A stretch of DNA of 45,139 nucleotides from positions 1 to 45,139 of the forward strand of contig DATIGQ010000203.1 in the NCBI GenBank assembly GCA_035454605.1, given 5' to 3'. Within the stretch, counting starts at the first letter, position 1; each line of letters starts with the position of its first letter. This stretch comes from Terriglobales bacterium. GTDB taxonomy: Bacteria; Acidobacteriota; Terriglobia; Terriglobales; Acidobacteriaceae. Shown one piece after another: positions 1-45,139 of the stretch. The translations under genes and the position numbers were made by a program. The notes under the pieces were generated by a model. That model made no database searches and had not been told where the DNA came from. It saw only the letters and a list, made by a program, of their open reading frames with translations.

Positions 1-1
1 G

Positions 2-823
2 TCGCAGGCATTGCGCGACCCCACGGCAGTGTCGCCACCGCTCGGCATGACCCCAGACCAGATGGTCGAAGACGCTCTTCGCCAGGGCGGCAAGGTCCTG
101 GTCAGCACTTACAACGAGCCGCTCATCACCGCCGAGTGGGCCGTCGCCATATTCAAGAAGGCGCGCGCCGCGGGCCTGAAAACAGGTTTCGTCTCCAATG
201 GCAACGGCACACCCGAGGTCCTGGAATACATCCGGCCATGGATCGATCTCTACAAAGTGGACCTCAAGAGTTTTGACGACCCACACTACCGGCAGTTGGG
301 TGGGCGCCTCGAACCCATCCTCGACTCGATCAAGCGCCTCTACCAGATGGGCTTCTGGCTGGAGATCGTGACTCTGGTCATCCCCGGCTTCAATGACACC
401 GATGATGAATTGAAGCGCCTGACGGAGTTCGTCGCCGGCGTGTCCCCCTTCATCCCCTGGCACTGCACCGCGTTCCACCAGGACTACAAGATGACCGGGC
501 CGGACAACACGTCGGCAGAGACGCTGCTCCGCGCCGCCGAGATCGGCCGCGCCGCCGGCCTGCGCTACATCTATCCCGGGAATCTGCCGGGCCAGGTGGG
601 CGAGTGGGAGAACACCCGCTGCCACCAGTGCGGCACAACCCTCATCGAGCGCTACGGCTACATGATCCTCGGCTACCACCTGACGTCCGACGGCGCCTGT
701 CCGAAATGCCGCACGCAGATTCCCGGCCGCTGGGCGCCGGAGTTTCAGGGACAGATCACCGCACATCCGTTCCTGCCACGCGGGCGGAGAATCGCCGACC
801 TGGTTTCCCTGTTGCGAACGTAG
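2..823 (+). CDS. amrS: AmmeMemoRadiSam system radical SAM protein, C-terminal part (5' end outside window)
   Basis: The frame is open to the left edge, and its first residues (SQALRDP) fit the stretch after the radical SAM cysteines, so the gene starts outside the window and the CxxxCxxC cluster site is not visible. What remains is the second half of the TIM-barrel (STYNEPLI, FVSNGNG, DLYKVDLKSFD, PGFNDTDDE, WHCTAFHQDYKM) followed by a C-terminal tail with two CxxC knuckles (CHQC near residue 206 and CPKC near 234 of the visible part), as is usual in AmrS/PflA-like proteins. The family is related to pyruvate-formate-lyase activases; AmrS occurs with AmmeMemo partners (AmmeMemoRadiSam A and B), but no partner gene is visible here. 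The substrate is not known from the sequence. It ends 6 bases before the DinB-like gene and may share its transcript. Confidence 0.85.
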   Translation, partial: SQALRDPTAVSPPLGMTPDQMVEDALRQGGKVLVSTYNEPLITAEWAVAIFKKARAAGLKTGFVSNGNGTPEVLEYIRPWIDLYKVDLKSFDDPHYRQLGGRLEPILDSIKRLYQMGFWLEIVTLVIPGFNDTDDELKRLTEFVAGVSPFIPWHCTAFHQDYKMTGPDNTSAETLLRAAEIGRAAGLRYIYPGNLPGQVGEWENTRCHQCGTTLIERYGYMILGYHLTSDGACPKCRTQIPGRWAPEFQGQITAHPFLPRGRRIADLVSLLRT

Positions 824-829
824 CCGACG

Positions 830-1318
830 ATGAAGAAGAATCCCGACGCCGCCTTGCGCGATCACCTGCTCTACGTGCTGCGCGGGGGTGGCGCGCACCT
901 GAGCTTCGACGACACCGTCGCCCGCTTTCCTGCCCGCCTGCGCGGCCGAAAGGCCAAGGGCGCGCCACACACGGCGTGGCAGTTGTTGGAGCACCTGCGC
1001 ATCGCGCAGTGGGACATCCTGGAGTTCAGCCGCAACCGGAAGCACGTTTCGCCCAAGTTTCCTGAAGGATACTGGCCCAACACGGCCGCGCCGCCCAGTG
1101 CTGCCGCGTGGGACCGTTCTGTGGCCGCGTTTCGCAGGGACCTCAAAGCCATGCAGGCGCTGGTACGCAATCCCAAGACCGACCTTTTCGCGCGTATCCC
1201 CCGGGGAGATGGCCAGACCATCCTGCGGGAGGCCCTGCTGGTGGCCGATCACAATGCCTACCACCTGGGACAGCTCGTCCTGCTGCGGCGGCTGTTGGGA
1301 GCGTGGGAGAACGCCTGA
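830..1318 (+). CDS. DinB-like (DUF664/YfiT) four-helix protein
   Basis: This 162-residue protein has the profile of DinB_2 family members: a short helical bundle with a histidine in the second helix ([14 protein letters not shown]) and a C-terminal pair in [12 protein letters not shown], the usual metal-binding histidine set. Family members are putative metal-dependent enzymes; some are thiol transferases, and most have no known substrate. The start is the ATG six bases after the radical SAM stop, and the predicted fold begins immediately. No signal peptide or membrane segment is seen, so it is probably cytoplasmic. A specific reaction cannot be named from the sequence. Confidence 0.8.
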
Positions 1319-1488
1319 GCACGAGTCTGAGCGGCACGTTTCTTGGTAGCCGGCAAGCGCATCGGGCGGCGGAACCGAACCGGGCGTATACTGGATTCCT
1401 TGGTTTCGAAGACACGCCGCGCTTCGTTCCCCGTCTAGCCACCCCTGGCGCCTTCGCGATTGAGAGACTCTCCGAGGAAGGTGCCCCA

Positions 1489-1800
1489 ATGCGCGAGAAC
1501 ACCAGGATTCTTTGTGTCGACGACGACGGCTTGCTTTCAGTGGCATCGCGCCAGATTGCGCTGAAGAAGGCCCATCTCAATGTGCTGCTGGCCTACGGCG
1601 CCGTCCGCGGCCTGGAGGCACTGGCCGACGAGCGCATCACCCTGGTGATCCTGTGCGGGTCCTTCGCAAGCGACTCGGCGCAACTGACGGCGGAGATGAA
1701 GCGGCGACGGCCCGGGGTCCAGGTCATCCGCCAGCCACGCTACGGTGCTCCGCTGCTGGCGGCGGTGCCTGCCCCGGACATCCTCCTGGTAGAGGCCTGA
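1489..1800 (+). CDS. Stand-alone receiver-like protein lacking the phospho-acceptor aspartate
   Basis: The 103-residue product starts like a response-regulator receiver domain: ILCVDDDG supplies the acidic pocket at D11-D13, and strand 3 (TLVIL) is in place. The residue that should be the phosphorylated Asp is Cys56 (LVILCGSF), and the usual Thr/Ser and Lys switch residues further on are not recognisable (VQVIRQPRYG). The chain stops near helix 5, slightly short of the usual 120 residues. The ATG at 1489 follows a purine-rich GAGGAAGG about 10 bases upstream, and the receiver similarity starts there, so I reject the longer open frame. It may be a pseudo-receiver used for protein contacts or a decaying gene. 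It stands alone, with no kinase adjacent. Confidence 0.65.
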   Translation: MRENTRILCVDDDGLLSVASRQIALKKAHLNVLLAYGAVRGLEALADERITLVILCGSFASDSAQLTAEMKRRRPGVQVIRQPRYGAPLLAAVPAPDILLVEA

Positions 1801-1817
1801 GCCGAGGGAGAATGTGC

Positions 1818-1846
1818 TGGTCAAAAGCGGCGATGCCGTGTATACT
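1818..1846 (+). promoter_or_regulatory. Predicted sigma-70-type promoter of the cold-shock gene
   Basis: TGGTCA (1818-1823), a 17-base spacer and TATACT (1841-1846) form a plausible promoter. Transcription would start near 1853, giving an untranslated leader of about 110 bases before the cold-shock ATG at 1966. Long leaders are typical of regulated cold-shock mRNAs. The -35 box is only a partial match. Confidence 0.45.
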
Positions 1847-1965
1847 TCATTTAACGTCGAATTCGAAACGGTTGTGAAGCGGCTCTGCTAAGCAGGTCCT
1901 GCCTCTGCAGTATCCTCCGGTTGAACTCAGCGTAAATCCAATCAAGGAAGTGGTGTAAGAACACA

Positions 1966-2166
1966 ATGGAACAAGGAACAGTGAAGTGGTTTAACGACGC
2001 GAAAGGCTATGGCTTCATCAGCCGGCAGAGTGGCGAGGATGTCTTCGTGCACTTTTCGGCCATCCAGGCGAACGGTTTCCGTAGCCTGCAGGAAGGCCAA
2101 GCCGTGCAGTTCAGCGTTGTGAAGGGACCGAAGGGCTGGCAGGCAGAGAACGTCCAACCTCTCTAA
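1966..2166 (+). CDS. Cold-shock domain protein (CspA family)
   Basis: This is a complete 66-residue single cold-shock domain, the normal length for bacterial Csp proteins. RNP1 is KGYGFI (residues 13-18) and RNP2 is VFVHF, the two aromatic motifs that bind single-stranded nucleic acid. It begins with the standard MxxGTVKWFN strand. Csp proteins act in the cytoplasm as RNA chaperones, either constitutively or on cooling. It is monocistronic: a promoter lies about 120 bases upstream and a strong hairpin terminator follows within 20 bases of the stop. Whether it is cold-induced cannot be read from the sequence; the long leader makes post-transcriptional control plausible. Confidence 0.95.
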
Positions 2167-2185
2167 TTTCTCAGCCGTAACAGCG

Positions 2186-2207
2186 AAGGCGGCCTTGGGG
2201 CCGCCTT
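2186..2207 (+). terminator. Rho-independent terminator after the cold-shock gene
   Basis: A perfect 9-bp stem (AAGGCGGCC / GGCCGCCTT) with loop TTGG ends in TTT and lies 19 bases after the cold-shock stop. The convergent hydrolase gene ends at 2238 on the other strand, so the hairpin may serve both, although the T-tract is better on the plus strand. Confidence 0.8.
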
Positions 2208-2237
2208 TCGCATTTTCCGCGCCCGATTTTCTGCGCC

Positions 2238-3185
2238 CTATTTGCTGCGGGCCGGATCGGATCCCAGCAAGAGCGAAAAGTCGCCGAAGTCGTATTCGCG
2301 TCTTCCCTCCACCGTCTTCGCCGGCGCCTTGCCGGAACGGACCATGCGCACCGCCTCGGCCAGCTTCGTAAGCTGCCTGGGCTCCGCCTTGGGGACATTG
2401 TGCGCGGTCAGCACCCCATCGAGGGACGGCACCAGCGCCGCCAGGCGCTCCACCGACTTCGCGTACGCCGCGAAGTCCGTCTCCTCCGTGAACAGGTAGA
2501 TGGGCCCCAGATAGAACGTGTCGCCGGTAAGCAGCAGCCGGTTCTTGCGGTCGAGCAGGCAGAGCGAGTCCGGCGTATGGCCGGGCGTGGCTACCACCTC
2601 GAGCGTCCGGCCACCCAGGTCGATTTGCTCGCCGTCATGAATGAACCGCGTAATGTGGAAGGCGCGGGTCGGCACCGGGCCTCGCACACCCTTGGGCGGC
2701 TGGCCACACAGGCGCTCCGGCGCAAGCAGGTCGCGCGCGAACGGGTCCAGCCCTCCTTCCGCGCTGCGCCGCGTGTAGGCGGTGTCCATCCCCAGGATGT
2801 CGCGGAATTCGGCGTTCCCGCCCGTGTGGTCGAAGTGGGTGTGCGAGTTGAGCACCGTGACCGGCAGCTTGGTCAGCTTGCGCGCGACGTGGGAGATGCG
2901 GCCCACGCCCAGCCCGGTGTCGAACAGCAGGGCGCGCTTGGAACCCACGATGAGATACGAGATGACTTCCTCGAACTGCTTGGGCTCGTAAATGGCGAAA
3001 ACGCCCGGGCGGATGCGATAGACCTCGAACCAGCCGTCGGCGGCCTTCATGCGCTCCAGGGACTTGTACTGCGGGCGCGGGAGCTGGCGGCACCACTCCG
3101 GACGCAAGGGTTCGGTTTGGGCGGCGGAAAGCGCCGACAACGTGGCCAGGAAAATCACCGCGAGGCGGGCCGTCGTCTTCCTCAT
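2238..3185 (-). CDS. Exported metallo-beta-lactamase-fold hydrolase
   Basis: The 315-residue product carries the MBL zinc motif HTHFDH (HxHxDH) in NSHTHFDHTGGN, the third-ligand histidine in ATPGHTPDS, the bridging Asp in LLLTGDTFYLGP, and a late histidine in TAHNVP, so a dinuclear zinc site looks intact. The start is the ATG at 3185, which begins a typical Sec signal peptide (MRKTTARL, a hydrophobic stretch, then SALSAAQ); the open frame continues upstream but has no such signal. The protein is likely periplasmic or secreted. MBL-fold proteins of this type hydrolyse esters, lactones or thioesters; nothing marks a true beta-lactamase and the substrate is unknown. The DUF885 gene upstream on the same strand has its own terminator just before this gene. 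Confidence 0.8.
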   Translation of the reverse strand: MRKTTARLAVIFLATLSALSAAQTEPLRPEWCRQLPRPQYKSLERMKAADGWFEVYRIRPGVFAIYEPKQFEEVISYLIVGSKRALLFDTGLGVGRISHVARKLTKLPVTVLNSHTHFDHTGGNAEFRDILGMDTAYTRRSAEGGLDPFARDLLAPERLCGQPPKGVRGPVPTRAFHITRFIHDGEQIDLGGRTLEVVATPGHTPDSLCLLDRKNRLLLTGDTFYLGPIYLFTEETDFAAYAKSVERLAALVPSLDGVLTAHNVPKAEPRQLTKLAEAVRMVRSGKAPAKTVEGRREYDFGDFSLLLGSDPARSK

Positions 3186-3207
3186 AGCGGCCGCTATTAT
3201 GAACCAG

Positions 3208-3233
3208 AAAAGGGGCGGCGCTCGGCCGCCCCT
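3208..3233 (-). terminator. Rho-independent terminator after the DUF885 gene
   Basis: Read on the minus strand, a 9-bp stem (AGGGGCGGC paired with GCCGCCCCT, loop of 5) is followed by TTTT. It lies 20 bases after the DUF885 stop and just before the hydrolase start, separating the two transcription units. Confidence 0.75.
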
Positions 3234-3253
3234 CGGCTGATTCGCATTCCAGG

Positions 3254-5062
3254 CTACTTGGGCGCGCCCGCGGACTTCACCCCGGCAGCCGACTTCTCCT
3301 GCGCGATCCAGTGGTGGATCGCCGACTCCAGCACATCCATGGGGAGCGCGCTCGAGCCCAGAACCGCGTCGTGGAACTTGCGGATATCGAACTTCGGGCC
3401 CAGTTCTTTCTTGGCCTCTTCGCGCAGCTTCAGGATGGTCAGTTGCCCTATCTTGTAGCTGAGCGCCTGGCCCGGCCACACGATGTAGCGGTCGGTCTCG
3501 CTCTGCACGTTCACTTCGTCGATGGCGGAGTGGTCGTGGAAGAACTGCACCACCTGGTCGCGCGTCCACTTCTTGTAGTGGAAGCCGGTGTCCACCACCA
3601 GGCGGATGGCGCGCAGCATCTCGTCTTCCAGGCGGCCGAAGTCGTTGTAGGGATCCTGGTAGAAGCCCACGTCCTTGCCCAGACGCTCCGAGTACAGCGC
3701 CCAGCCTTCGGCGAACGCGCCGTAGAAGGCCTGCTGGCGGAAGGCCGGCAGTTCCGTCAGCTCCTGCCCGATGGCAATCTGCAGGTGATGGCCCGGCAGG
3801 CCCTCGTGGTAGGCCGTGGATTCGATGCTGATGGTAGTGCGCTTCTCCGGCTCGCCGGTGTTCACCTGCACCAGCCCAGGACGCGAGCCATCGGGCGTGC
3901 CTTGCTGATACTGCGCGCCTGCCGCTTCCTTTTCGCGAAACTCTTCCACCGGCATGATCTTCAACCCCGCCTTGGGCAGCCGTCCGAAGAGCTGCGGCAG
4001 CTTGGCCTGCATCTGGTCGGTGTATTTCTGGTATAGGTCGAGAATCTGCTGGCGCGACTTGGCATACAGGTCGCGGTCATTCTTTACGTGCTCGCGAAAA
4101 CTCTTCAGATCCGAGTAACCGAGCTTTTTGGCGATGGCGAGCTGCTCCTGCTCGATGCGGGCCACCTCGCGCAAGCCGATCTGGTGGATCTCCTCCGGCG
4201 TCAGATCGGTGGTGGTGCTGCGCTTCGCCCGGTTGGCGTAGCGCGCGGCCCCGTCCGGCAGCGACCACATGCCGGGATCGGTGCGCCCGCGCGGCGCGTA
4301 TTCCTCTTTCACGAACTTCGCGAAACGGACGTAGGCCGGCTGCACCGTGTTCCCGATCACGTCCAAAAATTCAGCCCGCAGGCGAGTCTGGTCGGCCTGG
4401 GAGAAGTCCTTGGGAAACCTGGCCAGGGGCTGCGCGAAGGGACTGTCTTCCGGCTTCTGATTGGCCAGGTTCTCCGCCTGCGCCACCACTTTCTCCAGCA
4501 GGAATTTCGGCGGCATCAGGTGGTCGCGCATGCCGGCGCGCATGTGCTCCATCGTCTGGTCCATGGACTTGGGAAACTGCCGCAAGCGGGCGACATAGTC
4601 TTCGTAATCCTTCACGGTGTCGAACGGCAGCAATTGCACCAGTTGCGCCGCTTCCAGGTGGATGCCCGAGATTTGCGTGACCGGCATCTCCCACTCTTTC
4701 CACTTGGCGTCCGCCAGCCGGTGGCGAAGGTCGCGCACCATGAGTTGCTTGTTCAGGGCCTCCTGCACCGGGAAACCGGTGGTGTCGACGGTTTCGAAGC
4801 GGTCGAGAAATTTCTTCGACTCGGCCAGGTCGTCTTCGATGGCCTTGAGCGAGAAATCGGTAACCTTGTCGTTGTAGCGCTTGTCGCCCAGGATGGAAGC
4901 GAACTCCGGATTGGTGCGCAGCGTGTACTCCCACTGCTCCTGAATCATGCTGTTGAGCGACTTGCGCCGTGCCTCGAGATCGGCCTTGGCATCGTGTGGG
5001 GCGGCTACCACCGTGAGCGGCAGCAGGCAAAGCGCCAGGATCAGGACAAAGACAGAACGCAT
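3254..5062 (-). CDS. Exported DUF885 family protein, putative metallohydrolase
   Basis: The 602-residue protein begins with a signal peptide (MRSVFVLILALCLLPL, cleavage likely after VVAA) and is of normal DUF885 length. The family's zinc-protease-like signature is visible as HEGLPGHH, followed further on by EGWALYSE, which resemble the HExxH helix and downstream glutamate helix of gluzincin peptidases with an altered spacing. Most DUF885 proteins have no known substrate; a peptidase-like role outside the cytoplasm is a reasonable inference. The ATG at 5062 was chosen because AAGGAG lies about 8 bases upstream and the signal peptide starts there; the frame is open for a further 51 codons. A clean terminator follows, so the gene is probably monocistronic. 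Confidence 0.85.
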   Translation of the reverse strand: MRSVFVLILALCLLPLTVVAAPHDAKADLEARRKSLNSMIQEQWEYTLRTNPEFASILGDKRYNDKVTDFSLKAIEDDLAESKKFLDRFETVDTTGFPVQEALNKQLMVRDLRHRLADAKWKEWEMPVTQISGIHLEAAQLVQLLPFDTVKDYEDYVARLRQFPKSMDQTMEHMRAGMRDHLMPPKFLLEKVVAQAENLANQKPEDSPFAQPLARFPKDFSQADQTRLRAEFLDVIGNTVQPAYVRFAKFVKEEYAPRGRTDPGMWSLPDGAARYANRAKRSTTTDLTPEEIHQIGLREVARIEQEQLAIAKKLGYSDLKSFREHVKNDRDLYAKSRQQILDLYQKYTDQMQAKLPQLFGRLPKAGLKIMPVEEFREKEAAGAQYQQGTPDGSRPGLVQVNTGEPEKRTTISIESTAYHEGLPGHHLQIAIGQELTELPAFRQQAFYGAFAEGWALYSERLGKDVGFYQDPYNDFGRLEDEMLRAIRLVVDTGFHYKKWTRDQVVQFFHDHSAIDEVNVQSETDRYIVWPGQALSYKIGQLTILKLREEAKKELGPKFDIRKFHDAVLGSSALPMDVLESAIHHWIAQEKSAAGVKSAGAPK

Positions 5063-5331
5063 GAGTTTGAGCTCCTTGGGATCAGGTGGGAGATGAGCGT
5101 GAGACGACCCGTTTGCCGGGCATCGCGGCCCTGCGCGTAGCACCCCGCCACGCTCCTTGTTTGGACGCATGCTGCAGTACGGGAGTTTCCTCTCGGAGGT
5201 TCCCTTGGGAATCAACTACTTGGACGCCCTATCTCCAGTTCGGTAAGCGTCTCTTGATTACGGGGAGCTTCACCTACCGCCGGTCACTCTACCCGCGTGA
5301 ACCAGCGTCTTGGTCCACTCCCAAGGGTTTC

Positions 5332-5420
5332 TGGTGCCGGGAGCGGGAGTTGAACCCGCAAGGGCCTTGCGGCCCGGCGGATTTTGAGTCCGCTGCGTCT
5401 GCCAGTTCCGCCATCCCGGC
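5332..5420 (-). tRNA. tRNA-Leu (anticodon CAA)
   Basis: Read on the minus strand, the acceptor arms GCCGGGA (5' end at 5420) and TCCCGGC pair over 7 bp and are followed by A and an encoded CCA. The anticodon loop CTCAAAA sits in stem GCGGA/TCCGC, giving CAA. A long variable arm (GGGCCGCAAGGCCC) and the T-arm loop TTCAACT are present, as expected for class II tRNA-Leu. The antisense peptide ORFs here are artefacts of the tRNA. Confidence 0.95.
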
Positions 5421-5755
5421 ACAGCTTTGGCTACAAGAGGTTAGCACAGCGGCAGGAAGCGCCTGGTTGGGCGCCTGTCCAGTGCCCATCGCATGCCGAG
5501 GAGGGCCATGAACTGAAGCGGCGAGTTTTCAAGTAGACGAGGCTTGAAGGGAGAATCGCTTTGCGACAGGGTTCGATCGGCTTCCTCAGCCCAAACCGAA
5601 GCCGTCAAGTGGGGCGCGAAGCTACCACCCGTCACGCCGTGGACACACAAGACAGTCAAAGACGCAAGGGCTGGCCTAGCCGCTCGCAGGCGAGCGGACC
5701 ATAGGATCCGCCCAGACGAGAGGAGATCGTCGTGGAGACTCTCTCCGACCGGTTG
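5421..5755. other. Gene-poor interval between tRNA-Leu and the island peptide
   Basis: This stretch of 335 bases holds no ORF I trust: the candidates on both strands (71 and 72 codons) have no recognisable domain. A perfect 8-bp inverted repeat, CCGCTCGC-AG-GCGAGCGG, lies at 5680-5697 and could form a hairpin after the peptide gene, but it lacks a T-tract on either strand. I see no integrase or duplicate of the tRNA end. Confidence 0.4.
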
Positions 5756-5914
5756 CTAACCGCGACCGCCGCCGGGAAGATCGCCCGCGCCGGACACCTT
5801 GTCGAGGTCGGAGTCGGACAACTCGCTTCCAGGTCCCTTCTTGGAATCCACTTCTTTCTCGTGATTCTTCTTCGGGTCGGGTTCGCCGGCCTGCTTGTCC
5901 TTTTCTGTCGTCAT
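5756..5914 (-). CDS. Candidate exported-peptide precursor with double-glycine-type leader
   Basis: This 52-residue ORF starts at the ATG at 5914, with AAGGAG about 9 bases upstream. The first half is very polar (Lys, Asp, Glu). Residues 31-44, ELSDSDLDKVSGAG, match the pattern ELSxxxLxxVxGG/GA that ends leader peptides of Nif11/NHLP-type and class II bacteriocin precursors and is cut by C39 peptidases. The remainder after the GA/AG site is only DLPGGGRG, a glycine-rich tail of 8 residues without cysteine, so the classical cross-linked core is missing. The NHLM-type exporter with a C39 domain lies 2.8 kb away on the same strand, which makes it a probable client, though this is inference. It is divergent from the kinase gene (195 bases between starts). 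It could also be a non-bacteriocin short peptide that uses the same motif. Confidence 0.6.
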   Translation of the reverse strand: MTTEKDKQAGEPDPKKNHEKEVDSKKGPGSELSDSDLDKVSGAGDLPGGGRG

Positions 5915-6067
5915 GGCATCAATCTCCTTATTCCTATCACTTAGGATAGCTGTAACCAGCGGGGCGACGGCCAACGCCAAGATAAAGCAACGCGTCTCGT
6001 GGGAGGATGCACACAGCCTACGCCTGACGGGAGCCAGAAACAAGGAGATTCCGCGTTGCAGGTTTGG

Positions 6068-6096
6068 TTGACCCTTAACTTGCAGCGACATAAAAT
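6068..6096 (+). promoter_or_regulatory. Strong predicted promoter of the Ser/Thr kinase gene
   Basis: TTGACC (6068-6073) and TAAAAT (6091-6096) are separated by exactly 17 bases, close to the sigma-70 consensus. Transcription would start around 6103, only about 7 bases before the ATG at 6110, so the mRNA would be nearly leaderless. This position also argues against the longer GTG start at 5999. Confidence 0.65.
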
Positions 6097-6109
6097 TCGA
6101 CCACTTCCC

Positions 6110-8683
6110 ATGCCGGTCGCAGCGGGTACCAGGTTCGGCGTATACGAGGTGTTGGCTCCGTTGGGGGCGGGCGGCATGGGCGAGGTTTATCGGGCGCGCG
6201 ACCACAGCCTGGACCGCGAGGTCGCCGTCAAGGTGCTTCCCGCCCATCTAAGCCGTGATCCCGATCGTCTGCGGCGATTCGAGCAGGAGGCCCGCGCGGC
6301 CGCCGCTCTCAATCATCCCCATATCCTGACCGTGTTCCAGTTGGGGACGGACCCCAGCGGCTCGCCCTACGTGGTTTCGGAACTTCTCGAAGGTCAGACG
6401 CTTCGCGAAAGGCTGAATTCCGGTCCCTTGCCCGCACGCAAGGCGATCGACTACGCCATGCAGATGGCGAGCGGCTTGGCAGCGGCTCATAACAAGGGCA
6501 TCGTCCATCGCGATCTCAAGCCGGATAACCTATTCATTACAAAAGAGGATCGGGTCAAGATCCTGGATTTCGGCTTGGCCAAGCTGGTGGAGTGGGAAGG
6601 CGCGGGCTCGGACACCAGCGCCCCTACCCTGGAAAGCGGCACCCGGCCTGGCAGTGTCATGGGAACAGTCGGCTACATGTCCCCCGAACAGGTCCGCGGC
6701 CAGCCAGCCGACCACCGCTCGGACATCTTCAGCTTCGGTACCGTCCTGTACGAGATGCTTTCTGGCAAACGCGCCTTCCGTCACGACAGCGCCGTAGAGA
6801 CTATGAGCGCCATCCTGAAAGAGGACCCGCCCGAACTCGTCGAGACGAACCGTAGCATCTCGCCGGCTCTGGAGAAGGTCGTCCGCCACTGCCTGGAAAA
6901 GGATCCCAATCTGCGGTTCCAGTCGGCACGGGACGTTGGATTCTACCTGCGGGAGCTCTCGGGACTGACCGACATCAGCACAGCGGTTGCGCCTCGTCCT
7001 GAAGTGCGAATCCGCTGGCGCCGCTGGGCGCTCTTGAGTGCAACGCTCGCGGCAGTCGCGCTTGCAGTCTGGGCGGGCCTGCAACTCGGCAAGGCGGCGC
7101 CCCCTGCGTTTCAGCAGCTCACATTCCGTCGCGGGACGATTCACCAAGCGCGCTTTTCGGCCGATGGGCAGACTGTGGTCTATAGCGCCCGCTGGGACGG
7201 GGAATCGGCTCAGGTCTACTCCACCCGGCCGGAGAGTCCGGAATCCAGTCCATTGGCGCTGCCTCGGGGGAACCTTCTGGCGATTTCCTCCAAGGGAGAC
7301 CTGGCAGTCACGCTGGGCTGCCGGTGGATCGGTCTGCTGGGGTGTGTAGGTACTCTGGCGACCGTGCCTCTGTCGGGGGGAGCACCGCGTGAGAGTCTGC
7401 AAGACGTGGAGTGGGCGGATTGGTCCCCGGATGGGCAGCAGTTGACCATCGTGCGCTACGCAGACGGTCACGAACGCCTTGAATATCCCGTAGGGAAAGT
7501 GCTGGTCGAGACAACCGGACTCATCAGCCATCCCCGCGTCTCTCCCAAGAATGACGGCGTCGCCTTTTTGGAGCATCCACCGCGATCAGACGCAGGAGCG
7601 GTGAATTTCGTGGATCTTTCCGGGAAAAAGACATCTCTGTCCGGGGGCTGGAGCACGATTCAAGGATTGGCGTGGTCGCCGGATGGCAGAGAGCTGTGGT
7701 TCACGGGCACGCGCAGCGGCAGCGTGCGTGCGCTGTACGCGGTCACGCGTGGCGGCCAGGAGCGCCTGATCCTGCGCGAGGCCGCTAACCTGACGTTGCA
7801 CGACGTGGCGCGGGACGGCCGGGTGCTGCTCTCGCACGACCTGACGCGCCTAGGGGTCCTCGGCCTCCGGAGCGGCGAAACGCATGAGCGCGACCTCTCC
7901 TGGTTCGACTGGTCCATTGTCGAGGACATCAGCGAGGATGGAAGCTGGTTCGTTTTTGCCGAGAGCGGCGAAGCGGTCCGGGGCGAGCCGGTCATGTACA
8001 AGCGCGACATGGATGGCTCCCCGGCGGTGCGGCTAGGACCCGGCCGTGCGGACCGGATCTCGCCCGACGGAAAGTGGCTGTTGGCGCGAACCCTGGCTGT
8101 ACCCTCCCAGCTTGTGCGGATTCCGCGAGGTCCCGGCGAGACGCAGCCCGTGACATCGGACGAGATCGACCATCTGCGGGCCGGATGGTCTCCTGACGGC
8201 AAGCAGGTTGTTTTCTCCGGCATTGAACCCGGGGGGCGGCGGCGGAGCTACATCCAGGCGGTCGAGGGCGGCAAGCCGCGCCCCATCACCCCTGAGGGCT
8301 ATTCCGGCAGGATTCTTTCTCCTGACGGCATGCATCTCCTCGCCTATTCGAGCAGCAAGCGAAGTGACGACATCAAGGTGTTGCTATTTCCCGTCGATGG
8401 CGGCGAACCAAAACCGGTGCTCGGCATTCTGGAAAACGAGGAAGAAGCTGGTTGGAGCGCAGACGGAAGGCTGATTGTTTTCCAGGCCAACCAGGTTCCC
8501 TCGAAGGTATTCCTGGTGGACACTGCGACCGGCCGACGAGAATTGTGGAAGGAACTCAAACCCGGAGATCCTTCCGGCGTCCTCGGCCTCTATGGCTTCC
8601 GCTCGAGCCGGTCCGGAAGCGCCTATGTCTACGGCTACATGCGGATCCTTTCGGATCTCTATCTCGTCGACGGACTGAAATAA
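6110..8683 (+). CDS. Transmembrane Ser/Thr protein kinase with PD40/TolB-like sensor domain
   Basis: The 857-residue protein has an N-terminal eukaryotic-type kinase domain (about residues 8-285) with all key parts: glycine loop GAGGMGEVY, Lys41 in VAVKV, catalytic Asp135 in HRDLKPDN, DFG at 153, and GTVGYMSPEQ in the activation segment. One membrane helix follows (about 307-326). The C-terminal 530 residues contain repeated SPDG/SADG blades (FSADGQTVVYS, WSPDGKQVVFSG, LSPDGMHLL), typical of a WD40-like beta-propeller facing the periplasm. This architecture is common in Acidobacteriota. It probably senses an extracytoplasmic signal and phosphorylates cytoplasmic proteins; the ligand and targets are unknown. 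The start at 6110 is favoured by the promoter at 6068-6096. It lies between the candidate peptide gene and the convergent exporter operon (9 bases between stops), so a role in controlling that system is possible but unproven. Confidence 0.92.
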   Translation: MPVAAGTRFGVYEVLAPLGAGGMGEVYRARDHSLDREVAVKVLPAHLSRDPDRLRRFEQEARAAAALNHPHILTVFQLGTDPSGSPYVVSELLEGQTLRERLNSGPLPARKAIDYAMQMASGLAAAHNKGIVHRDLKPDNLFITKEDRVKILDFGLAKLVEWEGAGSDTSAPTLESGTRPGSVMGTVGYMSPEQVRGQPADHRSDIFSFGTVLYEMLSGKRAFRHDSAVETMSAILKEDPPELVETNRSISPALEKVVRHCLEKDPNLRFQSARDVGFYLRELSGLTDISTAVAPRPEVRIRWRRWALLSATLAAVALAVWAGLQLGKAAPPAFQQLTFRRGTIHQARFSADGQTVVYSARWDGESAQVYSTRPESPESSPLALPRGNLLAISSKGDLAVTLGCRWIGLLGCVGTLATVPLSGGAPRESLQDVEWADWSPDGQQLTIVRYADGHERLEYPVGKVLVETTGLISHPRVSPKNDGVAFLEHPPRSDAGAVNFVDLSGKKTSLSGGWSTIQGLAWSPDGRELWFTGTRSGSVRALYAVTRGGQERLILREAANLTLHDVARDGRVLLSHDLTRLGVLGLRSGETHERDLSWFDWSIVEDISEDGSWFVFAESGEAVRGEPVMYKRDMDGSPAVRLGPGRADRISPDGKWLLARTLAVPSQLVRIPRGPGETQPVTSDEIDHLRAGWSPDGKQVVFSGIEPGGRRRSYIQAVEGGKPRPITPEGYSGRILSPDGMHLLAYSSSKRSDDIKVLLFPVDGGEPKPVLGILENEEEAGWSADGRLIVFQANQVPSKVFLVDTATGRRELWKELKPGDPSGVLGLYGFRSSRSGSAYVYGYMRILSDLYLVDGLK

Positions 8684-8692
8684 GTCGAGGGC

Positions 8693-11584
8693 CTAGGCCA
8701 TCTGCCGCGCCATGAGCTGCGCAAAAAGGCCGGGCTGCGATGCCAGTTCGTTGAAGGTTCCCTTTTGCAAGACGCGTCCCCCCTGGATCACGTAGATGCT
8801 GTCGGCGTGACGCACCGTACTCAGCCGGTGCGCTACCAGGAGGCGAGTGATTCGCAGGCGCTTCAGATTTTCGCTCACGATGGCTTGGGTGCGGTTATCG
8901 AGGGCGCTGGTGGCTTCATCCAGGATGAGGATGCGCGGTTTGGAGACCAGCGCCCTCGCCAGGAGCAAGCGCTGCCGCTGCCCGCCAGACAGGTTGCTTC
9001 CCCCTTCGGAAACCATGGTGAACATGCCCATGGGCATCTGCTCGATGTCCTCGGCAAAGGCAGCATGGCGGGCCGCTTCCCACGCTTCTTCCATCGTGCA
9101 GACACTGCTGCCGGCGATGTTGTAAAAGATGGGGCCGGCGATGAGACGATTCTCTTGCAGCACCACGCCCATCTGCCGGCGCACAGCCTCGCAGTTCAGG
9201 CCGCTCAAGTCTTGCCCGTCCAGATATACAGTGCCGATCAGTGGCGCCTCAAAACCGAGCAATAGGTTCAAGATGCTGGATTTCCCGCTGCCGGAAGGTC
9301 CTACGAGCGCAATGCACTCGCCAGCCCCGGCTTCGATCGAGACATCATCGAGCGTCAGCGGGCCGTCGGCCCGGTAACGAAACGTGACGTGATCGATGGA
9401 AAAACGTCCGGTGAGCACGCCGGGGTCGGCATCGGAGGAGCTCTGTTCAGTCTCAGCATCCAGAATGGAGCGGGCGCGGCGCCACAGGCTGGTCACAGTC
9501 ACCAGCGACTGGCTCGTTTCGCCCACGGTGACGACGCCGGCCAGCACCATGCCGAAGGCGGCGCTGAAGGCCAGGAAGGAACCCAACGCCATGCCGTCCG
9601 CCAGACCTTCCTGCGCTCGCCGCACGGCATCGGCCGCGAGGGGAAACACCACCGCTAGCGATACCGCCGGAAGCACGCCATTCGAGATCGCAACCGTGTC
9701 CTGAAGCCCGCGCAGCCGGTCCACCAGCTTCTGTTTTTCGCCGTACTCCCTGGCCCAACGGGCAAACGCCCGCTGCTCGGCGCCAGCCACGCGCAGTTTC
9801 GGCACCGCGTTGATGAGCTGCACCACCAGTCCGGTCAGCTCGCCCTCCTCCTTCTGCAGCCGCGGAATGAGGGCCGAGGCCCGATAGGCGCAGGTGCTGG
9901 TCAGGAACAGTGCCACCAGCGTGATTGCCAATCCCAGAACAGCCAGCGTGGAGTTGAAGTAGAACATCAGTCCCAGGTTCAACAGAGAGGCAAACCCCGT
10001 GAACAACGCGTTCAGGGTGCTGCCGCTCAGGTTCCGCTGGATTTCCGATACGGCGTTGGCGCGCGCGTGCAGATCGCCGGTGGTGAACTGGCGGAAGAAC
10101 GATGTCGGGACGCGCATCAGTCGATCCCATACGGCCGCCTGCAGCGTAGAGGCGCCGGCCACTTCGAGCCGCAAGCTGTTCAATGTCTGGGCCGCGCGGA
10201 AGATCGTGGCACCGAGAGTGGCAGCGACGAGCCCGAAGGCCACCTGGAGCATCACCCGACGGTCGGCATCCGGAATGGCCATATCGATGAGGACCGCTGT
10301 GAGCAGCGGCACCGCCATGCCCACCAGCGTGGCGGCAAGGCCCGAAAGCATCACCACCCACGCCTCGTGGGCCTGGCCGCGAAGGGCGAAGCGAACCGCA
10401 GCCCGCAAATCGGCGCGGGCGGGAAGGCTGGGATACAAAGTGTGGGCGACCGGCACGAGCGTCTGTGCGGTCTCGCGATCCACAGGAATGCGGCGCATCT
10501 CGGCGAAGTCGCGGATTTCGTACCCTCGCCCGCGCCGATCCCGCAACAGGGCGACGGGGCGCTGCTCGGGACTGAGATATCCCAGCAACGGACCCGCGTC
10601 CTTCGTCCACCAGTCTGGGGGTAACGTCGTCCGTCGGCTGCGGATACCCGAAGCGCGCAAGACCCGCTGCAGATCGTCCCGGTCTCCCTTGCCCGAACCC
10701 TCGGGGACCCGAACTTCCATCCCCAAGGCACCGGCCACGGCGCGCACCGCAGCTACCAGGGGCGTGCCGTCGGAGACGGTCGGTTCCTCGCGAACCGGGG
10801 AGACCAGCGCCGCGAGCCGGGCGACAGCGCTTCGTGTCGCCTGCGCATCGAGCCACTGGCGACGCAGGAATCTCTCTTCCTCCGCTATCTTGCGCCCCTT
10901 ATCGCCCATTTCCAGGGAGCGCATGAAGTAGGTCCCTAGGAGATCCAAGCCGCTAAGGCACGCATTCTCATCCTGAATGGCACCCGACGGCTGAAGCACA
11001 AGGGAGGTTTCCTCGGTGGCTTGGAGCCATGTGCCTCCGCCCAGCGGGTAAATCCCATGCGCCGAGGTCAGAAGCAGTTCTGGTACGCCAAGGAAGCAGA
11101 CAGCTCCGCGTTCAACCTTGATCCAGACGACCTGGGCCGGTTGCGGCCCTATGCGCTCCCCCGGCCGCAGGGCGACCGATTGAGCGCCGTCGACGTTGAC
11201 GGTGACAGGCGAATCGCCTTCAGCTTCGATGGCGCTACCCAGGTTGCGGATCCAGCGCTCGAGTAGCGAGAGCGCCTGGTGGTCTCCTCCGGCAAGCGCG
11301 TGGGCCAGTTCGCGGCGCGAGCCAGGCAGCAAGCGAACCGGCTCAAGGGCAACCGCGACCAAACGCATGTCGGTCTCGCGGTTGCCGGTCGCGGCCGGTA
11401 CCAGTAGTTGCCCGCCAGCCACGGTGAACAAGAGGCGACGCTCGCCTTTGCCATGCTCGTTCGCCGCGTACACAGCTACGAGGCCAGACTCGACCAGCCA
11501 TAGAGTGTCGGCATGGTCGAGAAGGATGGGCTCGTTACCCTCCACCGGGATCGAATCCGCGGCCAGTCTGTCGCCGAAGTTCAA
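8693..11584 (-). CDS. NHLM-type peptide export ABC transporter, permease/ATP-binding subunit (second ABC gene)
   Basis: The 963-residue protein is a half-transporter with a long N-terminal extension. Residues 1-270 resemble a degenerate cyclic-nucleotide-binding fold (LVESGLVAVYAA) and lack peptidase residues; about 270-390 may be a degenerate C39-like segment. An ABC membrane domain follows (hydrophobic from about 415). The nucleotide-binding domain has Walker A GPSGSGKSS near residue 762, signature LSGGQRQR, Walker B LILDEATSALD and the switch His in VAHRLS, so it should be active. The layout fits the NHLM bacteriocin-system ATP-binding protein (TIGR03797-like). The start is a TTG at 11584 overlapping the previous stop (TTGA); the first ATG is 72 codons in and would remove part of the domain. 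It is the last gene of the export operon and probably forms a heterodimer or paired transporter with the C39 protein. Confidence 0.82.
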   Translation of the reverse strand: MNFGDRLAADSIPVEGNEPILLDHADTLWLVESGLVAVYAANEHGKGERRLLFTVAGGQLLVPAATGNRETDMRLVAVALEPVRLLPGSRRELAHALAGGDHQALSLLERWIRNLGSAIEAEGDSPVTVNVDGAQSVALRPGERIGPQPAQVVWIKVERGAVCFLGVPELLLTSAHGIYPLGGGTWLQATEETSLVLQPSGAIQDENACLSGLDLLGTYFMRSLEMGDKGRKIAEEERFLRRQWLDAQATRSAVARLAALVSPVREEPTVSDGTPLVAAVRAVAGALGMEVRVPEGSGKGDRDDLQRVLRASGIRSRRTTLPPDWWTKDAGPLLGYLSPEQRPVALLRDRRGRGYEIRDFAEMRRIPVDRETAQTLVPVAHTLYPSLPARADLRAAVRFALRGQAHEAWVVMLSGLAATLVGMAVPLLTAVLIDMAIPDADRRVMLQVAFGLVAATLGATIFRAAQTLNSLRLEVAGASTLQAAVWDRLMRVPTSFFRQFTTGDLHARANAVSEIQRNLSGSTLNALFTGFASLLNLGLMFYFNSTLAVLGLAITLVALFLTSTCAYRASALIPRLQKEEGELTGLVVQLINAVPKLRVAGAEQRAFARWAREYGEKQKLVDRLRGLQDTVAISNGVLPAVSLAVVFPLAADAVRRAQEGLADGMALGSFLAFSAAFGMVLAGVVTVGETSQSLVTVTSLWRRARSILDAETEQSSSDADPGVLTGRFSIDHVTFRYRADGPLTLDDVSIEAGAGECIALVGPSGSGKSSILNLLLGFEAPLIGTVYLDGQDLSGLNCEAVRRQMGVVLQENRLIAGPIFYNIAGSSVCTMEEAWEAARHAAFAEDIEQMPMGMFTMVSEGGSNLSGGQRQRLLLARALVSKPRILILDEATSALDNRTQAIVSENLKRLRITRLLVAHRLSTVRHADSIYVIQGGRVLQKGTFNELASQPGLFAQLMARQMA

Positions 11585-13791
11585 GATGGCGTCGCCTCCG
11601 TAAGCGCCTCGCCCTCGCTGGCCAGGAGCGTCCGGTAGTGCCCTTCCTCAGCCCACAACTGCTCGTGGGTGCCGCGCTGTGTGACCTTGCCCCGGTCGAG
11701 CACGATGATCTCGTCGCAATCACGGATGGTGCTGAGCCGGTGGGCCACGATGATGCACGTGCAACCCCGGCGACGGATGTTTCGATCCACGAGCTTCTCG
11801 GTTTCCGCGTCGAGCGCACTGGTGGCTTCGTCCATCACCAGGATCGAGGGGCGGTTCACGAGGGCGCGCGCGATCTCCAGTCGTTGCACCTGGCCGCCGC
11901 TCATGTTGGCCGCGCGCTCCAGAAGCTGGCTGTTATAGCCACCGGGCAGGAAGGCGATGGCCTCGTCGATGACCGCATCCCAGCAAGCCTGGTCGATCTG
12001 TTCCTCGGGGACACTGGCGTCCCACAGCGTCAGATTCTCGCGCACCGTGCCAGCGAACAGCACGATATCCTGCTCCACCATGGCGATGGAATTGGTGAGT
12101 AGCTCCCTCGGCAGAGTCGAGCGTTCCTCGCCGTCGAAGAGGATTTCACCGCTCCAGGGCTCATAGAGACCTGCCACCAGCTTGCTGATGGTGGACTTGC
12201 CCGACCCCGTCGAGCCGATCAGTGCCACCCGCTGCCCGGGTTGGAGGCGAAAGGAAAGGTCTTCGATCAGCGGCGGGGCGGCGCGGTTGTATCCAAAGGT
12301 GAGGTTACGGACGTCGACGTACCCTGCCAATCGTACCGGATGCCGACTGGCGACCCACGGAACCGACAACCGGGTGGCACGCTCCTTGGAGTTCTCCAGC
12401 ACGTCGTCGAGCCGGCTCAGGTCGCCTTCCAGCTCTTGCATGACGGCACCGAAGCCCATCAGGTTGTTCACCGGCAGCAAAAAGCTGGCAGTCAGGGCCT
12501 GGAAGGCGATCAGCATGCCGATGGTGAGCGTCCCGCCCAGCACACGGTACCCACCCACTACCAAGATGAGCGTGGTCATCAGGAAGGCCAGAAAGCCGGG
12601 CAGCAGGCCGAGGTAGTGATTGGCGAGCGCCATCCGCTGGGAAGTGTTCACGGTCTTGGCATAGTGGCCCGACCAGCGGGCGAAGAAATCGTTCTCTAGC
12701 GCGGAGGCCTTCAGCGTGCGGATGCCCTGCAAGCCCGAGATGGCTACCGCATGCGTCATGCCGAGGTCATGCGCGAGCTTCAGGTTCGTGTCTTTGCGGC
12801 GACGGGCAATGGCCTGCAGCGCCATCACGTTCACAACCGCCAGGGCCAGGGCAATGACCGTCAGGACGGCATCGAACTGCAGCATCACCGCGGCGTAGAA
12901 CACCGTCATGCCCAGACCGACCGCGGTGGTTGCCAAGCGACCCGAGAGCGCATCGGCCACCTTATCGTTCAGGTACAGGCGGCTGCTGATCTCGCCGCTG
13001 AACCGCTGCGCGTAGTAGGAGACCGGAAGCTGCAACAGGTGCCAGAGGAATCGACTGGACATGGCCACGGAGAGCTTCATGCGGAGCCGTCGCAGAACTC
13101 TCTGCTGCATCAGAGAAAGAACAAACTGGAGCGCTGCGGCCACCAGCAACGCCAAGACAATGGGTCGCAGCCAGTCTTGCAGCCGGCGGATCAGCACGTC
13201 GTCGATGAAGACCTGGGTCAAGGCAGGCACTGTGATTCCAGGCAGGACCAGCAGGAAGCCCGCCAGGATGCAGAACAGCAAACTGGTGCGCGATCCGTCC
13301 AGCCGGGTTCGCAAGCCTTCCACGACGCTGGGCTTGCGGCCACCGCGCTCGAATTGCGGTCCCGGCTCCATGGCCAGAACCACCCCGGTATAGGACTCGT
13401 CGAATTCCTGTTCACTGACGGAACGCGGTCCGGTTTCAGGATCGTTCAGAAGAAACTGACCGTTCTTGTAGCCCTCAACCACCAGGAAGTGGTTGAAGTT
13501 CCAGAAGACAACATAGGGATAGCGGAGTTCGTGCAGGGATGAGAGTTCCTTCTTGTACCCCTTGGCGTTCAGGCCGTAGCGGCGTGCGGCCGCGACGACG
13601 TTGGAGGCCTTGCTGCCGTCGCGCGAGACGCCGCAGTCCTGCCGCAACTGAGCCAGGGGCACGATGCGCCCGAAGTAGCCGAGAATGATGGCCAGCGATG
13701 CTGCCCCGCACTCCACCGCCTCCATCTGAAGCACGGTCGGTGTGCGGACCCGTCCTTCGCGGTATTGCGGCGGTTGGCTAGTAGGTTCCAC
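11581..13791 (-). CDS. NHLM-type export ABC transporter with N-terminal C39 peptidase
   Basis: The 736-residue protein has the three classical parts of a peptidase-containing ABC transporter. The C39 domain (about 15-145) has catalytic Cys28 in MEAVECGAASL, His101 in NFNHFLVVEGY and Asp117 in LLNDP, so the protease that removes double-glycine leaders looks intact. A membrane domain follows (about 165-460), then a nucleotide-binding domain with Walker A IGSTGSGKST, signature MSGGQ, Walker B LVMDEATSALD and VAHRLS. It would cut and export a leader-bearing peptide across the inner membrane. The layout matches NHLM peptidase/permease/ATPase proteins (TIGR03796-like). The start is a GTG at 13791 overlapping the adaptor gene by 14 bases; the stop overlaps the next start. 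The only candidate substrate in the window is the peptide at 5756-5914. Confidence 0.9.
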   Translation of the reverse strand: MEPTSQPPQYREGRVRTPTVLQMEAVECGAASLAIILGYFGRIVPLAQLRQDCGVSRDGSKASNVVAAARRYGLNAKGYKKELSSLHELRYPYVVFWNFNHFLVVEGYKNGQFLLNDPETGPRSVSEQEFDESYTGVVLAMEPGPQFERGGRKPSVVEGLRTRLDGSRTSLLFCILAGFLLVLPGITVPALTQVFIDDVLIRRLQDWLRPIVLALLVAAALQFVLSLMQQRVLRRLRMKLSVAMSSRFLWHLLQLPVSYYAQRFSGEISSRLYLNDKVADALSGRLATTAVGLGMTVFYAAVMLQFDAVLTVIALALAVVNVMALQAIARRRKDTNLKLAHDLGMTHAVAISGLQGIRTLKASALENDFFARWSGHYAKTVNTSQRMALANHYLGLLPGFLAFLMTTLILVVGGYRVLGGTLTIGMLIAFQALTASFLLPVNNLMGFGAVMQELEGDLSRLDDVLENSKERATRLSVPWVASRHPVRLAGYVDVRNLTFGYNRAAPPLIEDLSFRLQPGQRVALIGSTGSGKSTISKLVAGLYEPWSGEILFDGEERSTLPRELLTNSIAMVEQDIVLFAGTVRENLTLWDASVPEEQIDQACWDAVIDEAIAFLPGGYNSQLLERAANMSGGQVQRLEIARALVNRPSILVMDEATSALDAETEKLVDRNIRRRGCTCIIVAHRLSTIRDCDEIIVLDRGKVTQRGTHEQLWAEEGHYRTLLASEGEALTEATPS

Positions 13792-15094
13792 TTACGGACC
13801 TCAGGAAGGGCAGCAGGTAGGTGATAGGCGCACGCTCCTCCACCGCTACCCGTACCGAGTTCGTCGTCCCTGGGGAGAGCTTCAGTTCTGGGCCTTTGGA
13901 GGCGGACCACCGGTAGCCGCTGTAGGTGCTGGAATCTCCTTCCAGATCGGCGGTCACCTGGATGTAGGCGCCGGGAGGCATGATTTTCTGCGCCACTTCT
14001 ACGCTACCGATCAGGCTGACCGCACCCTCACGGCTGACCGGAAACGGCGAGACTACGTTGACCGACCCCACGATGCCGCCAAAGCGCTGACGCTCCACGG
14101 TGTCAGGTGTGATTTGCACGGGCATCCCGGGCCGGATCTTCTTTCCGTCACCCACCGAGAAATACAGCAACCCGACCAGCGACGCGCTGTCCCCGCTTGT
14201 ATCCATGCGTGCGACCGGGGTGCCGGCAATCATGTACTGGCCGGGAGTACCTGCTACTTCGACCACGCGGCCTCCGTGGTCGCACCGAACCTCGCTGCTC
14301 TTCCGCAGTTCGGCCTCGTCCTCCGCGATGCGCCCTTCCAGTTGGCGCATTTGCACCTGACGCTGCGTGGTGGCTTCCATGATCTCCCGCGCAAACCCCT
14401 TGTCGCTGGTCTCTGTCTGTTTCAGTTCGTCCTGCACCTGTTGCAGGCGCGCATACATCAGGCTGATCTTCCCCTGGTTGTTGGCGTAGTCCTTCTCTGC
14501 GTCCACCAGGTCCCCGGCGGTTTCCGCAATCAGCCCCAGGTCCTTCACATGTCGCAGACTCTCGAGTCTCTTCTTCAAAAAGGACTCCATCCTTTCCGCT
14601 TCACCCAACTCCGTCTGGAAGTTACGGGCCTGCAACTGCAATGTCTTCCTGGCCAGGTCGTACTGCTCACGATGCAATCTCATCTGCTCGGACTGAAGAA
14701 CCGATTTGGCCCGATGTTGCGCCTGCAGTTCGACCAGCAGCGAGCGGTTCTCCTGCACGCGGCGCCAGATTTCGCCCTGGTCGATGTGCCCGATCACTTG
14801 GCCCGGGCGCACCACATCGCCCACGCGTATGCCGAGTAATTCGAGCCTCCCCGAAGCGGGCGCCGGGCAGTCCAGCACCCGCCGCGGGATGACGAAAACA
14901 CCGCGGCCGGTGACGGTCGTGGGGATTCGGCCGACGACGCTCCAGATCAGAACCACCACCAGCAGCGCTGCGGCTGACCACAGCAGCATCCAGTCCTGCG
15001 GGCGCACGACCACCATCAGTTCGTCGATCTTCTCGGGGGAAGAAATGTTCTCTAGCGCCCTCTTGCGATAGATGTCCGACTTACTACCGAGCAT
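13778..15094 (-). CDS. NHLM-type export system HlyD-family adaptor protein
   Basis: The 438-residue protein has a short cytoplasmic N-terminus (with the sequence RKRALENISSPEKIDEL, typical of NHLM secretion proteins), one membrane helix at about residues 35-55 (MLLWSAAALLVVVLIWSVV), a lipoyl-like half (GRLELLGIRVGDVVRPGQVIGHI), a long coiled-coil region (about 110-270, rich in Glu, Gln, Arg) and a C-terminal beta-barrel region. This is the plan of HlyD-type periplasmic adaptors (TIGR03794-like) that join an inner-membrane ABC exporter to an outer-membrane channel. No TolC-like channel gene is in the window, so one must be shared from elsewhere if export goes to the outside. The ATG at 15094 lies 35 bases after the cyclic-nucleotide-fold gene. 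Confidence 0.88.
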   Translation of the reverse strand: MLGSKSDIYRKRALENISSPEKIDELMVVVRPQDWMLLWSAAALLVVVLIWSVVGRIPTTVTGRGVFVIPRRVLDCPAPASGRLELLGIRVGDVVRPGQVIGHIDQGEIWRRVQENRSLLVELQAQHRAKSVLQSEQMRLHREQYDLARKTLQLQARNFQTELGEAERMESFLKKRLESLRHVKDLGLIAETAGDLVDAEKDYANNQGKISLMYARLQQVQDELKQTETSDKGFAREIMEATTQRQVQMRQLEGRIAEDEAELRKSSEVRCDHGGRVVEVAGTPGQYMIAGTPVARMDTSGDSASLVGLLYFSVGDGKKIRPGMPVQITPDTVERQRFGGIVGSVNVVSPFPVSREGAVSLIGSVEVAQKIMPPGAYIQVTADLEGDSSTYSGYRWSASKGPELKLSPGTTNSVRVAVEERAPITYLLPFLRSVSGTY

Positions 15095-15129
15095 GGCCAG
15101 TCCTCCGCGTCATCCTCTCAGTGAGGGTG

Positions 15130-15669
15130 TCAGATGTCGCGCAGCCGCCGCTGCAGCCAGTCAAAACGCGCTCCCGCCAGGGTGAGCCTATCCAGGACCT
15201 CGGGGTCCATTTCGTCGGTTTCCACTTCCTCGGTACCGGGCGACGGTTCTTTCCCATAGCCCAGCTGCCCGATGGAGTGCCGCAACCGGTCAGCCAGGAA
15301 CACCGCAATAGCCCGGTAGAACCGGGCGGCGAAGGGGAGATCGCTTTCCAGTTTGCCGGTGATTCCGGCCAGCGGTACGGCGAGTACATGGGAGGGCTCG
15401 AGCGCAGTCACGGACGCGGAGGGTGGCCGCGAATCCACGAACGACACCTCGCCGACCACTTCACCGCTCTTGAGCCGTGCGACCTCCCGCTGTGCCTCGC
15501 CTACAGAGACGGCAAACGAACCGTCCAGCACGATGAACATGTTTCCGATCGCCTTGCCTTCTTGGATCAGGACTTCGCTCGTCGTCAGCTCCCGCTTTGA
15601 GCCGTGGGCGATGAGCCAGTCAATGTCGCTGTCGTTGAGAATCCCAAGGAGAAAAAGCGCCTTGCGCAT
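15130..15669 (-). CDS. Cyclic-nucleotide-binding-fold protein, first gene of the export operon
   Basis: The 179-residue protein is a single cNMP-binding beta-roll: LIQEGKAIGNMFIVLDGSFAV is the first strand set and LKSGEVVGEVSFVDSRPPSASVTAL is the phosphate-binding cassette, with GE in the usual Gly-Glu position and an RPPSAS version of the RxA(S/T) element. No DNA-binding helix-turn-helix follows; the C-terminal 45 residues are acidic and helical. Such proteins are found with bacteriocin-type exporters (TIGR03896-like transport-associated proteins). The ATG at 15669 has GGAGGG about 6 bases upstream. It probably tunes or scaffolds the exporter rather than acting as a transcription factor; whether it binds cAMP or c-di-GMP is not clear. 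Confidence 0.8.
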   Translation of the reverse strand: MRKALFLLGILNDSDIDWLIAHGSKRELTTSEVLIQEGKAIGNMFIVLDGSFAVSVGEAQREVARLKSGEVVGEVSFVDSRPPSASVTALEPSHVLAVPLAGITGKLESDLPFAARFYRAIAVFLADRLRHSIGQLGYGKEPSPGTEEVETDEMDPEVLDRLTLAGARFDWLQRRLRDI

Positions 15670-15819
15670 GCCGCCCTCCGAAAGCTCTAGGCCGGGCTCC
15701 TGCCCGCCCTTGGGGAATGAAACCTGCGCCGTCCAAATGAAATGATATGAGTTGACTTTCTAAGGGACGCCGATTATCCGTGCCAGTGTCGCGGGCAAGC
15801 CTACTATGTTCCGGTCCAG

Positions 15820-15838
15820 CTCTGCAAAAGGTGCAGAG
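15820..15838. repeat. Short inverted repeat in the export-operon upstream region
   Basis: CTCTGC and GCAGAG flank a 7-base spacer, giving a 6-bp dyad 150 bases upstream of the export operon and just before the broken XRE gene. It could be a remnant operator of that regulator or a chance hairpin. The rest of 15670-15872 has no ORF and no convincing promoter. Confidence 0.25.
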
Positions 15839-15872
15839 TCTTCCGAGATACGGTCGAAGCCTCTCGCCGTAG

Positions 15873-16094
15873 ATTTTCGTCCGCCAGTTACTGCAAAAGC
15901 GCGGCTGGACGCAGGTCCAACTCGCCGAGCACGTCGGCCTTGACCGTAACTATGTGGCGGATGTCGAACGCGGCAACCGCAACATCTCCCTCGTGAACCT
16001 TGAGCCCGACCCTGAGGACGTCGTAGAATCTAGGCGGGCCAAGCTCGTAGCCGATACACCAGTTTTGGGCCGGCCACGCTTCCATCGCGTTTGA
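15873..16094 (+). pseudogene. Remnant of an XRE-family helix-turn-helix regulator
   Basis: Read in frame from 15873, the translation contains VRQLLQKRGWTQ, then QLAEHVGLDRNYVADVERG and NRNISLVNLE, a near-perfect Cro/cI-type HTH (helix 2 QLAEHVGL, recognition helix DRNYVADVERG). There is no ATG, GTG or TTG start: an in-frame TAG lies directly before 15873. After NLE the frame loses family similarity (PDPEDVVESRR and so on to the stop at 16092), while a shifted frame gives TLRTS and a stop, the sort of sequence that usually continues NLE..IARTL. I read this as a gene broken by a small deletion, with loss of its start. It is too short for automatic gene callers. It may be what is left of a regulator for the neighbouring export operon. 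Confidence 0.6.
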
Positions 16095-16134
16095 AGAACA
16101 GCCGCTCTGTTTTTGTCATCTGGGTTTCCCATCC

Positions 16135-18063
16135 ATGCCTGCGAAAACCGAGTTCGCGTTGCGCCATGACGTTTCCCTTCTGGGCGACGACGACCTCCAC
16201 TTGTTCAACGAGGGCTCGCACACACGCCTCTACGAAAAACTGGGAGCCCACGTCATTCAGGCGGATGGAACTGCGGGCACCTGTTTTTCCGTGTGGGCGC
16301 CCAACGCCGAGCGCGTCTCCGTGCTCGGCACTTTCAACGGCTGGAACGCACAGGCCCACCCGTTGCATCAGCGTGGGCGGTCGGGCATCTGGGAAGGCTT
16401 CGTTGCGGGCGCGGGTAAAGGAGAGGTGTACAAGTTCCGCATTGTGTCCCGTAACGCTGGCTACTCGGTGAGCAAGGCGGACCCCTTCGCGGTCATGTCG
16501 GAGCTCCCCCCCAAGACCGCGTCGGTGGTATGGAATCTCGACTACCGCTGGGATGATAGCGATTGGATGAAGCAGCGCCATCGCAGCAACTCGCTGCAAA
16601 GTCCCGTCTCCATCTACGAAGTGCATCTTGGTTCATGGGCGCGCGTGCCTGAGGAGGGAAACCGCTCACTTTCCTATCGCGAGATAGCTCCGCGGCTGGC
16701 GAGTTATGTCGAGAACATGGGATTCACGCACGTTGAACTCATGCCGGTCATGGAGCATCCATTCTACGGATCCTGGGGCTACCAGGTGACCGGCTACTTC
16801 GCGCCTACCAGCCGCTATGGCACGCCCCAGGACTTCATGTACCTGGTGGACCATCTGCATCAGCGCGGCATCGCCGTGATCCTCGACTGGGTACCTGCGC
16901 ACTTTCCTTCCGACGAGCACGGCCTCGCCTACTTCGACGGCACCCATCTTTACGAGCACGCCGACCCGCGACAGGGCTACCACCCTGATTGGGGCAGCTA
17001 CATCTTCAATTACGACCGCCACGAAGTGCGCAGCTTCCTGCTGAGCAACGCCTTCTACTGGCTGGACCGGTATCACGCCGACGGCCTGCGCGTGGACGCG
17101 GTGGCTTCCATGCTCTACCTGGACTACTCGCGCAAGGCAGGCGAGTGGGTGACCAACCAATACGGCGGGCGTGAAAACCTGGGCGCCATTCAGTTCCTGC
17201 GCCGCTGCAACGAGGACGTGTATCGCGAGCATCCCGATGTTCAGGTCATCGCCGAAGAATCCACGTCGTGGCCCATGGTGTCACGGCCCATTTACGTCGG
17301 AGGACTGGGATTCGGACTCAAGTGGGACATGGGCTGGATGCACGACACCTTGCAGTACATGGCCTTCGACCCCATCCATCGCAAGTACCGCCACAGCCAC
17401 CTCACTTTCCGCATGCTGTATGCCTTCACGGAAAACTTCGTTCTGCCGCTTTCTCACGACGAAGTGGTGCACGGCAAAGGTTCGCTGATCGCCAAGATGG
17501 CGGGTGACGATTGGCAGCGCTTCGCCAACCTGCGCCTGCTCTTCGCCTACATGTACTCTCAGCCGGGGAAGAAGCTGTTATTCATGGGCAGCGAGATTGC
17601 CCAGTGGCACGAATGGAACCATGACAGCAGCCTGGATTGGCACCTGACCGAGTACGGCAGCCATCGCGGCGTCCAAAAGCTGGTCGAGGACCTGAACCGC
17701 CTCTATCGCAGCGAGCTTGCGCTGCACGAACTGGACTGCGCTCCGAACGGCTTCGAATGGGTTGATGCCGGCGATTCGGACCAGTCGGTCCTCACTTACT
17801 TGCGGTGCGCACGTTCCGGGGAGCGTACCATCCTGGTGGCGCTCAATTTCACGCCCGTACCGCGCGTGGGCTATCGCATCGGCGTGCCCTTCAGCGGCTT
17901 CTGGAAAGAAGTGCTGAATACCGACGCTACCGCATACGCTGGCAGCGGATGGGGAAATTGGGGCGGCGTCACAGCGTCGGACGTCCCCTGCCACGGACGC
18001 CCGTTCTCGGTTGCGGTCAGCCTGCCTCCATTGGCCGCCGTACTCTTTCTGCACGAAGGGTAG
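16135..18063 (+). CDS. glgB: 1,4-alpha-glucan branching enzyme (GH13)
   Basis: The 642-residue protein makes alpha-1,6 branches in glycogen-like glucan. It has an N-terminal CBM48 domain ([22 protein letters not shown]) and a GH13 barrel with catalytic Asp321 ([11 protein letters not shown]), Glu374 (IAEESTSWP) and Asp442 (LSHDEVVHG). The spacings 53 and 68 equal those between Asp405, Glu458 and Asp526 of the E. coli enzyme. It lacks the first of the two N-terminal domains of the E. coli form, as in many shorter GlgB proteins. The ATG at 16135 has no clear Shine-Dalgarno sequence. It converges with the trehalose/GlgE operon, whose product GlgE supplies the linear chains that GlgB branches. 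Confidence 0.96.
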
Positions 18064-18186
18064 AAGCTGCGGCTGGGCACCTCGCCCAGGAACAGAGGCG
18101 CCGGCAAAGACAATTTCCGCAGCACCGCACCACGGTTTGATCCTGTCCCGTGCCCCGGGAGGACGTCACGACTTGCAAAGGCCTTG

Positions 18187-21100
18187 CTATCTGGATTCCG
18201 AGCTGCCCTTGAGCAAATCGAGGACGCCGTGCACCGGAATCTGCAGCCAATCGGGTCGATTATTCAGCTCATATCCCAGCTCGTAGATGGCCTTTTCCAA
18301 CAAGTAAGCCTCGAGCAGAAGCTGCAGTTCCCCTCGATTGCGGGGCATCCAGACTCCTTCGGCCGCGGTTTGCAGATAGGCGCGCAGGAAGACCGCTGAG
18401 CAATAGGCGTACCAATAGAACGCCCACGGTTCCAGCGCGGGAAGGTCCTCAGGGCGAACGGCGCGGCCCGCGCTCGGGCCCAGCAAGGCCGCGTACGCGG
18501 CGTAGTGAAATGAGCGCAGCATTCCGGCTACGTCCCGCAACGGTGAACGCTTGATCCGCCGCTCTCCAATGGAACGCGCAGGCTCACCCTCGAAATCGAT
18601 GATCACAAAATCGTCGCCAGTGTGGAGCACCTGGCCGAGGTGGTAGTCGCCGTGAATGCGTGTGCGCATCGCGCTAATCTTCCCCTCGGTGATAGCGCGG
18701 AACTTCCCCAGAATCGCCGCCTCCTGCCCGACAACCGCCTGGGCGTCGGACCGCACCGCTTCCGGCAGTGTGGGAATGCGCTGGCGCAACATCTGGAACG
18801 AGTTGGATGCCAGGTTGCGCATCGATTGGTAGAGCGAACGCTGGTAGAAAGGAGTGAACGCTTCGGGCACGAAGGCGGAATCCTGCGAATCCGAAGCCAG
18901 GGCCAAGTGCATTTCGGCGGTGCGCTGGCCCAACAGCCGCGCCGACTCCAGGTAGGTTCCGATCAACGCTCCAGCCTGCTCGGGCAGATCCTGACTTGCC
19001 AGGGTGAGCGGCGAAACCGGGGTCATGGTTTCTGGCCGCGACTCGGTCGGCAGCGCCGTCACCCGCTCGTAGAAGCGCGAGAGCGCATCCAGACTGTACT
19101 GCCATGCATCTCCCTGGTTGACCACGAATCCTTGCAGGATTCCGAGCGTGATCGGAGCCGCCCCTTTGCGCTGGTACTCCAGGGCCCCAGCCACGGGAGC
19201 GATCTGTCGAAATCCAGTCTTTTCCGTAAGAAAAGCGCCGATTTCCAGGTCGGGGTTCACGCCGTCCTGCAACTTCCGGAAGACCTTCAAGATCATCCGA
19301 TCGCCGAAGAGCACCGAGGAGTTGCTTTGCTCGGTTCGCAACAGCGAAGGAGGCAGGACATCAGAGGTCTCGCCCCGCAGGCTCCGGAAGGCGCGGGTCG
19401 GCCTGCCTACCACCTCACCCCCCTGACCGCGCAGCCGGCGTCGCCTGGCGATGGTTTCCAGCAAGGCCGCACAAAACCCTGGATCGCGCATGGCGCCGTA
19501 GATCACGCCCTTGCCGTCGGGTCCTGAGGTGCGGGCAACAATGGAGTGCGCGTGGCTCTCCTCGATTCGCTCCGCCTGCTCACCGGCAGCGAAGCTCAGG
19601 GGCACCGAGTAGTTCTCTGGATCCCCTTCCGTATACTCCACGTTCACGATGGCAATGTACGTCACACCTCCGTCATGCTGCAGCGGCACACCGTCGGCGA
19701 CGGTGGCGGACTTAACGCGGCGGGCCTTGCTTCCGAACCAGCGCCGCGAGACCAGGAAGCGGGGCAGTGCCCGCTCCAGGGACCGGCTTCCGCCCTTGCG
19801 CAAAAGGTTCTGCCACCCTCCCGCGAAGGCCACCGTCGGCGCCGACGCAATCTCTCCGGTCACGCTCTCAACCTCAGCCACGCGCCGCGGCTCCAGCGCG
19901 AACCAGTGAAAAGCGTACCCTCCCAGAGTCAGCAGGTAGGGCAGCTCCCCGATGGGAGGAAACTCGGTGCGCCCGGAGAGCTCTACGGGCACCATGTCCT
20001 TATAGGCGGAAAGATCCAACTCGACGTATTGGGCGAACCGCGAAAGGTTGGCCACGACCAAGATGGTCTGTTCCTGGAACCTGCGGACGAAAGCCAGCAC
20101 CCGGCGGTTCTCGGGCGAAAGAAACTCCAGCGTTCCCCAGCCGAACGCATGATGCTGCTTACGGAAGGCAATAAGGCGTTTCGTCCACCACAGGATGGAA
20201 TGTGCGTTCTGCTGCGACGACTCGACGTTGGTTGATTCATAGTGGAAATCGGGGTCGATAATCAGCGGGAGGAACAGGCGCTGCGAGTTGGCGCGGGAAA
20301 AGCCCGCGTTCCGGTCCGGCGTCCACTGCATGGGCGTGCGCACCCCGTTGCGGTCGCCCAAGTAGATGTTGTCTCCCATGCCGATCTCATCACCGTAGTA
20401 GACCACCGGCGTTCCGGGCAGCGAAAACAGCAGACCGTTCATCAGTTCGATCTTGGCCCGGTTCCGCTCCAGCAGAGGCGCCAGTCGCCGCCGGATGCCC
20501 AGGTTGATTCGCGCCTGCGGATCGTTGGCATACACCCGGTACATGTAGTCGCGCTCTTCGTCTGTCACCATCTCCAGCGTCAATTCGTCGTGATTGCGAA
20601 GGAAGATGGCCCATTGGCAAAGCGGTGGAATGGAAGGTGTCTGCTGAAGAATGTCCAGAATCGGATAGCGGTCCTCCATGCGGATAGCCATGAACATGCG
20701 CGGCATCAGCGGGAAGTGGAACGCCATATGGCATTCATCACCTTCACCGAAGTAGGCCACCGCATCCTCCGGCCACTGGTTGGCCTCCGCGAGGAGCATT
20801 CGCCCCGGAAAATCCTTGTCCACGTGCGCGCGCAGTGCCTTCAAGAAGGCATGCGTCTCGGGCAGATTCTCGCAATTTGTTCCCTCGCGCTCGTAGAGGT
20901 ACGGCACGGCATCCAAACGCATGCCGTCCACGCCCATCTCCAGCCAGAAGTCCACGACGTGGAACAAAGCGCGATGCACGGCCGGGTTGTCGAAGTTGAG
21001 ATCGGGTTGGTGGCAATAGAAGCGGTGCCAGAAATAGGCCTTGGCGACCGGATCCCACGTCCAGTTGGAGGCTTCAAAATCCTTGAAAATAATGCGCGCG

Positions 21101-21549
21101 TCGCGGTAGCGGTCCGGGGTATCGCTCCAGACGTAGAAATTACGCCATACGCTTCCCTTGGGTTCACGCCGTGCGCGCTGAAACCACGCGTGCTGATCCG
21201 ACGTGTGATTCAGGACGAGCTCGGTAATCACCCGCAGTCCACGTCGGTGAGCTTCCCGGAGGAGGTTGCGGAAGTCGAGCAACGTTCCATAGCTGGGGTG
21301 GACGCTGGTGTAGTCCGCAATGTCATATCCATCGTCACGCAGCGGCGACGGATAGAACGGCAGCACCCAGAGCGCGGTCACGCCCAGGTCCTGCAAGTAA
21401 TCCAGCTTCTGGGTCAGTCCGCGGAGGTCGCCGATGCCGTCTCCGTCGCTGTCGTGAAAGGCACGGACGTGGAGCTGGTACACAACCGCATCCTTGTACC
21501 AGGTCGCTTCCCCTGGCTCCACGTTTGCGCTCTGTTTCCTTCGCGCCAC
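18187..21549 (-). CDS. treS: Trehalose synthase-maltokinase fusion (TreS-Mak)
   Basis: The 1120-residue protein joins two enzymes. Residues 1-560 are a GH13 trehalose synthase (AVVYQLHVRAFHDSDGDGIGD, nucleophile in GMRLDAVPYLYE, acid/base in LLAEANQWPED, FLRNHDELTLEM) that interconverts trehalose and maltose. From about 590 to the end is a maltokinase (Pep2 type) with RRWFGSKAR at its start, the Brenner-type loop HGDYHLGQ and metal-binding IDFEGEPARS; it makes maltose 1-phosphate from maltose and ATP. The fusion therefore turns trehalose into the substrate of GlgE, encoded 13 bases upstream. The start is a GTG at 21549. It is the last gene of the five-gene operon; no clear terminator lies between its stop and glgB. 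Confidence 0.95.
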   Translation of the reverse strand: MARRKQSANVEPGEATWYKDAVVYQLHVRAFHDSDGDGIGDLRGLTQKLDYLQDLGVTALWVLPFYPSPLRDDGYDIADYTSVHPSYGTLLDFRNLLREAHRRGLRVITELVLNHTSDQHAWFQRARREPKGSVWRNFYVWSDTPDRYRDARIIFKDFEASNWTWDPVAKAYFWHRFYCHQPDLNFDNPAVHRALFHVVDFWLEMGVDGMRLDAVPYLYEREGTNCENLPETHAFLKALRAHVDKDFPGRMLLAEANQWPEDAVAYFGEGDECHMAFHFPLMPRMFMAIRMEDRYPILDILQQTPSIPPLCQWAIFLRNHDELTLEMVTDEERDYMYRVYANDPQARINLGIRRRLAPLLERNRAKIELMNGLLFSLPGTPVVYYGDEIGMGDNIYLGDRNGVRTPMQWTPDRNAGFSRANSQRLFLPLIIDPDFHYESTNVESSQQNAHSILWWTKRLIAFRKQHHAFGWGTLEFLSPENRRVLAFVRRFQEQTILVVANLSRFAQYVELDLSAYKDMVPVELSGRTEFPPIGELPYLLTLGGYAFHWFALEPRRVAEVESVTGEIASAPTVAFAGGWQNLLRKGGSRSLERALPRFLVSRRWFGSKARRVKSATVADGVPLQHDGGVTYIAIVNVEYTEGDPENYSVPLSFAAGEQAERIEESHAHSIVARTSGPDGKGVIYGAMRDPGFCAALLETIARRRRLRGQGGEVVGRPTRAFRSLRGETSDVLPPSLLRTEQSNSSVLFGDRMILKVFRKLQDGVNPDLEIGAFLTEKTGFRQIAPVAGALEYQRKGAAPITLGILQGFVVNQGDAWQYSLDALSRFYERVTALPTESRPETMTPVSPLTLASQDLPEQAGALIGTYLESARLLGQRTAEMHLALASDSQDSAFVPEAFTPFYQRSLYQSMRNLASNSFQMLRQRIPTLPEAVRSDAQAVVGQEAAILGKFRAITEGKISAMRTRIHGDYHLGQVLHTGDDFVIIDFEGEPARSIGERRIKRSPLRDVAGMLRSFHYAAYAALLGPSAGRAVRPEDLPALEPWAFYWYAYCSAVFLRAYLQTAAEGVWMPRNRGELQLLLEAYLLEKAIYELGYELNNRPDWLQIPVHGVLDLLKGSSESR

Positions 21550-21562
21550 TCCTGCTCCTTTT

Positions 21563-23593
21563 TCACATGAAGTAGTCGAAGTCCCGCTCGGTGCGCACGC
21601 GCCGCCGCACGCGGAAGATGTGTGCAGGAAGCTTGTGCGGATTCAGTTCGACATAATTCCGTGGACCGTTCCAGATGTAGCGTCCGTCGTCCAGCAGGTC
21701 GTGTACCTGGAAAGGCTGGTGCGCGTCGATTCCCAGTTGTTCCAACGGCAGTTCCAGCCAGCCGGATTGCGTATGGTGCGGATCCAGGTTCACGACCGCC
21801 AGGATGATATTGCTCAGGTCCTCGGTGGCCTTCGTATAAGCGATGATCTGCTCGTTGTCCACATGGTGAAACGTGAGTCCTTCGTTGCTGCGCAGCGCCG
21901 GGTTTTCCCGTCGCACCTGGTTCACGCGCGTGATGAGCGAACGGAGGCTGTCGACCCGCTCCCTATCCCACTCACGGATCTCGTACTTTTCCGCGTCCAG
22001 ATACTCTTCACTACCCCAACGCAGGGGTCGGTTCTCGCACAGTTCGAACGCCGGACCATAGATCCCATAGCTCGCGCCCAACGTGGCCGCCAGCACCAGA
22101 CGTGCCATGAAGGCTGGCCGACCTCCGGTCTGCAGGTACTCGGTGAGGATGTCGGGTGTATTCGGCCAGAAGCTCGGCCGGTAGTACTCCCGGACCTCGC
22201 TGCGCGTCAACTCCGTCAGGTACTCGGTTAGCTCCCACTTGCCGTTGCGCCACGCGAAGTACGTATAGGATTGGTTGAAGCCCAGCTTGGCCAGCCGGTA
22301 CATCACCTCCGGCCGCGTGAACGCCTCCGCCAGAAAGATGGTTTCCGGGTGCTCCTGTCTGATCCCCGCGATCAGCCATTCCCAGAAAGAGAATGGCTTG
22401 GTGTGGGGATTGTCTACGCGGAAGATGCGAACGCCCTGTTCGATCCAGAAGTCCAAAACGCTGCGCAGCTCTTCCCACAGTTCCCGCCACCTCTCAGACT
22501 CGAAGTTGAGCGGATAGATGTCCTGGTACTTTTTCGGCGGATTCTCGGCGTACTGCACTGTCCCGTCGGGACGCAGAACGAACCACTCCGGGTGTTCTTT
22601 CACATAAGGATGGTCCGGGGTGCATTGAAAAGCGATGTCCAGTGCGATCTCCAGGCCGTGGGAACGAGCCGCAGCCACCAGGACGTGAAAGTCCTCCATC
22701 GTGCCCAACTGGGGATGGATCGTCTTGTGTCCTCCCTCCGCTCCGCCAATCGCCCACGGGCTTCCCAGGTCGCCCTGTGAGCCAACGGGATTGTTGTTCT
22801 TGCCCTTGCGGTTGGTGCTTCCGATAGGGTGGATGGGCGGAAGGTAAAGAACGTCAAAACCCATCTCCGCTACGTACGAAAGCATGCCAATGCAGTCGCG
22901 CAATGTGCCGTGGTGCCCGGGCGTGGGCGAGCAGGAGCGCGGAAACATCTCGTACCAGGCGCTGAAGCGGGCTTTCTCTCGGTCCACCACGACCCTCAGC
23001 TCACGTTCGTAGGTGGCGCCCAGGCCGCGGTCCGAGTACTTCTCCATCAGAGCCGCCAGGCTCGCCTCCAATGCCAGGGCCGCTGCGCCTGCAGCATCCG
23101 ACTTCGCTTGCGAGCGCAACCTGGCAGCGACGCCCTGCAAATGCGCCGCGTCCTGACCCGTTGCCCGGTCAGCGGCCTTGGCCACCAGTTCCGCGCCGAC
23201 CAACAGTTCCACGCCCAGGTCCTGCCCGGCATCGAGCTTCTTCCTGAGGTCGCGGCGCCAACTCTTGAAGCGGTCCACCCATGCCTGCACGGTGTAGGCG
23301 TACTCGCCCAGTTCCGTCACCTGGAAGCTCGACCGCCAGCGATCGTTGGCCAGTTCCTCCAGGGCGGCCTCACACCAGTCTTCGTCTTCGAGGTGACGGT
23401 AGCGGACCACGCCGGAGATCACGTCGTGGCCATCGGCAAAGATGCGTGCGCCTACGTCAACGCGCTCACCAACGCTACGTTTGATGGGAAAACGGCCACC
23501 GTCGATCTCCGGATCCACCTTCCCGATTACGACTCGCGAGGGCGGCGGAAGTACCGCCGGTTGGGAAGGGGCTCGCCCGGTGCTCTTCTTCAT
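21563..23593 (-). CDS. glgE: Alpha-1,4-glucan:maltose-1-phosphate maltosyltransferase
   Basis: The 676-residue GH13_3 enzyme extends alpha-1,4-glucans with maltosyl units from maltose 1-phosphate. The N-terminal domain (VVIGKVDPEIDGGRFPIKR) and the barrel motifs GFDVLYLPPIHPIG, IFRVDNPHTKPFSFWEWL (nucleophile Asp) and FLAEAFTRPEVM (acid/base Glu) are typical of GlgE. The ATG at 23593 is preceded by AGGAGG at 8 bases and gives the usual N-terminus; the frame is open 15 codons further. Between it and treY are 120 bases with an AT-rich palindrome (TTTATCATAAA, 23661-23671), so a second internal promoter for glgE-treS is possible. It works with TreS-Mak downstream and GlgB. Confidence 0.95.
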   Translation of the reverse strand: MKKSTGRAPSQPAVLPPPSRVVIGKVDPEIDGGRFPIKRSVGERVDVGARIFADGHDVISGVVRYRHLEDEDWCEAALEELANDRWRSSFQVTELGEYAYTVQAWVDRFKSWRRDLRKKLDAGQDLGVELLVGAELVAKAADRATGQDAAHLQGVAARLRSQAKSDAAGAAALALEASLAALMEKYSDRGLGATYERELRVVVDREKARFSAWYEMFPRSCSPTPGHHGTLRDCIGMLSYVAEMGFDVLYLPPIHPIGSTNRKGKNNNPVGSQGDLGSPWAIGGAEGGHKTIHPQLGTMEDFHVLVAAARSHGLEIALDIAFQCTPDHPYVKEHPEWFVLRPDGTVQYAENPPKKYQDIYPLNFESERWRELWEELRSVLDFWIEQGVRIFRVDNPHTKPFSFWEWLIAGIRQEHPETIFLAEAFTRPEVMYRLAKLGFNQSYTYFAWRNGKWELTEYLTELTRSEVREYYRPSFWPNTPDILTEYLQTGGRPAFMARLVLAATLGASYGIYGPAFELCENRPLRWGSEEYLDAEKYEIREWDRERVDSLRSLITRVNQVRRENPALRSNEGLTFHHVDNEQIIAYTKATEDLSNIILAVVNLDPHHTQSGWLELPLEQLGIDAHQPFQVHDLLDDGRYIWNGPRNYVELNPHKLPAHIFRVRRRVRTERDFDYFM

Positions 23594-23713
23594 CCGCCTG
23601 ACCTCCTGCGCTAGAGTGGCCCGCCACCCACGGTGCACGCAGGAGACTGCGGCCCAGTTCTTTATGATAAATGATGGCTCGCGTCTCTAAGACAGGAAAT
23701 GAATCCCGCGCGA

Positions 23714-26593
23714 TCAACTTTTGGCCACATTCTCCAGCAGCGCCACCGGAAAATCGCGGAACAGGCATGCCAGGGGCAGGCTGGCCTGGCCGTGCCGCAC
23801 GACGTTTTCAACCTCTTCGCCCGTGAAGCTGTTGCGCCACCGCCGCGGTGCATTCCGTGGCAGTAGAAGCGCACCCTTTCCCCACGGCGCTGCCGAGACG
23901 TTCAGGCCCTTTCCAAAAGATGCCATCAGACGAGGTGACGCGGCTAGCACCCATCGGTTGCCGTGTCGACGGATGAGCGCACAGACGTGCCGGCTGGCCG
24001 CCGCGCTGGCCAAGAGCGGGATGTACCTGCCATTGTGAAAGAGCTGCGGTTGCTCCCGGCGTAAGCCCAGGGCGCGCCATAGGAGGAAGAGCTTGATACC
24101 TCCGTCGGTCCACTTGCGAAGCAGTTCCCGCACCAGCCTCCGTGGATCATCAGCGTGCCGTCGCTTGATCTCTTCCAGCATCCGCCTGCGCCGCTCAAAA
24201 TCAACCTGACGGCGGTTGTCCGGATCCACCAGGTTCAGGTCCCAGAGTTCCGTCCCTTGGTAAAAGTCCGGCACGCCCGGCGAGACGATCTTCATCAGCG
24301 CTTGCCCGAGTCCGTTCAAGGCGCCAGCCGATGCTACCCGCTCTTGGAATCGCAGAAAATCGGGCAGGAAGCGGTCCCTTCCGTTGTTTTTCAAGATCCG
24401 CCGCACGAATCCTCGCAACGCCTCCTCGTGCGCGACGTTCGGATGAATCCAGCTGGTGTGCATCTTGGCCTCACGCGCAGCCTTGACCATGTACTCCTGC
24501 AGCCGCTCCTCAAATCCCCGCACTTCTGCTTTCGTGAACGGCCACGCCCCGAGCATCGTTTGGTACAGCAACACTTCCTCGGCCGGTCGAGGCACCGGCA
24601 TACCCTCCACTTTGCGCCTGTGCTGGTGGTTCCACCGGGACCACCGCGCCAGCAGGCGCTTCCAGCGATTGGCCAGTTCGGAAAGCGTGTTGATCCGTGC
24701 CCGAACGTCTTCACCGCGCTTGGCGTCGTGCGTCGACGTGGCATTGAGAGTTTCCGGCCACTGCACCAGCCGCTGCTGGTTGAACCGGTGGAACGCCTCC
24801 AGTCCGAGCGGCAGAGCTTCGCGTAACGGGTCACCGCCCACGTCGTTCAGCGATACCAGGCTGTTGTGCACGTAGAAGGCCGTATCCTCCAATCCTTTCG
24901 CCATCACCGCACCCGTGAATTGCTGCCACTTCATCACAAAGCGCAGCCAGTCTTTCCTTTGGTCCTCAGCGTAGTACGGCGGCTCCAACCTCAGCACGCG
25001 TCGCAGAAATTCGAAGCTGGCCGGGCTCACAAGTTCTTCCGGAATACGGCGGCGAGCCACCGCCAGCGTGCTCTCCAGAAGGCTGCGGTCTCGCTCGTTC
25101 ACTTCGAAACCTCGAATGTAGGTGCGGTACACCGGCAGGCAGGCGGTCACTTCGACCAGCGCGTGCATCAGTTCGTCCAGGCGCAGGTCGCGGGCTCGCC
25201 GGTCGCGCGCGGCTAGTTTGCCAAGTTGATGCCCGAGGGCCTGCACTTCGCCGGCAAATAGGCGCTCCATGACCAGTTTGTTGCGTGAATAGGTGATTTC
25301 CGCGAAGGGCGTCGAGCAACTCACGAACTTCGCATAACATGTCTCGAGCTGCGAAACCCCTTCCGCATCGAGAAAGAGCGCGTTCACACGATTCAGAAAG
25401 TCGTATCCCGTGGTGCCGTTCACCGGCCATTCGGGTGGCAGGACCTCGCCGCCACTCAGAACCTTCTCGACCACCGTGAACAGACGCTGGCCCCCACCCG
25501 CTGGAGTCGCTTCCCGAACGGCGGCGCTCAGACGGCGCAGATAGATCTGGGGATCGTAGAGGCCGTCCACGTGGTCTACTCTCAATCCCGTCACCTTCCC
25601 GGTCCGAACAAGGTCGAGAATGGCGGCGTGACGCGCCTCGAACACCCGTGAATCCTCCAGTCGCAGCCCCACCAGCCCGTTGATGTCGAAAAAGCGGCGG
25701 TAGTTGATCTCCTCGGCGGCAATTCGCCAGTCCGCCAGCCGGTACGCTTGCTCCCCCAGGAGACGGTCCAACGCGTCGAAGCTGCGCTCATCCCCGCACA
25801 CGCCGTTATATCGGAGCAGGATGCTGTCCAGCGCCCGGCGCGCCTCGTTCTCCCGCGTGTACAACCGCCACAACTCTTCCTTCACCTGTTTGCTGGCGGC
25901 GCGGCGCTGGCGCAACGCCTCAGCCTCTCTTGCCGTGCGCGGCGGCATGGCCTCGCACCTGGCCGCCAAGTCCTCGAGCCGGCTAGCCAGTTCCGAAGCC
26001 GCCGATTCGCGCAGCGCGCTAGCGCTCTCCCGCAGCAACCGTCCGTACGACTTCGCATCCAGGGGCAGCCGCTCCCCCCCGTACGTGACCAGCAGGCCAC
26101 TCTCTTCCAGTCGCAGTTGCAGCTCCCCCCGGACGAGGGCGTTGCCGTACAAGTCTCCCAGCACCGGCAGCAACACCCGGTTCTCCTGCAAATAGGCAGC
26201 TTTGGTTGTGGCCGGGTGCCAGTCAATGTCGAAATAGGCTGCATACGGGGAGCCGGGACCATGCTCCAGGACGTCCCGCCACCATGGATTTTCCCAACTG
26301 GCCGCCATGTGGTTGGGCACAATGTCGAGCAACATTCCCATGCGGTAGGACTTTAGTCTTTCCGCAAGATCGTCAAACTCTTGCTCCGTCCCCAGCTCCG
26401 AGTTCACCCGCCACGGGTCAGCAACTTCATAGCCGTGCGAGCTGCCCTTGCGCGCCTGGAACCGGGGCGAGGCATACAAATCGCTGATCCCAAGTTCGTG
26501 CAGGTAAGGGACCAACGCGCGCGCATCCGCAAAGCGGAAGCCCAAGTTGAGCTGCACGCGGTAGGTCGCGACTGGAATGTGAAAGCTGGGCAT
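23714..26593 (-). CDS. treY: Maltooligosyl trehalose synthase
   Basis: The 959-residue GH13_26 enzyme converts the reducing-end maltose of a glucan chain into a trehalosyl unit. The N-terminus (ATYRVQLNLGFRFADARALVPYL), SHGYEVADP, DIVPNHMA, nucleophile in GLRVDHVDGLYDP, acid/base in VVEKVLSGGE and the third acid in STHDAKRGEDVRARI are all present. The C-terminal end has the PDFYQGTELWDLNLVDPDNRR motif of the family. The length is slightly above the common 750-900 because of an insertion around residues 130-270 rich in Arg, Ala and Leu. The ATG at 26593 directly abuts the stop of the GH57 gene, so translation is probably coupled. Its product is cut by TreZ. Confidence 0.95.
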   Translation of the reverse strand: MPSFHIPVATYRVQLNLGFRFADARALVPYLHELGISDLYASPRFQARKGSSHGYEVADPWRVNSELGTEQEFDDLAERLKSYRMGMLLDIVPNHMAASWENPWWRDVLEHGPGSPYAAYFDIDWHPATTKAAYLQENRVLLPVLGDLYGNALVRGELQLRLEESGLLVTYGGERLPLDAKSYGRLLRESASALRESAASELASRLEDLAARCEAMPPRTAREAEALRQRRAASKQVKEELWRLYTRENEARRALDSILLRYNGVCGDERSFDALDRLLGEQAYRLADWRIAAEEINYRRFFDINGLVGLRLEDSRVFEARHAAILDLVRTGKVTGLRVDHVDGLYDPQIYLRRLSAAVREATPAGGGQRLFTVVEKVLSGGEVLPPEWPVNGTTGYDFLNRVNALFLDAEGVSQLETCYAKFVSCSTPFAEITYSRNKLVMERLFAGEVQALGHQLGKLAARDRRARDLRLDELMHALVEVTACLPVYRTYIRGFEVNERDRSLLESTLAVARRRIPEELVSPASFEFLRRVLRLEPPYYAEDQRKDWLRFVMKWQQFTGAVMAKGLEDTAFYVHNSLVSLNDVGGDPLREALPLGLEAFHRFNQQRLVQWPETLNATSTHDAKRGEDVRARINTLSELANRWKRLLARWSRWNHQHRRKVEGMPVPRPAEEVLLYQTMLGAWPFTKAEVRGFEERLQEYMVKAAREAKMHTSWIHPNVAHEEALRGFVRRILKNNGRDRFLPDFLRFQERVASAGALNGLGQALMKIVSPGVPDFYQGTELWDLNLVDPDNRRQVDFERRRRMLEEIKRRHADDPRRLVRELLRKWTDGGIKLFLLWRALGLRREQPQLFHNGRYIPLLASAAASRHVCALIRRHGNRWVLAASPRLMASFGKGLNVSAAPWGKGALLLPRNAPRRWRNSFTGEEVENVVRHGQASLPLACLFRDFPVALLENVAKS

Positions 26594-29017
26594 CTAGTCC
26601 ACGCGAATGCGCAGTCGCTCCCCCAAGCCGCGGAAGCGTTCCACCCAGGGACGCGCGTCCTCGTCGCCTGCTTCGGCCCTGTCTCGAAGCGTGGGGTATG
26701 TTTCCCTCATCACTTCGTAGTAAAGGTTCTGCGCCAGCCACAGGTTGACCTCAAAGGGCAGTGATTGAGCCAGGTCAACCGCGTCGTCCAGCGCCGCCAG
26801 ACGTTCGACCTCCTGGGGTTGCTCGCGGAAGCGCCTCGCAATCGCTTCAAGATTTCGTCGCAGCGCGAATTCCAGCGCTGCTGAGTGCAGCGGGATACCT
26901 GTCCGGCGGACCGCATCCAGCAATGCCTGGACGTGGGCGCGGTCTAGCCTCTCCCTGCTCAGCGCCGATTCCAGGTCCGCGTTCAGCGTGAACTCACCCG
27001 CCAGAGCGAACCGGCGTGGCTGGGCCATACCGAGGGTGGAAACGAACGCCATCAGCGAAGCATAGTTCTCATAGACGTGGCGGTATGCAGCCTCGGCGTC
27101 GCGCAGCCCATGCCCCAGGATGATGCGCAGGATCTTGTGTTGCTCGTCGCGAAACAGCAATTTCAGGGTGTATGTCCCCAGCCCGAAACTCCGGTCCACG
27201 ATTCGACTCACTTCCTGCACTTCCCCATGCTCGAACGCCTCCACCGCCCCGTCCACCAGTTCTCGGTAGGCCTCCTCGCCCCGGTAGCCGCGCACTCCTC
27301 CGCTCACATTCTGATCGCCCAGGTGCAGCACCCCGAAAGTGAGGTCCTCCGCCTCCCAATGGATTTCGGACGTGACACGTGCACGGCCCAATGCCAAGCG
27401 CGTCTTGCCCGCCGTAAACAGTCGGTAGTCCTGTCGCTCCACGGCGTAGCAGTAGGTTCGGGTGCTCTCTCCGTAGTTCTCGAAGAGTGAGCTCACCGCG
27501 TAGTGAGCCCCCACCTTCTGAAGGTCAACGATGGCCGGCTTCACCCACTTCTCGTAGACCTGGCGGCCGTCTCCGTGCTCCGAAAGGTTGGACTTCGCGC
27601 ATTCCAAACGCCGCAGAAACTGCTCTTCCACGTGGTCACCGAATAGTTCTTCCGCCAGCTGCACCGCCCGCCCTGCGTACTGCATCACCTGGACCGTCTC
27701 GATTCCGGAGAGCTCGTCGAAGAACCAGCCGCAGCTCGTGTACATCAGCATGGCGTGCCGCTGCAGCTCCAGGAGCTTGAGCGCACGGGTCTTCTGCTCC
27801 GGTGTCAGCTCCCGCGTACTATGCCGCGCGAGAAATTGCGCCGTGTTCTCGCGCGACCGATCGAGCAGCACTTCGATGTAGCCGTCGCGCGCCGCCCACG
27901 GGTCGCGAAGCAGGTTCCTCGCCGCCTCTTCGAACGGTTCAGCCAGCTCGTCCCGCAACCAGTCCAGCGCCGCGCGCAGCGGCGCCCGCCACTGTTGGTT
28001 CCATCCCGTGCGACCGGAGTTGCAGCCGCAGTCGCTGCGCCACCGTTCCACACCATGCGCGCAACTCCACGAGCTGTTCTCGAAGATCTGAGCTTCGTGG
28101 GTTGGAGGATGCCGTTCCAAGAACTCGCTGTAGTTGGTCAATCGTGCCTGGCCGCTGGTCTCGACCGAGTGCAAGGCATACGCCAGCGCCATGTCTCCGT
28201 GAGGGTGGTGGTGCCCATAGGTTTCGCCGTCCGTGGCGATGTGTACCAACTGCGGCGACGTGCGTTCGTCGGAAAATGCTGCCAACAGCCGCCATGCCAG
28301 GTTCTCTCCCTTGCTCAACAATTTCTCAAATGCCACCGCGCGGGAGATCGGGCCGTCGTAGAAGAAAACTGCAATGGAGCGGCCGGAACTGAGTAAGACC
28401 CGATAGGCGTGAGAAGGGTCCACCGACCCCTGGCCGACCTCCTGCCAGATGTCGGTTCCCAGAGGGCGGACACGTTGTGCTTGATGCGGTGAAAGGACCG
28501 TGAAGGCGATTCCCTGTTCGGCCAGCAAATCCAGTGTCTCCAGATCCACGGCCGTCTCGGGTAGCCACATGCCCTCGGGCTCCCGGCCAAATCGCCGCCG
28601 GAAATCGGCCAGGCCCCACCGAATCTGCGTCTGCCGGTCTCGCCGGTTGGCCAGCGGCAGGATCATGTGGTTGTAGGGCTGCGCCATTGCCGAGCCGTGG
28701 CCGCCAAAATGTCGCTGGCTCTCGGCATCCGCCGTTAGGATGCGCTGGTACACCTCCGGAGCCTTCTCCTCCATCCACGAGAGCAGCGTAGGCCCAACGT
28801 TGAAGCTGATACGGGAATAGTTGTTGACGATCTCGACGATCCGCTGCTCGCCATCCAGGATGCGTGAGACTGCACAGGGCGCGTAGGCTTCCGCCGTGAT
28901 CCGCTCGTTCCAGTCGTGATACGGATATGCCGAATCCTGGATCTCGATCGCCTCCAGCCACGGGTTCTCCCGCGGAGGCTGATAGAAATGGCCGTGGATG
29001 CAGATGTAGCGTTCCAT
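26594..29017 (-). CDS. GH57 family protein with DUF3536 domain, putative alpha-glucan-acting enzyme
   Basis: The 807-residue protein has GH57 signatures: HGHFYQPPRE at residues 8-17, nucleophile Glu154 in EGMWLPETAVD, and acid/base Asp263 in IATDGETYGHHHPHGD. The C-terminal half (DUF3536-like) is alpha-helical. GH57 enzymes include amylases, 4-alpha-glucanotransferases and branching enzymes; the exact activity of this subfamily is not established as far as I know. Its place between treZ and treY, with 18 bases to treZ and none to treY, suggests that it trims or rearranges glucan chains to give TreY suitable ends, perhaps in place of the debranching enzyme TreX/GlgX that this cluster lacks. 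There is no signal peptide, so it acts in the cytoplasm. Confidence 0.85.
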   Translation of the reverse strand: MERYICIHGHFYQPPRENPWLEAIEIQDSAYPYHDWNERITAEAYAPCAVSRILDGEQRIVEIVNNYSRISFNVGPTLLSWMEEKAPEVYQRILTADAESQRHFGGHGSAMAQPYNHMILPLANRRDRQTQIRWGLADFRRRFGREPEGMWLPETAVDLETLDLLAEQGIAFTVLSPHQAQRVRPLGTDIWQEVGQGSVDPSHAYRVLLSSGRSIAVFFYDGPISRAVAFEKLLSKGENLAWRLLAAFSDERTSPQLVHIATDGETYGHHHPHGDMALAYALHSVETSGQARLTNYSEFLERHPPTHEAQIFENSSWSCAHGVERWRSDCGCNSGRTGWNQQWRAPLRAALDWLRDELAEPFEEAARNLLRDPWAARDGYIEVLLDRSRENTAQFLARHSTRELTPEQKTRALKLLELQRHAMLMYTSCGWFFDELSGIETVQVMQYAGRAVQLAEELFGDHVEEQFLRRLECAKSNLSEHGDGRQVYEKWVKPAIVDLQKVGAHYAVSSLFENYGESTRTYCYAVERQDYRLFTAGKTRLALGRARVTSEIHWEAEDLTFGVLHLGDQNVSGGVRGYRGEEAYRELVDGAVEAFEHGEVQEVSRIVDRSFGLGTYTLKLLFRDEQHKILRIILGHGLRDAEAAYRHVYENYASLMAFVSTLGMAQPRRFALAGEFTLNADLESALSRERLDRAHVQALLDAVRRTGIPLHSAALEFALRRNLEAIARRFREQPQEVERLAALDDAVDLAQSLPFEVNLWLAQNLYYEVMRETYPTLRDRAEAGDEDARPWVERFRGLGERLRIRVD

Positions 29018-29035
29018 GATGTAGGGCTGTTTACT

Positions 29036-30874
29036 TCAAACGCGCGCAAAGAGGACGAACGCTTTGGGACCGATTGGCAGGACCACGTCTCCGGAAACCC
29101 GTTCCGGAATGCGGCTGCCGGGTCCCATCCACCGGGCGTCGGAGGAATCCAGTACTCTCACCCATTCCCCGCCCGGAAACCCCGCCTTCACTGTACCTGC
29201 TGCGTCTGCAAAATGGAACACCGCCAGCGCTTCGCTTTTCCCATGCCAGCGGCGCACGGCCAGCGTGTGCTCGGCTTCGTGAACGTGCACTTCCATCTCT
29301 TCCTTGCTGCCGCACGCCAGCGCGGGCAGCGAGCGCCGCAATCCCAGCAGCTCGCGATACAGCTCTGCCAGCGCCGCATGATGTCCCGCGTCGCGCAGCT
29401 CCCACCGCAGCCGCGAACGCTCGAACGTAGCCGGGTCCTGCGGATCGGGGACGCCGCCTTGCCAGCCGAAGGCGGCGAATTCCTCCCGTCGCCCGTTGCG
29501 AACCGCCTCAATGAGCCGAGTGTCACTGTGGCTCACGAAATATTGGAATGGCGCGGGTTCTCCATATTCTTCGCCCATGAACAACAGCGGCAAGTACGGA
29601 GACAGCAGAACGAGTCCGGCCGCCAGCTTGAGAGCGTCCAAGCTAACCAGCGAACTCAGCCGCTCGCCCAGCATTCGGTTCCCGACCTGATCGTGGTTTT
29701 GCGTGAACACCACCATGCGACGCGCGGGCACGTGCGCCGACGAAGATCCGTGTCGTCTCCTCCGGTATTCCGAATACTGCCCCGTGTATACGAACCCTTG
29801 CCGGAAGGCGGCCGCCATCTGTTCCGTTCGCCCGAAATCGCAGTAATAACCCTTACGCTCACCGGTGAGCAGGGCGTGCAGCGAATGGTGGAAATCGTCG
29901 TTCCACAGCGCGTCCAGGCCCAGGCCGTTTCGTTCCCGGGCCTCCACCAGGCGGGGGTCGTTGCGGTCGCTTTCCGCCATCAAATACACCTGACGGCCCA
30001 ACTGCCGACCGCACTCGTGCACCCTTTTCCCCAGCTCCTCGAGAAAAGGCCGCGCTGACGGATCCACGATGGCGTGCACGGCATCCAGCCGTAGCGCATC
30101 GACGTGACATTCTTCGATCCAATACAGCGCGTTTTCGATGAAGAAGCGTCGTACTTCATCGCTGCCCGGCCCGTCAAAGTTGATGGCCGGCCCCCAAGGC
30201 GTGCGGTACCGATCGGTGAAGTACGGCCCAAAATCCGCCAGGTAATTGCCTTCCGGTCCTAGATGGTTGTAGACCACGTCCAGCACCACGGCCATCTTCC
30301 TTGTGTGGCATGCATCCACCAGGCGCCGCAGGCCCTCCGGCCCTCCATAGGAATTCTGCGCCGCAAACGGATAGGCGCCGTCGTACCCCCAGTTCCGCTC
30401 TCCGGGAAACTGCGCCACCGGCATCAATTCCAGCGCCGTGATGCCCAAATCGCGCAGAGCGTCCAGCCGCGGAACCATGGCATCGAAGGTTCCGGCAGAC
30501 GTGAACGTGCCGACGTGCGCTTCGTACAGCACGTATTCCTCCAGCGCGTGACCCTTCCAGTCCAAGTCGCTCCACGCGAAGCCTGTTTCCGCCACTTGGG
30601 ACGGCCCATGCACGCCCTCCGGCTGAAACCGCGACGCCGGATCGGGACGGTCCAAGCCTCCCTCCAGGCGGTACATGTACCGGGATCCCGGCCCCAGCAC
30701 ACCACTCCCTAGCTCGAGATGCCAGTAGCCCGCGCCAGTGCTTTCCATAGGCACGAGCCGTTTCTCCGGCTGCTTACCGTCAGGCACGAGGTGGAGCTCA
30801 ACCCGCCGAGCCGCTGGCGCCCACACTACGAACCGGCATCTTCCTTCTGGCAGTGTTGTGGCTCCCAACTTCAT
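29036..30874 (-). CDS. treZ: Malto-oligosyltrehalose trehalohydrolase
   Basis: This GH13_10 enzyme releases trehalose from maltooligosyl trehalose made by TreY. It has a CBM48-like N-terminal domain (CRFVVWAPAARRVELHL), YEAHVGTFTSAGTFDA, catalytic Asp in DALRLDAVHAIVD, Glu in YLMAESDRND and Asp in FTQNHDQVGNR. I use the ATG at 30874 (612 residues) because family similarity starts there (MKLGATTLPEGRCRF) and a promoter and operator lie upstream. An ATG at 30895 and a GTG at 30940 are in frame and cannot be excluded; none has a strong Shine-Dalgarno sequence. It is the first gene of the operon and therefore closest to its control region. Confidence 0.92.
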   Translation of the reverse strand: MKLGATTLPEGRCRFVVWAPAARRVELHLVPDGKQPEKRLVPMESTGAGYWHLELGSGVLGPGSRYMYRLEGGLDRPDPASRFQPEGVHGPSQVAETGFAWSDLDWKGHALEEYVLYEAHVGTFTSAGTFDAMVPRLDALRDLGITALELMPVAQFPGERNWGYDGAYPFAAQNSYGGPEGLRRLVDACHTRKMAVVLDVVYNHLGPEGNYLADFGPYFTDRYRTPWGPAINFDGPGSDEVRRFFIENALYWIEECHVDALRLDAVHAIVDPSARPFLEELGKRVHECGRQLGRQVYLMAESDRNDPRLVEARERNGLGLDALWNDDFHHSLHALLTGERKGYYCDFGRTEQMAAAFRQGFVYTGQYSEYRRRRHGSSSAHVPARRMVVFTQNHDQVGNRMLGERLSSLVSLDALKLAAGLVLLSPYLPLLFMGEEYGEPAPFQYFVSHSDTRLIEAVRNGRREEFAAFGWQGGVPDPQDPATFERSRLRWELRDAGHHAALAELYRELLGLRRSLPALACGSKEEMEVHVHEAEHTLAVRRWHGKSEALAVFHFADAAGTVKAGFPGGEWVRVLDSSDARWMGPGSRIPERVSGDVVLPIGPKAFVLFARV

Positions 30875-30948
30875 CGGCCCACCAGCTTCGCGCATGCTGC
30901 TTGACGTATCCGTGCCCACGTCGACCTCTCCCGGTTCCACGCCCGCGT

Positions 30949-30966
30949 ATCACAGGTCCCTGTGAT
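30949..30966. promoter_or_regulatory. Palindromic operator over the treZ operon start site
   Basis: ATCACAGG-TC-CCTGTGAT is a perfect 8-bp dyad with a 2-base spacer. An overlapping dyad, TGTGA-TTCTAG-TCACT (30961-30976), matches the spacing of CRP/FNR-type sites and covers the predicted -10 box. A regulator bound here would sit on position +1 and would be expected to repress the operon. The regulator is not identified; no gene for one is adjacent. Confidence 0.5.
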
Positions 30967-30992
30967 TCTAGTCACTGCGGTGGGAGGGTAAA
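30965..30992 (-). promoter_or_regulatory. Predicted promoter of the treZ-GH57-treY-glgE-treS operon
   Basis: On the minus strand, TTTACC (30992-30987) and TAGAAT (30970-30965) are 16 bases apart, a fair sigma-70 match, with -10 at 5 of 6. Transcription would start near 30958, inside the palindrome at 30949-30966. The leader to the ATG at 30874 would be about 85 bases. Confidence 0.5.
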
Positions 30993-31106
30993 GCGGACGT
31001 AAATGAGGTTAAGCGAGGACCGGGTGAGGTTTGCATGCAACTTTCCATGATTTCAATCACTTAGCCTAAACGTTCGATCCGCTCGGTCCTTGGGGTGTCG
31101 TTGCCC

Positions 31107-32417
31107 ATGAAGCAGCACGGAGATCATCGGTGGTTCTGGGCGACCTTGATGCTGTCCAGTATCAGCATCGTGGCGGTGGTGTTTGCCGGCTGGGAACTGC
31201 TGGATAACCACTTTTTCCGCGATGTCGACTACCTGACCCTGCACTACCTCTACATTACTCGCGGGATCGTTTCCTCCCTCTTGTTGGCAATCTGGGCGGC
31301 CTGGTTCGTGCTGCGCCAGCGGCGGCAAAGCGAGGACGAACTGCGTCGTTCGCGCGAACATTACCGCGGGCTGTTGGAGGCCTCACCCGGCGCCGTCGCA
31401 CTCTACGACGCGGAGCTGCGCGTGGTGGAATGGAATGCCGCGGCGGCGAACCTGTACGGATACTCGAAGGCTGAAGTGTTGGGAGAAAGCCTGCCGACGA
31501 TTTGCCCGGAAAAGCGCGAAGAACACCAGAGATGGTTGCAGCGGGTACAGAGTGGGGAGTCGCCTCTGGAACTGGAAACCATCCGCCGTGCAAAGGACGG
31601 AGTGCTCATACCGGTGGAACTCATGTTGCTGGCGTATCGGGAAGGCGAGAGGCAGGACTGTTTCCTGGAGGTAACGGAAGACATCCGGGAACGCGTGCGT
31701 ATGCGAGAGAAGCTGATCGAGTTCGAGCGCTTGACCAGCATGGGACGGATTGCCGCCGGTACCGCCCATCACCTGAACTCTCCCCTGGCGGCCATGCTGT
31801 TGCGAGTGCAGATGATGCGGGAGCGCCGGCACCAGGACGGATGCGGCGCCGATCTGGGCGGTTTGGAGGAAGGCCTGAAGTTCTGCCAGCAGTTCGTGCG
31901 CCGGCTGCTGGATTTCAGCCGGCGAGCACCGGCGGAGAAGCAGCCCCAGGAAGTCTGCCAGACCCTGGAATCCATCGTGAACTTCCTAGGACCCGCGTTC
32001 CTGACCAAGGGCGCCCGAGTCAAGCTGGAGAGGGGAAACGTGGACGGTGGCTGTGTGCTGGCTGACCCGAACCAGTTGGAAACAGTTTTCCTGATCCTAT
32101 TGACCAACGCCCTGGACGCGCTGGGACCGAAGGGCACGATCGAGATTCGTTGCCAACGGCTTGGCGAAGATGGCATCGAAATCCGACTTAGCGATGACGG
32201 CAGCGGCATCGCGCCGACGGACCTGTCGCGCGTATTCGAGCCGTTTTTCACCACCAAGCCTCCCGGCAAGGGTACGGGACTGGGCCTGGCAATCGCCCGC
32301 AACATCATTGAGGATCATGGGGGCTCCATCCACCTCGACAGCAGGCTGGGACAGGGGACGACCGCGAGGATCGAACTTCCGCTCCGCGTGCCCGCTTTGC
32401 AGCAGGTGCCGTTGTGA
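31107..32417 (+). CDS. Membrane-anchored PAS sensor histidine kinase (NtrB-like)
   Basis: The 436-residue kinase has two membrane helices (about residues 10-30 and 53-70) enclosing a short periplasmic loop, a PAS domain (about 80-190: YRGLLEASPGAVALYDAELRVVEW), a dimerisation helix with His221 (GTAHHLNSPL) and an HATPase domain with N-box TNALDAL, G1 DDGSGIA, F-box EPFFTTK and G2 GTGLGLAI. The residue after the active His is His instead of the usual Glu or Asp. A GTG four codons upstream (31095) is an alternative start. Its stop overlaps the response-regulator start (GTGA), so the two form a pair. The signal is unknown; its place before the cytochrome operon suggests redox or electron-acceptor sensing. 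Confidence 0.92.
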   Translation: MKQHGDHRWFWATLMLSSISIVAVVFAGWELLDNHFFRDVDYLTLHYLYITRGIVSSLLLAIWAAWFVLRQRRQSEDELRRSREHYRGLLEASPGAVALYDAELRVVEWNAAAANLYGYSKAEVLGESLPTICPEKREEHQRWLQRVQSGESPLELETIRRAKDGVLIPVELMLLAYREGERQDCFLEVTEDIRERVRMREKLIEFERLTSMGRIAAGTAHHLNSPLAAMLLRVQMMRERRHQDGCGADLGGLEEGLKFCQQFVRRLLDFSRRAPAEKQPQEVCQTLESIVNFLGPAFLTKGARVKLERGNVDGGCVLADPNQLETVFLILLTNALDALGPKGTIEIRCQRLGEDGIEIRLSDDGSGIAPTDLSRVFEPFFTTKPPGKGTGLGLAIARNIIEDHGGSIHLDSRLGQGTTARIELPLRVPALQQVPL

Positions 32418-33790
32418 ATTGCCCCGAATCAAAGCCGTGCAGCATCCTGGTAGTCGATGACGACGCCAACCTGGCTCGCACTCTGGGAGACTTCCTGAGT
32501 GAAGAGGGGTATAGCGTGGAAGTGGCCTTTTCGGCCGCGGAAGCGCTGGCTCTGCAGGAACGCAACCCGCAGATTTGCGCAGCGATGGTGGATCTGGTGA
32601 TGCCGTTGGCGGACGGGTTGGAGCTGATGACCCGGCTGCATCAGCGCGATCCCGATCTGGCCGTAATCATCATGACGGGCTACGGCACGATCGAGACCGC
32701 CGTCGACGCCATCAAGCGGGGCGCCGAAGACTACATCACCAAGCCCTTCGATCGCCAAGCGGTGCGTACCAAGGTGGGGCGGTTGATGGAACTTTTCGAG
32801 CTGCGGGAGCGTGTCGCGCGGCTGGAGGCTGGACTGCGCACCTCTTGCCCTCCGTTCGAAGCGTTCGTGTTCGTTTCCCTGCCCATGCAGAAGGTGATCG
32901 AACGCGCGCGCGCGGCGGCGGCGACCAATGCCGCCGTGTTGATTGTGGGAGAGACCGGGACCGGCAAGGAAATGCTGGCGCGAGCCATCCACGGTGCAAG
33001 TCGTCGCGTAGCCGGGCCGTTCATCCCGGTCAATTGCGGCGCGCTTCCCCACGAACTGGTGGAGAGCGAATTGTTCGGTTTCCGTCGGGGCGCATTCACC
33101 GGAGCCTATGCCGACACGCCGGGGGTGTTTGCGGCCGCCAGCGGCGGCACTGTGTTCCTGGACGAGATCGGGGAGATGCCCAAGGATGTTCAGGTAAAGC
33201 TCCTGCGCATCCTGCAAGAGGGCGAACTACGCCCGGTGGGAAGTCCGAAACCACTCCAGGTGGACGTACGAGTTGTCGCGGCAACCAACCGGTCCCTGGC
33301 GGCGCTGCGCAGCGAGTGCCTGCGAGAAGACCTCTATTTCCGCATTGCCACCGTGGTCATCGAGATTCCTGCGCTGCGCACCCGCATGGAAGACGTCATC
33401 GCGCTCGCGCACCACATCACCCGGCGCCTGAGCACACGCTACGGCAGGGAGATCACGCTGGCGCGGGCCGCCATGGATCTCCTGCTCGGCTATTCCTTTC
33501 CCGGCAACGTCCGCGAACTGGAGAACGTGCTGGAGAGCGCCGCTGCGCTCTCTTCCGAAGATCCTCAAACCATCGGGGAAAAGGACCTGCGGCCTCTCCT
33601 CCAGCAGGGCGCCGCCTCTGAGTTGAAAATAGCAGCGGACAACGTGCTCTCCCTGGACCACATGGAGAGGGCAGCTATCGAGCAAGCCCTGCGCGTCTGC
33701 GGCGGGAACCGCACCCGAGCCGCCTCGCTATTGGGCATCTCGCGGGACACCCTCCACCGCAAGCTACGCGAGTTCAAAGCGGGGGCGTAG
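32414..33790 (+). CDS. Sigma-54-dependent response regulator (NtrC family)
   Basis: The 458-residue protein has a receiver domain (ILVVDDDANLARTL, phospho-acceptor Asp60 in AAMVDLVMP, switch Lys in ITKPFDR), an AAA+ domain with Walker A GETGTGKE, the sigma-54 contact loop GAFTGA, Walker B GGTVFLDEIGEMP, and a Fis-type HTH at the end (NRTRAASLLGISRDTLHRKL). The GAFTGA loop shows that it activates sigma-54 RNA polymerase. The start is a GTG overlapping the kinase stop by 4 bases. The likely target is the cytochrome operon that starts 236 bases downstream, where weak -24/-12 sequences are seen; this is inference. Confidence 0.95.
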   Translation: MNCPESKPCSILVVDDDANLARTLGDFLSEEGYSVEVAFSAAEALALQERNPQICAAMVDLVMPLADGLELMTRLHQRDPDLAVIIMTGYGTIETAVDAIKRGAEDYITKPFDRQAVRTKVGRLMELFELRERVARLEAGLRTSCPPFEAFVFVSLPMQKVIERARAAAATNAAVLIVGETGTGKEMLARAIHGASRRVAGPFIPVNCGALPHELVESELFGFRRGAFTGAYADTPGVFAAASGGTVFLDEIGEMPKDVQVKLLRILQEGELRPVGSPKPLQVDVRVVAATNRSLAALRSECLREDLYFRIATVVIEIPALRTRMEDVIALAHHITRRLSTRYGREITLARAAMDLLLGYSFPGNVRELENVLESAAALSSEDPQTIGEKDLRPLLQQGAASELKIAADNVLSLDHMERAAIEQALRVCGGNRTRAASLLGISRDTLHRKLREFKAGA

Positions 33791-33870
33791 TCCTTCTCAG
33801 TTGTCCGATTTTCTGACTGCGTCCGATTCTGCCACTAGCCAGCTCCTCCGCAGCCAGTGGGATGTTCACC

Positions 33871-33886
33871 GGGCACAGGATGCGCA
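33871..33886 (+). promoter_or_regulatory. Candidate sigma-54 -24/-12 promoter before the cytochrome operon
   Basis: GGGCACAGGATGCGCA keeps the essential GG (33872-33873) and GC (33884-33885) at 12 bases apart and the GGCAC core; four of the other consensus positions differ. A second, weaker candidate with TGG and TGCT lies at 33957-33972. Either would give a leader before the ATG at 34027. The adjacent NtrC-type gene is the main reason for proposing it. Apart from these, 33791-34026 shows no gene. Confidence 0.35.
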
Positions 33887-34026
33887 ACCCTCACATCCCC
33901 TTTCGCTTGAAGGTAATCGGAAGCGAGGAAATACGCGATGCCCCCGGCGCCCAGTTTGGTGTTTCGGGTGCTGTCAGTGTGAGGGAGTGCATGTGGTCGA
34001 CTTGACTCCACCGGGGAGGATGGCTC

Positions 34027-34584
34027 ATGAGAAGGTCGCTATTGCCTGTCGGGTTGTTGGTCCTTGGACTTCTGGCTTCTCCTCCGTCGGTGTTCTCGCA
34101 GTATGTCGGCACAACCCGTTGCCGCGGCTGCCACTTGCCCGAAGCCAAGAGCTGGGAGCAAACCAAGATGGCCAAGGCCTTCGAACTGCTCAAGCCGGGA
34201 GTCGCCGCCGAGAAAAAGAAGCAGAAGAAACTGGATCCCAACAAGGACTACACGCGAGACGCAGCGTGCCTTCCCTGTCATGTGACGGGATACGGGAAGC
34301 CGGGTGGGTTTGTGGATATCGAGAAGACTCCGAAACTCGCCGGCGTCACCTGCGAGACGTGTCACGGCGCGGGGCAGGGCTATTTGAAACCAGGTCTGAT
34401 GAGCCTGCAGAACAAGGAATACAAGCGCACCGCCTTGATCGCAGCCGGGCTGATCTTGCCTGATGAGAACGTCTGCAAGGCTTGCCACAACCCGAAGAGT
34501 CCTTTCTACCAGCCGTTTGATTTTGCGCTCCGCAAGACCCAGGGCGTGCATGCGCACGTGCCGCTGAAGTACAAACACGAGTGA
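34027..34584 (+). CDS. Periplasmic tetraheme cytochrome c (c554-like)
   Basis: The 185-residue protein has a Sec signal peptide (MRRSLLPVGLLVLGLLASPP, cleavage near SVFSQ) and four haem sites: CRGCH (residue 32), CLPCH (81), CETCH (109) and CKACH (150). The pattern of a first haem after a short N-terminus, a Lys-rich linker and GVTCETCHGAG resembles cytochrome c554-like multiheme proteins. It should sit in the periplasm and pass electrons. GGAGG lies 7 bases before the ATG. It opens a seven-gene operon, and its stop overlaps the next start (GTGA). Confidence 0.9.
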   Translation: MRRSLLPVGLLVLGLLASPPSVFSQYVGTTRCRGCHLPEAKSWEQTKMAKAFELLKPGVAAEKKKQKKLDPNKDYTRDAACLPCHVTGYGKPGGFVDIEKTPKLAGVTCETCHGAGQGYLKPGLMSLQNKEYKRTALIAAGLILPDENVCKACHNPKSPFYQPFDFALRKTQGVHAHVPLKYKHE

Positions 34585-35804
34585 TTGCAAAACGCCAGTT
34601 CGTTGTCTGGTTGCTGCTGGCTCTGGTCGCAGTCAGCACCCTGATCACGGTTCTCGTCTGGGAGAAGCGGCGCACGCGAGAACGCTTCAGCACCTTTCTG
34701 GCCGGTGATCCGCACCTTGGCATGCACGTCTTCCAGGAGAAGGGCTGCGCCTACTGCCACGCCGTGAACGGAACCGGTGGCCGCCTGGGCCCGGATCTCG
34801 GGGCAACGAAGCAAGCCAAGGCCAACCTCAACCAGTTGGTCACGGCCATGTGGAACCATGCTCCGGCGATGTGGAAGCGCATGCAAGCGGAGAAGTTGGT
34901 TTACCCCGGCTTTGATGAAGAGGAGATGGCCCACCTCTTCGCCTACCTCTATGAAATCCGCTACGTGGATGAGCCCGGCGACATCAGCCATGGCCGGCAG
35001 CTATTTCAGACCAAGGGCTGCGTTCGGTGCCACGCCATCCGCGGCGAAGGGGGACGGCGCGGACCCGATTTGGTCACGGCTGGCGTGGATACTCCCATCG
35101 CCTGGACGCAGACGATGTGGAATCACGCTCCGGAGATGGAAGCCAACATGCGCGAACTGAAGCTGGAGTGGCCTCGCTTTCAAGGCCGCGAAATGAATGA
35201 CCTGCTGGCCTTCGTGCGCGAAGTCTGCAGCGGACCCCGGCGCGAGTATGAATTGCTGCCGGCGGACGCGGACCGCGGTTCGGAGGTCTTTCAGAAAAAA
35301 GGCTGTGCCGCGTGCCACTCGGTCAAAGGTGAAGGAGGAAAGGGTGCGCCCAACCTCGGTCCCAGCGGCAAGCTGCCTCCGACCATCGTGCAGTTCGCCG
35401 GCGCCATGTGGAGCCATTCCCCCGAGATGTGGGAAGCCATGAAGAAGCAGAAAATCCAGCGACCCACCTTCGAGGGAAAGGAGATGGCCGACCTGATCGC
35501 GTTCTTGTACCGCCTCCGCTACTTCGAGCCGGCCGGACAAGCGCTGCTGGGCAAGACGCTTTTCACGGAACGGGGCTGCAGCCGTTGCCATGGAGAACGA
35601 GCCGAGGGCACGTCCCAGGGCCCCAGGCTTCGCCGTCGCGCTCAGGTCTTTACTCCCGTCACCCTGGCGACCGCGCTCTGGCAGCACGGACCGAAGATGT
35701 ATCACCACACGCAGGAGATGGGGCTGCGTTGGCCCACCATCGAAGAGAAAGACGTAAGCGACCTGGTCGCCTTCCTGAATGCCCCGCCCGAGGAGCCACG
35801 ATAG
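34581..35804 (+). CDS. Membrane-anchored four-domain cytochrome c (tandem MWNHxPxM repeats)
   Basis: The 407-residue protein has an uncleaved N-terminal helix (residues 8-27) followed by four class-I-like cytochrome domains of about 90 residues. Each has GCxxCH (Cys56, 147, 242 and 333), then a conserved AMWNHAPxMW-type segment whose Met is a candidate axial ligand, then a MADLIAFLY-type helix. The last domain is degenerate (ALWQHGPKMY). It would work as a periplasm-facing electron wire. It is a paralogue of the protein at 36321-37544, domain for domain. The start is a GTG overlapping the previous stop; the stop TAG overlaps the next GTG by one base. Confidence 0.9.
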   Translation: MIAKRQFVVWLLLALVAVSTLITVLVWEKRRTRERFSTFLAGDPHLGMHVFQEKGCAYCHAVNGTGGRLGPDLGATKQAKANLNQLVTAMWNHAPAMWKRMQAEKLVYPGFDEEEMAHLFAYLYEIRYVDEPGDISHGRQLFQTKGCVRCHAIRGEGGRRGPDLVTAGVDTPIAWTQTMWNHAPEMEANMRELKLEWPRFQGREMNDLLAFVREVCSGPRREYELLPADADRGSEVFQKKGCAACHSVKGEGGKGAPNLGPSGKLPPTIVQFAGAMWSHSPEMWEAMKKQKIQRPTFEGKEMADLIAFLYRLRYFEPAGQALLGKTLFTERGCSRCHGERAEGTSQGPRLRRRAQVFTPVTLATALWQHGPKMYHHTQEMGLRWPTIEEKDVSDLVAFLNAPPEEPR

Positions 35805-36337
35805 TGTGGAAGCATTGGACAGCATCGACGTTCCTGTCAAAGGTCCCCGCCAGCGTGCTGGGGTTCGGCATTTTCTTCCTGCTGGGTGTGGTGACCTTCC
35901 GCGCGGAGACGTTCCGCCCGCGGGTACAGCCCATCGCCTTCAACCACGCCAAGCACATCGAAAACGGGTTGAGCTGCAGCGATTGTCATGCGGGCGTGGA
36001 AGGCCAAGCCCATGCCGGCCTGCCCGACGCGGACGTCTGCCTGACCTGCCACGAAGAGGCGCTGGGCCAGAGTTCCGAGGAGGAAAAGCTGCGCACCCTC
36101 GTTCACGCGGGCAAGCCGCTGAGCTGGGCCCAGCTGACGCGGGTGAAATCGGACATCTACTTCTCGCACCGGCGGCACGTGCAGATTGCGCGCCTGGCAT
36201 GCAGTGAGTGTCACGGCCCGATCGAGAAAACCACCGCGCCACCGGTGCGGCCGTTTCGTGTGTTCACCATGGAGACCTGTATCCGATGCCATCAAACCAA
36301 TCGAGCGGGCACAGAATGCAATGACTGCCACCGCTGA
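35804..36337 (+). CDS. Pentaheme cytochrome c, cytochrome c7/ActA-like
   Basis: The 177-residue protein has one N-terminal membrane helix (about 15-32) and five haem motifs: CSDCH (58), CLTCH (79), CSECH (133), CIRCH (159) and CNDCH (172). FNHAKH and FSHRRHV, each ahead of a CxxCH pair, supply the distal histidines as in cytochrome c7/c3 and in the ActA subunit of alternative complex III, which is also pentahaem. The real start is the GTG at 35804, at the end of the previous gene; the open frame runs further back only as an overlap. It probably takes electrons from the Fe-S/NrfD module encoded downstream. Confidence 0.88.
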   Translation: MWKHWTASTFLSKVPASVLGFGIFFLLGVVTFRAETFRPRVQPIAFNHAKHIENGLSCSDCHAGVEGQAHAGLPDADVCLTCHEEALGQSSEEEKLRTLVHAGKPLSWAQLTRVKSDIYFSHRRHVQIARLACSECHGPIEKTTAPPVRPFRVFTMETCIRCHQTNRAGTECNDCHR

Positions 36338-37544
36338 GCAGGTCCAACCATCGCGGCGTATGCGGTTCGGCAGGATAGCCACGTGCCTCGTACTGCTGGC
36401 CTGGGCAGGGCGCGCCCAGGCGCAGGGGGGTGGTTACTTCGTTCCGGGCGATCCTAAGGCGGGAATGCGGGTTTTCTTCGATAAAGGTTGCAGCCGTTGC
36501 CATGCGGTGCTGGGTGAAGGAGGAAAGAGCGCGCCCGATCTGGCCCGTGCGCCGGTTGGTCAACTGAGTGCCGCCGAAGTGCTGGCGGCCATGTGGAACC
36601 ACGCTCCCAGCATGTGGGAGAAGATGCGTCAGGAGAAGGTTCCCTCGCCGAGCTTCAACAAGGAGGAAATGGCGAACCTGTTCGCCTTTCTCTACTCCGT
36701 GCGTTCGCTGGACGTGCCGGGGGATGCAGAGCGCGGCCGCAGACTGCTGACGGAGAAGCGCTGCCTTCGTTGCCACGCGGTGGGTGGCCAGGGAGGGCGT
36801 AGGGGGCCCGACCTGGAGCGCTGGGCCAGTTATCGCAATCCTGTGAGTTGGATCCAGACGATGTGGAACCACGGACCTGCCATGCGCGAAGCCATGGGCG
36901 CACAGGGATTGCCCTGGCCGCAGTTCCAGGGAGACGACGTAGCTGATTTGATCGCGTACGTACGCCAGTTGGCGCCCAATCCCCGGCGCAAGGTGTACCT
37001 GCGCTCTGCGGATCCGCAGGCCGGGCGGGTGGTGTTCCAGCATAAGGGCTGCTCATCGTGCCATGCGCTGCGCGGTCGCGGCGGGACACTCGGTCCGGAT
37101 CTGGCCAAGAGCGTTCTGCCGCGAACTCTTGGACAATTTGCCGCGGACATGTGGAACCACGGGCCCACCATGTGGTCCTCGATGGGGTCCGGACAGCTGC
37201 GGGCGCGCCAGTTCAGCAACAAGGAGATGGCGGACCTGATCGCCTACCTGTTCGCGGAGCGGTACTTCGAGGTGGCCGGCGAACCAAGGCGAGGGCAGCG
37301 CCTGTTCCAGGAAAAAGGCTGCGCCGGGTGTCACACCGGCGGGACTGCGCCGGATCTGACCGGGTGGGCCGCCGCGTCACCCAGCGCGCTGGCCACCGAC
37401 CTCTGGAATCACGGACCGTTGATGTTCCAAACCATGCAGGAGCAGCGGAAGGAGTGGCCCGTGTTTCGCCCCGGAGAGATGGTGGACCTGATCGAGTTCC
37501 TCAGCCGCGGCCCGGCGCAAGCGCCGAGTGGAGGTCAGCGATGA
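36321..37544 (+). CDS. Second four-domain cytochrome c with MWNHxPxM repeats
   Basis: The 407-residue product has a signal sequence (MRFGRIATCLVLLAWAGRAQAQ, from residue 14) and four cytochrome domains with CSRCH (57), CLRCH (148), CSSCH (244) and CAGCH (334), each followed by MWNHAP/MWNHGP and an EMxDLIAYL-type helix. The order of domain peculiarities matches the protein at 34581-35804, including a longer linker after domain 2 (PRRKVYLRSAD against PRREYELLPAD). I start at the ATG 36321, which overlaps the pentahaem gene by 17 bases; the ATG at 36360 is an equally good start for the signal peptide. The stop overlaps the next gene (ATGA). Confidence 0.9.
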   Translation: MTATAEQVQPSRRMRFGRIATCLVLLAWAGRAQAQGGGYFVPGDPKAGMRVFFDKGCSRCHAVLGEGGKSAPDLARAPVGQLSAAEVLAAMWNHAPSMWEKMRQEKVPSPSFNKEEMANLFAFLYSVRSLDVPGDAERGRRLLTEKRCLRCHAVGGQGGRRGPDLERWASYRNPVSWIQTMWNHGPAMREAMGAQGLPWPQFQGDDVADLIAYVRQLAPNPRRKVYLRSADPQAGRVVFQHKGCSSCHALRGRGGTLGPDLAKSVLPRTLGQFAADMWNHGPTMWSSMGSGQLRARQFSNKEMADLIAYLFAERYFEVAGEPRRGQRLFQEKGCAGCHTGGTAPDLTGWAAASPSALATDLWNHGPLMFQTMQEQRKEWPVFRPGEMVDLIEFLSRGPAQAPSGGQR

Positions 37545-39958
37545 GCTTCACCGTCGACCGCCGGAACTTTCTGCGGTTCACCGCCGGGGGCGCAGTGGGA
37601 GTCGCGACCTCCGGCGTGACGCTGCGTGGCATCAGCGAACTCAATGCGGCCTTGAGTTCGGAAGAAGTGCGGGTGCCGAGCGGACCCGAGCAATGGAAGC
37701 CCGGCATCTGCTGGCTCTGCCCGGCGGGGTGCGGCCTGCGTGTGCGCATGGTGGGTGAGCGTGCCGTGAAGATCCAGGGCAACCCCCTGAACCCGATGAA
37801 TCACGGCGGGCTGTGTCCCAAGGGGGTCGCAGGACTCCAGGCTTTGTACCATCCCGACCGGATCACCTCGCCGCTCAAAAATGTCGGCAAGCGCGAACGC
37901 CCGCGCTGGCAAGAGATCACGTGGGAGGAAGCGACCACGATTCTGGCTTCGCAATTGCGCCAATTGCGCGATTCCGGGGAACCCCGCGGCCTGGCGCTGA
38001 TAGACCGCGCGCAGGACAGTTTACGCGGACGGCTGCTGCGCGAGTTTCTGGCTTCCTACGGCTCGCCCAACTACCTGACGCTTTCCTCCGGGCTGGACGC
38101 ACTTCAGGCAGCCGTCTTTCTCCAGCAGGGTGTGACCCAGCCCGTGGCTTATGACCTCGAGAACACGCGCTACGTGATGAGCTTTGGGGTCAACCTGCTG
38201 GAGGGCTGGGGGGCTCCAGTCAGCATCATGCGTGCTTTCGGCCGCTGGCGCGATGCCTCCGCGGGGCGCCGCAGCAAGTTCGTCCAGATCGAGTCGCGGT
38301 TCTCTCCCACCGCGGCCAAGGCCGACCAATGGGTAGCCCTCCGACCAGGAACCGAAGCGGCGCTGGCCCTGGGCATTGCGCACGTGCTGATCTCGGAAGG
38401 ACTGTACGACGCCACCTTCGTGCGCGAGCGCACCTTCGGCTTTGAAGATTGGACGGACAAGAGCGGCCAAACGCATACGGGCTTTCGTTCGTTGATCACC
38501 AGCGAGTACCGGTTGAACCAAGTCTCCGAAATCACCGGCGTCCCCCCGGAGATCATCGTGCGCCTCGCGCGGGAATTCGGGCAGAACCGCCCCGCCATCG
38601 CCATCGGGGACCGTCAAACTTCAACTCTGACGGGAAACCCTTACGCAGCCATGGCCGTGCATAGCCTCAACGCCCTGGTTGGCAGCATCGATGCACTGGG
38701 CGGCGTGTTGATCCAGCCGGAAGGTCCCACCCGCGATGGCGAGCAAGACTCCGCCGCTCGCTCTGCAGGCGATCGGATCGACGCACGGCCGGAGTATCTG
38801 AGTCCCGGTCACCACGTATCACGACTGCCGGAGGCCATCCTTTCGGGCAAGCCTTACCCGCTCCGCGCCTTGCTGCTGCACGAAGTCGATCCGGTGTTTG
38901 CCGAAGCGAATGGGAACGCGTTCCGCGAAGCATTCCAATCCGTTCCCTTCATCGCAAGCTTCACTACGTTCATGAACGACAGCGCGTCGCTGGCAGATCT
39001 GGTTCTGCCGGCGGCGACCGGGCTCGAACGCTGGCAGGAGGCGACTTCACCCGCCACGTTCCCCTACGTCCTGCACGCCGTTTCGCCCCCGGCGGTAGCG
39101 GCAAGACACGGCAGCCGCGATCCGGTGGATGTGGTTTTGGGCCTAGCCGCGGCTCTCGGCGGTCCGCCAGCCGCAGCGTTGCCCTACCCGACCTTCGAGG
39201 AGTACCTCCACAAGCAGGCGGAGAAGATTTTTGCGGCGCAGACGGGCTCGGTGTTCGCTCCCGCGGTCGAGCAGGCGTGGGATCGCCTGCTGGAAGCCTC
39301 GGGGTGGTGGGCGCCGTCGTACTCGTCCGCGGATGAACTGTGGGAGCAGATGAAAGAACGTGGCGGATGGTGGGAACCCACCTACTACTATGGCGAATGG
39401 AACCGGGTTTGCCGGACCCCCTCCGGGCGTTTCGAGTTCTATTCCCAGCGTCTTGCTGCCTGGTCGTCACGGCGCAAGGAATTCGCGCAAGCGGCGGGTT
39501 TGCCACCGGGCGACGACCGTCTTTCCCTACCGCATCAGCCCGCGCTGCCGCAACCGCCTGATGGATATCCACTGCTATTGATGCCCATCGAAGTGCTGCC
39601 TTTGGCAGGGGGTGAGGGTACGCACATGCCGTATCTGCAGCAGATCGCAGGCGAACATGTGTTCGCGCATTGGGATAGCTGGCTGGAGATCAACCCGCAT
39701 ACTGCGCGAAATCTGGGCATCAACGACCGTGACCTGGTCTGGGTGGAATCGAGCCGCGGGCGCGTTCAGGCGCGGGCCCGCCTCTATGCAGGGGTGCGCC
39801 CAGAGACGGTTCATCTGCCCATGGGGTATGGACACACCGCTGGGCCGGAATGGCAGTGTCGTGGGGTGAACCCGCTGACGATCATGGAAGCCGGTCCCGA
39901 GCCCGTTGCTGGACTTCCGCAGACCGGGAACACGTTCGTAAAGGTTTATCGCGCTTGA
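37541..39958 (+). CDS. Tat-exported molybdopterin-oxidoreductase-like protein (PsrA/PhsA/ActB1 family)
   Basis: The 805-residue protein starts with a twin-arginine signal (RRNFLRF at residues 7-13), so it is folded and exported with its cofactors. A [4Fe-4S] site is seen as Cys57, Cys60, Cys64 and Cys92 (CWLCPAGC ... LCPKG). The rest follows the PsrA/PhsA fold (YGSPN, MSFGVNLLEGW, NDSASLADLVLPAATGLERW, and a C-terminal PETVHLPMGYGH domain). Where polysulfide/thiosulfate reductases carry the Cys molybdenum ligand after YGxPN, this protein has TLSSGLDALQ with no Cys, so molybdenum chemistry may be altered or lost, as in ActB of alternative complex III. The substrate cannot be told. It forms a three-subunit module with the next two genes. 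Confidence 0.85.
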   Translation: MSFTVDRRNFLRFTAGGAVGVATSGVTLRGISELNAALSSEEVRVPSGPEQWKPGICWLCPAGCGLRVRMVGERAVKIQGNPLNPMNHGGLCPKGVAGLQALYHPDRITSPLKNVGKRERPRWQEITWEEATTILASQLRQLRDSGEPRGLALIDRAQDSLRGRLLREFLASYGSPNYLTLSSGLDALQAAVFLQQGVTQPVAYDLENTRYVMSFGVNLLEGWGAPVSIMRAFGRWRDASAGRRSKFVQIESRFSPTAAKADQWVALRPGTEAALALGIAHVLISEGLYDATFVRERTFGFEDWTDKSGQTHTGFRSLITSEYRLNQVSEITGVPPEIIVRLAREFGQNRPAIAIGDRQTSTLTGNPYAAMAVHSLNALVGSIDALGGVLIQPEGPTRDGEQDSAARSAGDRIDARPEYLSPGHHVSRLPEAILSGKPYPLRALLLHEVDPVFAEANGNAFREAFQSVPFIASFTTFMNDSASLADLVLPAATGLERWQEATSPATFPYVLHAVSPPAVAARHGSRDPVDVVLGLAAALGGPPAAALPYPTFEEYLHKQAEKIFAAQTGSVFAPAVEQAWDRLLEASGWWAPSYSSADELWEQMKERGGWWEPTYYYGEWNRVCRTPSGRFEFYSQRLAAWSSRRKEFAQAAGLPPGDDRLSLPHQPALPQPPDGYPLLLMPIEVLPLAGGEGTHMPYLQQIAGEHVFAHWDSWLEINPHTARNLGINDRDLVWVESSRGRVQARARLYAGVRPETVHLPMGYGHTAGPEWQCRGVNPLTIMEAGPEPVAGLPQTGNTFVKVYRA

Positions 39959-39969
39959 GGTGAACAAGG

Positions 39970-40665
39970 ATGCCGCGTTGGGGAATGGCGATCGATCTCG
40001 CCAAGTGCACAGGCTGCCAGGCGTGCGTGGTGGCCTGCCAGAGCGAAAACAATGTGCCCTGCGTCGAGCCGGAAGAGGCAGAGCGTGGCCGGAGCATCGC
40101 CTGGATTCACATGCTGCCGGAACTGGCCGGCGAGTACCCGCAGCTCAGCATGCGCCTGCTGCCTGTGCCCTGCCTGCACTGCGACCACCCGCCCTGCATC
40201 CTGGTGTGCCCGGTGGGGGCGACCGACATCAACTCCGAGGGCACGGTGCGGCAGATCTTCGCCCGCTGCATCGGCTGCCGGTATTGCACCAACGCTTGCC
40301 CGTACACACGCCGCAGCTTCAACTGGTACAAGCCGGAATTTCCCGGCGACCTGATCCAGGCCCTCAACCCCGATGTCTCGGTGCGCCCCAAGGGCGTAGT
40401 GGAAAAATGCACCCTGTGTCATCACCGTCTGCAGCATGCCCGCGAGGAAGCGCGCGCCGCCGACCGCCCGCTGGCCGAGGGCGAATACGTGCCCGCCTGT
40501 GTCGAATCGTGCCCTGCGGGCGCCATGTATTTCGGTGACCTTGCCGACCCGAACAGCGTCGTGTCCAAGCTGGAGCGCAGTTCCCGCACCTTCCGGTTGC
40601 TGGAGGAACTGGGGACGGAGCCTAAAGTGTTCTATCTCGCTGAAGGAGAGTGGAGCGGTGGCTAA
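39970..40665 (+). CDS. Four-cluster ferredoxin-type electron-transfer subunit (PsrB/NrfC-like)
   Basis: The 231-residue protein has sixteen cysteines in four groups: CTGCQACVVAC (from Cys13), CLHCDHPPCILVC, CIGCRYCTNAC, and CTLC with CVESC. This is the standard plan for subunits holding four [4Fe-4S] clusters in complex iron-sulfur molybdoenzymes. It has no signal peptide, so it is probably exported with its Tat partner encoded 11 bases upstream. It would link the NrfD quinone site to the catalytic or cytochrome subunits. The stop overlaps the NrfD gene by 8 bases. Confidence 0.95.
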   Translation: MPRWGMAIDLAKCTGCQACVVACQSENNVPCVEPEEAERGRSIAWIHMLPELAGEYPQLSMRLLPVPCLHCDHPPCILVCPVGATDINSEGTVRQIFARCIGCRYCTNACPYTRRSFNWYKPEFPGDLIQALNPDVSVRPKGVVEKCTLCHHRLQHAREEARAADRPLAEGEYVPACVESCPAGAMYFGDLADPNSVVSKLERSSRTFRLLEELGTEPKVFYLAEGEWSGG

Positions 40666-42010
40666 CGAGAAACAGGAACTTGGCCAGATGCAGGATGCGG
40701 TCCTGCTGCAGCCGATTGTAGCCACGCGGAGTTCTTTCTATCACCTGGCGCTGGCCCTGTTGGGTGTCACTACGGTCGCCTTCTTCGCCTGGCTGCGGCA
40801 GCTCAGCCTTGGCCTGGGCACCACGGGTATGAACATTCCCGTCTATTGGGGCGTCTACATCACGAACTTCGTTTTTTTCATCGGCATCAGCCACGCGGGC
40901 ACATTGATTTCGGCCATCCTGCGGCTGTGCCACGCGGAGTGGCGGCGCTCTATCACCCGTGCGGCGGAAGTCATCACCGTGTTGGTGCTGTTCTTCGGAG
41001 TGGGCAGCGTCATCATGGATCTCGGACGGCCGGATCGCATGCTCAACATCCTGCTACACCCGAACTTCCGATCTCCGTTGCTGTGGGACGTGTGCAGCAT
41101 CAGCGTGTACCTGACGGCCAGCACCATCTACCTCTACCTGCCCCTGATTCCGGATATCGCCATCCTGCGCGATCACGCCGGCAAGTTTCACCGTTTCTAC
41201 CGCGCCCTCGCTCTGGGGTGGCAAGGAACGGAACGGCAAAAGAAGATCCTCAACCGCGCCATCGCCGTGATGGCCGTTCTGGTGATCCCCATAGCCATAT
41301 CGGTGCACACGGTGGTGTCTTGGGTGTTTGCCATGACGGTGCAGCCGATGTGGCACTCCGCCATCTTCGGACCCTACTTCGTCGTGGGCGCGATCTTCTC
41401 CGGCATCGCGGCCATCATCATCGCCATGGCGCTCGTCCGGCGGATCTATTTCCTCGACGGCTACCTCAAGCCGGTGCACTTCGACCACCTGGGTGTGCTG
41501 CTGCTGGTGATGGCGCTCCTGTGGTTCTACTTCACCTTTGCCGAGTTCCTCACCACCTTCTATGGCAACGACCCGGTACACCTGGTGGTGTTCTACTCCA
41601 AGCTGAGCGGGCGCTTTGCGTTGCCCTTCTGGACGATGGTGGTGACCTGTTTCCTCATCCCGGTGGGCATCCTTTCGCGGCGCCAGACTCGGACTGTGGC
41701 GGGTACCGTGATTGCCTCCATCTCGGTCCAGATCGGCATGTGGCTGGAGCGGTTCACCATCGTGGTGCCGACCCTCTCGGAACCACGACTGCCCTGGCCC
41801 AAGGGTCAGTACTCGCCCACCTGGATTGAGCTTGCCATCACGCTTGGTTTCTGCTCGACCTTCACGTTCTTGTACATGGTGTTCACGCGTTTCTTCCCCA
41901 TCGTTTCCATCTGGGAAGTACGCGAAGGACGCGAGCAGGCGCTGCCCGAAGTCGAGGAGCGTGTGCGCTCATACATGCCGGACGAAGAAAGCACCGTAGC
42001 CTCCGTCTAG
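40658..42010 (+). CDS. NrfD/PsrC-type quinone-interacting membrane subunit
   Basis: The 450-residue membrane protein has about ten hydrophobic segments and NrfD family features: WGVYITNFVFFIGISHAGTL in the second helix, GSVIMDLGRPDRMLNIL, and a final helix followed by a soluble tail. The family (PsrC, NrfD, ActC) exchanges electrons with menaquinone or ubiquinone at the periplasmic side and may move protons. The start is the GTG at 40658, with AAGGAG about 9 bases before it; the frame upstream only overlaps the Fe-S gene. It is the last gene of the operon. No second NrfD-type subunit (ActF) and no ActD/ActE-like genes follow. Confidence 0.93.
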   Translation: MANEKQELGQMQDAVLLQPIVATRSSFYHLALALLGVTTVAFFAWLRQLSLGLGTTGMNIPVYWGVYITNFVFFIGISHAGTLISAILRLCHAEWRRSITRAAEVITVLVLFFGVGSVIMDLGRPDRMLNILLHPNFRSPLLWDVCSISVYLTASTIYLYLPLIPDIAILRDHAGKFHRFYRALALGWQGTERQKKILNRAIAVMAVLVIPIAISVHTVVSWVFAMTVQPMWHSAIFGPYFVVGAIFSGIAAIIIAMALVRRIYFLDGYLKPVHFDHLGVLLLVMALLWFYFTFAEFLTTFYGNDPVHLVVFYSKLSGRFALPFWTMVVTCFLIPVGILSRRQTRTVAGTVIASISVQIGMWLERFTIVVPTLSEPRLPWPKGQYSPTWIELAITLGFCSTFTFLYMVFTRFFPIVSIWEVREGREQALPEVEERVRSYMPDEESTVASV

Positions 42011-42183
42011 TCTCGGCCGGCTTCCGCGCACGAATGCACGGAGAAAGGGCCACCGAAGGAACTGCCGGTTTTCCTTGGCTCGTGGCAAGGTCAGCGCCCG
42101 AGGAGGATTCTTAGGTCACAAGGAACCGACCCGCCGATGCCTGCCACCTGGAGCAGTGCGCACGATTCAACTCTGTCTCACCC
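42011..42183. other. Convergent intergenic region
   Basis: This 173-base gap between the NrfD stop and the porin stop has no ORF with recognisable content. A weak imperfect inverted repeat (AAGGAA ... TTCCTT around 42054-42076) could help termination, but there is no clear stem plus T-tract. Confidence 0.3.
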
Positions 42184-44292
42184 TCAAAACGCCTTACGAA
42201 CTGTCACATAGTAGGTGTTTCGGGTTCCTGACAAGATGGGTTGGACGCGATTGTCGTAGTTGTCGTGCGTAAACTCAAAGCCTACGGTGAATTGCCGGGG
42301 AGCCGTGTAGCTCGCACCTGCCAGGGCAGTCTGGACACGGTTGGCGAAGCGGCTGAAAGGTTGCAGGACGGAGACAAGAGTTCCGGGGCCGATGAAGTTC
42401 CCAGTTGACTGATTGACGACGTAGTTCCCCTGCACGCCCCAATGAGGCGTGATTTGATAGTGGATTCCCACTGCGCCAGTGTTCGTGATGTTTTCGTAGG
42501 GCGTGCGCTCGACCTGAGTGAAAAGGACCCCAGCCGTAGTCTCGAACCGGCGACGGTTGCTGTGGATGAAGTTCTGCTTCGAGTCATCCTCGATGCGGTT
42601 GAAGGAAAGAGTAAAGGTCAGCGGGGTGTCTCTGGGTGAGAGCCACGACGTGAAATCGAAATAGCGGCTGTTATTCACAAAGTTCTGCTGGACCGTTGCC
42701 TGCGGGGTAGTCCCAACCAGGCCGGTGAAAAAATGCGTATCGTTTGACTCTCGGTTTTCCTGAAAGTGAAAGGAGAGACCGCCGTCCACAGAAGGGCGGG
42801 AAAAGGCGTAGCTGGCGTCCAGGTCGAAGTAGTGACCGGTCTCCGGCTCCACCGGGAGCCCGGTGTTCTGCGCGGTCTGAAAACGGTACTCGGCGCGAAG
42901 GGCCGAACTGCGGGTGGGATTCACCTTGCCCCGGAGGCGCAATGTTGTGATGTCCGTATCCCTTCGCAGCAACGTCACATCCGGGGCGATGAACTCAGCA
43001 GGAGCAACGCCAAAAGTCAGATCACGGCCGATGTGGCGCTGGGACACTTCGAGGGTGAAGGCGGCGCTTCTCCATTGCGGGCGGTAGTTCAGCTCGGCTC
43101 CGTAGCGGAGCCGGGTAAGGCGATCCAGCCGGGGTGCTGCCAGGTTCCGGGCCGGATCCAAGAACTGTCCGGGACCGAAGCTGCTGTCGTTGTCGCGGAT
43201 TTCATCGCGGAACACACCTCGAAGGTCAACGTGATCGGAGATGCGGATTACCGGAGAGACAGCCACCACGTGTCGCTGGACTCGGCCGCGGTAGCCGGCG
43301 ACAAACGCCTCCTGGAGAGGCGTGAGCTGCTTCTGGTCGAGGCGCGAGAAGGTATACGCGGCGAAGAGCAAGTACTTGTCCTCTTTCCAACCTTTGAGAA
43401 ACTGCACCGAGGGCCGCAGGACCGCAGAGTCGGGAATGAAATCGATCGTGCGCTGGCCCAGGTCACCGTCTGTCCGGATCTGCGTGGCGCCCGTCGGGGT
43501 GACACCGCCGAAGGGGGCGATGGTGGAGTTGGTGGTCAAAGGCGCCTCATTGTCGTACCGGTCAGCCATGAAGGTAAAAGCCAAAGCGTAGTTGCGCGCC
43601 TTGCCAAAGACGACGCCCCCTTCGAGCTCGTTCACATCCGCTGAAATGTCCAAAGCTTCTTGCCGCCAACGAACAGTGTCGAACCCTCCCACCCGGTCGG
43701 AGCCGCCCAGCACGAAACGGAACTGGTCCCAACCGCTGCGTTGCTCGTTGGCGTAGCGCACCCAAATGTTTTGGATGTTGCCGTTAACCCCGAAGGCAGA
43801 GCCCTTGATCCGCCCTTCAACGTCGAAACGCGTCCGGTCCGTGTGAAAGAAGAGCTGGGGTGGAACGTCGCTGTTGAAGACACTGCCGAATGCTGTGCCC
43901 ACACCGGTGGCCGCCGGGAACACTTCTAGGGGGCGGTTGCGGTAGCGCCATAACTTCACGCGGAAGGCAAAGTCCTCGGCGCTGAGCGAGAAAACGTTAG
44001 TTTCGACCAAGCGAAACGGGTTCCGCCGCCAGAACTCGATCTTCAGGTCTTTCTCGGGATCGGGGCACGAGACCAGGTCTACGTCGGTCAGGTTGCCCCA
44101 AACGTCCCCTGCGGGAAAACTGCGATACTGTTGTAAGAAGTTCACGTCGCCGCCGGGATCGGTGACTTGGAGGCCGAGGGTCACCTGGCCGCGCAGCCGG
44201 GGACAATTCGGCGGTGCTTGGGCGAGCAAAGCAGGAGGAAGGACAGAAGCGACCCAAACAACTGCGAGAGTAATCACGCCGCATAATTTCAT
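42184..44292 (-). CDS. Outer-membrane beta-barrel protein, MtrB/PioB-like porin
   Basis: The 702-residue protein has a signal peptide (MKLCGVITLAVVWVASVLPPALLAQ) and then a long series of alternating strand patterns ending in YYVTVRKAF, with the terminal Phe used by the BAM machinery. Length, composition and its location next to a decaheme cytochrome gene fit the MtrB/PioB family, which forms the sheath through which a multihaem cytochrome crosses the outer membrane. The ATG at 44292 was chosen because GAGGTGG lies 6 bases upstream and the signal peptide starts there; GTG 44316 and ATG 44304 are also in frame. The Shewanella MtrB-type N-terminal CxxC is not seen. The identification rests on pattern and context rather than on a sharp motif. 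Confidence 0.75.
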   Translation of the reverse strand: MKLCGVITLAVVWVASVLPPALLAQAPPNCPRLRGQVTLGLQVTDPGGDVNFLQQYRSFPAGDVWGNLTDVDLVSCPDPEKDLKIEFWRRNPFRLVETNVFSLSAEDFAFRVKLWRYRNRPLEVFPAATGVGTAFGSVFNSDVPPQLFFHTDRTRFDVEGRIKGSAFGVNGNIQNIWVRYANEQRSGWDQFRFVLGGSDRVGGFDTVRWRQEALDISADVNELEGGVVFGKARNYALAFTFMADRYDNEAPLTTNSTIAPFGGVTPTGATQIRTDGDLGQRTIDFIPDSAVLRPSVQFLKGWKEDKYLLFAAYTFSRLDQKQLTPLQEAFVAGYRGRVQRHVVAVSPVIRISDHVDLRGVFRDEIRDNDSSFGPGQFLDPARNLAAPRLDRLTRLRYGAELNYRPQWRSAAFTLEVSQRHIGRDLTFGVAPAEFIAPDVTLLRRDTDITTLRLRGKVNPTRSSALRAEYRFQTAQNTGLPVEPETGHYFDLDASYAFSRPSVDGGLSFHFQENRESNDTHFFTGLVGTTPQATVQQNFVNNSRYFDFTSWLSPRDTPLTFTLSFNRIEDDSKQNFIHSNRRRFETTAGVLFTQVERTPYENITNTGAVGIHYQITPHWGVQGNYVVNQSTGNFIGPGTLVSVLQPFSRFANRVQTALAGASYTAPRQFTVGFEFTHDNYDNRVQPILSGTRNTYYVTVRKAF

Positions 44293-44322
44293 TGGCCACC
44301 TCATGGCTGCGATCACTGGGCT

Positions 44323-45139
44323 TTATCGCCGCAACCATTCGTCTTGCTGCGTTCCGTGTTGCGCGCCATGGCAATCCGTGCACCGGGAATAGAAAGCCCG
44401 TGTGTAATTCGTCCCCGGAATGCCGGTGGAGGCTTGGTTGACGTGGCGGTTGATGGTGGTGGAATGGCAACTTAGACAGACATAGGGCTCGTTCCGTCGC
44501 AGTAATCGGCGGGAGACGCTGCCGTGGGGGTTGTGGCAGATCAGGCAATCTTCCGCAACCGGCTCATGTTCGTAAACCCAGGGGCCGCGCTTTTCCTGAT
44601 GGCAGCGATAGCATAGCTCGTTGCGGCCGGTCGTGGCCTCGAGCTTCCGGTCTTCATGGGGATTGTGGCAAGCGACGCAGTCCAGCGCTCCTTCCAGCAC
44701 GGGGTGGTGCGAGGTCATACGGAATTGCCCCACCTTGTTGGTGTGGCACTTCAGGCACAGGGCCGATTTCGGAGCGAGGTAACGGAAGCGGACATCCGAC
44801 TTGCGGAACGGCTCCTCGTGGAGCGAGTGACAGTCAATGCAAACCAGGTTTCCCTGACGGTGTTCACTCGATTTCCAGGTGAGCCGCGCTGTGTCACGGT
44901 ACTGATGGCAGGCCAGGCAGGCTTCTTCGCTGGGATAGGCGATCTTCTCGGGGCTCGGTTCTTCGGCGTGAAGACTTCCGGCCCCATGACAGGATTCACA
45001 CTCCGCGTGGACCTTCTGTACTTGTTCCGACTTTTCCTGGTGGCAGGTCAAGCATGTTTCCCTGCCGACGGTTTGGGCGCCGGGAGGAACCGCATAGTTT
45101 CTTTGAGGCTGGGGACGGTCAGGCGAACGAGCCTCTCCC
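44323..45139 (-). CDS. Decaheme cytochrome c, MtrA/PioA/DmsE-like (N-terminus outside window)
   Basis: The frame is open to the right edge, so the signal peptide is missing. The visible 271 residues hold ten haem motifs in order: CLTCH, CESCH, CLACH, CIDCH, CLKCH, CVACH, CYRCH, CLICH, CLSCH and CTDCH. The first lies upstream of the TTG codon at 45051 that a gene caller might pick, so that start would cut the first haem site. Regular spacing and repeated CHNPH/CHSLH elements are typical of DmsE/MtrA decahaem proteins, which fill the MtrB-type porin and carry electrons across the outer membrane. The porin gene follows after 30 bases in the same operon. The direction of electron flow cannot be told. 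Confidence 0.93.
   Translation of the reverse strand, partial: GEARSPDRPQPQRNYAVPPGAQTVGRETCLTCHQEKSEQVQKVHAECESCHGAGSLHAEEPSPEKIAYPSEEACLACHQYRDTARLTWKSSEHRQGNLVCIDCHSLHEEPFRKSDVRFRYLAPKSALCLKCHTNKVGQFRMTSHHPVLEGALDCVACHNPHEDRKLEATTGRNELCYRCHQEKRGPWVYEHEPVAEDCLICHNPHGSVSRRLLRRNEPYVCLSCHSTTINRHVNQASTGIPGTNYTRAFYSRCTDCHGAQHGTQQDEWLRR

What the first reader, a model, noticed from the sequence alone, without database searches (positions are those of the whole stretch)
5756..15669. Peptide export island with an intact C39/NHLM exporter, a mini-precursor and no modifying enzyme
The sequence shows a complete NHLM-type set (cNMP-fold protein, HlyD-like adaptor, C39-ABC, second ABC) on one operon, and a 52-residue peptide whose leader ends in ELSDSDLDKVSGAG. 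NHLM systems are normally linked with lanthipeptide, YcaO or nitrile-hydratase-like modifying enzymes; none is present between 5421 and 16094. Either the exporter serves unmodified peptides or distant loci, or the small peptide is a new class of secreted factor tied to the neighbouring Ser/Thr kinase.
Basis: partly seen in the sequence, partly recalled or inferred. Interest (0 to 1): 0.78.

Follow-up and report, generated by a model that had tools for sequence, protein, structure and literature searches.

The report
Exporter for an unmodified nine-residue peptide
A bacterium carries a complete peptide-cutting and exporting pump, apparently with one tiny partner gene whose released peptide would be only about nine amino acids long and unmodified; the pump is of a known kind, but such miniature partner peptides look like an overlooked variant.

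Summary
Four minus-strand genes (8693-15669) encode a full NHLM-type exporter (cNMP-fold protein, HlyD-like adaptor, C39-ABC, second ABC). The 52-aa ORF (5756-5914, -) is very probably a real gene: Shine-Dalgarno site, coding-like composition, and a leader that fits the C39 rule (-12 Leu, -7 Leu, -4 Val, Gly-Ala). It predicts a Cys/Ser/Thr-free core, GDLPGGGRG. It is the only leader above background in its genome, which has one C39 domain and no LanC or YcaO match. The peptide is outside the exporter operon; a kinase gene lies between.

NHLM exporters without LanM are common: 30 of 34 complete cyanobacterial loci; 10 of 18 exporter genomes of this class lack both LanC and YcaO. The architecture matches cyanobacterial 'group V' clusters published in 2011. 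The kinase is one of 41 Pkinase matches and its position is not conserved. New is a scattered set of mini-precursors (5-23-residue, mostly Cys-free cores) in exporter-bearing genomes of the class. Best reading: an unmodified oligopeptide, cut and exported by this pump; its function is undetermined.

The parts
5756..5914 (-). 52-aa mini-precursor: 43-residue leader MTTEKDKQ...ELSDSDLDKVSGA and predicted core GDLPGGGRG (cut after Gly42-Ala43)
   Evidence: sequence and codon statistics; leave-one-out leader profile; sole leader match above background in its genome
5924..5929 (-). Shine-Dalgarno-like AAGGAG, 9 nt before the ATG at 5914
   Evidence: upstream sequence printed; get_sequence
6110..8683 (+). 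Ser/Thr protein kinase with C-terminal PD40 propeller, divergent from the peptide and convergent with the exporter (ORF open from GTG 5999)
   Evidence: Pfam PF00069 1.1e-50 and PF07676; translation. One of 41 Pkinase matches in the genome; link to the peptide not supported
8693..11584 (-). ABC2: second NHLM ABC permease/ATPase without C39, with N-terminal extension (very weak cNMP-fold match)
   Evidence: TIGR03797 848 bits; PF00005, PF00664; PF00027 E 0.047, below cut-off
11581..13791 (-). ABC1: C39 peptidase - permease - ATPase; C28, H101, D117 and Q22 align with C27, H101, D117 and Q21 of LahT
   Evidence: TIGR03796 1091 bits; 6mpz E 5e-44; LahT residues; only C39 match in the genome
13778..15094 (-). 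HlyD-like adaptor of the NHLM system
   Evidence: TIGR03794 303 bits
15130..15669 (-). cNMP-binding-fold protein, single domain
   Evidence: TIGR03896 162.5 bits, model positions 139-317 only; PF00027 6e-15

Best explanation
A dedicated peptide-secretion module. The 52-residue precursor is made, its N-terminal 43 residues dock by the -12/-7/-4 hydrophobic positions in the C39 domain of ABC1, Cys28 cuts after Gly-Ala, and the nine-residue peptide GDLPGGGRG is exported by ABC1 (with ABC2 and the HlyD adaptor, the cNMP-fold parts probably being regulatory). The core has no Cys, Ser or Thr, so it is probably secreted without lanthionine, azole or sactipeptide modification. Shown: the genes, the exporter families, alignment of the protease residues, leader fit, no LanC or YcaO match genome-wide, a single C39 match and a single leader above background. 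Inferred: that this peptide is the substrate, the cut site, the lack of modification, and any role as a signal or antagonist.
For: Complete exporter, single C39 gene in the genome, C39 domain closest to LahT150 (E 5e-44), whose substrates need hydrophobics at -12, -7 and -4, double-glycine motifs including Gly-Ala (PMC6363468, passages); the peptide fits. Leave-one-out profile: sole hit in the window. Profile A2 (which includes the window's row) in 61 genomes: own hit E 4.5e-5, best in the 60 others 0.003. No LANC_like or YcaO in the genome. G233 and G240 carry similar mini-precursors a few hundred bases from their TolC-HlyD-ABC genes. Leader matches (E<=1e-3) fall in 9 of 399 class genomes; 8 of the 9 are among the 26 with ABC1, and the ninth, G248, has an exporter fragment on the contig of its mini-precursor. 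Without the three profile seeds, and not crediting G248: 5 of 6 matched genomes have ABC1 against 23 of 396 overall, hypergeometric p 2.5e-6; by genus 3 of 3 against 14 of 133, p 0.001.
Against: The peptide has no homologue beyond the leader, so conservation of the core cannot be tested. It lies outside the exporter operon, with a convergent kinase between. The window's ABC1 groups with G086/G276/G372/G241 (support 100/99), not with the mini-precursor clade of G233/G240, and G086 has a LanM and a Cys-rich precursor beside its exporter; no precursor was found beside the exporters of G241, G276 and G372. With a profile of cyanobacterial leaders alone the match is weak (E 0.12 at genome scale). 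Three weaker matches of profile A1 (E 0.026-0.082: G018, G398, G427) are in genomes without ABC1. No outer-membrane factor gene is in the operon. No expression or mass data.
Confidence: 0.6

Rival explanations
1. The exporter serves another substrate (no recognisable leader, or in the missing ~2% of the genome), and the 5756 peptide is a relic or minor substrate whose core has decayed to a glycine-rich stub.
For: Peptide outside the operon; core low in complexity; sister exporter in G086 is linked to a Cys-rich precursor and LanM; a truncated XRE-like stretch lies between cNMP and GlgB, a sign of rearrangement.
Against: Leader, Shine-Dalgarno site and codon composition look intact; many mini-precursors with equally short cores occur in other exporter genomes of the class; no other leader rose above background in the own genome.
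Confidence: 0.2
2. The peptide is a substrate but is modified by an enzyme of an unrecognised or distant kind before export.
For: Haft 2010 describes mix-and-match of exporters and modifying enzymes and regards the precursors as modified; in genus g122 mini-precursors in L205 and L207 sit beside a 528-aa ORF, identified in L207 as TPR/GT41 glycosyltransferase-like.
Against: The core has no Cys, Ser or Thr and a single Asp; no LANC_like or YcaO in the genome; the one weak SPASM match has counterparts of similar strength in the exporter-less congener. Other enzyme families were not searched genome-wide.
Confidence: 0.1
3. Peptide and divergent kinase form an autocrine pair: the exported peptide is sensed by the extracytoplasmic PD40 propeller of the kinase.
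For: Divergent neighbours about 195 bp apart; the kinase has a PD40 propeller after its kinase domain. A protein similar to the kinase lies near leader-bearing ORFs in L210 and in 4 of 80 cyanobacterial exporter loci.
Against: 41 Pkinase matches in the genome; 35 of 36 other class loci compared have no protein similar to this kinase; no exporter locus compared keeps the order.
Confidence: 0.05
4. The 52-aa ORF is a chance reading frame.
For: Short ORF, no credible match in 99 other genomes, lying within a longer open frame of 163 codons.
Against:: leader motif, ribosome site and codon composition all agree.
Confidence: 0.05

Closest known systems
NHLM/NHLP three-gene export cassette (TIGR03794/03796/03797; BMC Biol 2010, PMC2887384, Haft et al. 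by recall; one section and passages read)
   Same: All three families present above their cut-offs, plus TIGR03896 just above its cut-off; the leader ends in a double-glycine-type motif
   Different: Precursor has no NHLP or Nif11 domain (no family match); no LanM or YcaO enzyme; 9-residue core
Cyanobacterial bacteriocin gene clusters, group V (PLoS One 2011, PMC3140520, Wang et al. by recall; passages and discussion read)
   Same: Short C39-ABC, HlyD, second ABC without C39, separate CAP_ED (cNMP) protein; LanM-bearing clusters are a separate group there; precursors from 28 aa
   Different: cNMP protein has one domain instead of two; precursor is separated from the operon by a kinase gene; the closest exporter in the tree is non-cyanobacterial
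LahT C39 protease of an AMS/PCAT transporter (PDB 6mpz; eLife 2019, PMC6363468; passages read)
   Same: Closest solved relative (E 5e-44), catalytic residues aligned, same -12/-7/-4 leader rule
   Different: LahT belongs to a lanthipeptide system (as recalled); here no LanM
HetC, PCAT of Nostoc (Rachedi et al. 2024, PMC10986499; abstract and outline read)
   Same: C39 ABC exporter with a cyclic-nucleotide-fold domain, proposed to export a signalling peptide in a Gram-negative; the domain binds ppGpp in vitro
   Different: HetC is a single fused protein in heterocyst development; its substrate is unknown

Membership tests
NHLM peptide exporter | TIGR03796 C39-ABC above cut-off | tested here: met
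   1091 bits, cut-off 853
NHLM peptide exporter | TIGR03797 second ABC above cut-off | tested here: met
   848 bits, cut-off 709
NHLM peptide exporter | TIGR03794 HlyD-like adaptor above cut-off | tested here: met
   303 bits, cut-off 156
NHLM peptide exporter | C39 catalytic Cys/His/Asp present | tested here: met
   C28, H101, D117 align with LahT C27, H101, D117
NHLP or Nif11 precursor | Nitrile-hydratase or Nif11 leader domain | tested here: not met
   No NCBIfam match up to E 10; Pfam only Mersacidin E 0.13, below cut-off
Double-glycine (C39) precursor | Hydrophobic -12, -7, -4 and Gly-Gly/Ala/Ser at -2/-1 | tested here: met
   L, L, V, Gly-Ala; rule
Double-glycine (C39) precursor | Cut by the cognate C39 domain | not testable with these tools
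   needs a cleavage assay
Lanthipeptide / azole RiPP | LanC/LanM or YcaO enzyme in the genome | tested here: not met
   0 matches in G000
Cyanobacterial group V architecture | C39-ABC, HlyD, second ABC and separate cNMP protein together | tested here: met
   window genes against the description in PMC3140520; the bimodular form of the cNMP protein is not met
Mini-precursor set of this class | Leader matching profile A1 with a core of 25 residues or less | tested here: met
   E 3.6e-20, but the window is one of the four seed rows; independent support is the leave-one-out profile of other leaders
Mini-precursor set of this class | Gene beside the NHLM operon | tested here: inconclusive
   Window: 2.8 kb away across a kinase; G233 and G240 have one or two beside it, G248 one on the same contig; those of G435, G256 and G206 and a second of G233 are on other contigs

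The most novel reading that the evidence does not exclude
Mini-precursors with double-glycine leaders and 5-23-residue, mostly Cys-free cores (DLPGGGRG-, GWIEQK-, KIEF- and NPQPLPP-type) are an overlooked system of short unmodified secreted oligopeptides in this bacterial class, released by NHLM exporters and acting as cell-to-cell signals, a Gram-negative counterpart of processed peptide pheromones. In this window the peptide may be read by the divergent PD40 receptor kinase.
Probability: 0.2. Interest if true: 0.75.

Novelty: new variant of a known kind. Interest (0 to 1): 0.45.

Why it matters
NHLM exporters are usually discussed as the exit route of modified peptides. A genome with one C39 exporter, one recognisable precursor, a nine-residue core that cannot carry the usual modifications and no LanC or YcaO match is a clean case for testing export of short unmodified peptides in a Gram-negative-type bacterium. 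The recurring mini-precursors give a list of candidate oligopeptides short enough to be made chemically and tested directly. The pump itself is not new.

Tried and rejected
Rejected: (1) 'No modifying enzyme is abnormal': only 6 of 80 cyanobacterial loci, and 4 of the 34 that have all four exporter parts and 20 kb or more of DNA, have a LanM; only LanM was looked for there. (2) Kinase partnership. (3) Conserved peptide-kinase-exporter order: the peptide has no credible homologue in 99 other genomes; beside GlgB the congener G001 has different genes and it has no ABC1. (4) A precise insertion site at the tRNA-Leu (5332-5420): no synteny with G001 on the left flank, so no junction could be drawn. 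(5) The association of profile A1 with the exporter was recomputed without its seeds G000, G233 and G240. (6) Precursors of the sister exporters G241, G276, G372: none found with the motifs used.

Led nowhere: promoter and terminator scans (one promoter-like site before the kinase, none for the peptide); Rfam (only the tRNA); a text search for NPQPLPP (no paper). Not in print as far as searched: mini-precursors of this kind were not found with the searches (open-licence PMC papers only); listings with titles and starts of abstracts seen, five papers opened in part (PMC2887384, PMC3140520, PMC6363468, PMC10986499, PMC8692599; the last, passages, reports bacteriocin clusters in Acidobacteriota without such precursors in the passages seen). 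The motif searches are regular expressions over loci picked by exporter or leader matches, so their counts are not an unbiased sample. each drew 399 class genomes; I take them to be the same set because the listed handles agree.
Full report
WHAT IS THERE. The window is one whole contig (C203) of a 3.29-Mb genome of 222 contigs, 98% complete. On the minus strand lie, in order of transcription, a cNMP-fold protein (15669-15130), an HlyD-like adaptor (15094-13778), a C39-ABC transporter (13791-11581) and a second ABC transporter (11584-8693). All four score above the curated cut-offs of the NHLM/'bacteriocin export' models, TIGR03896 only just and over its C-terminal half. The C39 domain is the only PF03412 match in the genome. 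Its closest solved relative is LahT150 (6mpz, E 5e-44), and the residues that LahT uses (C27, H101, D117) align with C28, H101 and D117 here.

THE PEPTIDE. The ORF 5914-5756 (minus) reads MTTEKDKQAGEPDPKKNHEKEVDSKKGPGSELSDSDLDKVSGAGDLPGGGRG. It has AAGGAG nine bases before its ATG, and its GC by codon position (0.64/0.43/0.74) is like the exporter genes (ABC1 0.65/0.43/0.81). LahT needs suitable residues at -12, -7 and -4, and double-glycine motifs may be Gly-Gly, Gly-Ala or Gly-Ser (PMC6363468, passages). Counting from a cut after Gly-Ala gives L, L and V at those places; a cut one residue later, after GAG, would not. The predicted product is therefore GDLPGGGRG, nine residues without Cys, Ser or Thr.

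IS IT MORE THAN CHANCE? A profile of 52 leaders from other loci, with the window's row left out, finds this ORF as the only hit in the six-frame window, E 0.0013 when scaled to the genome; a profile of the 28 cyanobacterial leaders alone gives a weak E 0.12. The full profile A2 (which includes the window's row) gives E 4.5e-5 here. The best match in the 60 other genomes of that call is 0.003; of these 60 only G083 had ABC1. A second own match (C201, E 0.4) is at background level.

GENOME-WIDE MODIFYING ENZYMES. The own genome has no LANC_like match, no YcaO match and one weak SPASM match (E 2e-4); the exporter-less congener G001 has two of about the same strength, one in a frame of nearly the same length. 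So the absence is not just local. Only these three families were tested genome-wide.

IS THAT UNUSUAL? No. The best 80 of 379 named relatives of ABC1 found by the pattern scan are all titled as cyanobacteria (55-62% identity). Small ORFs with an ELSxxELDxVAGG-type leader lie in 38 of the 80 loci. Of 34 loci with all four exporter parts and at least 20 kb of DNA, 30 have no LanM (only LanM was tested). In the window's class, 26 of 399 genomes have ABC1 at E<=1e-240, 21 above the family's cut-off. Eighteen exporter genomes were tested for both families (17 of those 26, and G248): 10 of 18 have neither LANC_like nor YcaO; five of these ten are under 85% complete. Wang et al. 2011 (PMC3140520, passages and discussion) describe the same set as group V: short C39-ABC, HlyD, a second ABC without C39 and a separate CAP_ED protein. 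They put LanM clusters in another group, but also mention other modifying enzymes and a stand-alone LanM thought to work with group V exporters. Haft et al. 2010 (PMC2887384, section 6) found that the leader type tracks the export cassette more strongly than any modifying enzyme, while taking the precursors to be modified.

MINI-PRECURSORS IN THE CLASS. Around the exporters of G233 and G240 lie very similar genes: MTEKKKGKHPTAKPTKIRKDELSEKDLEKASGG|TWAKGGITATES...DELSDKDLEKASGG|LFKIEF...DELSDKDLEKASGG|GGNTSKIEF, before a TolC-like gene and the HlyD gene. Profile A1 of these three and the window peptide, in 399 class genomes, matches at E<=1e-3 in nine: G000, G206, G213, G233, G240, G248, G256, G307, G435; three more (G018, G398, G427) match at E 0.026-0.082 and have no ABC1. 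Eight of the nine are among the 26 genomes with ABC1; the ninth, G248, carries HlyD and the start of ABC1, cut by the contig end, on the same contig as its mini-precursor. Leaving out the three seed genomes and not crediting G248: 5 of 6 against 23 of 396, p 2.5e-6; by genus, without the seed genera, 3 of 3 against 14 of 133, p 0.001 (no correction on a tree). Some matches (G307, G213) are longer precursors that share only the leader end. In 36 loci of the class picked by exporter or leader matches I find 39 precursor candidates, 23 with cores of 25 residues or less, 2 of these 23 with Cys; in the 80 cyanobacterial loci 107 candidates, 13 with such short cores, 6 of these with Cys (regular expressions, so some are false). 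Examples of short cores: GWIEQKI/GWIEQKT/GWIENKF after VGA in three genomes of one genus, SYNKVF, VIAFERDAT, SFRIGTIKSD, INPQPLPPFHKED, LNPQPEPPGRHFKH. Several lie on other contigs than the exporter. The window peptide fits this picture in leader, core length and lack of Cys.

KINSHIP. In a 62-row tree of ABC1 (window, 21 class rows, 40 cyanobacterial rows from the odd-numbered loci) the window groups with G086, G276, G372 and G241 (support 100/99). These join the cyanobacterial rows and G090/G141 in a group of 48 rows (100/98); the clade of G233/G240/G206/G256 lies outside it (midpoint root, and the window's end branch is flagged as long). G086 has a LanM and a Cys-rich precursor beside its exporter. 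So related exporters appear to serve both kinds of precursor, and the mini-precursor of the window was probably not inherited together with a G233-type exporter. ABC1 is absent from the 59 other same-family genomes, including the congener; one search found it in three further same-family genomes. That patchiness suggests gain by transfer or many losses.

THE KINASE. 5999-8683 (plus) is a kinase with a PD40 propeller, likely starting at ATG 6110. It is divergent from the peptide and convergent with ABC2. The genome has 41 Pkinase matches at E<=1e-15 and the congener 21. A BLAST of this kinase against 36 class loci found one similar protein, in L210 of G256 beside two leader-bearing ORFs (cores of 20 and 36 residues); in the 80 cyanobacterial loci similar proteins occur in four (L048, L054, L099, L105). 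A functional tie is possible but unsupported.

MECHANISM. Most likely: cutting after Gly-Ala by the C39 domain and export of GDLPGGGRG by the ABC pair and adaptor, with an outer-membrane factor encoded elsewhere (none is in the operon; inferred). HetC, a cyanobacterial C39 exporter with a cNMP-fold domain that binds ppGpp (PMC10986499, abstract), suggests that the cNMP-fold parts regulate export; this is analogy. Whether the peptide is a signal, an antagonist or something else is not decided by any evidence here.

VERDICT. Observation confirmed; interpretation partly supported. The exporter is a member of a known kind. The mini-precursor is a new variant on the substrate side, not found in the papers searched.

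Noticed in passing
window 15882-16094 (+): Between cNMP and GlgB lies a truncated XRE-like helix-turn-helix stretch (RQLLQKRGWTQVQLAEHVGLDRNYVADVERGNRNIS...) without an ATG in that stretch: probably a gene remnant. The family name is by eye, not from a search.
   Followed up: partly
L200:10398-11084, L201:9868-10014 (G435): Mini-precursors whose cores share NPQPLPP/NPQPEPP, on two contigs other than that of the exporter; no paper held has the string.
   Followed up: partly
L205, L207 (G248, G233): Mini-precursor with core GWIEQK(T/I) beside a 528-aa ORF, in L207 a TPR protein with a GT41 (O-GlcNAc-transferase-like) domain; in G248 this is followed by a gamma-glutamyltransferase-like gene, TolC-like, HlyD and ABC1: a possible glycosylation or trimming variant.
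   Followed up: partly
L198, L199 (G307): Nine precursor candidates with long similar leaders and hydrophobic cores that all end in Trp (eight without Cys, one with one) flank an exporter and a divergent LanM-like protein (about 30% identity to that of G086).
   Followed up: no
L209, L210 (G256): Tandem cluster of six mini-precursors (cores of 6-12 residues, one with two Cys) upstream of a radical-SAM protein in L209; in L210 two more (cores of 20 and 36 residues) beside a kinase-TPR protein.
   Followed up: no
window 16135-30940: Glycogen/trehalose-type genes (GlgB, an alpha-amylase/maltokinase-cap fusion, GlgE-type and further GH13 genes) next to the exporter; in L160 (G241) a GlgX gene lies directly before the exporter's cNMP gene.
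   Followed up: no
G000 and G001, whole genomes: 41 against 21 Pkinase matches at E<=1e-15 in two genomes of one genus of nearly equal size.
   Followed up: no
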